A DNA stretch of 64,000 bases, from positions 7,811,833 to 7,875,832 of the forward strand of contig NC_088655.1 of assembly GCF_964019385.1 (NCBI RefSeq). The letters are read 5' to 3'. Made by a program: the position numbers and the translations under genes. This document shows positions 1 to 64,000 of the stretch, piece by piece; the stretch's first letter is position 1, and the number at the start of each line of letters is the position of its first letter. Source of the DNA: Sycon ciliatum. Its lineage: Eukaryota; Porifera; Calcarea; Leucosolenida; Sycettidae. Below the pieces are notes generated by a model that did no database searches, was not told where the DNA came from, and saw only the letters and a list, made by a program, of their open reading frames with translations.

Positions 1-251
1 TTCGAAATCGGTCTTGGCAAAGTTGATTTTTGCATGAAATGTAACCCAATTTGTATTTCGTATGGACACTCGAAAACCAACTCGCGTGGTATGGGACTTC
101 TGCTTATCGTAGATCCCTGAAAATTGCTACGCGTGGAGAGCATACCACACTGTCCCCTCCATAAAATATTTGAGTCGAATACAATAAGAGAACATGAAAT
201 TATGGGCGTACGAACTTAGGATACCATGTACGGACTTCGAGCACCTGGGTC
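1..251. other. unassigned sequence at window start
   Basis: I recognise no gene, repeat or RNA in this stretch. Short open frames on both strands have no recognisable motif. The dispersed repeat Rep-A begins at about 252. Confidence 0.5.
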
Positions 252-690
252 TACTAGTAGATCTACGAGTAGGTCTAAAATCATTGCGGGCACATCTTTC
301 CGCTGATACCACGCCAACTCCGAAATGAAGCCGACTGTCGACTGTGTCGCCAGAGGCGGACTAGCTGTTCAAGTGTCATCACATGCAACAGTGATCGATG
401 TCGCCTGTACAGTGCACTATATTATTATGATTATGTAGACGCTAGGCTTGTCTGTTCACACACTTACACGTCATGTGGTACACAGCCGGGCTAGATCGTA
501 GTAGACGCAATGCAGGGCAGAGGAAATGAGATCCTTTTTTTTACCGGCAGTAGCTACAGCCAGTTCAAGGCCAAAGGCAAAGGCGTAAAAAGGCTGTCAT
601 CCACAGCAGCACTCTACACAACACATCATCATCACGCAAGTACTAGTACATTTTACTCATTCATCCTGAGACGCTCGCCACGTTTTTTTT
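252..690 (+). repeat. Rep-A dispersed repeat, copy A (3' half)
   Basis: This stretch is about 90% similar by eye to 19790-20530 and to 9319-9405 plus 9785-10320. Shared landmarks are the segment GGTCTAAAATCATTGCGGGC, the segment CGAAATGAAGCCGAC, and GAGATCC followed by a T run. It has no coding potential that I recognise. Copy A lacks the first ~0.9 kb seen in copies B (4835) and C (18940). It stops where the gypsy LTR starts. Confidence 0.8.
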
Positions 691-703
691 AAATTTCGGC
701 CAA

Positions 704-1307
704 CCGGTTGGCCCCCACGGCTGCGGTTCGACATGAACTACTTACTAATAAACCTTCACATTTCAAGGCCGTGCAGTGGTGGCCACTTGGAGATAGTCCC
801 ACCAACAGAACTACTCTTACGCACGCATGCACACATATACCTAGACATACTCTCACACACACACACTCAGGCATATACAGACACGTACAGTCAGAGCAGC
901 GTTCAGGTTTACCCACATCTTCACAGGAGGGTACATGTAACTTAGTACAAGAGAAGATAATGAAGAGCACAAGGCAAGAGAGATAGAGAGAAAAGGAAGG
1001 TGATGGCAATACTATCCAACTGCGGCCATGGAAGTCCATGGCCACCAGATTGCTGGTCCCGCATGCAATAGCGTATCAAACCGTAGTAAATATGTGTACA
1101 AACTGTTGCATAAAGAGCGGGAGCTAGGTGGGGAAATAACAGTGTATACCAAATAAGGAAGGCACAAGGCCTTGCGTGAAGACATACAATAAAGACGATT
1201 ATGAACCCGTTTATAGGAGATAGATAAATAATTAGACACCTAAGTAAATAAGCCATACTTGTCACGTAGAGGCCTAAAAGGCACGTGTCAATAGTATGGA
1301 TACGACA
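704..1307 (-). repeat. Ty3/gypsy element 1, 3' LTR (outer edge truncated)
   Basis: This is homologous along its length to the LTR at 12238-12960. On the minus strand it starts TGTCGTATCC at 1307, directly after a purine-rich tract (complement of 1308-1318) that can serve as the polypurine tract. The outer end, which should read GGATACGACA, is missing; similarity begins near 704. Orientation agrees with the integrase relic upstream on the minus strand. It includes a CA-rich stretch at about 855-875. Confidence 0.8.
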
Positions 1308-1493
1308 TATCCCCTCGCTTACACGGAAAAGAACACGTCCTCGTGTTATAAGTAACGTTATAAATTAGACTAAGATTATGGCTAACAATTAAACTAAACG
1401 AGTGCAGGTCAAATTGGAGTTCTTATCAAAATCTGTTCAAAGACTAACTGTAATATCGAACACCACTAATCCAGTCAATACCACTGAAGTCAC
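1308..1493 (-). other. gypsy element 1, untranslated 3' internal region
   Basis: This lies between the stop of the integrase frame and the LTR. It is matched by 12961-13150 in gypsy element 2, which confirms that it is element-internal sequence. No open frame is shared. Confidence 0.6.
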
Positions 1494-2387
1494 TTACTCG
1501 TGCCACACAGGACTCCCAAACAGCTGGGGCGGATGGCGGGAATGCGGAGTTCGCCTTTCCATCACGCCAACTGGCGGAGCACTGCCAAATACCCGAACGG
1601 TGTCCTCCTCGTCTCGGGCGGCGGTATCAGTGGCATTAGGCTGGTAGGACGGAGTCAGGGTGGATGCCATGGGCTGCGGTGGGTCCGACTCATCTTGCTC
1701 GTGAACCTCCTGCAGCCGACTCGGTCGATGATGGCAACTTTTCAGCCGGTTGGCGTGCACGATCAGCCGATGTGCCGTGGGCTCAGACAGTTTGATGCGG
1801 TAGGTGACGGCTGAGAGCTTCTCTTCGACTAGGTAGGGTCCGTGCCAAAGTCTAGCAAACTTGGCGGTTGTACCCGTCGGTATAGCTGGCACCAGAAGCC
1901 ACACTGCGCCACCTGCTGCAAACGTCACGGCCTTAGCGTTGCGATCACGGATATGCGCTTGATAACGATGCACGTTGCCCAGGTGTTCCTGGACCTGCGC
2001 ATGAGCGTCCTCCAGGTGTCGGCGGAGAGCACCCACAAATTCCGGCTGTGACGATACTGCGGATGCTTCTCCTGGCGATAATCCAAATGCCAAGTCTTGA
2101 GGTAGGCATAACTCCCGACCAAAGAGTAGATAGCTTGGACTGTAGACGGTACTAGTGTGCGGCGTCGAGCGGTATCCCATCAAGAAGGCTGGCAACTTGA
2201 TGTCCCAATCTCGATGATTCCTGCAGACATAGTGCGCCAGGCCACGCTCAAGCGTCTGGTTGAATCTTTCAAGCAGATCGTCACTCTGTGGATGGTACGC
2301 AGTTGTCCTGGTCTTATCTATGCCAAGCAGAAAGCAAACACTGCGAAACAAAGAGCCATCAAAGTTTTTGCCCTGATCGGTATGCAA
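1494..2387 (-). pseudogene. Ty3/gypsy integrase, core and C-terminal part
   Basis: About 297 codons of gypsy integrase. The start carries the second catalytic Asp context (HTDQGKNF) and the glutamate context (TAYHPQSDDLLERFNQTL, where GLVERF is usual). These are followed by the conserved LPAFLMGYRSTPHTST segment and a C-terminal domain with the GPYLVEEKLSAVTYRIKL motif, typical of the tail that binds DNA or chromatin. The role is strand transfer of element DNA into the host genome. It is broken: the N-terminal part lies in the neighbouring frame at 2392-2775, and about 30 residues between the first and second catalytic Asp are missing. The junction sits on a perfect 10-bp inverted repeat. There is no intact start, and the first codon is not ATG. 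Confidence 0.88.
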
Positions 2388-2391
2388 CCGA

Positions 2392-2775
2392 TCAGGAGCA
2401 ATAGTCCACTACAACCAAAATATGGCGGTTCCCTTCCGCTGTCTCCGGTAAATTGGGGATCAAATCCATTGCTACTCGCTCAAAAGGATACCCCGTCCAG
2501 GAAGACTGTGGTGGAGCGCCAGACCCTCTGCCTACGGGACGTTTCGACTGGCTACAGGAATAACAACTTGCAACCCAATCTAAGACATCTTTCTTCATGC
2601 CCACCCAGTGGAATTGTTGCGTCAGTTTCTTCTGCAGGCATGTAGAACCCGTATGTCTCCCCCCCCCCCCTCCCTGGTCACGATACTCTTGCAAAACCAA
2701 AGAACGTAAATGTCGGGGAACTACGACTTGCATGATAGATGGCTTACCGGGACGGGGTCCTCCCAACGACGGCAC
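2392..2775 (-). pseudogene. Ty3/gypsy integrase N-terminus (H2C2 zinc finger)
   Basis: This frame has the gypsy integrase zinc-binding domain. H-x-G and a downstream histidine are followed by FHWVGMKKDVLDWVASCYSC-type sequence with the CYSC cysteine pair, then the linker FERVAMDLIPNLPETAEGNR and the first catalytic Asp in ILVVVDYCS. It ends in a stop exactly where the rest of the core should follow. The partner fragment is 1494-2387. A poly-C tract at 2660-2669 lies in the finger region. It cannot give a working enzyme as it stands. Confidence 0.85.
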
Positions 2776-3337
2776 AACACCCCCTCATAATGAACCAGCA
2801 TTTCATGATTTTTCCACAAAATACATACCTCGGGACTGCTACCCATCATGTCCTGCGGGCAAGGCGGAGAGTCCATACCTAGCCAGGACACTACTTGGGC
2901 GAGATCTCGGTCCTTCTCCTGTTCCGTTTCCAATCTTGACCACGGCCAGTTGAATCGGCGGATAAGGGGTGTGGGGATGTTGCCAGCGTTAGCGTGTGAT
3001 CGACCTGCCCTGTACAATATGGTGAACTCACATTCAGACAAAAATTCCAGCCAGCGAGCCACAATCGCCGGTGGATGTTGAAAGTTAGCCAAATGTTCCA
3101 GAGAATGGTCGCTGTGCATATAACAAATTCAAATTTTCTACCAAGCAGGTACCAACGGAAATACTGCACAGCCCACACCAAGCCCAACAATGTTTTTTTG
3201 GTGGGGGTTAGACAATGGGAAGTAGCTATGTAGGGGTGTGAGCCCGCCTTTCGGCACCGGAAGAGGACCCACACCTTGATCTGGTGAGCTGCGTCGCGTT
3301 TGCTGTGGAGTGCTGTGCTGTGCAGTGGAGCTTGCAT
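2721..3337 (-). pseudogene. Ty3/gypsy RNase H and connection, frameshifted
   Basis: Two overlapping frames together carry the end of gypsy RNase H. One has the equivalent of ...SHCLTPTKK...AVQYFRWYLLGRKFEFVI (about 3120-3240). The next has SDHSLEHLANF...ARWLEFLSECEFTILYRAGR...NAG, the usual TDH / RWL / H-x-x-AD(A) end of RNase H, with the final acidic site replaced by GN. Family role: removing the RNA strand during reverse transcription. At least one frameshift separates the two. Reverse transcriptase itself is absent. The 3194-3296 part recurs on its own at 10337-10440 and 24190-24295. Confidence 0.75.
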
Positions 3338-3575
3338 ACCATAAGAAATCCTCTTTTTCTATGCAACTAATAGAAACGTCTTCGCAAAAAACATACATAA
3401 AGATGTACTTGATAATCATATTGAAAAGACGTTTCTATCAGTTTTATAGAAATTGATGATTAGGAAACTGAAGTAACAAGCATGATGACCTACGTGAAAG
3501 CAAAGCATAGGGAGGGCACTGGGCTTTCCAGCCAATTGATTTGTAAACCAATTATTATTTATCTGGATTTCCCAG
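3331..3575. repeat. Rep-H: hairpin-containing segment shared by both gypsy copies
   Basis: This is nearly identical to 14103-14352. It contains an inverted repeat: ATAGAAACGTCTT near 3369 and AAGACGTTTCTAT near 3425, with about 45 bp between the arms. Both copies abut differently deleted gypsy internal regions, so the segment is probably the 5' internal part of that gypsy family. A third half-copy is at 17757-17777. Confidence 0.65.
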
Positions 3576-4492
3576 AGGCTGAATCGAGTAGTTAGGGTGT
3601 ATGGTGCTAGATTTTCATTTTTGTCATTTTTTCATACATAACACGGGGTTTGATCCTGAACACACACTGACAGGTCAGGTACATTTTACGGAGTAATTAT
3701 TATTATGCTGTGGTGCTAGCTTATCGGTTTTTTTTCTTCATTTTTCCAATTGTTCGCACACATAACGTGGTATTGGAACATGCACTCTCTCCTTGCATGC
3801 ATTCCTTCCATACACTTCGCATACATACTCATCCTACCAATTTGCTTCACGTTATGATCCTTGCGTTGAAAGCCCTATTTCACTATTTGACCAGCTTCTT
3901 TACTGGTATGGTATTGTCGCACACCATGCATGCTGCATCAGTTATTTATTCACCTTCCCGTGGCCAGAGAATATAGGCCAATATGGAGGGAGGGGCGGCA
4001 GCCAGCCATGGCAGGGAAACAAAAACGAAGCAAAAATAAATAAATATCCCTTTATGTACTGATTTCCAGTACAGAATGAAACAGAATTTATATTTTCTGC
4101 ACAATTTACACCTTCAACAGGCTACAACTTTGACCTCCTTCACTGCATTTCCACAATCTTAGGCTCTTTGGAAAGCTCCGGGCGAGAGCAACGCCAGCAT
4201 ACCAGACTCCATCAACTAGCTGCCACAAATCAGGCGCGGGATTACAGCAAAGTCCACCCCAAGCCAAATATGCGAGTAAATTCCACCATCAATGCCATTC
4301 CACTCTCCTCTATCACAGAAACCTCTTTTCGAGGCGATTCAAACCTCAGCCAACAACGTCATTATCATGTGCTCAGTTGGTCAAAGAGCACACAGATAGG
4401 GATTTCCCCCTAAAATGACAAAGAGATCGGATCAAAGTATTTCAATAACCTACGAGGAGACAATAGTCGTAAAATGGCAATGAATATAACTT
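3576..4492. other. non-coding stretch with one imperfect duplication
   Basis: I see no gene here. The segments at about 3600-3690 and 3706-3790 look like an imperfect tandem duplication: both run GGTGCTAG, then a T-rich tract, then CATAAC. The short open frames (for example 4168-4413) show no motif. Confidence 0.4.
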
Positions 4493-4786
4493 AGGGCTGC
4501 CACTTACTCCGATTTTTGATCGCCTGTCCGACAAAGCGACCGATTTTGTTCCGCAAAGAGGGACAACCGATTATTATATTTTGAGCGCTTTTTAGTCCAG
4601 TTGGCCATTTATTCATAATTGACATGGTTGTAGCACGTGTGCTGCACAGTTACAAATGTGTTCTGGGGCCCCAACAGCAAGCCATTTTCCTAAATATTTT
4701 CACCAAGGGGGCCGTGCCCCCTGCCCCCAAGCGGGGGACACCCCGGCACCCCGTCAGATTTTTTTCCCTCCAAGTGTGGCAGCCCT
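4493..4786. mobile_element. MITE with AGGGCTGCCAC terminal inverted repeats
   Basis: The termini are AGGGCTGCCAC at 4493 and GTGGCAGCCCT ending at 4786. The short repeat TAACT lies just outside each end (4487-4491, 4788-4792), a possible target duplication. The interior is non-coding and has a G/C-rich stem-like segment at about 4705-4755. Superfamily not assigned. Confidence 0.65.
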
Positions 4787-4834
4787 GTAACTGATTGTGC
4801 ACTCATGAGCCATAACCATGTACATGTGAAATTT

Positions 4835-5750
4835 TGTTTTTCTGCTGAATGGTCACCGTTTCCGATTGGAAGAAGTCCTTTCTTTGGAATTTGACGAAAT
4901 TATTCATCGACTAATTTTCTCTGCTTGTAAAGCACACGGATTGAGAGTGAGGGGATATTGCAGCAGCCGAAATACCTTCGCGTTTGAGTTGCCGTTGCTG
5001 CGCTTCACTACGAACAATACAATAGCATGCGGACAAATGTGAGCACACGACACGGAGTACTGTACTACTGTACATCAGCAGAAACCTTTTCCAATGAATC
5101 GTTACCATGGTTATGGGTTAGGGCTGCTGTACTGCTAGAACTCAGCGCAGACATTCAGTGAAATGTTGGGGACTGAATGGGAGAACCTTACCTGACTTCA
5201 AGCCAGGGAGAAGCACCTGCTCCCGATAACGGCCGGGTGGTTCCTGTCCGGCGTCTGCTATTCTGGTAACGTTGACCCGGACGATTGGTAGTCCCACAAA
5301 TCTAAACGCCACCTGACGAACGAAAGCGCTTCACTTCCGCAACCAGATTGCGACGGAGCGTCACTCAAACTTCCAGAAAATAACAATATGAAGGGCCGCA
5401 AGCAGAACACGCATCCGCCCAGAACACCCACAGACGGCAACGAGCAACAAAAAAACGATTCCGCATTCAACTGATGCACGGACGGTGCAGCAGTCCAAGA
5501 TCCTCTCTACACGTTCGCTGCACGATCCAGCGGCCAGAGCTCTGTGGCTTCATTCATCTGTCTGATCTGGCCAAAGTTGTAGATTTACGCGTAGATTATG
5601 TACATGACTGTACAACATGACATCAGATTCTACTGCCTGCTCCACACTACAAAAGTACAGTGCTACTCGTGTACATCCATATGTAGGTCTACATAATCAT
5701 TGCGGGCCGATCTTTCTGCTGATGCTCCCACACCAACCCGCGATATTCAT
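4835..5750 (+). repeat. Rep-A copy B, first part
   Basis: This matches 18935-19830 closely. Landmarks include GAATGGTCACCGTTTCCGAT, the CGCGTTTGA segment, and GAGCACACGACACGGAGTAC. Copy B is interrupted by foldback element FB1 (5751-9314) and resumes at 9319. No protein motif is visible in any frame. Confidence 0.85.
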
Positions 5751-8700
5751 GTTAAAACAAAATGGCGTCACGATTTATTGAAAGTGGTATAGTTGGTGGT
5801 ACGAGTGTTCAAAATCATTTGAACTTCATACTGTTCGTCTTCTTTTTGACATGCTCTCTTTCCATCGTCCTTAGCTTTTGTTTGTTGAGAGCTGTTTTGG
5901 CTTTCTCCTATACCTCTGGGGGATGCCAAGTGATGGTTTTGAGAGGCTGGTGATGGCTGTGAGCGAGAGTTTGCCGATCGGCGTCGTCCTCGCTATAGCG
6001 ATGAAAATACTAGTTCCTGCGCACCTGGCAGATATCACAACACGTCGGAGCGTCCAGGAGCAAAGGAATCTTGGGTTTTCACTGGAATCTAGTTCCTCCA
6101 GCATCGTGTAGCCCACCGTCGGTGAATGGCGGTCCGAAAAGGTCGAACCTGGTCTTCTGCAGCATCTCGCAGTCCTGCGAGGCACACTGAATACGCCTGT
6201 CATGTATTCTACAAATAAAAATCACGAAGTAGTGGACTTTACAGTGATGAGTCTATCCTGTATGCTGCAAAAGACGCAGGAAATGTGACTGGTGTCTGTA
6301 CACTCAGTGACTGGACGCCAACACCCCAGTCTTCTCCTGCAGGATCTGTTTGACATTGACATTATGCAGTAGGTCGGCATTGACCTTGTTTGGCAGCTAT
6401 CGTAATAGTATCTGCCTGGTTGGATGTAGCAGGTTGGTGTTTGCTCGTCGTCCAGTCCGGAATTTTCTTGTAACTCACGGTGGAGTACGCGCAGGCCTTT
6501 TTGTGATCATCCCTGTTCACTTCAATATTATCAAACACAACGTTCCCTTTGTCACTCATCTTATCCTGAGTACTGAATTTGCTGACAATATTGCACCACA
6601 CTGGTCACAACCTACCGCCACTGCTGGCGGTGGCGACTGGTTCGTCAATGGCGGTGACCAGGCTGACCGACTAGCTTCGAGACAGCGGCCTCGTTGTCAA
6701 CCCCGCGGTAGCCTAAAGGTTGATTTTATCGATCCAGCCTCAGTGCCATGTTGACGATGCCCTAGTGACTGTGTGTCATGGAATGCCTTGCGATCAGCGG
6801 TCATTGCCGTCCACCTTGGTGCAGCCCTCAACAACTGGCTCAGCCCATGGGAGTCTCAAGTGGACAACGTTGTTGCCAAAGTAGCTCAGAAGATTGGTGC
6901 ATCGTGGTGTAGGTGAGCACATAACTAGGACTTCCCAGCGCCTATTTGTTCAGGCTGCGATACTATGTGACATGCTGTACTGCACATTCTTTTCAGCACT
7001 GCAAGGCCGGCAGCTGGACCGACTGCAGGGGCCGCGCACATGCAGGCCGCCTGTTGCCAGTGCAGCATTCTGGAACGTTCCTTCCTTCTGAGATCCGTGG
7101 AATAATAACTTTCTTTGCTTCAAAGCAAGTTGCTTACCTTTCTGTTGTGCTCCCAGTGTCCTTACAACAATAACCTACAGCAATGTTTTATTTTCCTTTC
7201 CATTCCTCAACCAATGAATACTACGATGTCGATTCTATTTCTGAATACTTTAGTGTGTGCCCCGCGCACGCACGTGTGTGTGTGTGTGTATACCTCACTC
7301 GCCACTCGAAGTTCTGTTCCCCACCACTGGAACACTGCCTGTTCTTTCAGGACCTGCCATCATCTGCGGATGGGCATTCAATGATTGTATTGTGTGTGTG
7401 TTTCATTCAGAATCAGATCCGCTATCGTTGCTATAAGAGAACATCTGTAGGTTCACATCCAGTGCATTTGTAGATTTGCGTGCTTTTCTTGCCACGGGCG
7501 CATACATGGGACATTGTGTGTGTGTGTGTGTGTGTGTGTGCGTCTGTGTGTATGGGGATATTGTCTGTATCGGCTTTTGGTACTAATGTTCAGGTCTGTG
7601 CTTGCATGTGTGAACATGAAATTGTTCGGTTCTGTGCATGCTATTGCTATGTTGTATATTATTGTATGTATGTGTGCATTTCCACGAACAGTGTAGATGA
7701 GCGTGGAGAGTGCATTCATCCCTCATCAACCACTTCCCCTTGGGCTTACGAGAGTTTTTTCTGCGTACCTCTCATTTTTGTTTGTTTCTCTCTGATACTG
7801 TATTGATGCCGGTACCTGTACCTCGATGTGTTCCTCTATCTGCAGTCACCTTTAACCTTCGGTCAAGTTAACGTTTATTGTGCTCTATTTATCGTGCGAA
7901 TCAAAATAAACAATAATAACACAAGTCGTGCTAGAGTGACGACATGTGCGTGTAGTAGGGTTGATGCAATGGGACGTTATAATTAGGTGGAACAGAACAC
8001 ACATTGGGCAGATTGATTGGGCATCATTGATTGTGCTCAGTCTAAACAGTGAACATAATAATTATCTCCAGTGACAGACTGTAGCGCCTAGCCTCCAATA
8101 GGTAGCTGGCACTAGTCGCTACTGCTTGTTTGACAGGTGCCGCCAGAATCCCTGTTGTGTCATGCTATAGATGCACATGCCCTATTCTGGGGCATACTGA
8201 GGTACTTTGATTTTGTTGACTGCATGCAGACAGCATCCAATAGTAGTACTCGTAGACCTTGGCTCTTTGTAGGTCAACCACCATCGCATGGATCGATCGG
8301 TGACTATGCACTTGGAGGTTGGAATAGCCCGCGCTGAACAGATCTTGCCATGGCCCAGGGAGTGACTCGCTTACTCGACTATCTCGGTTTAAGTTAACCA
8401 GCATGAGTGGTGCAATTTGTCCATACCATGTTGCGAGCTCACAGTTGTTTGGGCAGGTTTTGAGCTGCACCACGAAACAAAGCGAAATAACGGCGTGACT
8501 GTAGAGCATGGAAGCGGCGAGACGGCACTTCCAGGACGAGACAGGCAGTAGAGATGTGTTCACAGCACGAGCAACCTCTCAAACCCTGCGGGTACTCCAC
8601 AGTTACAAGAAAATGTCGGACTGGACGACGCGCCAATGCAAAGCTGCTACATCCAACCAGGCAGATAGCTGCCAAACCAGGCCAATGTCGACCCACTGCA

Positions 8701-9314
8701 TACCGGTATGTCAATGTCAAACAGACCCTGCAGGAGAAGACTGGGATGTTATTGGCGTCCAGTGTACGGACACCAGTCACATTTCCTGCGTCTTTTGCAG
8801 CATACAGGATAGACTCATCACTGTAAAGTCCACTACTTCGTGATTTTTATTTGTAGAATACATGACAGGCGTATTCAGTGTGCCTCGCAGGGCTGCGAGA
8901 TGCTGCAGAAGACCAGGTTCGACCTTTCTGGACCGCCATTCACCGACGGTGGGCTACACGATGCTGGAGGAACTAGATTCCAGTGAAAACCCAAGATTCC
9001 TTTGCTCCTGGACGCTCCGACGTGTTGTGATATCTGCCAGGTGCGCAGGAACTAGTATTTTCATCGCTATAGCGAGGACGACGCCGATCGGCAAACTCTA
9101 GCTCACAGCCATCACCAGCCTCTCAAAACCATCACTTGGCATCCCCCAGAGGTATAGGAGAAAGCCAAAACAGCTCTCAACAAACAAAAGCTAAGGACGA
9201 TGGAAAGAGAGCATGTCAAAAAGAAGACGAACAGTATGAAGTTCAAATGATTTTGAACACTCGTACCACCAACTATACCACTTTCAATAAATCGTGACGC
9301 CATTTTGTTTTAAC
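5751..9314. mobile_element. FB1: foldback element with ~760-bp inverted arms
   Basis: The left arm (5751-~6510) and right arm (~8560-9314) are inverted copies, nearly identical over the outer ~450 bp. Both ends read GTTAAAACAAAATGGCGTCA inward. The element sits inside a Rep-A copy, whose sequence resumes at about 9325, so it is an insertion. The same open frames appear on opposite strands in the two arms (for example 5762-5953 plus and 9112-9303 minus), but they show no known domain. I recognise no transposase in the centre. It could be a MULE-type or foldback non-autonomous transposon. Target duplication is unclear. Confidence 0.8.
6511..8559. other. FB1 central region, no recognised gene
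   Basis: About 2 kb lies between the FB1 arms. It has GT microsatellites at 7277-7292 and 7517-7541 and a possible 3' end at 7905-7920 (AAATAAACAATAATAAC). Its open frames have no recognised motif. It is either captured host DNA or a decayed transposon interior. Confidence 0.45.
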
Positions 9315-9318
9315 ACGC

Positions 9319-9405
9319 ATACGGTCCACTCCGAAATGAAGCCGACAGTCTGTGTTGCAAGAGCAGAGGCGGACTAGCTGTTCAAGTGTCATCATATGCA
9401 ACAGT
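9319..9405 (+). repeat. Rep-A copy B, second part
   Basis: Continuation of Rep-A after FB1. It runs from the CGAAATGAAGCCGAC landmark to ATATGCAACAGT, where the MITE at 9406 interrupts it. Confidence 0.8.
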
Positions 9406-9784
9406 CTGTCCCCGTGGAAAATTGCGGAAAAAAATCGCAAAAAACGCGGGGAAAAACGCGGCATAATATGGCATAATTTGCGGTGAATTTGCGGTAAATA
9501 TGCGGTAAATATGCGGTAAATAATATTGATGTGCGGCAATTTTCAGTGAGTATGATTGTAGTGAAATCAATCAGTTACAAGTCTCTGGTGTAAACACTCG
9601 TCATATTTGAGTAAAAAGCCGCCACGATGAGACGTTGCTGACCGAACAGTGCACTGTGTGTACGTGTAGTGCAACAAAAAAGTTCAAAAAACGCGGGAAA
9701 ATCGCGGAAAACGCCGTCTTTTAAAAATCGCAAAAAACGCGGAAAAAAACGCGGCCGCGGAATTGCAATTTTCCCCGGGGACAG
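9406..9784. mobile_element. 379-bp MITE with CTGTCCCCG termini
   Basis: The ends are CTGTCCCCG (9406) and CGGGGACAG (9784). The inverted similarity continues inward (GGAAAATTGC / GCAATTTTCC). The flanking duplication is AACAGT at 9400-9405 and 9785-9790. The interior repeats CGCAAAAAACGCGG-like motifs near both ends and GCGGTAAATAT near 9481-9520, as expected for subterminal transposase-binding repeats. The empty site is seen in Rep-A copy A near 390. Confidence 0.85.
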
Positions 9785-10322
9785 AACAGTGCTAGTGAGC
9801 GATGTAGCCTGTACTAAAGATTATGTAGACCATACAATAGGCCTGTTTGTTCACCCACGTACACGTCACGTGGTACACAGCCGGGCTAGATCGTTATGCA
9901 AGGCAGGGCAGAGGAAATGAGATCCTTTTTTTACAGGCAGTAGCTACCAGTGAGTAGTAAAATACGTACATGTATTTTACTACTCCCTGGTAGTGGTAGC
10001 TACAGCCAAGGCAAAGGCAAAGGCATGAAAAGGCTGGCATCCACAGCAGCACTCTACAGAACACATCATCATCATGCATGTACTGTCGTGGACATGGAAA
10101 TCCGGTCGCACGTCTAGCGGCCCCAGGGCGCTGGCCATGCAGCCATTGCATGCATTATTACGCGCTGCTGCTGGTCGCATCGTATCAACAAGTGCGCTGC
10201 ATGCAACGACGACGTTCTGTACGCGCTGAGGGCGCCGGCCCTGGTCAATCGACTGGATTTCCATGTCCGCGACAGTACATTGTAGTCATTCATCCTGAGC
10301 CGCTCGCCATTTTGGTCAGTCG
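9785..10322 (+). repeat. Rep-A copy B, third part
   Basis: Continuation of Rep-A after the MITE. It matches 20268-20800, including CGTGGACATGGA, the CCCCAGGGCGCTGGCCATGC segment and the GTCCGCGACAGTACATTGTA segment. It carries a palindromic micro-insertion at 9948-9989 that copies A and C lack. Confidence 0.85.
9948..9989. mobile_element. 42-bp palindromic micro-insertion
   Basis: The sequence starts CAGTGAGTAGTAAAATAC, has a 6-nt centre, and ends GTATTTTACTACTCCCTG. It is absent from the other two Rep-A copies. GTAGCTAC stands before it at 9940 and again at 9996. Its ends resemble those of the 27-bp insertion at 20979. Confidence 0.65.
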
Positions 10323-10336
10323 GCTACATAATTGTC

Positions 10337-10500
10337 TTGGGGGTTAGACAATGGGAAGTAGCCATGTAGGGGCGTGAGCCCGCCTTTCGGCACCTGAAGA
10401 GGACCCACACCTTGATCTGGTGAGCTGCGTCGCGTTTTGATCATGCTGACTTGGCTACTCCTTTTCACAGTTCGGCCTCCACTAGGGCCGCGGTCACACA
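10337..10500 (-). repeat. Rep-B copy 1: solo gypsy RNase H relic
   Basis: This is near-identical to 24190-24355 and, over its first ~100 bp, to the RNase H part of gypsy element 1 (3194-3296). In minus-strand frames it encodes pieces of the RNase H opening (DAA..., DQGVG..., HPxxAxxxxxLTP-like), split by frameshifts. No other gypsy parts adjoin it. It is followed by CTCCACTAGGGCCGCGGTCA, shared with the other solo copy. Confidence 0.65.
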
Positions 10501-10523
10501 TGAATAGTTTGCATAGCTTTTAA

Positions 10524-11379
10524 AGGGGAAGTATACACTAATATCAAATTTTCACCGGTTGTAGTCTTCTGGGTGCTGAGTCGAGTGGTCTTGGTCCGAG
10601 GATGCTGCGACGCTCCCTTCCTTCTTTTTTCCCAATCGAACCCGCGCACTTCCACCGAAACTGGGCGACTGCGCCCTACTAGATGGGGATTTGTATGCAA
10701 AATCTTACTGAAAGTGCTATGTCGTTCTTATAAAAGCACGGATGACAGCGATTGGCCCATATGTTGTAGTCTTTTGGACGCTGAGTCGACTGGTTTTGGT
10801 CAGAAAAGGCTGCGATGCAGCGTTCCTCCTTTATTCCCAATCGAACATGGTTGAACAAGCGGTCACGTGCTCCTGGGTGCCCAAATCACCTGGTCACCGC
10901 GCCAGCAGGCGACAACGTTCACACCAAGGTTCAACTCGAGTTCAACTCGAGTGACAGGACTGCACCCAAAAAAGGTCAAACAGGCTAGTAAGTTGTACCC
11001 TGCAGGCACGGTGACCAGGTGACTGGGATACGCAGGAGCACGTGACAGCTTGTTCAACCATGTTCGATTGGGAATAAAGGAGGAGCGCTGCATCGCAGCC
11101 TTTTCGGACCAAAGCCAGTCGACTCAGCGTCCAAAAGACTACAACATATGGGCCAATGGCGATCATCCGTGCTTTTATAAGAACGAAATGGCGCTTTTAG
11201 TGACATTTTGCATACAAATCCCGTAGGGCGCAGTCACCCAGTTTCGGTGGAAGTGCGCCAGTTCGATTGGGAATAAAGGAGGAAGGGAGCGTCTCAGCTT
11301 CCTCGGACCAAGACCATTCGACTCAGCACCCCGAAGACTCCGACTGGTGAAAATTTTGATTTTAGGGTATACTTCCCCT
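10524..11379. mobile_element. TTAA-flanked palindromic element, copy 1 (856 bp)
   Basis: AGGGGAAGTATAC at the left and its inverse at the right are bounded by TTAA on both sides (10520-10523, 11380-11383). The arms of about 370 bp are inverted repeats, and the unique centre is 10890-11030. TTAA duplications with an AGGG start recall Kolobok-type DNA transposons (family knowledge; no transposase present). Each arm carries TTATAAAAGCACGGATGA next to GATTGGCCCATATG, a TATA/CCAAT-like pair. The central segment has a local duplication of GGTTCAACTCGAG. Confidence 0.85.
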
Positions 11380-11383
11380 TTAA

Positions 11384-11965
11384 GGCTGCATTCACACCCG
11401 GTACAAAAATTCGCATTTACATGACTGTACAAACCTTTCGCAACGCCTGTGCATTCACACAGTCAAATGGAGTGCATACCAAACACGTAAAAAGTGACCC
11501 GAGTGACCCATGGCGAAGAGCGGGAATATTGATTTCTGCATGAGCTGAGCGCAACGGTGCCATGGGGCACTTGGCTCAATATTTCAAAAATAATATTTCT
11601 TGGGCCGCTAGTATGATCTCGGTGGAACGCCTCCACAACTGGTGTATTCCTCCGAGTGTGCTGGAGTTGTGAACCATAGCGGCCGTGTATATCATTTCCT
11701 GATCACCTCCGGATAGCTGCCGTAGCTCCACCTTGGCAGAATAGACAACTCGAGGCATGGTACCGGACTCTCCAAAAACTAACAAAATCTCTGCGCACAG
11801 GACACACCAAACCACTCGTTTCGACTTGCCTGAAAACTAAAAGCCAATATCCGCTTTCAAAGCCGCTCCGGGATGGCTTTGAACGCTGATGTGATTTTTC
11901 ACTTTTCGCGCATGTTTCCATGCCCACTTGAAAGGACATGATGCTTGTATGCGGTTTTGTACCGT
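11384..11965. other. unassigned region between TTAA element and Rep-F
   Basis: No gene is recognised. A 79-codon minus-strand frame at 11576-11815 starts with a hydrophobic stretch (MVWCVLCAEILLVF) but has no known domain and no visible neighbours. I treat it as unsupported. Confidence 0.35.
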
Positions 11966-12236
11966 ATGTACAGCGGCAAAAAGCGTAACTACCGCAGCCG
12001 CTTTCGCGGAACACACGATGCAGCGGTCACACATACATAAAAGGCGCTTTCGATTACACGCATTTCCGTCAATTCTAGAATTAGTTATTGTTGATGCACA
12101 GTTCGATTACACAAAAAGTGACAAATTCCGTCGTTAAAATAGATTTTATCCAATTCCGTCAATTCTGAAGAGAGGGCGGAATTTCTCTAATTCAGGCGCC
12201 AGAATTGCACACTCGGTGTGTTACCGGTCTGGTCAT
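11966..12236. repeat. Rep-F copy 1: CGATTACACGC-type MITE remnant
   Basis: It shares GCGGAACACACGATGCAGCG and TTCGATTACACGCATTTC with 24395-24475. Its second half (about 12040-12220) is present inverted at 25085-25265, with motifs CCGTCAATTCTAGAATTA and GGCGCCAGAATTGCACACTC. Non-coding. It ends where the gypsy LTR begins. Confidence 0.65.
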
Positions 12237-12237
12237 G

Positions 12238-12563
12238 TGTCGTATCCGGTCGGCCCGGGGTTAGACCCCAAGGCTGCGGTCGTTGACATAACTAACTTAC
12301 TAAACCTTCTTCTTACAAGGCCGTGCAGTGGTGACCACTTGGAGAGAAAGTCCACCAACATAATTACTCTTACGCACGCACGCACATATTCCTAGACATA
12401 CTCTCACACACACACTCAGGCATAATTATACAGACACGTACACTCACAACAGCGTTCAGGTTTACTCACATCTTCAACGAAGGTAACTAAGTTCAAGAGA
12501 TGATATGAGAGCACAAGGCAAGAGAGATGAAAGCCGAAGCTGCCGCCTGAAGGCGGAAGGGAA

Positions 12564-12637
<74 letters not shown>

Positions 12638-12960
12638 CGATTGCCATAATATCTAACTACGGGCAGGAGGCTGATCCCCCCGTACGAACTATAGGACAAA
12701 TAATGAACCATAGTACACCCAATGCCGCAGTGTAGCAAAACTTAGCAATAATGTGTATAAACTTTATCACGAAGAGCGGAAGCCAGCTAAGGAAAAACAG
12801 GGTATAACAAATAAGGAAGGTGCCAGACTCTGTGTGAAGACATAAAAAAAGGCGATTAGGAATCCGTTTACGGGAGATGAATAAATAATTAGACACCTAA
12901 ATAAGGCAGACTTGTCACGTAGAGGCCTAAAAGGCACGTGTCAATAGTATGGATACGACA
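12238..12960 (-). repeat. Ty3/gypsy element 2, complete LTR (723 bp)
   Basis: The LTR is bounded by a perfect 10-bp inverted repeat, TGTCGTATCC at 12238 and GGATACGACA at 12960. It is homologous to 704-1307. It contains a GA microsatellite at about 12566-12634 that copy 1 lacks. Minus-strand orientation places the internal region at higher coordinates. Confidence 0.88.
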
Positions 12961-13290
12961 TATCCCCCGCTTACACGGAAAAAAGAACACGTCCTCGTGT
13001 TATAAGTAACTTAATAAATTAGACTAAGAGTATAGGTAACAATTTAGACTAAACGAGTGCAGGTCAAATTGGAGTCTCCACCAAACTTTTTCCAAATACT
13101 AACTGTAATATCGAACACAACCAATCCAGTCAGTACCACTGAAGTCACTTACTCGTGCCACACAGGACTCCCAAACAGCTGGGGCGGATGGCGGGAACGC
13201 AGGGTTCGCCTTTCCATCACGCCAACTGGCGGAGCACTGTCAAATACCCGAACTGTGTCCTCCTCGTCTCTGGCGGCTGTGGTTGTCCGT
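12961..13290 (-). pseudogene. gypsy element 2, end of pol fused to protease
   Basis: It starts with the polypurine-like tract and is collinear with 1308-1610 of element 1 (end of integrase frame and 3' untranslated part). Near 13270-13290 the similarity to integrase stops and sequence upstream of it in the element (protease) begins. Reverse transcriptase, RNase H and most of integrase are therefore deleted in this copy. Confidence 0.7.
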
Positions 13291-13483
13291 TGGCACCAAT
13301 TGACTTCGGGCCTTGGTCAGAGGTTTCCTTTTCCAGCTCCTTATATAGGCGGTCGGCAAAATCCTCTGACAATGTAGCGGCGGATCCTGTGTCAATCACA
13401 GCGTTTACTGGACATTCATTCACCACTCCAGGCACCAACATGTCCGCACGCTCACTCGCATGTTCAAAGAAGACCGAACACAT
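13217..13483 (-). pseudogene. gypsy aspartic protease fragment
   Basis: An 88-codon minus-strand frame has VNAVIDTGSAATLSEDFADR at residues ~26-45. This is the D-T-G-S active-site turn followed by the usual helix of a retroviral-type aspartic protease, the enzyme that cuts the element polyprotein. The flap and second half are not evident. The last ~20 residues read through the deletion junction into the end-of-pol region in another frame. Sequence at 13490-13900 on the same strand is probably the adjoining gag/pro part but has stops. Confidence 0.7.
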
Positions 13484-13960
13484 AGATCAGGCTATTGTTT
13501 TCTGTCGCAGTCTAAGTTTTGCAGATACTGACTCCAACCCCAGGGTTAAAGTTCCCGGGAAAATCTACAAAAGCAGATGCAAACGACCTCCCGTCATTTA
13601 CAGCACAGCCTTGAAGCTGTGCTCTTCGTTAATAATGACAACTCTCGGAGGAAGTACTCCGACAGACTGAGAATCCGCAGAAAAGGGCACTAGACTAGAG
13701 CCATTTCGTCGTTAAAGAGCGGTAAAAACCGTACTCTTCTGCTCTGCTGTGAATCCCCTGGGTGGTTTCTCTGACAATTTCCCAGGAAATGGGGCATACT
13801 CCTCCAGCTCATAAAGTTCCAATGGGTCCCTCGGGATCATTGTGTTTTTAACCATTATGTTGGGGGTCTCGACGCCCAGAGCTTGGAAGATAATCAATCA
13901 GGCTTCCGGTAAATTCCGGGCATGGGCATCGCAGAATGAGAGCTATCCGATCTCTAAAGA
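13484..13960 (-). pseudogene. gypsy element 2, remaining internal region
   Basis: A 61-codon minus-strand frame (13712-13897) reads LGVETPNIMVKNTMIPRDP...ELEEYAPFPGKL. I do not recognise its domain. Its position upstream of the protease in element orientation makes a gag/pro linker likely. Stops and frame changes interrupt the rest. Confidence 0.45.
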
Positions 13961-14102
13961 GCGGTAATATCATCAGCTATATCCCAGAGGCTAATTCATA
14001 ATTTTCTTGTAGGAAAATTTGATTGAGACATAAGTAATTTTCAGCGAAGAGACTATTTGATTTGAGAATGGTGTGTGCAGGGATCTCCATGTAATGAAGT
14101 GG

Positions 14103-14352
14103 CTGCAGTGGAGCTTGCGTACCATAAGAAATCCTCTATTTCTATTCAACTAATAGAAACGTCTTTGCAAAAAAACATACATAAAGATGTACTTGATAAT
14201 CATATTGAAAAGACGTTTCTATCAGTTTTATAGAAATTGATGATTAGGAAACTGAAGTAATAAGCATGATGACCTAGGTGAAAGTAAAGCATAGGGAGGG
14301 CACTGGGCTTTCCAGCCAATTGATTTGGAAACCAATTATTAATTATCTGAAG
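14103..14352. repeat. Rep-H copy 2 (hairpin segment)
   Basis: This is the counterpart of 3331-3575, with few substitutions. It keeps the inverted arms around ATAGAAACGTCTT. It ends at the same point as copy 1, just before the 39-bp minisatellite. Confidence 0.7.
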
Positions 14353-14379
14353 TTGTAATTTTCAGCGTGTATCAGGCGT

Positions 14380-16797
14380 GTACCAGCGTACATGCCAGCA
14401 GTAACTCAGTCACTTTGACTGGCGGGGTACCAGCGTACATGCCAGCAGTCACTCTGACTGGCGGGGTACCAGCGTACATGCCAGCAGTCACTCTGACTGG
14501 CGGGGTACCAGCGTACATGCCAGCAGTCACTCGGACTGGCGGGGTACCAGCGTACATGCCAGCAGTCACTCTGACTGGCGGGGTACCAGCGTACATGCCA
14601 GCAGTCACTCTGACTGGCGGGGTACCAGCGTACATGCCAGCAGTCACTCGGACTGGCGGGGTACCAGCGTACATGCCAGCAGTCACTTTGACTGGCGGGG
14701 TACCAGCGTACATACCAGCAGTCACCGTGACTGGCATGCTACAAGCGTACATGCCAGCAGTCACTTTGACTGGCGGGGTACCAGCGTACATGCCAGCAGT
14801 CACTTTGACTGGCGGGGTACCAGCGTACATGCCAGCAGTCACTTTGAATGGCGGGGTACCAGCGTACATGCCAGCAGTCACTCTGACTGGCGGGTTACCA
14901 GCGTACATGCCAGCAGTCACTATGACTGGCGTGGTACCAGCGTACATGCCAGCAGTCACTCTGACTGACGGGGTACCAGCGTACGTGCCAGTCACTCTGA
15001 CTGACGGGGTACCAGCGTACATGCCAGCCATTCTGACTGGCGTGGTACCAGCGTACATACCAGCAGTCACTCTGACTGGCGGGGTACAACCGTACATGCC
15101 AGCAGTCACTTTGACTGGCGGGGTACCAGCGTACATGCCAGCAGTCACTTTGACTGGCGGGGTACCAGCGTACATGCCAGCAGTCACTTTGACTGGCGGG
15201 GTACCAGCGTACATGCCAGCAGTCACTCTGACTGGCGGGGTAACAGCGTACATGCCAGCAGTTACTCTGACTGGCGAGGTACCAGCGTACATGCCAGCAG
15301 TCACTTTGACTGGTGGGTTACCAGCGTACATGCCAGCAGTCACTCTGACTGGTGGGGTACCAGCGTACAAGCCAGCAGTCACTCTGACTGGCGGGGTACC
15401 AGCGTACATGCCAGCAGTTACTCTGACTGGCGAGGTACCAGCGTACATGCCAGCAGTCACTTTGACTGGCGGGTTACCAGCGTACATGCCAGCAGTCACT
15501 CTGACTGGTGGGGTACCAGCGTACATGCCAGCAGTCACTCTGACTGGCGGGTTACCAGCGTACATGCCAGCAGTCACTCTGACTGGTGGGGTACCAGCGT
15601 ACATGCCTGCAGTCAATCCGACTGGCGGGGTACCAGCGTACATGCCAGCAGTCACTCTGACTGGGGGGTACCAGCGTACATGCCAGCAGTTACTCTGACT
15701 GGCGAGGTACCAGCGTACATGCCAGCAGTCACTTTGACTGGCGGGGTACCAGCGTACATGCCAGCAGTCACTCTGACTGGCGGGGTACCAGCGTACATGC
15801 CAGCAGTTACTCTGACTGGCGAGGTACCAGCGTACATGCCAGCAGTCACTTTGACTGGCGGGTTACCAGCGTACATGCCAGCAGTCACTCTGACTGGTGG
15901 GGTACCAGCGTACATGCCAGCAGTTACTCTGACTGGCGGGGTACCAGCATACATGCCAGCAGTGACTCTGACTGACGGGGTACCAGCGTACATGCCAGCA
16001 GTCACTCTGACTGGCGGGGTACCAGCGTACATGCCAGCAGTCACTCTGACTGGCGGGTTACCAGCGTACATGCCAGCAGTCACTCTGACTGGCGGGGTAC
16101 CAGCGTTCATGCCAGCAGTCACTCTGACTGGCGGTGTACCAGCGTAAATGCCAGCAGTCACTTTGACCGGCGAGGTACCAGCGTACATGCCAGCAGTCAC
16201 TCTGACTGGCGGGGTACCAGCGTACATGCCAGCAGTCCCTTTGACCGGCGGGGTACCAGCGTACATGCAAGCAGTCACTCTGACTGGCGGGGTACCAGCG
16301 TACATGCCAGCAGTCACTTTGACTGACGGGGTACCAGCGTACATGCCAGCAGTCACTTTGACTGGCGGGGTACCAGCGTACATGCCAGCAGTCACTTTGA
16401 CTGGCGGGGTACCAGCGTACATGCCAGCAGTCACTGTGACTGGCGGGGTACCAGTGTACATGCCAGCAGTCACTCTGACTGGCGGGATACCAGCGTACAT
16501 GCCAGCAGTCACTTTGACTGACGGGGTACCAGCGTACATGCCAGCAGTCACTTTGACTGGCGGGGTACCAGCGTACATGCCAGCAGTCACTCAGACTGGT
16601 GGGGTACCAGCGTACATGCCAGCAGTCACTCTGACTGGCGGGGTATCAGCGTACATGCCAGCAGTCACTCTGACTGGCGGGGTACCAGCTTACATGCCAG
16701 TCACTCTGACTGGCGGGGTACCAGCGTACATGCCAGCAGTCACTCTGACTGGCGGGGTACCAGCGTACATGCCAGCAGTCACTTTGACTGGCGGGGT
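14380..16797. repeat. 39-bp minisatellite, about 62 copies
   Basis: The unit is 13 codons long, so all frames repeat in phase. Each unit has GACTGGC, a GGTACC site, and GCCAGCAGTC. The first and last of these are inverted partners that could fold. Plus-strand frames 14367-15698, 15680-16147 and 16148-16840 repeat VTLTGGVPAYMPA. Minus-strand frames 14372-15655 and 15652-16590 repeat GMYAGTPPVRVTA. Most length changes are in phase (shorter units at about 14985-15050), but there is a one-base loss near 15664 and a TAA stop near 16146. It may be an exon of a repeat protein or simply a minisatellite. No signal peptide or splice context decides it. Confidence 0.9.
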
Positions 16798-17384
16798 CAA
16801 AAAATTGTTACTCGAAGGTGTCGCTGAACACGCTAAATAAGACTCGGATTGCTGTTTTTTTGTGAAAGGCTGAGTGCGCATCTGGGCATGCATGAACCGC
16901 AAGTTGACCGCGTCCACGCGCCAGTTGTGAACACAGCTTAAGCTTCAATTTGTGGCCTCCTGCTTTGCTGCAATTGCGGCTGGGGTCGACGTCTTCAGCA
17001 GGATTTGAGGCGGACCCTTCAGTACTCAACAAAACGCTGAACAAAAAGCGTGTTCAAATTCAGGGCATGAAACTTTGTTTTCAAGCAATGGATGCCTGCA
17101 GGTGTCAGGCGATGACGTCATACTAGCATTTTTACACTAGATTATAATGACCAGCAGCAGCAGCAGCAGAGAGATAGGGTAAGCAGTTCAGCACCTTCTT
17201 TCCTTGACAAGCACTGCGCTCATGTTGTTGCTGTTTTCAGGCCTGCTACCTTCGCAGCAACATGCGCCACAGGTAGCGCATTTCAGGAATTTGAGAACAC
17301 TTTGTTCTTGCAAAACTCAACTTCAGCATGCCAAATTCAAGAGATATACCAGGATTCGTATCCCTTTGTTTGCAAAAAAATCAC
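16798..17384. other. unique region after minisatellite
   Basis: No supported gene. A CAG run (17155-17169) and a TTTTCAG at about 17235 are the only notable points. The 17204-17626 plus-strand frame includes SINE tail sequence, so I do not call it a gene. Confidence 0.4.
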
Positions 17385-17500
17385 GGTTTGCGTCAGACTC
17401 GGCTAGAGGCCGAGTTTTCCGCATCCGCATGAACGCCACCAACCCTTCAAGGATCAAGGCCCAGATGCAGCTCCTAAAGCGGCGGGAGGGAATGTGGGTT
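17385..17500 (-). mobile_element. SINE tail fragment
   Basis: It resembles 34187-34295 and 35052-35160. Shared parts are the CTCGGnnnnnnGCCGAG hairpin, CGCATCCG and AGGATCAAGGC...GGCGGGAGG. Only the tail region is present, with no tRNA-like head nearby in the right order. Confidence 0.6.
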
Positions 17501-17756
17501 GGTATGACCTACAGAAAACAGATTCGCACTCTGGGCGAAATATTGCGGAACGAGAAGAATTTGTTTGATGCAGAAGAGAGCTCCAAGACCACAACGGCTT
17601 TCGTAAAAATTACGTGGGAAGGGTGATACCAATGTTGGAACACAGAAATCAGTGATTTCGACAGCCTGACTAAGACAATCAAGTCACAAACATTGCGATG
17701 TGCGAAGCGACAATTGTAATGACAAGTCGGAAGTACCTATATTTTTGTTATTCAAA

Positions 17757-17777
17757 CTGATAGAAACGTCTTTGCAA
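17757..17777 (+). repeat. half of the Rep-H hairpin
   Basis: GATAGAAACGTCTTTGCAA matches one arm of the Rep-H inverted repeat. The other arm is absent. Confidence 0.45.
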
Positions 17778-17944
17778 TACAAAACCCGCTCCCGATAATA
17801 AGATTTTTTAAGGGGGACATGTCCCCCAGACCCCCTCTTTCTCTTCGCCTCCTTTCGGTCATACAACTTTTTAGAACCTGGTAGCGCCCCAGCAAAGTAA
17901 TCTGTCAGGGATTAGGACTGCCCTGAAAAGAGAACAAAATGTAA

Positions 17945-18022
17945 ACCCCAACAGGACTGGAACCTGCGACCTTGCTTGTCATGAGCATAGCTCTAACTAT
18001 CTAACCTATGGCACTGTGCACA
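17945..18022 (-). mobile_element. tRNA-derived SINE head or tRNA pseudogene
   Basis: On the minus strand GGTTCCAGTCC (complement of 17954-17964) is a good pol III B box. TAGGTTAGATAGTTAGAGC (near 18009-17990) resembles an A box at the right distance. The acceptor arm does not pair and position 33 is not T, so this is not a working tRNA gene. A short SINE or tRNA relic is the best reading. Confidence 0.55.
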
Positions 18023-18083
18023 ACCTAGAAAGCGCTGACAACTTTTTCACTAAAATTTCAGCTCAAAAAAACTTTCCAATTAA

Positions 18084-18926
18084 AGGGGAAGTTAAAAATT
18101 ACAATTTCACCAGTTGAAGTCTTGGGGGTGCTGAGTCGAATGGTCTTGGTCCGAGAAAGCTGAGACGCTCCCTTCCTACTTGAATCCCAATCGAACTCGC
18201 GCACTTCCACTGAAACTGGGTGACTGCGCCCTACGAGATGGGGATTTGTATGCAAAATGTCACTGAAAGCGCCATTTCGTTCTTATATAAGCACGGATGA
18301 CCGCGATTGGCCCATATGTTGTAGTCTTTTGGACGCTGAGTCGACTGGTTTTGGTCCGAAAAGGCTGTGATGCAGCGTTCCTCCTATATTCCCAATCGAA
18401 CATGGTTGAACAAGCGGTCACGTGCTCCTGCGTACACCAGTCACCTGGTCACCGTGCCTGCAGGCTAACTTACTAGCCTGTTTGACCTTTTTTGGGTGCA
18501 CTCCTGTCACTCGAGTTGAACCTTGGTGTGAAATTCGTCGCCTGCTGGCGTGGTGACCAGGTGATTTGGGCACCCAGGAGCACGTGACCGCTTGTTCAAC
18601 CATGTTCGATTGGGAATAAAGGAGGAACGCTGCATCGCAGTCTTTTCGGACCAAAACCAGTCGACTCAACGTCCAAAAGACTACAACATATGGGCCAATC
18701 GCGGTCATCCGTGCTTTTATAAGAACGAAATGGCGCTTTTAGTGACATTTTGCATACAAGTCCCCATCTAGTAGGGCGCAGTCACCCAGTTTCGGTGGAA
18801 CTGCGCGAGTTCGATTGGGATTCAAGTAGGAAGGGAGCGTCTCAGCTTTCTCGGGCCAAGACCATTCGACTCAGCACCCCGAAGACTACAACTGGTGAAA
18901 TTTTAATTTTTGCCTTAACTTCCCCT
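18084..18926. mobile_element. TTAA-flanked palindromic element, copy 2 (843 bp)
   Basis: AGGGGAAGTTAA and its inverse are bounded by TTAA (18080-18083, 18927-18930). The arms match copy 1. The unique centre (about 18430-18560) is the reverse complement of the centre of copy 1, so the two copies lie in opposite orientation or the centre has flipped. Confidence 0.87.
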
Positions 18927-19922
18927 TTAATTCTGTTTTTCTCGTGAATGGTCACCGTTTCCGATTGGAAGAAGTCCTTTCTTTGGAATTTGACGAAATT
19001 ATTCAACGACTAATTTTCTCTGCTTGTAAAACACACGGAATGAGAGTGAGTGGATATTGCAGCAGCAGAAATACCTTCGCGTTTGAATTGCCGTTGCAGC
19101 GCTTCACTACGAACAATACAGTACCATGCGGAAAGATGTGAGCACACGACACGGAGTACTGTACATCAGCAGAAGCCTTTTCTAATGAATCGTTACGGGT
19201 TAGGGCTGCTGCACTACTAGAACTCAGGGCACACCTTCAGTGAAATGTTGGGGACTGAATGGGAGATGCTTACCTGACTTCAAGCCAGGGAGAATCACCT
19301 GCTCCCGATAAGGGCCGGGTGGTTCCTGTCCGGCCTCCGCTATTCTCGTAGCGTTGACCCGGACGATTGGAAGTCCCACAAATCTAAACGCCACCTGCCG
19401 ATGGGCAGGTAACGAACGAAAGCGCTTCACTTCCGCAACCAGATTGCAACGGAGCGTCACTCAAACTCCCAGAAAATAACTAAAATTATGAAGGGCCGCA
19501 AGCAGAACACGCATCCGCCCAGAACACCCACAGACGGCAACGAGCAAGAAAAAAACAGATTCCGCATTGAACTGAAGCATGGACGGTGCAGCAGTCCAAG
19601 ATCCTGTCTACACGTTCGCTGCATGCACTCATCAGCGGCCAGAGCTCTGTGGCTTCATTCATCTGTCTGATCTGGCAGAAGTTGTAGATTTACGCGTAGA
19701 TTATGTACATGACTGTACAACATGACATCAGATTCTACTGCATGCTCCACACTACAAAAGTACAGTGCTGCTCGTGTAGATCAACACTTGTAGTAGATCT
19801 ACGAGTAGGTCTAAAATCATTGCGGGCCCATCTTTCCGCTGATACCACGCCAACTCCGAAATGAAGCCGACTGTCAACTGTGTCGCCAGAGGCGGACTAC
19901 AGTAGCTGTTCAAGTGTCATCA

Positions 19923-20248
19923 ACAGTAGCTGTTCAACGTTGATGGATTACTATCGCTGTCGGGTGTCTTTCGCGCTGCTACGTTCCGCTGTGTTGTGTG
20001 TCAGCCTCTGTCAGGGGTGCTCGGTCGGCCCGTCATCGTCCAGTTTACATGCTTCGTGAGTTGGCGATGGTGGAGGGTCGGGTTCCCCTGCCGTGATTGA
20101 CGCTGCACCGAGCTTGTTTTGTGTGAAAGTAAAACTTTTATTATTATTATTATTATATCTGTACTTCAAGTATTACAAAATATTTGAGAGGCTTTGAATC
20201 GTTTTTATCAAAATCTAAATATTTGCCGGGTTGGAAGGTGGGAATCAA
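19923..20248. mobile_element. 326-bp insertion flanked by a 19-bp direct repeat
   Basis: AGCTGTTCAAGTGTCATCA occurs at 19904-19922 and 20249-20267. The other Rep-A copies have it once. The insert contains a TTA microsatellite at about 20138-20156. A long target duplication suggests a retroposon, but the microsatellite is internal, not terminal. Identity unknown. Confidence 0.6.
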
Positions 20249-20727
20249 AGCTGTTCAAGTGTCATCAGTGAGCGATGTCGCCTGTACAGTGCACTATGAT
20301 TATGTAGACGCTGGGCTTGTCTTTTCGAAGACATCACGTCACGTGGTACACAGCCGGGTTAGATCGTAGTAGACGCAAGGCAGGGCAGAGGAAATGAGAT
20401 CCTTTTTTTTACATGCAGTAGCTACAGCCAGTTAAAGGTCAAAGGCCGCAAAGGTGTAAAAAGGCTGGCGGCATCCACAGCAGCACGCTACACAACACAA
20501 CATCATCATCAGGCATGTACTGTCGTGGACATGGATGCACGTCTAGCGGCCCCAGGGCGCTGGCCATGCAGCCATGGCATGCTTTATTTCGCGCTGCTGC
20601 TGGCCGCATCGTATCAACAATAACATGTGCGCTGCATGCAACGACGACGTTCTGTAGATCTACGAACTGAGGGCGCCGGCCCTGGTCAATCGACTGGATT
20701 TCCATGTCCGCGACAGTACATTGTAGT

Positions 20728-20748
20728 CAGGGAGTCGTAAAAGCCCTG
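20728..20748. mobile_element. 21-bp hAT-like micro-insertion
   Basis: CAGGG at the left, CCCTG at the right, 21 bp in total. The 8-bp direct repeat ATTGTAGT lies on each side (20720-20727, 20749-20756). Rep-A copy B shows the empty site at about 10282. Confidence 0.75.
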
Positions 20749-20812
20749 ATTGTAGTCATTCATCCTGAGCCGCTCGCGTTTTTTTCCGTCAGTCGGCTAC
20801 TACATGTATCAT

Positions 20813-21253
20813 TATAGCAATAAAAACTGCTTTATGGCAGTTTTCTAAAAAAAGTTATTGTGTTCTAGTCCATGGACCCCGTCTAAAAAGTAAGAAATTA
20901 ACGAAATGTGATAGCTGAAAATTAAAATTTCACACAAAACCTCACAATAATCACAACACTTGAAATGCTGCTTTCAACCAGGGAGTAGTACAATACTACT
21001 CCCTGCTTTCAACACTAAACTTGTACTGCACCAACAATTGGCAACATGCATGCATAGGAAAGAGGATCGCGAGGGGAAAAGGTCTTCTGCATTTAGCTTT
21101 TCATTCTGTGTGCGATAATTGTGAGGTTTTGTGTGAAATTTTAATTTTCAGCTATCACATTTCGTTAATTTCTTACTTTTTAGACGGGGTCCATGGACTA
21201 GAACACAATAACCTTTTTTAGAAAACTGCCATAAAGCAGTTTTTATTGCTATA
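20813..21253. mobile_element. element P copy 1, palindromic, TA-bounded
   Basis: It starts TATAGCAATAAAAACTGC and ends with the exact inverse. The arms are nearly 190 bp and include AGTAAGAAATTAACGAAATG. The TA at each end could be a target duplication, as in Tc1/mariner-type MITEs. It holds a 27-bp insertion at 20979-21005. Further copies: 27014-27532 and a split copy 47513-53697. Confidence 0.85.
20979..21005. mobile_element. 27-bp hAT-like palindromic micro-insertion
   Basis: This is a perfect palindrome of 12-bp arms (CAGGGAGTAGTA and its inverse) around CAA, with the 8-bp duplication CTTTCAAC on each side (20971-20978, 21006-21013). The other P copies have the empty site. Confidence 0.82.
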
Positions 21254-21328
21254 ATTTCTTTTGTTTTTTCTGTCACCAATCAATGGAATGCCCTACATCA
21301 AAAGTCCATATGGACTCTTGCCTACATG

Positions 21329-21633
21329 TACCGTAAAGTACCGCCAGAGCGCCCCACCATCTCGTCCTTTCGTGGCCGCCTTGTGGAGGTGGATTCCTGT
21401 CTATAGGTCATACGACACGGACCTTGTACAAACATTGCACATTGTGCAGTCAATCCGTACCCAGTTTACCTTCGAGCTCCACATAAAAGCATACCAAGTG
21501 TGACCATAGTACACGAAGGTTCTCGCATCGTACAAACTTAATAGCATTCTGCCATACGATTTTCTTCCCTTGCCTGTAAAATCTAGGTGGGGCGCTCTCG
21601 CGAGACAGGGCGCTCTGGCGGTACTTTACGGTA
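21329..21633. mobile_element. 305-bp MITE with TACCGTAAAGTACCGCC termini
   Basis: TACCGTAAAGTACCGCC starts at 21329. Its inverse, with GGGCGCTCT adjoining, ends at 21633. The empty site is visible in Rep-D arm 2 near 47415. A second, degenerate copy is at 55229-55537. Confidence 0.82.
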
Positions 21634-22472
21634 TATCTATATGTAAATGATGGCCTTCACATCATATCAATACCATATTATACGCATTGATGTGCAAGCC
21701 TTTTCTTGCAGAAAATGGCACTAGTATAATGCATGTTCTTCTGCGGGGAAACATGTGAGCAGTGGTGGTGATACTTTTTTATACGGAGGTCATTCTGTGC
21801 ATGTTGCTGTTGCAGAATTTCATGACTCTGTCATAACATTGTCTTGCCTTTCAGATATTTCAGATTTCTCCACCCTTAATCAGATTTATTTGAGAAATGT
21901 AGCCATGCGGCAGGTGCGTGTCGCAGATGTTTTTGTTGATTCTGTGTTTATAATGGTTTATAGTCATGGGTTATCGTGATAAGGTCATCCAGCATCATAT
22001 TGAAACTGAAATCGTAATCTTGTTGATGTCGATACAACTTTTGGAAGTAGTTCAATGACTTAAAACTGTTAGTCCGCGATGGTCTAAAACAACACAGCAA
22101 AGGAGGAACAATAAACATGTATTAAAATGTAAACGAAAACATTGCTGAGTCCGACACCTCGTTCCAACAACTACACTGATCCTGAGGAGAAAAGGGACAA
22201 GGCTATGGTTGGAGGTACTGAGAGATAAACAAGGCACTCCACAATAATAAAATCTTACACATCTTTTGGTGAGTATGAATGATATCCAGTCGAACCTCTT
22301 TAGGACGAACACCAAGGGACCGATGGTATTTATTCTGTGAGCTTAACCTATTTTTATAACCAGAGAATACAATTATATCTCCAATAGACATACGAATAGA
22401 TTTCTTCTACAGCGAAAGATTCTAAGCCACACCGACTCATTGACTCGTCTCGTATGAAACAATTGAGTCACT

Positions 22473-22740
22473 AGAGAGATTCTGCAAAACGAAAATGCGT
22501 ACAAACTTTTGCTCTACATCATGAAGTGCGAAACTTCGCACCTTTGGACGCGAAACTTGCAGGGAACGCGAAATGAACTGTCGTAGGAAATTTCGTGAGA
22601 TCGGGTCATGGCGTAAGTGCACTTGGCCCGCGCAAACTACGAAAATGTGCAGAACGCAAAGTTCGTGCAAAAATTCGCACACACTTTCGCAAGGACTGTC
22701 GCGAAACTTCGTTCGAATTTTCGTTTTGCAGAACCTCTCT
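22473..22740. mobile_element. 268-bp MITE, ACT target duplication
   Basis: The inverted ends AGAGAG...TCTGCAAAACGAAAA and TTTTCGTTTTGCAGA...CTCTCT are flanked by ACT (22470-22472, 22741-22743). Arm 2 of Rep-D has the empty site. The interior is a chain of TTCGCAC/GCGAAAC motifs. A 3-bp duplication would suit PIF/Harbinger- or CACTA-like elements. Confidence 0.75.
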
Positions 22741-23658
22741 ACTGAACCTTTCTTTAGCAACATGACGGCAACTGAAACAGCAACAGAGAAAGTACGATAC
22801 ATGTACTCCACATTCTTACGGGTACTACAAACAGATTGCAGATCGTAAGTCTTGCTTTGGCGGCACGAAACTTTATAGGCAGTGCAATCTCGGCGGTACT
22901 CACAAATCAAACAGTCCAGACTTGAGTAAACAAATCCAATCATACAAGTACGAGATTTTCACGAGACGAGACTGCACCCATTGGCTTGTTTCGTTTGAAA
23001 CAAACAAGTTACTGAACCTCTCCACAATAGAGATTTCCCCTGATATGCGAATTTATTTTGCAAACTCGGTCAATTGGTACTTGAACCTTTCCCTCCAGAT
23101 TGGGAACTGCCAACGATAGTATGCCACTGACCAGTGCCTTACTTGTAACGTACCAATGTACAATGAATATGAGTATTTCGACAACACATCTAACATAAGC
23201 CTTACCGTCAAGAAGTTGAACTCGCGTTCTTCGCACACTGTAGACAAGGGCAAAGAGATAAAAATGGATCTAAATCCGAATAAAATCAGCACACGTTTCC
23301 GTAAATGAAAGGTGAACATAAGCAAATGAATCGAAGGAAACCGGTCAACTATAGAGATCACCTGTCATCGAGTATTCCGTAAAAGGAGGCCTCGCAGCTC
23401 GGCAGCAGAAAAGCAAAATTTAAAAAAGAGATCCTGTGAACTTGTCCATTATTTATTGCATTCCGCCCCAAAATCAGCACACTTTTCCTGAATGAAAGAG
23501 TCAACACAAGCAAATGAATCAAAGGCAACTGGTCAACTCACCTGTCATTGAGTAATATTCCGCGAAAGGAGGTCTCAGCAGCGCCGAAACGAAATAAGCC
23601 AGGCCATGAGACGAAATATCCGAAACAGCTCATGCAAGAAGCAGTTCCAAAGAAGGAA

Positions 23659-23932
23659 GTATTTGTATTTGTATTGTATTTATTTAAAAGGATTCTCCAA
23701 AAGCAAATGGATGCTTATCACGGAAGTCTCCCACATAAATATCGCAAGAAAAATGGGGAAATGGGGAGAGGAGAGTGGAAGATGAAGCATGGGAAGAAGG
23801 GAAACAAGTACCTAAATATCGAGGTATAAAAGCAGGAAAGAAATAGACGAGGGAAGAAATCACCTCTGCAGATAAAAGCGGGACATTTAGATGAAAAAAA
23901 CCCAGCAAGGATTAATTTCAAGGAAAAAAATT
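23659..23932 (-). mobile_element. insertion with ACAAATA-type tail (retroposon 3' end?)
   Basis: Absent from Rep-D arm 2. Read on the minus strand, it ends AAATAAATACAATACAAATA, which resembles LINE or SINE 3' tails. No open frame of interest. Confidence 0.5.
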
Positions 23933-24189
23933 AGTTCCTCGCGCATGCACATCCGAACACGGATCCGCGGACTGCATGCACTGAACACAATGTCTGCCGT
24001 GCACGTGCACAGCACACGGCTACCACGCGTTGGTAGATCTAATACCGAGCACCTTACGTAGAGACTTACGTAGCCTAAGTGAAATACCGAGCACCTTACG
24101 TAGAAACTTACGTAGCATAGCGATGTCGTTTTTTCTGCCATGTGAACACAATAATAGAAAAGCTGACAGGATCGCTTTTCTAAATAATC

Positions 24190-24360
24190 GCCTTGGGGGT
24201 TAGACAATGGGCAGTAGTCATGTAGGGGCGTGAGCCCGCCTTTCGGCACCGGAAGAGGACCCACACCTTGATCTGGTGAGCTGCGTCGCGTTTCGATCAT
24301 GCTGACTGAGGCTACTCCTTTTCACAATTCGGCCTCCACTAAGGCCGCGGTCACACATGA
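24190..24360 (-). repeat. Rep-B copy 2: solo gypsy RNase H relic
   Basis: The counterpart of 10337-10500, with GGGGTTAGACAATGGG, GCGTGAGCCCGCCTTTCGGC and CACCTTGATCTGGTGAGCTG in the same order. Confidence 0.65.
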
Positions 24361-24884
24361 AAAGTTTGCACCGCTTTTGCGGAGGCAAAAAGCGTACCGC
24401 AGCCGCTTTCGCGGAACACACGATGCAGCGGTCACACATGCATATAGGACGCGTTCGATTACACGCATTTCGGTCAATTCTGGAACTGGGTTTTGTAATT
24501 CTCGAATGACCAAAATGTAAGCATCCCGCCTATTCCCGGCCATGTAAACGAACGACTGGAATTCACAACGCATTTTATTCATGGCATATCACAAACAAAA
24601 TTGGTTGTAAAAAATTATCACGTACACCCTCGCGCGCGCGCGTCGACCCAGCTTCGCGTACCGGTCCATCTCGGCGAAGGCTCCATGTCGGCCACAATAT
24701 TGGGCTTCGATAAAGCTGAACGCGTGTGCGAAAGGACCACCCAAAATGATAATCAGCTCCCAGCGGAAACTCAACAGCTTTTCGGGAAGACAAAAGTAGC
24801 AACTACGTGCAGTTTTAGCCCTGCGTTCGTGCCACACCGGCTAGGGAAGCTCTTCCTTGACTTGACTCATGCACCAGTAACACA
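24361..24884. repeat. Rep-F copy 2 and unassigned sequence
   Basis: 24361-24480 matches the start of Rep-F (11966-12060). Beyond it I recognise nothing, apart from a CGCGCGCGCG run at 24630-24640. GGCCGCGGTCACACATG at 24345 has an inverse partner near 26950-26965 (see findings). Confidence 0.5.
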
Positions 24885-25082
24885 GTGAGTGCGTTCGATT
24901 ATGCACGCGAATCGATTCACGAATCGATTCATGAATCGATTCGCGCTATTCACATCACCCCATGTGAATAGAGTGAATGGATTCCGAATCGATTCCAGGG
25001 CTCATGACATGAAAATCGAACGACTTGAATGCACTTGAATCGATTCATGAATCGATTCAAGTGTGTAATCGAACGCACTCAC
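24885..25082. mobile_element. 198-bp MITE with nested GAATCGATTC palindromes
   Basis: The ends are GTGAGTGCGTTCGATTA and its exact inverse, TAATCGAACGCACTCAC. Inside are several copies of GAATCGATTC separated by CAT or CAC. Non-coding. Confidence 0.75.
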
Positions 25083-25268
25083 CGAGTGTGCAATTCTGGC
25101 GCCAGAAATAGAGGAATTCCGCCCTCTCTTCAGAATTGACGGATTTGACGGAATTGGATAAAATCAATTCTAACGACGGAATTTGTCACTTTTGTGTAAT
25201 CGAACTGTGCATCGACACTAACTAATTCTAGAATTGACCAAAATGCGTGTAATCGAAAGCGCCCATAG
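25083..25268 (-). repeat. Rep-F copy 3 (inverted half)
   Basis: The reverse complement of about 12040-12220, including GGCGCCAGAA, CCGCCCTCTCTTCAGAATTG and TGTGTAATCGAACTGTGCAT. Confidence 0.7.
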
Positions 25269-26030
25269 ACTACTGTGCTCCCCAACGCAACGCTCCGCTT
25301 TGGCGGAAGGAATGCAAATGCAGCACGTCCTATGAAATTTTAATGTTCTTGTCCGAGTTGAAGCGACCTTCTCTTGTACAAGTAGAGCTATCATGGATTG
25401 CTGACAGGCTGCTGAATGCCTCCTGTCAAGTAACTGAACATTGTCCCTGAACATCTCACCAAGTATAATTGGTTTACTTTCGCACGGGACACTCGCAATG
25501 GCATAGTACTTCCCAGAGCTTTGTCAACTATGTTTACCAAATCTCCTATCTTCTCTGCATACTCGTATTGGCTCAAGCTGCCCATGGAAATGAAGACAAT
25601 ATCCAATATTAGACAGTTCATAGACCATGTTAAATGGCATGCCACGTTGTAGGCTCGCTCGCCTCTTTTGCTAGCTTATCTCGCCGCTCTCCACCATGGT
25701 CAACATAGTGATACATTTCATCCCGCTGATGCATTATTTTCTTCCGATTATCATCTTCTTTCCTTCATTCTTTCTTTTTCCTTCTTCTCTTGCCATGGCT
25801 GGCTAACTCCCCCTCCTTTGCATTGGCTTCTGCCCTTGGACGGTGAAATAATAATAAAGTACACTAGTGGGTTTGGGGCTCATTCACTGCGGCCCAGTAC
25901 ACGTGTAATTGTATTAATATTTTGAAAATTAGTTTAGTTTACATCAATATCAAATTCAAATAGTTGTAGGGTGTCGTTGCCTCCTCAATGATCCATCATC
26001 GACCCGAACGACTGCGTGTATGCGTGCAGT
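25269..26030. other. unassigned region; one weak exon-like frame
   Basis: A minus-strand frame at 25391-25645 contains LDIVFISMGSLSQYEYAEK, which resembles the start of the sugar-binding half of UDP-glycosyltransferases, but nothing before or after supports it. A stretch ending in AATAATAATAAAG at about 25850 looks like a retroposon 3' end. Confidence 0.3.
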
Positions 26031-26086
26031 TGCAGTGAGGGTGTGAGGGTGTGAGGGTGTGAGGGTGTGAGTGTGTGAGGGTGTGG
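26031..26086. repeat. GTGTGAGG short tandem repeat
   Basis: About seven copies of an 8-bp unit (GTGTGAGG), the last ones varied. Confidence 0.8.
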
Positions 26087-27013
26087 CAGAGAGCAGACTC
26101 TACTACTCACTGGTGACAGTACAAGTGTTGTGGACGCATTGCTTGCAGCGAGAGGGAGAGAGTTGGAGATCGTCCGCGATCGGGGCCAATGAGTTGGGAG
26201 TAGGTCCAGACGGATTCTGCCTGGCTCGCCTCGATATTTTGCCCAGAAATGTTGCTGCAAAATCTTCGGTATTTTGCCGAGCCTGGCACAATAAACTCGA
26301 TATTTTGCTCACGAAAAACGTGTATTTTATCCACTTCCCGTACAATCCTGTACAACGTTTCATAAAAATCGCAGGGTCGGTTTCTCAACACGGGTTTCCA
26401 CGCACGTGTCCCTAAGTTCTTCCAAAATCATGTCGATCCACAGTTAATCCCAGTGACATTTCGGTGACATGTTCTCGTCCTGGGCAGTGTATCCTGCTGA
26501 ACGGGTAAGAAACAAGGAAATCCAAGTATCAGGCATCGATTTTACCCAACATCTCGATATTTTGCTCCGATTTTGGCGGCCATTTCCGCTCTTTCAATTC
26601 TTCGATTATTTTGCCGAAAGAATTGCCGGCGGGATCTGTCTGGGCCTAGTTGGGAGACGGACTCCCTGCACCAACTATCCACTCATAACGATGCAGTATC
26701 GTTTGCGAGATCTCCAGAACGTACAGTTCATTGGCAAAGAAGAACAATATGAAAATTGAATACCAAACGGCAACCAAACAACACCAGAACTCAGTGCAGA
26801 AGTAGCACACCAAACTCCAAAGCAATCACCATACAGGTTCCGCCAAAGCGGAGGTTCCGCTCGCATTGTTTTGGCATAGCGAAATCCAAACTTTGTAACG
26901 GCGGAAAGGTAAGTTACGCTTTCGAGGAACCGCCAAAAAAGTGCATATGTGACCGCGGCCTGACTGCCCTTCGACGTCTTCGGCATTTTGCTAAGTGTGC
27001 GCTTAAAATACAA
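26087..27013. other. non-coding region with recurring TCGATATTTTGC motif
   Basis: TCGATATTTTGC or one-base variants recur at about 26231, 26266, 26297, 26553, 26602 and 26979. The region around 26825-26970 has GCGG/CCGC-rich inverted pieces ending TATGTGACCGCGGCCT. No gene recognised. Confidence 0.45.
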
Positions 27014-27532
27014 TATAGCAATAAAAACTGCTTTATGGCAGCTTTCTAAAAAAAGTTATTGTGTTCTAGTCCTGGGTCCGACATAGGCTATAGAAAATTT
27101 ATAAAATTGCTTATCAACTGGCTTGGACTCCGTCTAAAAAGTAAGAAATTAACGAAATGTGATTGCCGAAAATTAAAATTTCACACAAAACCTCACAATA
27201 ATCACAACACTTGACAATCAAAATTATAATACTGCTTTCAACACTTGTTTAGTCTGACACTGTACTTGTACTGCACCAACATGCATGCATGGGAAAGAGG
27301 ATCACGAAGGGAAAACGTCTTCTAGCTTTTCATCCTGTCTGTGATTATTGTGAGGTTTTGCGTGAAATTTTATTTTTCGGCAATCACATTTCGTTAATTT
27401 CTTACTTTTTAGACGGAGTCCAAGCCAGTTGATAAGCAATTTTATAAATTTTCTATAGCCTATGCCGGACCCAGGACTAGAACACAATAACTTTTTTTAG
27501 AAAGCTGCCATAAAGCAGTTTTTATTGCTATA
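27014..27532. mobile_element. element P copy 2
   Basis: The same termini as 20813-21253, with a longer pair of arms: an extra block with GGGTCCGACATAGGCTATAG sits in both arms. The ~36 bp after it (to 27568) also match those after P copy 1, so part of Rep-D follows before LINE-1 begins. Confidence 0.85.
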
Positions 27533-27568
27533 ATTTCTTTTGTTTTTTTCTGTCATCAATCAATGGAA

Positions 27569-27989
27569 AGGCGATCCCCATCAGAACAACTGGCAAGAAC
27601 AGCGGCGAAGGAGCAATAAATCAGCGGCCCACAGCGATCCCATTGCCCGGGCAACAAAATCCAAAGTTGTGTCTGTCTACAGAAAAATGGCCACAGAAAA
27701 CCCCAACCCCAACACACTCACTGGCACACATCTTCCCAAGCGATGTGCCTTCTTTGTCGGGAATGTTAGCCCTGGAAGTAAGGCACAGTCCATTGTCACC
27801 TGGTGCGCTGATAGGGGCGTTGATGTATACGCATGCACAATTGCCGAAACCCAATACTTTGGTACCTGCTATGCACGCGTTTCTGTCGCGGAAGAGTTTG
27901 AGCAAACGCTGCTTGACAAGGAATTCTGGCCCGACACCATTGCGCACACCGTCCGCAAATGGCGCTATGCCGACTCCGCTAGCAAGTGA
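27569..27989 (+). pseudogene. LINE-1 ORF1 (C-terminal part)
   Basis: The end of a non-LTR retrotransposon ORF1. Motifs CAFFVGNVSPGSKAQSI...CADRGVDVYACTI and ARVSV...EFWPDTIAHTVRKWR match the RRM-like C-terminal domain of ORF1 proteins of CR1/L2/jockey-type elements, which bind the element RNA. The first ATG in frame is at 27687, but coding similarity may extend further upstream, so the copy is probably 5'-truncated near 27569. The stop overlaps the ORF2 start as TGATG (27987-27991), the layout used for termination-reinitiation in some LINEs. Confidence 0.72.
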
Positions 27990-29242
27990 TGGGTCCTCGG
28001 TCACCTAGCCAACAGCTAAATCCTCCTGCCCAACCCTTTGTGCCCCAAGCAAGTTCATCACACCCTTCCCCTCATTGCGTTACATATTCTTCTATGTCTA
28101 GTGGTCATATTCCACTTGCACCACCATTCCTTCCTGATTCTGGACAACAAACTACTAAAACTCCTAATCAACAGCAGCTCCACGACGCCCCCTACGACAA
28201 ACTAATGTCGGTCTTCACCCCGTTGAGCGCTCATGCTTTCCCGTTTTTCCCGGACCACGCACATTCTATTAACATTGTAACTATCAACTGTCGCTCTGTA
28301 ACAAACAAACTTCCGGAATTGTACGCAATATGTCAGGCCAACAAGCCCACCATAATATGTTTAACAGAAACCTGGCTAAGCCCATCACTTTCATTCAGTG
28401 TTCCAGGCTACACATGCTTCCGTAAAGACAGATCTACACATAAGAACCTGAGATCAAACCTACGTGGATATGGTGGCGTGGCCATTCTCATACGTGATGG
28501 GACATTTCCACATTGCACCCGTCGCCATGACCTTGATTCTCCCCAAAGCGAGGCCTTATGGCTTGAGCTTGGTGCACCGGCAGGTCTCCGGGCCAATCCG
28601 CTACTCATTCCCTGTCATTACCGCCCCCCCTTCACAATCCCTTCTTGATATCACCTCCTTTTGCGACATACTTACCGACACGCTGTGTTCCTTGGACCTC
28701 TCTTTATTTGATGTTTTTCTTACCGGTGACTACAATAGTACGAAGTAGTGGTTGCGACTTCGGCGATGATTTGTAAGAAAGGTGACTACAATGCCCACAA
28801 TTCTGACTGGTGGAGTGGTGACACCACATCGCGTGCTGGTACGGAGCTATCACACGTGTTCTCTAGCTTTGGCCTCCAGCAGCTTGTCAATTTCCCCACC
28901 CGTGTCGCTCCGAATGGAAGACTGTCCTGTCTGGACTTGCTTGCTACGAACCGCCCCCTCACTGTACGCTCTGTTGACGATGCTGCCCCGCTTCCTGCAT
29001 CGGATTATTTGCAAGTCATTACAACGCTAGCCTACAACATTGCCACTGCTGACACCTCTTACAACTGCTCTCAGACTCCTACCCCTCCGCGACATGCCTT
29101 CCGCAAGGTTACACCCTCCACTTGGTCAATCATCAACTCTGCACTTTTTGCCTGTGACTGGCATCTTTTATTCACCTCCACTACTGTTGATGAAGCTGTG
29201 GAGAAGTTCACCACAGTTCTTGATGACGTGCTCTCCTTCTAA
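27989..29242 (+). pseudogene. LINE-1 ORF2, APE-type endonuclease domain, broken
   Basis: ORF2 opens with ATG at 27989. NIVTINCRSVTNKLPEL...KPTIICLTETWLS is the start of an AP-endonuclease-like domain, the nickase that starts target-primed reverse transcription. GYGGVAILIR follows. A one-base change in the C run at about 28622-28628 shifts the frame, after which SLLDITSFCDILTD...FLTGDYN continues. At 28737 a 44-bp insertion with a 12-bp duplication splits the GDYNAHNSDWW motif. Coding resumes after it with SDWWSGDTTSRAGTELSHVF and the catalytic-region LDLLATNRP, and a TAA at 29240 then stops the frame. With three lesions, this copy is dead. Confidence 0.85.
28737..28780. mobile_element. 44-bp fragment of the hammerhead unit, 12-bp target duplication
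   Basis: GGTGACTACAAT precedes (28725-28736) and follows (28781-28792) the insert. The insert matches the end of the 479-bp unit (for example 43981-44023 and 48250-48292), ending at the same unit boundary (GTAAGAAA). It breaks the LINE-1 endonuclease. Confidence 0.88.
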
Positions 29243-30991
29243 GTGCCACAATACGGAGCAAGACCCGCTACACCCAAACATGGCAGCCACCACCCTCGTC
29301 AGTCCAGCCGTAACCCCAAGATCCCTTGGCTCGACAAAGATCTCCAAGGTGCAATTAAACTCAAATACGACTACTATAGCTTAAGTAAGAAGTACTCCAC
29401 CTATGCTAATATTTCTTTATACAAAAAACAGCGCAATCTGGTGAAGTCATTGTCACGTTCTAAGTATCGAGCATATTTACGTTCGCTCACTACCACCCTA
29501 TCTCACCCCTCTTCCAGGCCTAACCTGTATACCTTTGTTCGCACTCAAAGGACAACTAGTACACGTCAAGACGTACCACCGTTATTAGCTTCCAATGGTT
29601 CGATGGTGACTGACCCCAAGTCTATAGCTAATACTCTCAATACGCAATTCACATCAGCTGGTATTCCAGACGACCATTCCTCTCCAATACCACCTCTGCA
29701 ACGTTCTGCGACTGTGTCTTCTGATCTGCGCTCTATACATACCACCACATCATCTGTTCGCAGCTACCTAAAAAGACTAAAAAGCAACAAAAGCCCTGGT
29801 CCTGATGCCCTACCAAATGAAGTTCTCAAAGTTCTGGCTCCATCTCTGGCGTACCCACTGCGCCTTATATTCAACCTTTCCTACTCCTCCGGCGTATTTC
29901 CTGATCGTTGGAAGATCGCTAAGGTCACGCCCATCTACAAGTGTAAAGGCTCCCGATCACAAGCCTCAAACTATCGTCCAATATCTCTTCTCTGCTCCCT
30001 TTCAAAAGTATGTGAAAAGGTATTTTACGACCAGTTGTATTGCCACATGTCACCATGCCTTAGCCCTTCCCAATCTGGCTTTCGGCGCAACGACTCAACC
30101 TTTGACCAACTAGCTCGTCTAGTACAAGACATTGCCACCCTTCGTGATGCTCGACACCATATTGCTCTCTGTTTCTTTGACTTGGCAAAGGCCTTTGATA
30201 CTGTCTGGCATCGTGGCCTCCTTGCCAAGCTACATATTGTCTTTGGTGTGTCTGGCCCTGCTCTGTCCTGGCTGGAGTCCTATCTGAGTAGCCGATCACA
30301 GTTTGTTTCTGCCCTCTCCATCAACTCTGATCCTCTACCATTGTCTTCTGGAGGTCCCCAAGGCTCCATACTTGGACCTCTTTTGTTCGTAGCATACGTA
30401 AATGATTTACCCTCTATAGACCGAGGTGTCTCGTTATTTGCTGATGATACAACCCTACTGTCAGCATCCTCGTCCTCAGCGGCTCTTGTACCTCGAGTGT
30501 CGGCTCAGATATGCAGTGTCCTACGCTGGATGCAAACATGGCGACTTAGACCCAACCTGACTAAAACCGAAATAATGTTCCTTCCCCCAATCTCATCCAT
30601 GTCACTTTTACACCATCCTGATTTCCCAGAACCCATAAAGGTTGTTTCCAACCATAAACACCTGGGAATAATGCTTGATGATCGTCTCTCTTGGTCTTTC
30701 CATATTGATGCTCTTTGCAGCCGTTCAAGCTCTGCCCTAGGTGTTATACGTCCCCATTGTTTCCATCTTCCTTTCAAATGTAAAATTTTGTTTTACAAAC
30801 TGTACATCCTGCCTCTTTTCATGTACGCTGCTGTTAGCTGGTGTGGCTTGTCCTCGGTTCTCGCTGAGCATCTCGAAATCCACCATAGAAAACTTCTTCG
30901 TATCCTGTTTAGTCTACCCCTCTCTACCCTTCTGCTTCCCTGTATGTCCTTGCAAATGCTTGCCCACTGTCGACCCACCGTCAAAAATTAA
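29243..30991 (+). pseudogene. LINE-1 ORF2, reverse transcriptase domain
   Basis: This is in the same frame as the endonuclease part but after a nonsense codon. It carries a full RT domain: SPGPDALPNEVLK (~184-196), NYRPISLLCSLSKVCEKV (~243-260), FFDLAKAFDTVWH (311-323) with the first catalytic Asp, GGPQGSILGPLLF (370-382), and LFADDTTLL with catalytic DD (~401-402). A thumb region with KHLGIMLDD follows. It copies element RNA at the nicked target. The C-terminus is shifted: typical ...AWLALPATTRNASTLDAFKS sequence continues in another frame to about 31230. The RT region itself has no stop. Clade is jockey/CR1-like by eye only. Confidence 0.88.
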
Positions 30992-31283
30992 TTTGCACTT
31001 TTGCTCACAAATTTATACTAGCTCTACATCCTCCTCATCTTAACGTGGATAACTGGTTCCGAATCACAGATGGCTCCCAGACAAGATGCTTTGTTGCCCT
31101 CCCATTGGCTAAAACGTCCTCCCTTGTACGCTCTCCACTCTTTGTTGCTTACTCTGCTTGGCTTGCGCTGCCCGCTACTACGCGCAATGCCAGTACCCTG
31201 GACGCATTTAAATCTGCTCACTAGATTCACCATCACCTGTCCCTCCCATGCTTCTCCGTCTTGACCATTACTTTTCTTCTTTT
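30992..31283 (+). pseudogene. LINE-1 ORF2 C-terminus (out of frame) and 3' end
   Basis: Frames at 31020-31230 encode the usual LINE ORF2 tail (DGSQTRCFVALPLAK...ALPATTRNASTLDAFKS), frameshifted from the RT part. A short 3' untranslated part precedes the minisatellite at 31284. Confidence 0.6.
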
Positions 31284-31620
31284 CATACAGTTTGTGTATG
31301 ATATGGATTATGGATGGTAGTCACATGACTTTCATACAGTTTGTGTATGATATGGATTATGGATGGTATACACACGACTTTCATACAGTTTGTGTATGAT
31401 ATGGATTATGGATGGTAGTCACATGACTTTCATACAGTTTGTGTATGATATGGATTATGGATGGTATACACACGACTTTCATACAGTTTGTGTATGATAA
31501 TATGGATTATGTATGGATGGTATACACATGACTTTCATACAGTTTGTGTATGATATGGATTATGGATGGTAGTCACATGACTTTCATACAGTTTGTGTAT
31601 GATATGGATTATGGATGGTT
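31284..31620 (+). repeat. ~52-bp minisatellite, about seven copies
   Basis: The unit contains CATACAGTTTGTGTATGATA and TGGATTATGGATGGTA, with two alternating versions (AGTCACATGACTTT and TACACACGACTTT). Single units recur at 34001-34055 and 34866-34920, so LINE-2 sits inside this array. It may have begun as the 3' tail of LINE-1. Confidence 0.85.
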
Positions 31621-33992
31621 TGTTTGTTGTTTGTATTCTTTATTTAGAGTGGGAAGTCCAAAACACGCCCTAGCCTAATAACAATGGTCCCACTAGTGAG
31701 GGAATGCTGTATATCTGTGCATAAGCCTAGCGGATCAGTGAGTGTAACAGCAACTAGTAGGGAAAGAAAAGGAGAGAAGAAAAACAACTCAAAACAGGAG
31801 TTGCGACTTGCATAGGGAGAAAATAACGTAAAGAGCAGTGCATACAGTATTTTTAAAAAGGCTTATTTATCTGGTAAGCAAAAAGGCAAGAGCCATTGAC
31901 TTAAAGCGATTGCGTTTTCTTTCTTGCCTGACCGCAGCGGGGAGCTGGTTCCATAAGATGGTCCCAGCATAGGTAACACGTTTGGCAAGATATGCAGTTG
32001 GGCTAGCTGGGACAATCAGTAAATTGTCGTGCCCACAGCGAGTTTGAGTGGAATTACTGCAGCTGAAAAAGTTAGCGAACAACATGCTGATGTTAGAGAA
32101 GTCATGAAGACAACGCCAGATAAAAACCAGAAGGTGCATGTTGGTGTATGTGGTCAATGTTTGGATGTTCATGCGTGTAAGAATATTGCTTGTGGGTGTC
32201 CCGGGAGGTACCCGACAGACTGTGCGTACAGCACGCTTGAAGAGCCCATTAAGCCGTCGACTTTGATACGCTGTGAGAAATGGTAAGTAAGCAGAAGCGG
32301 CATACATAAAGTGTGATAAAATGAAAGAACGAAAATAGGCTATGCGACATTGAAAGGGCAGGAACGTAGCGTATCGTCTGAGCACGCCAACTTTCGACGC
32401 GACGCCCCGTGCGACGTGGTCGACCATGGTGTTCCAGCTCATGTCCGCATCAAAGTGGAGACCTAAATATTTCGCAGAGCGAACAGTTGGCAGAGGCAGT
32501 CCATTACATTGCACTTGCAAGTCAAATGTTTGAGATCGTACTGGCGATATCGACATGATCTGTGTCTTCGTTTCATTCAAGATGAGACCGCGGTTCCTAA
32601 GCCAATCGGCGAGGTGCTGGACAGCACTTGAGAGATTTTGGGACACCTCATCCGTGCTCATGCTGCTGGATCTAATTGAGATATCGTCCGCAAATTGCAG
32701 GGTCGCAACGTTGTAAGGGGACAGCTCTTTCGCAATGTCACGGACGTAGAGAACAAACAACAGGGGCCCGAGAACTGACCCCTGTGGTACTCCGGAGAAG
32801 CTGGTGTATGGTGAGCTCTGTACCTGACCGACTTTGACATACTGTGTCCGATCTGAGAGGTAGTCTGCAAGCCATTGCAGCACCGTTCCACCAATTCCGA
32901 CCTCGAATAGGTCCTGGATAAGGGTTTGGTGCTTCACCTTATCAAATGCTTTTGACATATCTACGAAAGCAATCCCCGTGAAGTACTTTTTTGTCTGGGC
33001 TTGGCATATGCCCTCAACGGCTAATACGAGGGCATCACATGTGGAATGATGTGAACGATAGCCGAACTGAGTTGGTGGAAATAGATCATGTCGGCACAAG
33101 TACTGAGTGAGCTGATCATGGATGACTCGTTCCAAAAGCTTTGAAACTATCGACATTAGAGACACGGGTCTGTGATTCTTTGCTATGCTGGGATCACCAC
33201 CTTTAAACAGAGGTGAAATGCTGGCCACCTTCATAGGAGCTGGGAAATGTCCCTCCCTCATGGATTTGTTGAACAGTAAGGCCAATGACGGCGCAAGAAC
33301 ATCTGCATGAGCTCGAAGAAGGGCTGCAGGGATGCCGTAACTGCCAGTTGCCTTCGTTGGATTCTGTTGCTCTAGAAGCTTCCGGACTTTTGCAATAGAT
33401 ACAGGAACAAATTCCACAAAACTAGTTGCCGTCCGTGGCCCTTGGGGTAGGTGAAGATGAACTGGGCGGCTGGAGTCTTCCACGATCTTGGCGAAAGCAC
33501 TTCGAAATGCCTCAGCTGAGCACTGAAGTGGTGCCGATTTTCTTTGTTTCCCCGTCAACTGGTTGATGATTCGCCAGGTTTGTTTTACATCACAAGTCGC
33601 AAGCTGAAATTTTGTACTGTAGTACGCTTCTTTCAGCTTCCGGTTACAGGTAGTGGCCTCCCTTCTCGCCGCTTTGAATGTAGCATACCTTTGCTCAGAT
33701 CTGTCTGACAGCCACTTTCTATGAAGCCGGTTGCGCTTACTCAAAAGGTGCAAGAGCTGGCTGTCCATCCACGGTACCGATTGTCGCTTGTGCTGCTTAC
33801 AAGATCTACGAGGGGCATGAGTGTCAAGAACCTGCAGGAAGCGATTATTCCACTCCGTCCACATGTCTGTTGGGCTGCCTTCGATGCTGCAAAAATTCTA
33901 CTGAATCAAGTCAGCTTTGAAGCTTTCATGATTTATCCTTCGGTAGTTCCGGCACAACATTGATGTCTCGGGACTCCTTGTCGGGTCAAGGC
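31617..33992 (-). mobile_element. LINE-2, 5'-truncated non-LTR retrotransposon
   Basis: The insertion interrupts the minisatellite: array sequence stops at GGATGGT (31619) and resumes ATGGTAGTCAC (33993), giving a short ATGGT duplication. The 3' end on the minus strand has AAATAAAG and an ACAAAC-type tail. The 5' end lacks the endonuclease, as expected for incomplete reverse transcription. Confidence 0.8.
31867..33864 (-). CDS. LINE-2 reverse transcriptase (5'-truncated ORF2)
   Basis: 665 codons, open throughout. RT motifs in order: NPTKATGSYGIPAALL (~168-183), NHRPVSLMSIVSKLLERV (230-247), FVDMSKAFDKVKH (300-312) with a catalytic Asp, GVPQGSVLGPLLF (358-370), LQFADDISI (389-397) with the catalytic DD, and SAKYLGLHFDADMSW. 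The C-terminus (AKRVTYAGTILWNQLPAAVR...FKSMALAFL) is the usual LINE tail. Upstream, the same frame continues to about 33960 (RINHESFKADLIQ) but has a TAG near 33900, so the true ORF was longer and the shown start is only the first usable codon. Without an endonuclease the copy cannot move alone. CR1/L2-like by eye. Confidence 0.9.
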   Translation of the reverse strand: MWTEWNNRFLQVLDTHAPRRSCKQHKRQSVPWMDSQLLHLLSKRNRLHRKWLSDRSEQRYATFKAARREATTCNRKLKEAYYSTKFQLATCDVKQTWRIINQLTGKQRKSAPLQCSAEAFRSAFAKIVEDSSRPVHLHLPQGPRTATSFVEFVPVSIAKVRKLLEQQNPTKATGSYGIPAALLRAHADVLAPSLALLFNKSMREGHFPAPMKVASISPLFKGGDPSIAKNHRPVSLMSIVSKLLERVIHDQLTQYLCRHDLFPPTQFGYRSHHSTCDALVLAVEGICQAQTKKYFTGIAFVDMSKAFDKVKHQTLIQDLFEVGIGGTVLQWLADYLSDRTQYVKVGQVQSSPYTSFSGVPQGSVLGPLLFVLYVRDIAKELSPYNVATLQFADDISIRSSSMSTDEVSQNLSSAVQHLADWLRNRGLILNETKTQIMSISPVRSQTFDLQVQCNGLPLPTVRSAKYLGLHFDADMSWNTMVDHVARGVASKVGVLRRYATFLPFQCRIAYFRSFILSHFMYAASAYLPFLTAYQSRRLNGLFKRAVRTVCRVPPGTPTSNILTRMNIQTLTTYTNMHLLVFIWRCLHDFSNISMLFANFFSCSNSTQTRCGHDNLLIVPASPTAYLAKRVTYAGTILWNQLPAAVRQERKRNRFKSMALAFLLTR

Positions 33993-34000
33993 ATGGTAGT

Positions 34001-34865
34001 CACATGACTTTCATACAGTTTGTGTATGATATGGATTATGGATGGTAGACACATAACCTCCTCAGCAGTAAACACACGTTGCTGGCCAAAAGGTCGGTCT
34101 GCCCATGGCCTGACCAACCGGACTGGTTCCGCTGGGTATGAGTAGATATATGTACTAGGAACGCAGTGCCATAACAAAACAAATCACGGTGCGCATGACA
34201 CTCGGATGGAAGCCGAGTTTTCGCATCCGTAGGAACGCCACCACAATCTAGGATCAAGGCACATATGCAAAACCTAAACGGCGGGAGGTAAGTTGATGAG
34301 ACCCACCACAAAGTGGTCAAAGACCGAAATCCCATAAACTGCATCCATTTTACCCTCGTGCCAGGCCACGAGTTCTCAATTAACTGTGGTTCCCAGCATG
34401 GCTGGGAAAAATTCCTTCCGCTTCCAAGCAGGACTTGAACCTGGTTCGCAACCATGACCTTAGACCATCCCACTGTGCCTGCCATAGTGCCATAGAACAT
34501 ACCAAAAACCTCAGACATAGAAAACCTTGTGATGAAATACTGGCTTGGGGAACTGAGAGCATGGAGCTATGGATACTTCCAATTGATACAGCAAAACATA
34601 TCCACTTACGGATGCATTTGAACATACACACACGCTCATGCATACACACGCACACATCCCTTCACGGACGCACAAACACCCCTTTCCTAACACACACATA
34701 CAGATGTATGTGAGCACGTCCACAAATGAGCGCATTTTTTTCTGTTCCTATCTGCACTGAACGCCATCTGCCTCTCAACAATTGAGAAAGGACAAAGGTA
34801 GGCAAATATCGTGCCTAGTCTGGGGGCAGTGAAGTATGGACCAACTGGTCTCTGCTTTGGAAAGA
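34001..34865. repeat. 865-bp tandem duplication, copy 1
   Basis: Tandemly repeated at 34866-35730. I found one difference, T at 34399 against C at 35264. The unit starts with one minisatellite unit and contains a SINE. Confidence 0.93.
34190..34505 (-). mobile_element. tRNA-derived SINE, copy 1
   Basis: On the minus strand GATGGTCTAAGG (A box, complement of about 34458-34469) and GGTTCAAGTCC (B box, complement of 34431-34441) have pol III promoter spacing and Leu/Ser-tRNA-like sequence. The body follows, with the hairpin CCCAGCCATGCTGGG. The tail is the segment shared with 17385-17500. End points are approximate. Confidence 0.72.
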
Positions 34866-35730
34866 CACATGGCTTTCATACAGTTTGTGTATGATATGGA
34901 TTATGGATGGTAGACACATAACCTCCTCAGCAGTAAACACACGTTGCTGGCCAAAAGGTCGGTCTGCCCATGGCCTGACCAACCGGACTGGTTCCGCTGG
35001 GTATGAGTAGATATATGTACTAGGAACGCAGTGCCATAACAAAACAAATCACGGTGCGCATGACACTCGGATGGAAGCCGAGTTTTCGCATCCGTAGGAA
35101 CGCCACCACAATCTAGGATCAAGGCACATATGCAAAACCTAAACGGCGGGAGGTAAGTTGATGAGACCCACCACAAAGTGGTCAAAGACCGAAATCCCAT
35201 AAACTGCATCCATTTTACCCTCGTGCCAGGCCACGAGTTCTCAATTAACTGTGGTTCCCAGCACGGCTGGGAAAAATTCCTTCCGCTTCCAAGCAGGACT
35301 TGAACCTGGTTCGCAACCATGACCTTAGACCATCCCACTGTGCCTGCCATAGTGCCATAGAACATACCAAAAACCTCAGACATAGAAAACCTTGTGATGA
35401 AATACTGGCTTGGGGAACTGAGAGCATGGAGCTATGGATACTTCCAATTGATACAGCAAAACATATCCACTTACGGATGCATTTGAACATACACACACGC
35501 TCATGCATACACACGCACACATCCCTTCACGGACGCACAAACACCCCTTTCCTAACACACACATACAGATGTATGTGAGCACGTCCACAAATGAGCGCAT
35601 TTTTTTCTGTTCCTATCTGCACTGAACGCCATCTGCCTCTCAACAATTGAGAAAGGACAAAGGTAGGCAAATATCGTGCCTAGTCTGGGGGCAGTGAAGT
35701 ATGGACCAACTGGTCTCTGCTTTGGAAAGA
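34866..35730. repeat. 865-bp tandem duplication, copy 2
   Basis: See copy 1. The near-perfect identity shows that the duplication is recent, or an assembly duplicate. Confidence 0.93.
35055..35370 (-). mobile_element. tRNA-derived SINE, copy 2
   Basis: The duplicate of 34190-34505 at +865. Confidence 0.72.
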
Positions 35731-35890
35731 TAGGACACAATGTTGAGTTACTTGCATTCTGAATCTGGGAGAATCAGCATGAAAAATGTTGCCACGGAGT
35801 GCAAAGATCAGTGTCAAAATATGTTAGGAAAGCCACTTTGAGATGTCTATATTACGACAGTACATACATGTAAATTAAAACGCCAGTTTT

Positions 35891-36316
35891 GACTACCCAG
35901 CTAACCAGTATGCCTACCCAGCTAACCAGTATAACTACCCAGCTAACCAGTATAACTACCCAACTAACCAGTATAACTACCCAGCTAACCAGTATACTTA
36001 CCCAGCTAACCAGTATAACTACCCAGCTAACCAGTATGCCTACCCAGCTAACCAGTATGACTACCCAGCTAACCAGTATGACTACCCAGCTAACCAGTAT
36101 GCCTACCCAGCTAACCAGTATAACTACCCAGCTAACCAGTATGCCTACCCAGCTAACCAGTATGACTACCCAGCTAACCAGTATAACTACCCAGCTAACC
36201 AGTATAACTACCCAGCTAACCAGTATACTTACCCAGCTAACCAGTATAACTACCCAGCTAACCAGTATACTTACCCAGCTAACCAGTATGACTACCCAGC
36301 TAACCAGTATAACTAC
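35891..36316. repeat. 21-bp minisatellite, about 20 copies
   Basis: The unit CCCAGCTAACCAGTATNNCTA is seven codons long and open on both strands (plus MTTQLTS-type, minus WVVILVS-type repeats). Variation is almost only at two adjacent positions. The minus-strand product would be strongly hydrophobic. No gene context. Confidence 0.9.
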
Positions 36317-36546
36317 GCTCATGACTCAATGCAGCCCAAGACATTTAGTCGTACAGGGCGAAACATCCATATTTGGATGTGCTCCGCGTGTGCTCCGATC
36401 CGCGAAGCTCGGGACCATGAGACACTTGGCCGTGGTCTTTGTTCTGCATGCAGTCTGTGTCATCAACTGTTGTGAACCCTCTAAGATTCTCTAAATTGTC
36501 AGGATCGTACGACCACACGGCACGAGGACAACTCTTTTCCTTTACA
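36317..36546. other. unique sequence before BEL element
   Basis: Nothing recognised. It ends with the CAGTA target duplication (36547-36551). Confidence 0.4.
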
Positions 36547-36551
36547 CAGTA

Positions 36552-37130
36552 TTTTAGAGATCCTACTCTGGTTCTGCCCGTACTAGTAGTAGTAGAATCC
36601 TAAAGGACGTTTTGGCTCTTCGTTGAGCTCATTTGGAGTCATTACACATAGACACTCAGTGTCTTTCCACTCGGAAACAATTCTCCTCATACTTCAGTAA
36701 GAATCATTATCATTAGTATCAGAGATACTCAAACTCGTGACTGTCCTCCAAGTAGTAATGATGAGGAAGCACGACGGCTGGGGTAGATATTCCCACCAGC
36801 CGTACGCGACGCAGAAAATGCTAGTGTCAGGATAAGGACATCGTGGAGGCGAATAGAGACATACCGTAGAAGTCTCCGGTAAACGAAAGCAATACGACGG
36901 GAAAAGAAGAAGACTGTATAACCATAAACGGGACAAGTCATGGCAGTAAGTATAGAACTAGAAAACGAATGGGAACAGGGTTGACTTGACATAGAACGTA
37001 CATGTAACAATAAATCGTAGTGTTGTCCAACGGTAACACACAGTAGCAATAAATACTAGAAATGCATCGAAAGTGCAGCTGTCAAAATCAGAGACAATGT
37101 ACAGAGTGAAGACGCATGCAATATCTAACA
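36552..37130 (-). repeat. BEL/Pao element, 3' LTR (579 bp)
   Basis: No difference was seen from 40645-41223. On the minus strand it begins TGTTAGATATTG, straight after a purine tract (CAACGGAGGGAG). The 29-bp stretch holding this tract and the LTR start is doubled at about 37122-37178. Confidence 0.92.
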
Positions 37131-37235
37131 CTCCCTCCGTTGAGGTACAATATCTAACACTCCCTCCGTTGAGGTACATAAGGCTGAACGAATGCATGTA
37201 TTGTAGCTCAACAACGAATACTTATGATATTGCAA

Positions 37236-40200
37236 TCAAAGGTGTAGGATCTTCTTGAGACAACGCTTGACGCATCTCACCATTCTCTCAAAGAACCCGC
37301 CCCACCAGGGGGGCTTCTCAAGTAGATGGGGCTTCTCCAGCAGATGGGGTCCCGCGTTGAGGCAGACGTTGATCGACGGGCCCTTGCCTGAGCAGAATGA
37401 CGCATCGTACACAACACGCACTCTTGTCGTGGTCCTATCTTCTCCACCAACGGCTTGATGTGGCGCATAGTGTATATCTCTCACATCACCAAATTCCGGG
37501 TTCTTGACTTCCTCGATATTGCTGATTCGGAAGTTGTCGGGTAGCGTTGCATGGCGGACTTGATTCTCCGTTATTGGATGTATCCCAAGAGACTCCAGCT
37601 CCCAGGATTGTTGAGGCTGCTGATCAAGGACCTGCGCTGTCGTCGTTAAGCTGTGCACCTCAGTAGCGAGGCATGTACCTGTCGTACTAGTTGTTGGGCC
37701 TGATGCAGGACCGGACAAGACCCAGCCAAGACGCGTACGGATGGCTGTCGGACCAGAGGCCGTCGTGATCACCTTGCCCATCATAAATTGCCAGTACTGG
37801 TCGGCTCCAATCAATAGATCGATTGTGGCTGTGCCGTCGCAGTCGTCTGCCAGTGTGAGGCCTTGTAGCGCACCGCAGCACTGGACTGCTTGTGCAGGGT
37901 GCTGGTTCTGGACTGGTGCACAAATTGATTCAATCACAATACACTCCAGCTGCAGGGGGTCTCCCTCCGTACTCTGTACGGTCAGATTCACCACGTCTCT
38001 TAAACCGCTGTCCCCAACAGAGCAATCACCGAAGGCATTGACATTCAAGCCTTCCTGCCTGTCTGTCTTTAGGTCCAGCCGCCTTTGCACATCACGTGTC
38101 ACGAATGAGCGCTGGCTCCCTCCGTCGAACAACACCCTCACAGGGATCCCGGTGTCTCGGACAGGTATGCCTGGTGCAACCATAGCTTTAGCGGTCTGCA
38201 GCAAAACCATATTGTTGTCCTTGCTAGATGACGTCAGAGCACTGACAGACGACAGTGTAACGCTGCTGGCGGATGGATTGGTCGGTCCCTTCTTGCTTGG
38301 AGCCGATGCTGCCCTAGACTGGTTGTTAGCGGCCGGCTTCTTTTCATAGCGCGACGTGGGTGGTGTCACAGGTGATGGCCTGTCAGATGTTGAGTCACAC
38401 AGGGTAGTGTGGTGTCGACGTTGGCACTTGGCGCATTTCAACTTCGACTGACAGTGACGGATTATGTGGTTCGGTTTCAGACACAAAAAGCACCTTCCGT
38501 TGCTCTTAACTATGTCCTTCCGCTTCTCGGTGTTTGTAACGACAGAGCACCTGGCCGTCTCATGACTCTGTCCACAGAACACGCAACTGGCACTTGCCGG
38601 GGACGTAAAAGCTGCTAATGCTGCTGCTGTTGGCTGTTCTCTGTAGGTCTGTTTGTTGCGTGTACCGGTCCCCTCAGGCTGTGTGGTGATGCCAGTGAGT
38701 GTCTCCTGTGCTGTTGTTCTGTAGTCCGCTTCTCTTAATGCCCAGGCCAGCAGAGTGCATACCGTCTCCGCTTCACCTCTTTCTGTCATCTGGCGGTAGT
38801 ACTGCGTCAAGAGAGACTGTGGCAGTTTCTTCAGGAGCTGCTGATAGAATGCACCAGCCTGAAGTTCCTGGCTGCGTCCGGCGTCTTCTAGGTGAATGAC
38901 AGCTACTTGGAGAAGATCAGCGAACTTCTCCAGATCCTGGGCAGCTCGTTCCATTCGTATCACTGGTAGCCTCGCCAGCGCCTCTGTATGCACTGCTGTC
39001 TGTCTTCTATCGCCACCAAACTTCTGTTCTAGACGCCTGATTGCTGCGGTGTACGCTGCTGCTGAGTATCCATAAGATTCTATCGCTTTCAATGCTGAGC
39101 CCGTCAAAAACTGACGTAGTTGCAATAATTTCAGCTCTGGCGATAAATCTTGCTGCTCTACGCAAACCGAGAATGCTGCTTTCCATGTTCTGTATGCTGT
39201 TTTATCGCCACTAAACGTAGGTATCTTCACTTTCTTCAGGTGTCGGTACACGTCTGTTGGTGCTGCTGTTGACGATGTTAAGCTGGCTGTCATTCCAGAC
39301 CAACTGGTCTGCACGGGTTGCTGCTGCTGGTATTGTTGCTGTTGATGCTGCTGCTGCTGCTGCTGCTGTTGCCGCTGCTGCTGCTGTTGTTGCAGCCCAG
39401 ACAACGGCTGTGGCCTGAGCCTCGGTAGCGGCGTGGAAAACCGCTGCGGCGGTAGCATGCGTGATAACGGCTGCGGCATAGACGACGGCTGCAATGTAGA
39501 CAAAGGCTGCGACGACTTCGGCACATAGACCGACTGGGACGCGTACAACGGCGGCAACGAGTGCTGCGACACAGGCAACGAGTGCTGCGACACAGGCAAC
39601 GGCAAAGACTGATCTGCCGACAATGGCGGCAACGACTGCTGCGACACGGGCAGCGGCAAAGACTGAGACGCAGACAACGGCGGCAACGACTGCATCGACA
39701 CGGGCAGCGACTGCTGCGACAAGTACTGATACGCAGACAACGGTTGTGACATACATGAAGGCAAGGGCTGCGACAAAGACTGCGACACATACACAGGCTG
39801 TGTGTGTGTGTACTGCATGCGTGTGCGCTGTGATTGCATCCTAGACACAGGTTGCGACGCAGTCTCTGGGGTCTGTTTGCCAGGTTGCCACAATGTGTCC
39901 ATGGAGTTGTTGGTGTGAGCCAATGGTGCTGTCCCAGTGTTGAACTGCTGTGCATTCTCAATCATATACTCGGTGCTTTCAGAAACAATCACTGGCGTAG
40001 CAATGTCTGGCACGAAAGCGTTCGCCCACGTTGTATCACTATTTGCAGTTGCACCTTCTACGTCGTTTGGATACTCTTGCCAATCCTTCGTATCTGCCTT
40101 TTGATGATGACCATAGCCTTGTAAAGTTGTCTGATCACCAGCGGGTTCGCACAACGGCGCACTCTCGCCCGTTTCGGGAACCTGTGCGTCTGCCTGTGCA

Positions 40201-40622
40201 CGACTCGTGCTGTCTGTTTGCTGCATATGGCCGCTCAGGACAAGGCCTGCAGCTCCTGGTGCGTGATCCGTGTCCTTATCTAGACTCGCTAGGTACGCTT
40301 TCACCTTATCGGCATTCCGGGTGTACTGTACACCGCTTACAGAGCTCGCACGTGAACTGTTGTAGTTTGAACAAATTCCGTACATGTACTCACTAACCAT
40401 AGCCACTGTGTTTGCATACATTTCTTGTGTTGCTACATACTCCTCAAACAACTCTGGATCCTCCCGCAATGTACTAAGCAAGCAATGTACTTTTAGGTCC
40501 AGCTCCACGAGTGACAGTTTGACAGCACTTACAGGTGATCCATTTTCGATTTCGTTCAGAACCGCGATTCTTGCTCTGGCGAAGGCGACACTCTGGTCAG
40601 CCTTTCTCGACCTCGCATCCAT
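37236..40622 (-). CDS. BEL/Pao Gag-protease with deleted pol
   Basis: 1128 codons, starting ATG 22 bases inside the 5' LTR. Order: an N-terminal helical region; a Ser/Leu/Gln-rich repeat (~280-390); a glutamine tract (~411-435); a BEL Gag core (KIPTFSGDKTAYRTWKAAF, ~466-484, to ~640); three CCHC-like knuckles (680-692, 711-724, 730-742); and an aspartic protease with LFDGGSQRSFV (~831-841, DGGS in place of DTGS, as in this family). It then enters reverse transcriptase (VRVVYDASF...GPSINVCLNAGP, ~1083). There the frame jumps straight to the end of integrase (PPWWGGFFERMVRCVKRCLK). RT, RNase H and most of integrase are gone, yet the frame is kept. The element could still make capsid and protease but must borrow pol. 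Confidence 0.92.
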   Translation of the reverse strand: MDARSRKADQSVAFARARIAVLNEIENGSPVSAVKLSLVELDLKVHCLLSTLREDPELFEEYVATQEMYANTVAMVSEYMYGICSNYNSSRASSVSGVQYTRNADKVKAYLASLDKDTDHAPGAAGLVLSGHMQQTDSTSRAQADAQVPETGESAPLCEPAGDQTTLQGYGHHQKADTKDWQEYPNDVEGATANSDTTWANAFVPDIATPVIVSESTEYMIENAQQFNTGTAPLAHTNNSMDTLWQPGKQTPETASQPVSRMQSQRTRMQYTHTQPVYVSQSLSQPLPSCMSQPLSAYQYLSQQSLPVSMQSLPPLSASQSLPLPVSQQSLPPLSADQSLPLPVSQHSLPVSQHSLPPLYASQSVYVPKSSQPLSTLQPSSMPQPLSRMLPPQRFSTPLPRLRPQPLSGLQQQQQQRQQQQQQQQHQQQQYQQQQPVQTSWSGMTASLTSSTAAPTDVYRHLKKVKIPTFSGDKTAYRTWKAAFSVCVEQQDLSPELKLLQLRQFLTGSALKAIESYGYSAAAYTAAIRRLEQKFGGDRRQTAVHTEALARLPVIRMERAAQDLEKFADLLQVAVIHLEDAGRSQELQAGAFYQQLLKKLPQSLLTQYYRQMTERGEAETVCTLLAWALREADYRTTAQETLTGITTQPEGTGTRNKQTYREQPTAAALAAFTSPASASCVFCGQSHETARCSVVTNTEKRKDIVKSNGRCFLCLKPNHIIRHCQSKLKCAKCQRRHHTTLCDSTSDRPSPVTPPTSRYEKKPAANNQSRAASAPSKKGPTNPSASSVTLSSVSALTSSSKDNNMVLLQTAKAMVAPGIPVRDTGIPVRVLFDGGSQRSFVTRDVQRRLDLKTDRQEGLNVNAFGDCSVGDSGLRDVVNLTVQSTEGDPLQLECIVIESICAPVQNQHPAQAVQCCGALQGLTLADDCDGTATIDLLIGADQYWQFMMGKVITTASGPTAIRTRLGWVLSGPASGPTTSTTGTCLATEVHSLTTTAQVLDQQPQQSWELESLGIHPITENQVRHATLPDNFRISNIEEVKNPEFGDVRDIHYAPHQAVGGEDRTTTRVRVVYDASFCSGKGPSINVCLNAGPHLLEKPHLLEKPPWWGGFFERMVRCVKRCLKKILHL

Positions 40623-40644
40623 TGAATCCGGCTCGAAGGACCAA
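40623..40644 (-). promoter_or_regulatory. BEL primer-binding site
   Basis: On the minus strand the sequence directly after the LTR reads TTGGTCCTTCGAGCCGGATT, a tRNA 3'-end complement of the kind used by BEL elements, and runs into the ATG of gag. Confidence 0.6.
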
Positions 40645-41223
40645 TTTTAGAGATCCTACTCTGGTTCTGCCCGTACTAGTAGTAGTAGAATCCTAAAGGA
40701 CGTTTTGGCTCTTCGTTGAGCTCATTTGGAGTCATTACACATAGACACTCAGTGTCTTTCCACTCGGAAACAATTCTCCTCATACTTCAGTAAGAATCAT
40801 TATCATTAGTATCAGAGATACTCAAACTCGTGACTGTCCTCCAAGTAGTAATGATGAGGAAGCACGACGGCTGGGGTAGATATTCCCACCAGCCGTACGC
40901 GACGCAGAAAATGCTAGTGTCAGGATAAGGACATCGTGGAGGCGAATAGAGACATACCGTAGAAGTCTCCGGTAAACGAAAGCAATACGACGGGAAAAGA
41001 AGAAGACTGTATAACCATAAACGGGACAAGTCATGGCAGTAAGTATAGAACTAGAAAACGAATGGGAACAGGGTTGACTTGACATAGAACGTACATGTAA
41101 CAATAAATCGTAGTGTTGTCCAACGGTAACACACAGTAGCAATAAATACTAGAAATGCATCGAAAGTGCAGCTGTCAAAATCAGAGACAATGTACAGAGT
41201 GAAGACGCATGCAATATCTAACA
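40645..41223 (-). repeat. BEL/Pao element, 5' LTR (579 bp)
   Basis: Same length and, as far as I compared, same sequence as 36552-37130. CAGTA at 41224-41228 and 36547-36551 is the 5-bp target duplication usual for BEL. Full element 36552-41223. Matching LTRs mean a young insertion. Confidence 0.93.
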
Positions 41224-41252
41224 CAGTATATTTCACTTCATCAAATAATTAA

Positions 41253-43481
41253 GAGAGCATGTCTGAGAATACCAAAGTATGTGTGCAAGTGGATCTCTCC
41301 GATTTCGCTCAAAATTTGCAGGTATGTTCCCTTTGGGGTGTGGATCGATCGTGCAAAGCCCTTGAAAAAGTTTCTGAAGGGAACCTTGAAATTTGGATAC
41401 CCCTCAGAAAAGGCCGAAATATCACATTATTTATGGGTCTAGAAACGAGTCACGCCACAGCGTATACGAACAAGCTATGAACAAAACTCCATCAAGCCAA
41501 CATTGCCTCACCTTAGAAGAGTTCCTGGAGCGGTACCGCTTAGCCACGCCAGGATCCCAGAAGACGAGGTCCATCACCCCCTGACGCCACAAATGATCGT
41601 CTTGAAAATAGCCAATTTACAAGCGCTGGCAAAACAGCCAGCTACGTCCTCAATTGGCCAGAACTATACACCGGCATATAGTAGAACACCTCTTCTAGCG
41701 ATGAGGACATGTCCCCCATCTTCCTTTTGGGGTTTTCTTGAAATAAACTTTTTTGAATTTTTCCACTCGACCATGCTGAAATACGGCCAAAGTCATACCT
41801 GCGCAGGAAAGCTCGCCCCTCCGCGACGTCTCCTCAGCAATTTCTACTCCAACACTACTCCCAAGGCCGCAGAACAAAGTGTATTGTTGGCTCTGACAAG
41901 GAAAAGCAGCGGTGATCACTTGTCACTCCAAACGACAAGCTTCTCCTTGCGCCACCGATAATTTTTTGTGCGACTGTTGATGCAAAAGTGACTGAAGGCC
42001 TGAGCGCAGTTTTTGAATTTTATTGCAAGATGCACGATGAGATCGCGTGCTCTGTGACGTAGGATGACGCTTTCATATCACGACACGCGGCCATCGATCG
42101 CGAACGTGACTGGAACGCTACTCGGAACAGACCATGATGGCCGCGAGGTAAGATGAACTGTATTTCCTGCTTGATCTACTGAGAACCCTCACAAACTGTC
42201 CTAGGAGTGTTGCAATGGCAGCAAGCCGTTGAAATATGCCCCACTTACAGCATGGAGAGTTATTCATCTTTCACACTTACCTCCTGAAATCCGAACATAG
42301 TCCAACTGTAAAAGTCCCTTGTTTTCATGTCGATGCTCGACAAAAGCTGCAAGCTCGGTCGCTTTGTGTTGACTGTCACGCGAGCAGCACTGGCTGCACG
42401 AACGTGTCGCGTGAACTGCATGAGAGATTTCTTACGTCATAAAGAATATGATTTCATCATCATTTCACTGGTCTTCGACTTACATGGTCAGGGAAAGTCC
42501 CGATTCGTAGGCCTACAACACGGTCATCGTGTTCTTGAGCGCAGTAACAACACAACTTCACAAGTGTGATCACTTCCAGACCAACGGGCGTTCAAGGCGA
42601 GTAACAAGCGCACATGACGAAGGTGACTCTGAAATCTCGTGAGACATGATCCACGGGACTTGGAATTCTTGCGTCACAAGGCACGTGATTTCACCGTGCC
42701 TCTTGTAGTGAAATTCTTTGAATTGCGCTCATGCTTTCAGTCACTTTTGCATCAACAGTCGCACAAAAAATTATTGGTGGCGCAAGGAGAAGCTTGTCGT
42801 TTGGAGTGACAAGTGATCACCGCTGCTTTTCCTTGTCAGAGCCAACAATACACTTTGTTCTGCGGCCTTGGGAGTAGTGTTGGAGTAGAAATTGCTGAGG
42901 AGACGTCGCGGAGGGGCGAGCTTTCCTGCGCAGGTATGACTTTGGCCGTATTTCAGCATGGTCGAGTGGAAAAATTCAAAAAAGTTTATTTCAAGAAAAC
43001 CCCAAAAGGAAGATGGGGGACATGTCCTCAGCGCTAGAAAAGGTGTTCTACTATCTGCCGGTGTATAGTTCTGGCCAATTGAGGACGTAGCTGGCTGTTT
43101 TGCCAGCGCTTGTAAATTGGCTATTTTCAAGACGATCATTTGTGGCGTCAGGGGGTGATGGACCTCGTCTTCTGGGATCCTGGCGTGGCTAAGCGGTACC
43201 GCTCCAGGAACTCTTCTAAGGTGAGGCAATGTTGGCTTGATGGAGTTTTGTTCATAGCTTGTTCGTATACGCTGTGGCGTGACTCGTTTCTAGACCCATA
43301 AAATTAATGTGATATTTCGGCCATTTCTGAGGGGTATCCAAATTTCAAGGTTCCCTTCAGAAACTTTTTCAAGGGCTTTGCACGATCGATCCACACCCCA
43401 AAGGGAACCTACCTTCAAATTTTGAGCGAAATCGGAGAGATCCACTTGCACACATACTTTGGTATTCCCAGACATGCTCTC
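41253..43481. mobile_element. FB2: TTAA-flanked foldback element, ~760-bp arms
   Basis: GAGAGCATGTC at the left and its inverse at the right are each bounded by TTAA (41249-41252, 43482-43485). The arms are 41253-~42015 and ~42720-43481 and differ at only a few sites. The 152-codon frame 41503-41961 (plus) has its mirror at 42771-43229 (minus). It shows no known domain and may simply be open by chance. No transposase is seen. Confidence 0.85.
42016..42719 (+). other. FB2 centre, possibly captured host sequence
   Basis: The unique centre of about 700 bp has TACGTCA/TGACGTAG sites, then CCATGATGGCCGCGAGGTAAGA at 42132-42153, which would suit a start codon followed by a splice donor. A captured promoter and first exon is a guess. 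No protein match. Confidence 0.35.
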
Positions 43482-43684
43482 TTAACAATGAACACTAATA
43501 ACACGAAGTAGTGGTTGCGACCTCGGCGATGATTTGTAAGAAAAGGGTTTGCTCCCCACACCGGAGCTCGCGCTATTCCGCCGACTTTACTTGACACTTG
43601 ACTGACTCACGACTGCCATCCAGAGCACACGAGAAGTCCATCGAACCTTCGACTCGGCAAACCTGCAAGAAAGCACCACTCCCT

Positions 43685-43730
43685 GCTCAATACACAGTGT
43701 TTCGGGGAATTCACCCCTCATCAGTTGAGC
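43685..43730 (-). ncRNA. type I hammerhead ribozyme, unit a
   Basis: Minus strand: stem I GCTCAA / TTGAGC; core CTGATGA; stem II GGGG-TGAATT-CCCC; core GAA; stem III ACA-CTG-TGT; cleavage after GTA. All invariant positions of the hammerhead core are present. Stem I extends past an internal loop (ACTC / GAGT), as in natural tertiary-stabilised forms. It would self-cleave a tandem transcript into 479-nt monomers. Confidence 0.93.
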
Positions 43731-43751
43731 TTGAGTAGGCTGAGGAAGATT

Positions 43752-43791
43752 GTGCCTGAAGAGCACCACTTATATAGTGCTCTCCAGGCAC
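43752..43791 (-). promoter_or_regulatory. TATA-loop hairpin, unit a
   Basis: Minus strand: GTGCCTGGAGAGCAC and GTGCTCTTCAGGCAC pair over 15 positions with one mismatch. The loop carries TATATAA. It lies 21 bases upstream of the ribozyme, so a TATA-directed start would fall just before stem I. Confidence 0.65.
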
Positions 43792-44163
43792 GACCATCAC
43801 CAGGGATACAAACTTACAGAGACGCTCCGTTTTCAGCGCGACAAACACCTCGTGAGCACCAGATAGCAGCGTGAGTCAGTGTCGCTCCTGGACGGTGAGA
43901 CAGACGTCCAGGACCCTCGGTCATTCGCAACGCTGTCACCTCCAAACCAACTAGTCGCAAGCCCGCGCTGGGCACAACAGTACGAAGTAGTGGTTGCGAC
44001 CTCGGCGATGATTTGTAAGAAAAGGGTTTGCTCCCCACACCGGAGCTCGCGCTATTCCGCCGACTTTACTTGACACTTGACTGACTCACGACTGCCATCC
44101 AGAGCACACGAGAAGTCCATCGAACCTTCGACTCGGCAAACCTGCAAGAAAGCACCACTCCCT

Positions 44164-44209
44164 GCTCAATACACAGTGTTTCGGGGAATTCACCCCTCAT
44201 CAGTTGAGC
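44164..44209 (-). ncRNA. type I hammerhead ribozyme, unit b
   Basis: Identical to the ribozyme of unit a, 479 bp further on. The TATA-loop hairpin is at 44231-44270. Confidence 0.93.
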
Positions 44210-44761
44210 TTGAGTAGGCTGAGGAAGATTGTGCCTGAAGAGCACCACTTATATAGTGCTCTCCAGGCACGACCATCACCAGGGATACAAACTTACAGAG
44301 ACGCTCCGTTTTCAGCGCGACAAACACCTCGTGAGCACCAGATAGCAGCGTGAGTCAGTGTCGCTCCTGGACGGTGAGACAGACGTCGAGGACCCTCGGT
44401 CATTCGCAACGCTGTCACCTCCAAACCAACTAGTCGCAAGCCCGCGCTGGGCACAACAGTACGAAGTAGTGGTTGCGACCTCGGCGATGATTTGTAAGAA
44501 AAGGGTTTGCTCCCCACACCGGAGCTCGCGCTATTCCGCCGACTTTACTTGACACTTGACTGACTCACGACTGCCATCCAGAGCACACGAGAAGTCCATC
44601 GAACCTTCGACTCGGCAAACCTGCAAGAAAGCACCACTCCCTGCTCAATACACAGGAGCGTCCAGGAGCGACACTGACTCACGCTGCTATCTGGTGCTCA
44701 CGAGGTGTTTGTCGCGCTGAAAACGGAGCGTCTCTGTAAGTTTGTATCCCTGGTGATGGTC

Positions 44762-44801
44762 GTGCCTGGAGAGCACTATATAAGTGGTGCTCTTCAGGCA
44801 C
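44762..44801 (+). promoter_or_regulatory. TATA-loop hairpin, inverted unit d
   Basis: The same hairpin on the plus strand. TATATAA is at 44777-44783, and the ribozyme follows at 44823. Confidence 0.65.
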
Positions 44802-44822
44802 AATCTTCCTCAGCCTACTCAA

Positions 44823-44868
44823 GCTCAACTGATGAGGGGTGAATTCCCCGAAACACTGTGTATTGAGC
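44823..44868 (+). ncRNA. type I hammerhead ribozyme, inverted unit d
   Basis: Plus-strand positions: stem I 44823-44828 and 44863-44868; CTGATGA 44829-44835; stem II 44836-44849; GAA 44850-44852; stem III 44853-44861; cleavage after A44862. The core is complete. Confidence 0.93.
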
Positions 44869-45028
44869 AGGGAGTGGTGCTTTCTTGCAGGTTTGCCGAG
44901 TCGAAGGTTCGATGGACTTCTCGTGTGCTCTGGATGGCAGTCGTGAGTCAGTCAAGTGTCAAGTAAAGTCGGCGGAATAGCGCGAGCTCCGGTGTGGGGA
45001 GCAAACCCTTTTCTAACACTAATAACAC

Positions 45029-45249
45029 CAGCTATTTATAGCATTCAAAAAACAGCGCACGTGCAAAACATACGCATATAAAACGGGACATAACAGCGTA
45101 TACAGCAAAACGCACACAGCGTATATAGCGTATGCCATGCAGCAACATCAGCGGTACGGTGGAGTCGAAATGTAACATTGCAACGAATACAATGCCATAA
45201 GCGCGAAGGCCTTTCCCAAAAGAGAACTGGTGTACAGGTGGTTTGTAAC
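45029..45249. other. unique spacer between retrozyme array and Rep-D arm 2
   Basis: No gene or repeat recognised. There are several GCGTATA pieces (about 45070-45140). Confidence 0.4.
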
Positions 45250-47512
45250 ATTTAGAAAAGCGATCCTGTCAGCTTTTCTATTCTTGGGTTCACATGGCAG
45301 AAAAAACGACATCGATATGCTACGTAAGTTTCTACGTAAGGTGCTCGGTATTTCGCTTAGGCTACGTAAGTTTCTACGAAAGGTGCTCGGTATTAATTAG
45401 ATCTACCAACGCGTGGTAGCCATGTGCTGTGCACGTGCACGGCAGACATTGTGTTGCAGTGCAGTCCGTTTTCGGATGTGCATGCGCGAGGAACTTCCTT
45501 CTTTGGAACTGCTTCTTGCATGAGCTGTTTCGGATATTTCGTGTCCTGACTTATTTCGCTTCGGCTCTGCTGAGACCTCCTTTCAGTTTCACGGAATATT
45601 ACTCAATGACAGGTAACTTGACCTGTTCCCTTTGATTCAATTGCTTGTGTTGACTCTTTCATTTACGAAAAGTGTGCTGATTTTAGGTGGAATTATGGAA
45701 TACAATAAATAATGGAAAAGCTGACAGGATCTCTTTTCTAAATTTAGCTTTTCTGCTGTCGAGGCCTCCTTTTACGGAATACTCAATGACAGGTGATCTC
45801 TGAGTTGACCAGTTTTCTTCGATTCATTTGCTTATGCTCACCCTTTCATTTACGGAAACGTGTGCAGATTTTATTCGGATTTAGATCCATTCGTATCTCT
45901 TTGCCCTTGCCAACAGTGTGCGAAGAACGCGAGTTCACCTTCTTGACGGTAAGGCTTATGTAATATAATAATGCTGCTGAGGCTTAGATGTGTTGTCGAA
46001 ATACTCATGTTCATTGTACATTGGTACGTTACAAGTACGGCACTGGTAATGATTGCTTCCGGAATTCCGTGCTCCGATCATAGGGTAGAATCTGAATTTT
46101 GCAGTGGCATAGCATCGTTGGCAGTTCCCAATCTGGAGGGAAAGGTTCAAGGACGCATTGGCCGAGTATGCAAAATACTGTAAATTCGCATATCAGGGAA
46201 AATCTCCATTATGGAGAGGTTCATGCATTCAGTGACTTGTTTGCTTCATACACTAGTATACGAAACAAGCCAATGGGTAAAGTCTCGTCTCGTGAAAATC
46301 TCGTACGATTGGATTTGTTTACTCAAGTCTGGGCTGTTTGATTTGTGAGTACCGCCGAGATTGCACTGCCCGAAATAAAGTTGCGTGCCGGCAGAGCAAG
46401 AATTACGATCTGCAATCTGTTTGTAGTACATGTACCTGCGAGAATGTGCTGTATTATTATTATTTACTTCAGTATTATTATTAACTTTGATTTTACTAGG
46501 GTGTACATGTATCGTATTTTCTCTGTTGTTGTTTCAGTTGCCGTCGTGTTGCTAAAGAAAGGTTCAGTGACTCATTTGTTTCATACAATACGAGTCAATG
46601 GTTTGGTCTGGCTTAGAATCTTTCGCTGTAGAAGAAATCTTTTCGTGTCTCTATTGGAGAAATAATTGTATTCACTCGTTATAAAATAGGGTTAAGACAA
46701 ACTCACAGAACAAATACCATCGGTCCCTTGATGTTCGTCCTAAAGAGGTTTGACTGGATATCATTCATACTCCCCCAAAGCCGTGTGACATTTTATTATT
46801 ATGGAGCGCCTTGTTTATCTCTCAGTACCTCCAACCATATCCTTGCCCCTTATATCCTCAGGATCAGTGTAGTTGTTGGAACGAAGTATCGGGCTCAACA
46901 ATGTATTTGTTTACATTTTAATACATGCTTATTGTTCCTACTTTGCTGTGTTGTTTTAGACAATCGTGGACTTGTAATACTTTGAAGTCATTGAACTACT
47001 TCCAAAAGTTGTATCGACAACAACAGGATTACGATTTCAGTACAATAATATTATGATGCCGGATGACCTTATCACGACAACCCATGACTACAATTATAAA
47101 CACAGAATCAGCAAAAACATCTGCGGCACGCACCTGCTTACAATTCTCAAGTAAATGTGATTTAGAGTGTGGACATCTGAATTTTCTGAAAGACAAGACA
47201 ATTTTATGACAGAGTCATGAAATTCTGCAACAGCCACATCCACAGAATGACCTGCGTATAAAAAAAGTATCACTACCCATATGATTCCTCTGCAGAAGAA
47301 CATGAATATGCAAGACTAGTGCCATTTCTGCAAGAAAAGGCTTGCGCATCAATGCGTATAATACGGTATTGAATTTGATATGATGCACATGTGGAGGCGC
47401 TACATGTAGGCCATCATTTAGAGCATTCCATTGGTGACACAACTACATGTATTATCAACAGTACATAAACCTTGGTATTATAATAATCATCCTTAGCCAA
47501 AAAAAAAGAAAT
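45250..47512 (-). repeat. Rep-D, arm 2 (inverted relative to 21254-24185)
   Basis: Collinear in reverse with arm 1. It lacks the three arm 1 insertions and has a small extra TTA-rich piece at about 46440-46510. The inner-end hairpin is at 45253-45280. The outer end abuts element P copy 3. Confidence 0.82.
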
Positions 47513-47752
47513 TATAGCAATAAAAACTGCTTTATGGCAGTTTTCTAAAAAAAGTTATTGTGTTCTAGTCCATGGACCCCGTCTAAAAAGTAAGAAATTA
47601 ACGAAATGTGATAGCCGAAAATTAAAATTTCACACAAAACCTCACAATAATCACAACACTTGAGGATCTTAGTTTTAAAAAAATACTGCTTTCAACACTT
47701 GTTTAGTCCGACCAAGAAACACCCTAGTGTCTCCTCGTCGCCTTTTCAAATA

Positions 47753-47813
47753 AAATAATAATAATAATAAAGAGTCGGCGTGGGGAAAGCAATTTTAATA
47801 ATAATAATAATAA
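47753..47813 (+). repeat. two short TAA microsatellites
   Basis: TAA runs at 47753-47771 and 47796-47813, separated by AAGAGTCGGCGTGGGG and a few bases. They mark the left border of the inserted nest. Confidence 0.8.
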
Positions 47814-47954
47814 AGGGTTTGCTCCCCACACCGGAGCTCGCGCTATTCCGCCGACTTCACTTGACACTTGACTGACTCACGACTGCCATCCAGAGCACAC
47901 GAGAAGTGCATCGAACCTTCGACTCGGCAAACCTGCAAGAAAGCACCACTCCCT

Positions 47955-48000
47955 GCTCAATACACAGTGTTTCGGGGAATTCACCCCTCATCAGTTGAGC
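47955..48000 (-). ncRNA. type I hammerhead ribozyme in the Penelope-like element
   Basis: The same 46-nt ribozyme as in the array, on the minus strand and therefore opposite to the downstream ORF. The TATA-loop hairpin is at 48022-48061. Confidence 0.92.
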
Positions 48001-48664
48001 TTGAGTAGGCTGAGGAATACTGTGCCTGAAGAGCACCACTTATATAGTGCTCTCCAGGCACAAACATCACCAGGGATACAAACTTACAGAGACGGTCCGT
48101 TTCCAGCGCGACAAACACCTCGTGAACACCAGATAGCAGCGTGAGTCAGTGTCGCTCCTGGATGGTGAGACAGACGTCGAGGACCCTCGGTCATTCGCAA
48201 CGCTGTCACCTCCAAACCAACTAGTCGCAAGCCCGCGCTGGGCACAACAGTACGAAGTAGTGGTTGCGACTTCGGCGATGACTTGTAAGAAAGGGTTTGC
48301 TCCCCACACCGGAGCTCGCGCTATTCCGCCGACTTTACTTGACACTTGACGGACTCACGACTGCCATCCAGAGCACACGAGAGGCAGTCGCTCCAGCCCT
48401 CCGCCCGACGAAAAGGAGGAGGCGTCGGCAAGCGTATCCACTGCGGACTTGGACAAGTCCACCTCAGACACAGACTGCACTGGACACTTCGGTGGACGAC
48501 CACGCCGAGGTCGAGAACCACGTGCAGCTACAGGGACAAGATTCAACGGTACATGTTGACTGGAGCCAACCCAAACAACAGTCAACAAGAAGAAGAGACC
48601 GATACGGAAACCACCGAAACTGACATCTGGACAATCGAGCCCCGGACGAGTCACCAGAAGTCAA

Positions 48665-49114
48665 TTGAGGAGACGAATTGATGACGAATCAAAAGAATCA
48701 ATACTGGAAGTGACAACAACGGTTAATGTGAAGAAACGAGGTAGACCACGGAAGCAGGACAGACTGGACGTGGAGCAGCACACTGATCTCGACCGAGGCA
48801 ATCGGAATTGCAGGGACGCAGGGCGAAATGGGAGAGATTCGCAAGCGGCGATATCGGAGGTGACAACGGCCAAGTCGTCGGGTCAGGGAAACGGTACCTC
48901 GGCAATCAAGTGTCACCTGTCGGGCAGTGCTAGTTGTCGTGAGTGGTATTCCGATGATGTATTCTCTGTTTTGTCGCGTGGTAGGTCTTTGTTACATCTT
49001 GCCGTGTTGGAAGCTTTGTACATACGTAAGTTAGACCCTGAGCTTTGTGTTCAGAAGGAGAATGTGTTGTCTTTGCAGTTGTTTGGCACTGTTCGTCGTG
49101 AAGGTGCGAAATAG
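48665..49114 (+). CDS. AT-hook plus GIY-YIG C-terminal fragment (Penelope-like)
   Basis: 149 codons. VKKRGRPRK (~22-30) is an AT-hook, a minor-groove DNA-binding motif. The C-terminal ~65 residues, with SAIKCHLSGSAS, FSVLSRGRSLLHLAVLEALY and IRKLDPELCVQKENVLSLQL, match the end of the GIY-YIG endonuclease of Penelope-like elements, with the conserved glutamate in LEALYI. The GIY and YIG strands and the RT are missing, so no nuclease activity is expected. Overlapping frames upstream (48297-48681) are rich in Arg and Pro (one reads GGRPRRGREPR, a second AT-hook-like piece), which suggests a frameshifted longer ORF. Confidence 0.65.
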   Translation: MRRRIDDESKESILEVTTTVNVKKRGRPRKQDRLDVEQHTDLDRGNRNCRDAGRNGRDSQAAISEVTTAKSSGQGNGTSAIKCHLSGSASCREWYSDDVFSVLSRGRSLLHLAVLEALYIRKLDPELCVQKENVLSLQLFGTVRREGAK

Positions 49115-49405
49115 ATCTCTTGATATTTCTCTCTTTTTCTTGTTACTACGTTTTTGTCACTTATTGGATTTGCATGCTGTTTTTTTTGATTCTTCACATC
49201 TATTTTTTCGTGTCACTTCTACACATAATTGGAGTGATATGTTTCTGAACTTCTTTTCCTTATAGTTGTAGTCTTTTAGCTTATTTCCATCATTCCCTGT
49301 AGTATTTTGACAAGAAGGGAACAAAAACGTTCAATACTTTGACACATGTCCTAATTGGCTGGTGGTGACTCTTGCGTAGATGCATGCGTAGATAATACAT
49401 TTTTT

Positions 49406-49406
<1 letters not shown>

Positions 49407-49437
<31 letters not shown>
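49407..49437 (+). repeat. TAA microsatellite, 5' border of RLE LINE
   Basis: About ten TAA units directly before the LINE 5' end. Confidence 0.9.
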
Positions 49438-49490
49438 GATGTTATCTTATAGCCTCAGTCGGCGGTACGTTACGTGTGTACGGAGACCGG

Positions 49491-50573
49491 ATGCTGATGG
49501 AATGGACTCAGCTGCGCCCCGACCGACCGTTGTCTAAGCAGCACCTCATGGACCAGCTAAGGTTTGTGAAAAGAACAAAAAAGATTACCGACATCGAATT
49601 TGATGAGATAAAGGCTCGGCTCGGAAGGGACGGATTGCTCGTGACGGCTGGCACTGACAACGCTGTGCCTGCGGAGCTGCCGGAGGCGAATGCTTTGGGT
49701 GAGTTTGGTGCGTCGATCCTGGTGCCTGGTTCGTGTGACGGCATGGTGACTAGCCCAGACGTTGCTGAGGCCACCCACAGTGAGTTGCTGGACGCTTCTG
49801 TTGATGGTTTGCGTGGAGCTAGTCCTGACACCTCAGTTACATCAGGTGGTTCGGGTGATGGCACTGGCGCAGCAATGCAAACTGGCACCAACGCTAGTGA
49901 CACCCTGGGTGCGTTCGAGCCAGATAGTACACCACTCTACGCCAAACTTGTTGCAATCTACGAACAGTGCGGTGCAACTACTCCAGAGTCCAGGTCGAGC
50001 CTACCTGTACCTAGGCACGTGGCCAGGAAGTCTCTGGCCTCTGCCACTGCCCGTGTGAACAAGATACTCCCTAGACTCCTGGAGTGTGACCGTGAGGTGC
50101 GAAATGACACCACCTCGCTTGGCCAGATCAGTGACATGGTCTATGCTGGGGCCAAGCTTGTACTCTCACTGCTGGATATCAATACAGATGGTACCCCTGA
50201 CACAACTAGAGGAGAACGCTCCTTGCCTGCCTGGCGACAACGCCTTGAAAAACGTGTTTGTGCACTGAGGGCTGACGTCTCCCGGCTGACCAGCTTCCTG
50301 CGTGATGGATCCCTCTCTGACACCAACATCAAGCAGCACAGGATCCACCGGCAATATAAAGTCCAGACTTTGGATCAGGCCCGCCAGCTACTGGAGCATA
50401 CGAAAATGCAGCTAGAAGCAACAGCCGCACGGATCCGGCGCTATAAGCTAGAGGCAACACGCAGGTCGGAGAATCGTGTTTTCGTCACGAATGAGCGTCA
50501 GTTCTACCGCAATATGACCAAGTCTACGGAAATGCCTGGGCAGCGACCAGGCTGCTGCGCATCCATCGGCTGA
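49491..50573 (+). CDS. RLE LINE, N-terminal region
   Basis: This opens MLMEWTQLRPDRPLSKQHLM at ATG 49491. A middle acidic, Gly/Thr-rich part follows. Helical segments KILPRLLECDREVRN...ISDMVYAGAKLV and RLEKRVCALRADVSRLTSFL match the N-terminal part of vertebrate and invertebrate RLE LINEs. The end, RRSENRVFVTNERQFYRNM, is the usual lead-in to the RT (family form FYR-L...). One base lost or gained near 50560 sends the frame to CCASIG-stop, while the next frame continues HPSAEAVTEFWSSILEQPVG into the RT. Apart from this, the element looks intact. Confidence 0.75.
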   Translation: MLMEWTQLRPDRPLSKQHLMDQLRFVKRTKKITDIEFDEIKARLGRDGLLVTAGTDNAVPAELPEANALGEFGASILVPGSCDGMVTSPDVAEATHSELLDASVDGLRGASPDTSVTSGGSGDGTGAAMQTGTNASDTLGAFEPDSTPLYAKLVAIYEQCGATTPESRSSLPVPRHVARKSLASATARVNKILPRLLECDREVRNDTTSLGQISDMVYAGAKLVLSLLDINTDGTPDTTRGERSLPAWRQRLEKRVCALRADVSRLTSFLRDGSLSDTNIKQHRIHRQYKVQTLDQARQLLEHTKMQLEATAARIRRYKLEATRRSENRVFVTNERQFYRNMTKSTEMPGQRPGCCASIG

Positions 50574-50574
50574 G

Positions 50575-52998
50575 GCTGTTACTGAGTTCTGGTCATCTAT
50601 ACTGGAACAACCCGTGGGGCTGCGTGGCGGTGCTTGGCTTGATAAGTTGGAGAGGGACTGTGAGGAGATTCAACAACAAGACCGTGTCATTCTTCAACTG
50701 GAGGACCTCAGGGACATCTTGAAGAAATCAAACAACTGGAAAGCCCCAGGACGAGACAAGATCCATGCATTTTGGTGGAAGAAGTTTTCGTCTATCCACG
50801 AGCGGCTTGTGGTCTCCTTTCAATCAATCCTGGATGCAGAGACAGAGTCGCCGGCCTGGTTCTCGTTTGGTATCACCACTCTACTGCCTAAAAAAGGAGA
50901 CCTTTCTAGGCCCGAGAATTATCGCCCAATAACATGCCTGCCAACGATTAGCAAGATATTCACATCCTTACTCGCTGCTGCCATGTGGCGCCATTTATCT
51001 TCAGAGGATATCTTTGCAGATGAGCAAGTTGGCTGCACTCCAGGGCGTGGTGGATGCCTTGACCAACTAATGATCGACAAGATGGTTCTAGAGGATGCAG
51101 CATCCCGTTGTCGGAATCTTTCGACGTGCTGGGTGGACTTCCGCAAAGCCTTCGATAGCCTGTCTCACCAGTGGATCCGGAGATGCCTGTTGATCTACCG
51201 CTTTGCAGACAATCTTGTCTCATGCATCTCAAGCATGATGGATCATAGGAGAACGCAAATGGTACTGCCTGGTCAAACACCCCGTGCATTCAGTCGCCCA
51301 ATATCTATCCACCGTGGCATTCTCCAGGGCGATTCCCTTTCTCCACTGCTATTTTGCCTGTCTCTAAATCCGATCAGTGGCGAGTTGACCAGGACGGGTC
51401 TTGGCTACCGCTGTGGCCCACCGGCCCAGGTGTGCCCTGTATCGCACCTGTGGTACATGGACGACATGAAGCTCTTCGCCCGAAATGACAATTATCTGCT
51501 CTCCATGACCAATGTTGTGGAGTCAATGGGCGACTGCATTGGTATGCGTTTCAACCCGTCAAAGTCTAGCTGGCTCACTTTGAAACGGGGGAGAGCCCAG
51601 AGCGATCAGCAGTCTGCTCTCCAGACACTCCAGGGTCACGCTATTGCTAAGCTGCAGGCGGAGGAGTCCTACAGGTACCTTGGTGTCCCAGAATCAGCAC
51701 ATTTTCACGCCACCGAATTGAAGACCACAGCAAAGTCTGAGTTCGGCCGCCGCCTTCAATTCATATGCTCGTCTCAATTGAACGCCAGGAACTTGGTCAA
51801 AGCCATCAACACCTTTGCCATTCCAGTCATCCTCTACTCTCTGGGCATCGTTGAGTGGACAAAGGCAGAGATAGAGGAACTCGACCGACAGACCCGCCAA
51901 GCACTGTTTAAAGCACACGCCCGCCACCCCAAGGACTCTGCCGCCAGGGTCCACCTGCCTCGTGACATGGGTGGTCGAGGAATTCTATCATTCCGGGATC
52001 TCCTGGATAGAACCCGTGTCCGGGTGGCGCGGTACCTACAAGCCCACCCAAACGTGCCACTGTTGGCTGCTGTTAAGCGCCATCATGACAATGATGTGGC
52101 ACCGTCAAAATCAGTTACACGTCAAGCCTCCAGACTTCTGGGTGAACTTGACCTACCCGACTTGGAGACTGCCACAAAAGTCATTGTCAAGAAGGCCGTT
52201 GCTCTCCGGTGCCTGGCCGTTATCCAAGGTAAGCCTCTCCATGGCCAGTTCTGGAGACGAGCTGCTGATGCTGGCTTGGACCTGGGCTTGAGTTTTCGCT
52301 GGCTGAAATCGCCAACGATCAGGTCTGCGACAGAGGGACTCTTGCTGGCTGTACAGGATCAGGCCATTGCGACCAGGCACTATCAGGTCACGGTCATTGG
52401 ACGGGGAGACGTTGTGGACATTTGTCGAGTTTGCGGCACTCGCGGAGAAACAGTTGATCACATTGTGGCCTGTTGCCCAGCTCTAGCCAAAACACTGTAT
52501 ATCGAACGGCATGACACGCTCGTCAAGTTGGTGCATTGGGCACTATGCAAGCGGCATGGTCTGGGTCGGCCGGGAAGCAACCCGCTGAAGCATCATCTTG
52601 TGCCTGTCACGGAAAATCCTGACATGAAGCTCCTGTGGGAGTTCAATATCCCAACGGATACGCAAGTGCGCCACAACCGTCCAGACCTGGTGTTGCGGTC
52701 CAGCACACAGGTGCTGCTGATGGATGTTAGTGTTCCATTGGACCAGAATGTGCCCACAAAAATCGCCGAAAAAATAACAAAGTACGCTCCCCTTTGCCAA
52801 GAGCTGCGGCGCATCTGGCATGTGGATGATGTCCGCGTTGTGCCCCTGGTTGTTGGGGCGCTTGGTGGACTGACTGGTGTGTCCCTCTCACACTTTGCGT
52901 TGGCATTGGCAGGCACTCTGCGCATTGAAAGGGCTCAGCAATGTGCTATCCTGGGCACGCTGAACATCGTCAAGTCGGTTCTTGGCATTCGGCATTAG
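50575..52998 (+). CDS. RLE LINE: reverse transcriptase, zinc finger, restriction-like endonuclease
   Basis: About 800 codons, open to TAG at 52998. Residues are numbered from 50614. RT motifs: NWKAPGRDKIHAFWWK; ENYRPITCLPTISKIFTSLL; WVDFRKAFDSLSH (catalytic Asp); GILQGDSLSPLLFCLSLNP; and LWYMDDMKLFA with YMDD at 281-284. The C-terminal part has a CCHC finger, CRVCGTRGETVDHIVACC (~604-621), then the restriction-like nuclease with RPDLVLR (PD at 690-691) and LLMDVSVP (D704), and the family-typical KIAEKITKYAPLCQELRRIW and VVPLVVGALG. The protein nicks the target and primes reverse transcription there. No APE domain is present, as expected. All catalytic residues are present. Only the frameshift near 50560 separates it from its N-terminus. 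Confidence 0.92.
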   Translation, partial: AVTEFWSSILEQPVGLRGGAWLDKLERDCEEIQQQDRVILQLEDLRDILKKSNNWKAPGRDKIHAFWWKKFSSIHERLVVSFQSILDAETESPAWFSFGITTLLPKKGDLSRPENYRPITCLPTISKIFTSLLAAAMWRHLSSEDIFADEQVGCTPGRGGCLDQLMIDKMVLEDAASRCRNLSTCWVDFRKAFDSLSHQWIRRCLLIYRFADNLVSCISSMMDHRRTQMVLPGQTPRAFSRPISIHRGILQGDSLSPLLFCLSLNPISGELTRTGLGYRCGPPAQVCPVSHLWYMDDMKLFARNDNYLLSMTNVVESMGDCIGMRFNPSKSSWLTLKRGRAQSDQQSALQTLQGHAIAKLQAEESYRYLGVPESAHFHATELKTTAKSEFGRRLQFICSSQLNARNLVKAINTFAIPVILYSLGIVEWTKAEIEELDRQTRQALFKAHARHPKDSAARVHLPRDMGGRGILSFRDLLDRTRVRVARYLQAHPNVPLLAAVKRHHDNDVAPSKSVTRQASRLLGELDLPDLETATKVIVKKAVALRCLAVIQGKPLHGQFWRRAADAGLDLGLSFRWLKSPTIRSATEGLLLAVQDQAIATRHYQVTVIGRGDVVDICRVCGTRGETVDHIVACCPALAKTLYIERHDTLVKLVHWALCKRHGLGRPGSNPLKHHLVPVTENPDMKLLWEFNIPTDTQVRHNRPDLVLRSSTQVLLMDVSVPLDQNVPTKIAEKITKYAPLCQELRRIWHVDDVRVVPLVVGALGGLTGVSLSHFALALAGTLRIERAQQCAILGTLNIVKSVLGIRH

Positions 52999-53412
52999 GC
53001 TCCTCATGTTACGGGTAGAGCTAGTCCGTATAAACCTCCAATACTGCATTTGCTTTGACATCCATGAATGTGCAGTATGACGGTCCTCACAGCCTGATTT
53101 TTCTCTTGCCATTTGAGTATGTCCGCATTCATCTCTTCCGCTATTTCTACAGGTCTATTCCTGTACTGGTAGTCCATTTTTGTGATTACTCTTTTTGTAT
53201 TCGAATATGTCCTGTCCTCCTCCATCGTTCTGCTTATTTCTGTCCGTCTCTCAGTTTCTGCGTCGGCTTTCAATATTTTTGCTTTGGTTTTTACAATCCT
53301 TTTTGCTTCGGTCTCCATTGCGTTGGCCATTTATCTATTTTTTTCTCTCATCACCCTTGGTCTCTTTTGGCCCGGTGATGGGGTTCTTACCTCATGTCAT
53401 GAAAGCCAACTC

Positions 53413-53441
53413 CATAATAATAATAATAATAATAATAATAA
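53413..53441 (+). repeat. TAA microsatellite, 3' border of RLE LINE
   Basis: About nine TAA/ATA units. The right half of element P follows after ~15-50 bp. Confidence 0.9.
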
Positions 53442-53697
53442 GAGTCCATCTTGGTCTGACACTTCACGGGTGACTCTTACGATTACTGCGCCAACATGCA
53501 TGAATAGGAAAGAGGACCAGGAGGGGAAAAGGTCTTCTCGCTTTTCATCCTGTGTGTGATTATTGTGAGGTTTTGTATGAAATTATAATTTTTGGATTTC
53601 ACATTTCGTTAATTTCTTACTTTTTAGACGGGGTCCATGGACTAGAACACAATAACGTTTTTTAGAAAACTGCCATAAAGCAGTTTTTATTGCTATA

Positions 53698-54600
53698 ATC
53701 AACTTTGACAGACATGTCGACAACATAACCAGATAACCTGACCAGTCCACAGGCACAGACTGATGACAGAGCAGTTTCGACTTCAATTTTTGTCAGTCAA
53801 GGAGCTTTTTGGTCGAAGTCGATTATGAAGGGTTCAGGGAGAAAGGTTGTTGCAGAGCGACTAGGCCTTACCCGATCTACGAGCTGCATTTCTTGACTGT
53901 ATCGTGAGAACATTGTCATTCAAGGCTTTGAACTAGCCACGCTAATCATGAATTCCTGTTGAAGAGCAGCTTGGTTTCTTGTTTTTTTTTGCGACTTCTG
54001 GGCTGTGGCCTTGCATTTTGAAGACCTCTGCATGCAAGGGTAAGAAGCGCCACAAGCCTCGGGTGCAGTGTATGGATGCACGTCGAGCGGCAGAATTTTT
54101 CTATCTCTACTGTCAAAACGAAGGGGAACTGAAAACTGGGTCTGGAGAAGTTCACTCAAGGAGCAGCACATACGTACATCAGTGCCTTTCCAAGGCCAGT
54201 GACCCCAGGTAAAATTGATACTGAATTGTGTCAGCACCTGATGGTGGTATGACCTATTCCTAAATTAGCCTACTTTGCCTGTTAGTGAACAGTGGAGCAG
54301 AACACTACCAATTCTGTCACAAGCCGTGGCAAGATATGGGATCGTACCGTTGTGCTCAAGGTGTGCGAGCTGGGCTGCAAGGCGGTCGCTGCAGTAGATG
54401 GCGATGCGGTCCAAGTGAATGCATGACTCACTGTCTGGATACAGTATGCAGACAGTGAATCATGCATGCTATCATACCATGCTATCATACCATGCTATCA
54501 TACCATGCTATCATACCATGTTATTGGATGTGACTGCGCCGTTAGACATAATTATTCTGACAGATATGCAGTAGGAAGCATCTAGCAATGATGAGACTAC
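53698..54600. other. unassigned region with strong hairpin
   Basis: No gene recognised. The 77-codon plus frame at 53979-54212 has no motif. An inverted repeat at about 54419-54465 and the tandem CATGCTATCATAC repeat at 54466-54520 are described in the findings. Confidence 0.4.
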
Positions 54601-54639
54601 ATGTGTGATCAAAGTTTCGTGAGCATTGCTACCACGTCC

Positions 54640-55130
54640 AGCCTCACTGTCAGCTTTGATAAAACAAAGTGCATGGTCGTCAATGCTGATAAACTTTTTC
54701 TTCTGAGTGCTTGGTGTTTTCAGATGCCGACATCTAAATTGTGAAAGAACTCACTTACCTAGATAGCTGTATTGCTGTCGACGGTCTGTTGTCGGTTGAG
54801 GTGTCTTCATGTCTGGCCAAGGCTTCTCTGGTATTTGGTGCCTTGCATTCTTCTATGTTTGGGAACAGCCACATATCCGTTCAAACCCAGCACACGTTTG
54901 TTTTGCAGTTCTGTCAACGTTGATACAGTCATGGCCAGTCAAGGCAACTGGTACCCTTCGACTATCAGCATTCCACAACCGCTATGTCAGCTTCATCTCA
55001 GAAGTTAGCAAATCGGAGCAACGGTATGAGCATCTCTCCACCATTGCCATCTTGGGTGAGTGGTTGCGCACCCAGTCGTGTTTGCCTGTGTCAAAATCTA
55101 GGACTGGAACTTGCTACCTACATACTGGTG
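54640..55130 (+). pseudogene. LINE thumb-domain relic
   Basis: Broken frames carry LTVSFDKTKCMVVNAD, then TYLDSCIAVDGLLSVEVSSC, AKASLVFGALHSSMFGNSHI, SVQTQHTFV, and in the next frame VLSTLIQSWPVKATGTLRLS, AFHNRYVSFISEVSKSEQRY, EHLSTIAILGEWL. This is the order found after the RT catalytic site in non-LTR retrotransposon ORF2 (YLG-x-I-x-x-DG..., K-x-LxxFHNRCxRxI). The YADD motif itself is not present here. It has several frameshifts and is dead. Confidence 0.68.
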
Positions 55131-55228
55131 CACAACTGTTCCTATCATGGCAATTTGTTTTGTTGTGTGGATGTGAGGGAAGCAGAGGGGGTTGTTGTGT
55201 GGGTGTGAATGAGGCGGCGGGGGGTAGG

Positions 55229-55537
55229 TACCGTAAAGTACCGCGTGAGCGCCCCACCAACTCTTCCTTTCGTGGTCGTGCTATAGAGGTGGTCTGTAGG
55301 GCATGCAACACATACCTTGTACACACATTGCACACTTTGAAGTCAATTCGCACGCAGTCTACCTTGGAACTCCACACAAGGACATGCTGACCTTTACCAC
55401 TACATATTTCCCACCGTACTAACTTCAGTTGCACTCTGCCATACGATTTTCTTTTCCTTGGTTTTCCTTGGTTATAAATAAATATAAAATGAAGGCGGGG
55501 GGGGGGGGGGGGGGCCGCTCTCGCAGTACTATACAAT
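55229..55537. mobile_element. MITE of the TACCGTAAAGTACCGC family, degenerate copy
   Basis: The left end TACCGTAAAGTACCGC and internal GAGCGCCCCACCA match 21329 onwards. The right end is eroded after a G run at 55497-55514. Confidence 0.72.
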
Positions 55538-55570
55538 TCTAGTACAACAGGTACTACTGGTAGGCATTAA

Positions 55571-55830
55571 AGGGGAAGTTAAGCCAAAAATTAAAATTTC
55601 ACCAGTTGTAGTCTTCGGGGTACTGAGTCGAATGGTCTTGGTCCGAGAAAGCTGAGACGCTCCCTTCCTACTTGAATCCCAATCGAACTCGCGCACTTCC
55701 ACCGAAACTGGGTGACTGCGCCCTACGAGATGGGGATTTGTATGGAAAATGTCACTAAAAGCGCCATTTCGTTCTTATAAAAGCACGGATGACCGCGATT
55801 GGCCCATATGTTGTAGTCTTGTGGACGCTG
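55571..55830 (+). mobile_element. TTAA palindromic element, truncated copy 3
   Basis: It begins TTAA|AGGGGAAGTTAA and follows copies 1 and 2 for ~260 bp. It then breaks off at GTGGACGCTG, where the 35-bp satellite starts. No TTAA at the right. Confidence 0.82.
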
Positions 55831-57044
55831 TAGAATTACAATAACAGTTACTAGTACATACCCATTACAATAACAGTTACTAGTATATACCCTGCAGAAT
55901 TACAATAACAGTTACTGGTACATACCCTGCAGAATTACAATAACAGTTACTAGTACATACCCTGCAGAATTACAATAACAGTTACTAGTACATACCCTGC
56001 AGAATTACAATAACAGTTACTAGTACATACCCTGCAGAATTACAATAACAGTTACTAGTACATACCCTGCAGAATTACAATAACAGTTGCTAGTACATAC
56101 CCTGCAGAATTACAATAACAGGTACTAGTACATACCCTGCAGAATTACAATAACAGTTACTAGTACATACCCTGCAGAATTACAATAACAGTTACTAGTA
56201 CATACCCTGCAGAATTACAATTACAGTTACTAGTACATACCCTGCAGAATTACAATAACAGTTACTAGTACATACCCTGCAGAATTACAATAACAGTTAC
56301 TAGTACATACCCTGCAGAATTACAATAACAGTTACTAGTACATACCCTGCAGAATTACAATAACAGTTACTAGTACATACCCTGCAGAATTACAATAACA
56401 GTTACTAGTACATACCCTGCAGAATTACAATAACAGTTACTAGTACATACCCTGCAGAATTACAATAACAGTTGCTAGTACATACCCTGCAGAATTACAA
56501 TAACAGGTACTAGTACATACCCTGCAGAATTACAATAACAGTTACTAGTACATACCCTGCAGAATTACAATAACTGTTACTAGTACATACCCTGCAGAAT
56601 TACAATAACAGTTACTAGTATATACCCTGCAGAATTACAATAACAGTTACTAGTACATACCCTGCAGAATTACAATAACAGTTACTAGTACATACCCTGC
56701 AGAATTACAATAACAGTTGCTAGTACATACCCTGCAGAATTACAATAACAGTTACTAGTACATACCCTGCAGAATTACAATAACAGTTACTAGTACATAC
56801 CCTGCAGAATTACAATAACTGTTACTTGTACATACCCTGCAGAATTACAATAACAGTTACTAGTACATACCCTGCAGAATTACAATAACAGTTACTAGTA
56901 CATACCCTGCAGAATTACAATAACAGTTGCTAGTACATACCCTGCAGAATTACAATAACAGTTACTAGTACATACCCTGCAGAATTACAATAACAGTTAC
57001 TAGTACATACCCTGCAGAATTACAATAACAGTTACTAGTACATA

Positions 57045-57048
<4 letters not shown>
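55831..57048 (+). repeat. 35-bp satellite, first block
   Basis: The unit contains AGAATTACAATAACAGTTAC and TAGTACATACCCTGC. It is very uniform. Variants are GTTGCTAG, GGTACTAG and TATATACC. The first two units are shorter or altered (edge decay). Confidence 0.95.
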
Positions 57049-57094
<46 letters not shown>

Positions 57095-57301
57095 TAGTAA
57101 AAGCCTCTTTTACGGGCGAACAAAACACAATTTGCCATGGCGGAGGATTGAAAACAAATCACAATCATAATGATGACGTCGCATGTGATCAGACAGCAAG
57201 AGAAGCATAGCATAGTTCGCACAATCACGGGGCAAGGCTCAACGGGACACCCTAGCCTCCACGACAACCAGGGAGGCACAGCCATCCATTGGAGGCTGTT
57301 A
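57049..57301 (-). mobile_element. polyadenylated retrocopy inserted in the satellite
   Basis: A T run of ~45 bases (a poly-A tail on the minus strand) follows a ~205-bp body. TACATACCC occurs on both sides (57039-57048 region, 57301-57309), a target duplication of about 9 bp. The body on the minus strand ends GTAAAAGAGGCTTTTACTAC before the tail. A minus frame (56965-57285) reads MAVPPWLSWRLG... without known domain. It is a processed RNA copy or SINE of unknown parent. Confidence 0.78.
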
Positions 57302-60300
57302 CATACCCTGCAGAATTACAATTACAGTTACTAGTACATACCCTGCAGAATTACAATAACAGTTACTAGTACATACCCTACAGAATTACAATAACAGTTA
57401 CTAGTACATACCCTGCAGAATTACAATAACTGTTACTAGTACATACCCTGCAGAATTACAATAACAGTTACTAGTACATACCCTGCAGAATTACAATAAC
57501 AGTTACTAGTACATACCCTGCAGAATTACAATAACAGTTACTAGTACATACCCTGCAGAATTACAATAACAGTTACTAGTACATACCCTGCAGAATTACA
57601 ATAACAGTTACTAGTACATACCCTGCTGAATTACAATAACTGTTACTTGTACATACCCTGCAGAATTACAATAACAGTTACTAGTACATACCCTGCAGAA
57701 TTACAATAACAGTTACTAGTACATACCCTGCAGAATTACAATAACAGTTACTAGTACATACCCTGCAGAATTACAATAACAGTTACTAGTACATACCCTG
57801 CAGAATTACAATAACAGTTACTAGTATATACCCTGCAGAATTACAATAACAGTTACTAGTACATACCCTGCAGAATTACAATAACAGTTACTAGTACATA
57901 CCCTGCAGAATTACAATAACAGTTGCTAGTACATACCCTGCAGAATTACAAAAACAGTTACTAGTACATACCCTGCAGAATTACAATAACAGTTACTAGT
58001 ACATACCCTGCAGAATTACAATAACAGTTACTAGTACATACCCTGCAGAATTACAATAACAGTTACTAGTACATACCCTGCAGAATTACAATAACAGTTA
58101 CTAGTACATACCCTGCAGAATTACAATAACAGTTGCTAGTACATACCCTGCAGAATTACAATAACAGTTGCTAGTACATACCCTGCAGAATTACAATAAC
58201 AGGTACTAGTACATACCCTGCAGAATTACAATAACAGTTACTAGTACATACCCTGCAGAATTACAATAACAGTTACTAGTACATACCCTGCAGAATTACA
58301 ATAACAGGTACTAGTATATACCCTGCAGAATTACAATAACAGTTACTGGTACATACCCTGCAGAATTACAATAACAGTTACTAGTACATACCCTGCAGAA
58401 TTACAATAACAGGTACTAGTATATACCCTGCAGAATTACAATAACAGGTACTAGTACATACCCTACAGAATTACAATAACAGTTACTAGTACATACCCTG
58501 CAGAATTACAATAACAGTTACTAGTACATACCCTGCAGAATTACAATAACAGTTACTAGTACATACCCTGCAGAATTACAATAACAGGTACTAGTACATA
58601 CCCTGCAGAATTACAATAACAGTTGCTAGTACATACCCTGCAGAATTACAATAACAGTTACTAGTACATACCCTGCAGAATTACAATAACAGGTACTAGT
58701 ACATACCCTGCAGAATTACAATAACAGTTACTAGTACATACCCTGCAGAATTACAATAACAGTTACTAGTACATACCCTGCAGAATTACAATAACAGTTA
58801 CTAGTATATACCCTGCAGAATTACAATAACAGTTACTAGTACATACCCTGCAGAATTACAATAACAGTTACTAGTACATACCCTGCAGAATTACAATAAC
58901 AGTTGCTAGTACATACCCTGCAGAATTACAATAACAGTTACTAGTACATACCCTGCAGAATTACAATAACAGTTACTAGTACATACCCTGCAGAATTACA
59001 ATAACAGTTGCTAGTACATACCCTGCAGAATTACAATAACAGTTACTAGTACATACCCTGCAGAATTACAATAACAGTTACTAGTACATACCCTGCAGAA
59101 TTACAATAACAGTTACTAGTACATACCCTGCAGAATTACAATAACAGTTACTAGTACATACCCTGCAGAATTACAATAACAGGTACTAGTACATACCCTG
59201 CAGAATTACAATAACAGTTACTAGTACATACCCTGCAGAATTACTATAACAGTTACTAGTACATACCCTGCAGAATTACAATAACAGGTACTAGTACATA
59301 CCCTGCAGAATTACAATAACAGTTACTAGTACATACCCTGCAGAATTACAATAACAGTTACTAGTACATACCCTGCAGAATTACAATAACAGTTACTAGT
59401 ACATACCCTGCAGAATTACAATAACAGTTACTAGTACATACCCTGCAGAATTACAATAACAGTTACTAGTACATACCCTGCAGAATTACAATAACAGTTG
59501 CTAGTACATACCCTGCAGAATTACAATAACAGTTACTAGTACATACCCTGCAGAATTACAATAACAGTTACTAGTACATACCCTGCAGAATTACAATAAC
59601 AGTTACTAGTACATACCCTGCAGAATTACAATAACAGTTACTAGTACATACCCTGCAGAATTACAATAACAGGTACTAGTACATACCCTGCAGAATTACA
59701 ATAACAGTTACTAGTACATACCCTGCAGAATTACTATAACAGTTACTAGTACATACCCTGCAGAATTACAATAACAGTTACTAGTACATACCCTGCAGAA
59801 TTACAATAACAGTTACTAGTACATACCCTGCAGAATTACAATAACAGTTACTAGTACATACCCTGCAGAATTACAATAACAGTTACTAGTACATACCCTG
59901 CAGAATTACAATAACAGTTACTAGTACATACCCTGCAGAATTACAATAACAGTTACTAGTACATACCCTGCAGAATTACAATAACAGTTACTAGTACATA
60001 CCCTGCAGAATTACAATAACAGTTGCTAGTACATACCCTGCAGAATTACAATAACAGGTACTAGTACATACCCTGCAGAATTACAATAACAGTTACTAGT
60101 ACATACCCTGCAGAATTACAATAACAGTTACTAGTACATACCCTGCAGAATTACAATAACAGGTACTAGTATATACCCTGCAGAATTACAATAACAGTTA
60201 CTGGTACATACCCTGCAGAATTACAATAACAGTTACTAGTACATACCCTGCAGAATTACAATAACAGTTACTAGTACATACCCTGCAGAATTACAATAAC

Positions 60301-63182
60301 AGTTGCTAGTACATACCCTGCAGAATTACAATAACAGTTACTAGTACATACCCTGCAGAATTACAATAACAGTTACTAGTACATACCCTGCAGAATTACA
60401 ATAACAGTTACTAGTACATACCCTGCAGAATTACAATAACAGTTACTAGTACATACCCTGCAGAATTACAATAACAGTTACTAGTACATACCCTGCAGAA
60501 TTACAATAACAGTTACTAGTACATACCCTGCAGAATTACAATAACAGTTGCTAGTACATACCCTGCAGAATTACAATAACAGGTACTAGTACATACCCTG
60601 CAGAATTACAATAACAGTTACTAGTACATACCCTGCAGAATTACAATAACAGTTACTAGTACATACCCTGCAGAATTACAATAACAGTTGCTAGTACATA
60701 CCCTGCAGAATTACAATAACAGTTACTAGTACATACCCTGCAGAATTACAATAACAGTTACTAGTACATACCCTGCAGAATTACAATAACAGGTACTAGT
60801 ATATACCCTGCAGAATTACAATAACAGTTACTGGTACATACCCTGCAGAATTACAATAACAGTTACTAGTACATACCCTGCAGAATTACAATAACAGTTA
60901 CTAGTATATACCCTGCAGAATTACAATAACAGTTACTAGTGCATACCCTGCAGAATTACAATAACAGTTACTAGTACATACCCTGCAGAATTACAATAAC
61001 AGTTACTAGTACATACCCTGCAGAATTACAATAACAGTTGCTAGTACATACCCTGCAGAATTACAATAACAGTTACTAGTACATACCCTGCAGAATTACA
61101 ATAACAGTTACTAGTACATACCCTGCAGAATTACAATAACAGTTGCTGGTACATACCCTGCAGAATTACAATAACAGTTACTAGTATATACCCTGCAGAA
61201 TTACAATAACAGTTACTAGTACATACCCTGCAGAATTACAATAACAGTTACTAGTACATACCCTGCAGAATTACAATAACAGTTACTAGTACATACCCTG
61301 CAGAATTACAATAACAGTTGCTAGTACATACCCTGCAGAATTACAATAACAGTTACTAGTACATACCCTGCAGAATTACAATAACAGTTACTAGTATATA
61401 CCCTGCAGAATTACAATAACAGTTGCTAGTACATACCCTGCAGAATTACAATAACAGTAACTAGTACATACCCTGCAGAATTACAATAACAGTTACTAGT
61501 ACATACCCTGCAGAATTACAATAACAGGTACTAGTACATACCCTGCAGAATTACAATAACAGTTGCTAGTACATACCCTGCAGAATTACAATAACAGTTA
61601 CTAGTACATACCCTGCAGAATTACAATAACAGTTACTAGTACATACCCTGCAGAATTACAATAACAGTTACTAGTACATACCCTGCAGAATTACAATAAC
61701 AGTTACTAGTACATACCCTGCAGAATTACAATAACAGTTGCTAGTACATACCCTGCAGAATTACAATAACAGGTACTAGTACATACCCTGCAGAATTACA
61801 ATAACAGTTACTAGTACATACCCTGCAGAATTACAATAACAGTTACTAGTACATACCCTGCAGAATTACAATAACAGTTGCTAGTACATACCCTGCAGAA
61901 TTACAATAACAGTTACTAGTACATACCCTGCAGAATTACAATAACAGTTACTAGTACATACCCTGCAGAATTACAATAACAGGTACTAGTATATACCCTG
62001 CAGAATTACAATAACAGTTACTGGTACATACCCTGCAGAATTACAATAACAGTTACTAGTACATACCCTGCAGAATTACAATAACAGTTACTAGTATATA
62101 CCCTGCAGAATTACAATAACAGTTACTAGTGCATACCCTGCAGAATTACAATAACAGTTACTAGTACATACCCTGCAGAATTACAATAACAGTTACTAGT
62201 ACATACCCTGCAGAATTACAATAACAGTTACTAGTACATACCCTGCAGAATTACAATAACAGTTACTAGTACATACCCTGCAGAATTACAATTACAGTTA
62301 CTAGTACATACCCTGCAGAATTACAATAACAGTTACTAGTACATACCCTGCAGAATTACAATAACAGTTACTAGTACATACCCTGCAGAATTACAATAAC
62401 AGTTGCTAGTACATACCCTGCAGAATTACAATAACAGTTACTAGTACATACCCTGCAGAATTACAATAACAGTTACTAGTACATACCCTGCAGAATTACA
62501 ATAACAGTTACTAGTACATACCCTGCAGAATTACAATAACAGTTGCTAGTACATACCCTGCAGAATTACAATAACAGTTACTAGTACATACCCTGCAGAA
62601 TTACAATAACAGTTACTAGTACATACCCTGCAGAATTACAATAACAGTTACTAGTACATACCCTGCAGAATTACAATAACAGTTGCTAGTACATACCCTG
62701 CAGAATTACAATAACAGTTACTAGTACATACCCTGCAGAATTACAATAACAGTTACTAGTACATACCCTGCAGAATTACAATAACAGTTACTAGTACATA
62801 CCCTGCAGAATTACAATAACAGTTACTAGTACATACCCTGCAGAATTACAATAACAGTTACTAGTACATACCCTGCAGAATTACAATAACAGTTACTAGT
62901 ACATACCCTGCAGAATTACAATAACAGTTGCTAGTACATACCCTGCAGAATTACAATAACAGTTACTAGTACATACCCTGCAGAATTACAATAACAGTTG
63001 CTAGTACATACCCTGCAGAATTACAATAACAGGTACTAGTACATACCCTGCAGAATTACAATAACAGTTACTAGTATATACCCTGCAGAATTACAATAAC
63101 AGTTACTAGTACATACCCTGCAGAATTACAATAACAGTTGCTAGTACATACCCTGCAGAATTACAATAACAGTTACTAGTAG
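57302..63182 (+). repeat. 35-bp satellite, main block
   Basis: About 168 further units. A block of variant units repeats at an offset of 1190 bp (34 units): the rare GTGCATACC variant lies at 60939 and 62129, with the same order of variants around each. No RNA gene or ORF. Confidence 0.95.
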
Positions 63183-63580
63183 TTGCATGGCACTCAATTG
63201 GTGACAGATTTCCTCGGCGTACGCATGCACGCGCCAAGCACTTGTAACATGTTATAATCCTTGACGTTGGCAGCTTCCAGCACAAATGCTCGTTCGCCGG
63301 TGATGACTTGAAACGCATAACAGTGGCCGTGACCTGCTGGTTCGCCGTACATACCGCACACCGAATCCACAACACCATGACACAATCATGTCATAATTAT
63401 GATGAAGACTTGCAAGCACAACGGGGAAAGGAGATGGAAGACCGAACTTGCACCATGACTTCATCTTCGTTACATTCATGTCATAGGGCAAAGGACACAA
63501 CTATGAGCCACTCCCTATTTGTGCTACTCACTTTCCAGTCTTGGTGGAAATGATAATATAAGGTATAAGATATAAGATGA
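63183..63580 (-). other. unique segment, weak PH-domain-like frame
   Basis: A minus frame at 63194-63385 reads GHGHCYAFQVITGERAFVLE followed by AANVKDYNMLQVLGACM. This resembles the last strands and helix of a pleckstrin-homology domain. It is a single short frame, with no clear splice sites and only this one similarity by eye. If real, it would be a host exon. Confidence 0.3.
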
Positions 63581-63589
63581 TGTCACATA

Positions 63590-64000
63590 CATACATGTGC
63601 GCGTACCCACACCCACACGCGTGCGCACACACACACACACGCACACACACACACACACACACACATGAAGTAGCTGCCGAATCCGACCATGCAGTCTCCC
63701 AGGCATGCGTGCACGCGCACACACACGAACCAGCTGCCGAATCCAACTATACAGTCTCCCAGGCACACTCGCACACACACACACACATGAACCAGTTGCC
63801 GAATCCACACAAACACGCGCGCGCGTGCGCACACACACACATGAACCAGCTTGCGAATCCGACTATGCAGTCTCCCAGGCACTCGCGCACAAACACGCGC
63901 ACAAACACACATGAACCAGCTGCCGAATCCGACTATGCAGTCTTCCAGGCATGCGCGCACAAACACGCTTGTGCGCGCGCGTGTACGCACACATGAACTA
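63590..64000. repeat. CA-rich minisatellite to window end
   Basis: Five copies of a ~60-75 bp unit alternate CA/CG dinucleotide runs with ATGAACCAGCTGCCGAATCC and ACTATGCAGTCTCCCAGGCA. It runs off the window. Confidence 0.88.

Follow-up and report, generated by a model that had tools for sequence, protein, structure and literature searches.

The window, i.e., the whole stretch of 64,000 nucleotides of the Sycon ciliatum assembly that was analysed (C14:7811833-7875832), carries an insertion at 43505-45014. The insertion consists of 2.4 tandem units of 479 bp and an inverted 0.75 unit, within a 14-bp target duplication. Unit a (43505-43981, the start lying at 43503/43505), the complete 479-bp unit b (43982-44460) and the partial unit c (44461-44655) are on the minus strand, the hammerhead sense. 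Unit d (44659-45014, or to 45018 with microhomology) forms the inverted arm on the plus strand. Units a and b differ at 1 of 479 positions, and the target word, AACACTAATAACAC, is present at 43491-43504 on the left and at 45015-45028 on the right. The original prediction, made from the letters of this DNA, had claimed both this layout and the bounding duplication, and the repeat coordinates bear it out.

Positions within the unit are given as s, counted on the hammerhead-sense strand, where s=1 is the first base past the predicted cleavage. The outer 3′ end of unit a, at 43505, is a D (tail) end at s ~186-188, and that of unit d is a P (no-tail) end at s ~152-156, including microhomology. Unit c has its inner 5′ end 7 nt upstream of the position where the hammerhead would cut. 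A separate pair of inverted 585-bp arms, 98% identical, at 41249-41831 and 42901-43485, ends 5 bp to the left of the target duplication.

Complete type I hammerheads had been proposed for a, b and d, and each is recovered by a complete descriptor match: 43685-43730 (minus; predicted cleavage GTA|TTGAGC between 43691 and 43690), 44164-44209 (minus) and 44823-44868 (plus). Four points were missing from that account: the hammerhead strand in units a and b is the minus strand, a fourth complete match lies at 47955-48000 (minus), and the window also has a chimera with Penelope-like sequence at 47812-49406 and a tail-only insertion at 28737-28780, both described below. The core reads GCTCAA-CTGATGA-GGGG-TGAATT-CCCC-GAA-ACA-CTG-TGT-A|TTGAGC. 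Stem I has 6 pairs, an internal loop and ~6 further pairs (CTACTC with GAGTGG, the same pairs appearing in the computed fold); stem II has 4 pairs and a 6-base loop, and stem III 3 pairs and a 3-base loop. The strict descriptor gives 4 distinct matches in the 64-kb window, all in the 479-bp family, and 0 in 200 simulated 64-kb windows. A search of Rfam did not report the motif at the gathering score nor at E<=10, and isolated 81-nt hammerhead stretches fold no better than shuffles (z -0.87 and -0.50). Thus, the hammerhead call stands on the exact core, the stems and their repetition. The copies fetched from the assembly contain 106 complete cores, of which 86 match the majority sequence exactly and 13 depart from it once.

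The unit has 54% GC, no long reading frame, no LTR and no coding capacity. About 40 nt upstream of the hammerhead, at 43752-43791 (minus), a 15-bp hairpin holds TATATAA in its loop and is a candidate promoter; of the 161 unit copies that span the TATATAA (s 394-400), counting those of L022, 154 keep it unchanged. As a circle, the hammerhead strand is predicted to fold at -201.3 kcal/mol, versus -165.3 (sd 6.5) in 100 shuffles (z -5.5), and the opposite strand gives z -3.7.

A much shorter piece of the unit, 44 nt from s 148 to 191, lies on the minus strand at 28737-28780, inside a LINE reading frame. It is flanked by a 12-bp target duplication, GGTGACTACAAT (28725-28736 and 28781-28792), and joining the flanks restores the LINE frame, ...FDVFLTGDYNAHNSDWW..., so the piece is an insertion. 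It spans approximately P to just beyond D. A spliced-leader reading of this piece was dropped, as its ends coincide with the P and D sites.

Three other repeats were noted in the window. A direct duplication (34036-34566 and 34901-35431, 865 bp spacing) encodes identical 176-residue open frames. A 39-bp array of 62 copies occupies 14407-16797, and several of its frames stay open. A 35-bp satellite of ~210 copies, with a strong G/C strand asymmetry, extends over 55828-63181.

Copies and ends in the assembly

As the original prediction had supposed, the insertion has relatives with target duplications elsewhere. The searched assembly (538 Mb, 313 contigs) holds at least 296 matches to the unit, with 40 of 697 candidate places scored. 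The 40 stretches fetched are the best-scoring places, and 39 are counted as distinct once L022 alone, an apparent segmental duplicate of L019, is removed. L001-L008 are the same places as fetched loci. L009 and L014, at the same place of one repeat but with different inner junctions, are counted apart. A duplicated word of at least 9 nt flanks 28 of the 39 (27 in L009-L047 plus locus A in L001), in a search that allowed some positional freedom and had no shuffle control. About 16 of the 28 words are not plain (AAT)n repeats, and the remaining words are uninformative. The retrozyme family is real and probably recently active.

The typical copy has two arms arranged head-to-head, a minus arm followed by a plus arm, such that both outer ends are 3′ ends. 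This arrangement is found in 31 of the 39 distinct copies, the others being L015, L018, L020, L024, L042, L043, L044 and L047. In L024, a D arm of ~9 nt can be made out by eye, and L047 is a one-arm copy beside a chimera described below. The outer ends fall at two sites: P, ending in CAAACCCTTTTCTTA at s 148-162 including microhomology with AT-rich targets, and D, ending in CAACCACTACTTCGTA at s 185-196, ~35 nt beyond P. Measured from the predicted cleavage, P lies ~150 nt and D ~186 nt downstream. In every resolved head-to-head copy (28/28), one outer end is P and the other D, in either order (15 D/P, 13 P/D). Three further head-to-head copies have unresolved ends: L025 (N run), L032 (runs off the stretch) and L041 (left end at s=214). 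For the end counts, only the last two segments were used for L014 and L021, and the first and last of four for L029 and L045. D ends lie directly 3′ of CTACT in 30 of 32 cases.

Head-to-head arms range from 0.13 to 9.07 units, the longest, ~9 laps, being in L027; one single-orientation array, L015, has 16.8 units. The 62 inner ends are spread out: within 3 nt of the cleavage site, where 0.9 would be expected, there are none, and within ~8 nt, where 2.1 would be expected, there are 3.

Two sets of loci deserve separate mention. L019 and L022 (C8:10.61 and 10.83 Mb), the apparent segmental duplicates, differ by one unit, so the unit number can change after insertion. The insertions L009 and L014 occupy one position in a PLE-like repeat and differ in their inner junctions, and they may reflect either repeated use of one target or one rearranged insertion; L024 holds the same repeat without that insertion.

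Penelope-like elements and chimeras

Penelope-like elements (PLEs) are present in the same assembly. P0160, with a reverse transcriptase (RT) and a GIY-YIG domain, has at least 80 matches (57 of 9403 candidates scored), with many open frames of up to 1040 aa. The P0160-related loci are taken as autonomous PLEs from the RT and GIY-YIG order in one frame and from the tail. Pfam matches to the PLE frames fall short of the curated thresholds, with RVT_1 at 27 bits (cut-off 29.6) and GIY-YIG at 15-19 bits (cut-off 22.6); the presumed partners P0160 and L066 score 27-27.6 and 15-17 bits, respectively. NCBIfam gave only weak reverse-transcriptase matches to the PLE proteins, and a PDB search with the PLE protein gave no match. 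A search for the PLE N-terminus, on the question of whether the unit encodes it, yielded two proteins.

The PLE ends are of two kinds as well. In subfamily 1, the P-like end is ATTACGAAA, with or without the tail CTGTTTTTCCCACCGCCTCCAAACTACTGTTTG; in subfamily 2, it is TTTTTTGTAA, with or without the tail TATTTTCTGCCTCCGTCCTACTTTCAA. The P-like to D-like distance is 27-33 nt, and CTACT is also found in the common tail of both subfamilies. Eight head-to-head pairs have both ends visible (L049 with L060, L065 with L066, L052, L056, L061, L062, L067 and L068), and all eight have one P and one D; these pairs are taken as single insertions by adjacency and orientation. The P end of L052 has three extra tail bases. 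The other PLE loci (L050, L051, L053, L054, L055, L057, L058, L059, L063 and L064) show one end, none or a tangle.

Some further features of the PLE-like sequences were observed. The GIY-YIG domains of P0160, P0161, P0121 and window 48560-49111 are split by a long AT-hook-rich linker with GRPPK and KRGRPRK motifs. The PLE 3′ UTR (window ~49285-49345; L049 ~4015-4065; L066) shows, by eye, a pseudoknot-like pairing of TTCCC with GGGAA. A second, interleaved pairing is CTATC/GATAG in subfamily 1, with the paired replacement GTATT/AATAC in subfamily 2. A hammerhead reading of CTGAAGA...GAAA in this UTR was rejected: subfamily 2 is without the core, and the pseudoknot-like pairing fits better by eye. 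Minimal hammerhead-like motifs are found at L061:4225-4273, L067:15-58, L057:473-510 and in the right flank of L024, and those of L067, L057 and L024 are in the 3′ UTR of another PLE-like repeat.

Retrozyme and PLE sequences are joined in two places. In the window, at 47812-49406, the left arm is retrozyme (47812-48382, minus; 1.19 units, 97% identical), with its outer end at P (s=149) and the fourth hammerhead within it. It is followed by an inverted piece of PLE endonuclease coding sequence (48391-48558, minus) that corresponds to residues 35-90 of P0121, a EukProt protein with the prefix scpid (56 residues, 100% identical). This piece abuts, head-to-head, its plus-strand continuation to the stop, i.e., the C-terminal GIY-YIG endonuclease coding end of a PLE (48560-49111, plus; 98% identical to P0121). 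The PLE 3′ UTR (49112-49406, plus) then stops at a P-type end that belongs to the PLE itself and is followed by (TAA)10. Both PLE pieces are 98% identical to, and adjacent in, L066, the closest PLE locus fetched. On this arrangement, 47812-49406 is read as one insertion built from retrozyme and PLE RNA. Its retrozyme end is P and its PLE end is also P-type, in this single case, where the arms would have begun on different RNAs.

A reading of 47812-48382 as the antisense 5′ UTR of the LINE at 49437-53441 was rejected, since translation of both strands identified the sequence next to it as PLE endonuclease, inverted in part, and the LINE as having inserted separately in (TAA)n. This LINE is R2-like, its best PDB matches being R2 proteins, and it sits in the (TAA)n tail of the PLE and ends in (AAT)n. 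Both the chimera and the LINE are hosted by a foldback element with 145-bp inverted arms, 96% complementary, at 47511-47655 and 53555-53699.

In the second chimera, L047, a retrozyme minus arm runs from D (s=185) to base 1387, and an endonuclease frame begins at 1389 on the plus strand; the frame belongs to a divergent PLE of another subfamily (37-47% identical). PLE and retrozyme copies also share sites. L024 and the PLE L067 are both at (AAT)n beside 99% identical sequence, and L009, L014 and L024 sit in, or at the end of, copies of one further PLE-like repeat, which has a minimal hammerhead-like motif in its 3′ UTR.

The template and the ribozyme

Laps copied from one circle are expected to show a given change in all laps, if it was in the template, or in one lap, if it arose later or as a copying error. 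The 30 simple copies show 50 all-lap, 11 some-lap, 3 arm-specific and 114 one-lap changes; L014, L015, L019, L021, L027, L028, L029, L030, L032 and L034 are outside this count. Over all 40 copies, the numbers are 84, 55, 24 and 312, respectively. The changes of the simple copies appear mostly as all-lap or one-lap, as a one-unit template predicts.

A permutation test run on 25 of the 28 P/D copies (all but L014, L021 and L029) places the two arms of a copy nearer to one another than arms paired at random (0.0117 vs. 0.0208, p<=1e-4, 10,000 permutations). The partner is the closest arm in 12 of these 25 and ranks 14 or worse in five (L030, L033, L034, L036 and L046). In 23 of 32 copies, the arms are less distant from each other than from other copies, and in 9 the reverse holds. 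Rare changes are found in both arms 23 times and in one arm 77 times, 42 of the latter in L030 and L034. These two copies look like products of two templates each. Because they show P and D ends with different templates, the one-P-one-D pattern is weakened as proof of one shared RNA molecule, and the two arms of a copy may have begun on separate molecules.

The distribution of changes along the unit bears on the ribozyme. All-lap changes occupy 1 of 2342 site-copies in the 75-nt hammerhead region versus 69 of 9788 elsewhere, with the P-D module set apart (Fisher 1e-5). With each change counted once, the comparison is 1 vs. 30 (p 0.02-0.03). Some-lap changes number 5 in the hammerhead region vs. 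46 elsewhere (p 0.11), and single-lap changes are equal at 0.0038 (42/11124 in the hammerhead, 177/46563 elsewhere). The P-D module has 14/2367 all-lap changes and a higher single-lap rate, 93/11781, partly from ends. In a sliding window, majority changes are fewest over the hammerhead (window starts at s 414-429), and in the all-lap class the hammerhead is tied for the minimum with windows at s 170-198. The sole all-lap change in the hammerhead, in L010 at s=450, is at the free N7 position, the N of CUGANGA. Scarce all-lap changes, the only one being at N7, mean that the templates reaching the genome mostly had intact hammerheads. This supports a ribozyme acting on the transposing RNA, and the best fit for the template is a ribozyme-processed, probably circular 479-nt RNA.

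Mechanism, alternatives and known systems

The PLE-type pattern of ends in the retrozymes, the PLE-like elements of the same genome and the two chimeras together indicate that the retrozyme is probably PLE-driven. The family is thus an animal retrozyme, with its enzyme probably coming from a PLE. The first proposal, of a retrozyme-like and non-autonomous element that has type I hammerheads and target duplications and borrows its RT, is supported. The following steps are envisaged. The hammerhead would cut the transcript, which would then be closed to give a circle of 479 nt. Both strands of an AT-rich target would be nicked by a PLE protein, and cDNA would be primed on the retrozyme RNA at D by one target strand and at P by the other. 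Each arm would travel from part of a lap to several laps of the circle. Finally, the two cDNAs would be joined head-to-head, the staggered nicks producing the duplication. We regard such a non-autonomous animal retrozyme, moved by a PLE enzyme from a 479-nt circle through P/D two-strand priming, as highly probable.

The same PLE-driven element might instead use a long linear multimeric transcript of a genomic array as its template. Long arrays such as the 16.8 units of L015 exist, and some-lap changes do occur (15 in L015, 6 in L019, and 5 each in L027, L029 and L043, out of the 55 over all copies). In the simple copies, however, all-lap changes exceed some-lap changes (50 > 11), and RNA with an active hammerhead in each unit would rarely provide the length needed for the 9-lap arm of L027. 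Nor would a cut linear RNA be the template, as no inner end (0/62) lies within 3 nt of the cleavage site. A linear multimer is therefore considered rather unlikely.

A second alternative takes the unit as the pseudo-LTR (pLTR) of an unsampled PLE family, the arrays being decayed PLEs and no independent retrozyme existing. P/D ends, head-to-head arms and a terminal-repeat TATA are also described for PLE pLTRs in the available text of PMC3846280, and the two chimeras do join unit and PLE sequence. Against this, none of the 20 fetched PLE loci has the unit as its own terminal repeat; BLAST found no unit sequence in them except one 65-nt match in L055. At the protein level, 8 of the 40 stretches fetched for the retrozyme contain PLE-like coding sequence. 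In six of the eight, it is in the flank, ~70 to 510 nt away, and it abuts an arm only in L047 and L048, where the order is head-to-head rather than that of pLTR and ORF. This reading seems improbable.

Twin priming had been suggested for the inverted unit, and a genomic LINE could have made the inverted arm in this way: an inverted 5′ segment, a duplication and microhomology are all compatible with it. Twin priming leaves one 3′ end constant and lets the other vary, and it affects a minority of copies. In the sponge copies, each outer end is at a set site, one P and one D in 28 of 28; the head-to-head arrangement is the rule, at 31 of 39; and the PLE-like elements do the same in 8 of 8. LINE-type twin priming is accordingly given very little chance, and on the pattern of ends the inversion is ascribed to PLE two-strand priming. 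Ordinary satellite DNA expanded by unequal exchange, which L019 and L022 recall in having similar flanks, the same duplication and left arm and one unit of difference, is scarcely credible in view of the target duplications, recurrent ends, dispersed copies and insertion inside a LINE frame.

The preferred reading, a PLE-driven retrozyme, may be compared with known systems. The metazoan non-LTR retrozymes (Cervera and de la Pena 2020, PMC7229834) are alike, in the text available, in having tandem type I hammerhead units without LTRs or coding capacity, target duplications of >4 bp and a predicted highly paired circle. They are described there as ~170-400 nt (a range of 150-450 bp being quoted) with GC <50%, whereas the sponge unit has 479 nt and 54% GC; the GC value appears in the same text as a typical rather than a mechanistic property. 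The sponge unit has a TATA hairpin, whereas retrozymes do not seem to harbour promoters, according to the accessible part of PMC7761336. PLE-type P/D ends and head-to-head arms distinguish the sponge retrozyme from those of PMC7229834, as far as that text extends; a word search of it did not find "inverted" or "head-to-head". A literature search covering titles and the starts of abstracts, with most subscription papers outside it, did not find the one-P-one-D rule or an analysis of inverted arms for retrozymes among the matches listed. Plant LTR retrozymes are also retroelements with a ribozyme-processed circular RNA (PMC4918200, PMC7229834, in the sections available), but they differ in their type III hammerheads, LTRs, PBS, 4-bp duplications and Gypsy partner (PMC7229834, same sections). 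Exact-motif scans of collections of viral contigs and genome contigs gave no match; records of the sponge's own genome may be absent from those collections.

The likeness to Penelope and Poseidon PLEs is close. In the available portions of PMC11167929 and PMC3846280, these show head-to-head inverted copies with an optional tail at one inverted end, AT-rich targets, duplications and a hammerhead upstream of the RT start sites. Poseidon of Anolis, in vitro, starts cDNA at two adjacent internal sites bounding a 30-40-bp tail, cleaves and extends both target strands and prefers ATT, and the start sites used there were the same for both strands (PMC11167929, in its accessible text). The one-P-one-D rule of the sponge copies sharpens this description of start sites. 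Unlike PLEs, the sponge retrozyme has no RT or endonuclease and has multi-lap arms of a 479-nt unit; its hammerhead is canonical, with the stem I internal loop and a short stem III, whereas that of PLEs is minimal in the sources available. Thus, the sponge retrozyme behaves like a PLE copy but is no autonomous PLE.

A more specific proposal is that the retrozymes of this sponge are cis-ribozyme parasites of Penelope elements: a PLE dimer would use two neighbouring sites on a single 479-nt circle to prime both target strands, two polymerases would go round the same circle and meet head-to-head, and the hammerhead would be required since only cut-and-closed RNA can be copied for several laps. 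We give this proposal an even chance.

PLEs have been candidate movers of animal retrozymes by co-occurrence and shared hammerheads (PMC7229834, PMC7761336, in the parts available). In the sponge, the PLE start-site signature is found both in the retrozyme copies themselves and in PLE-like elements of the same genome, and two chimeric copies link the two kinds of element. This gives a direct handle on which enzyme mobilises animal retrozymes. Moreover, multi-lap, two-arm copies provide an internal clock, in which all-lap changes come from the template RNA and one-lap changes come later. It follows that selection on the ribozyme in the transposing RNA may be read from genomic DNA alone.
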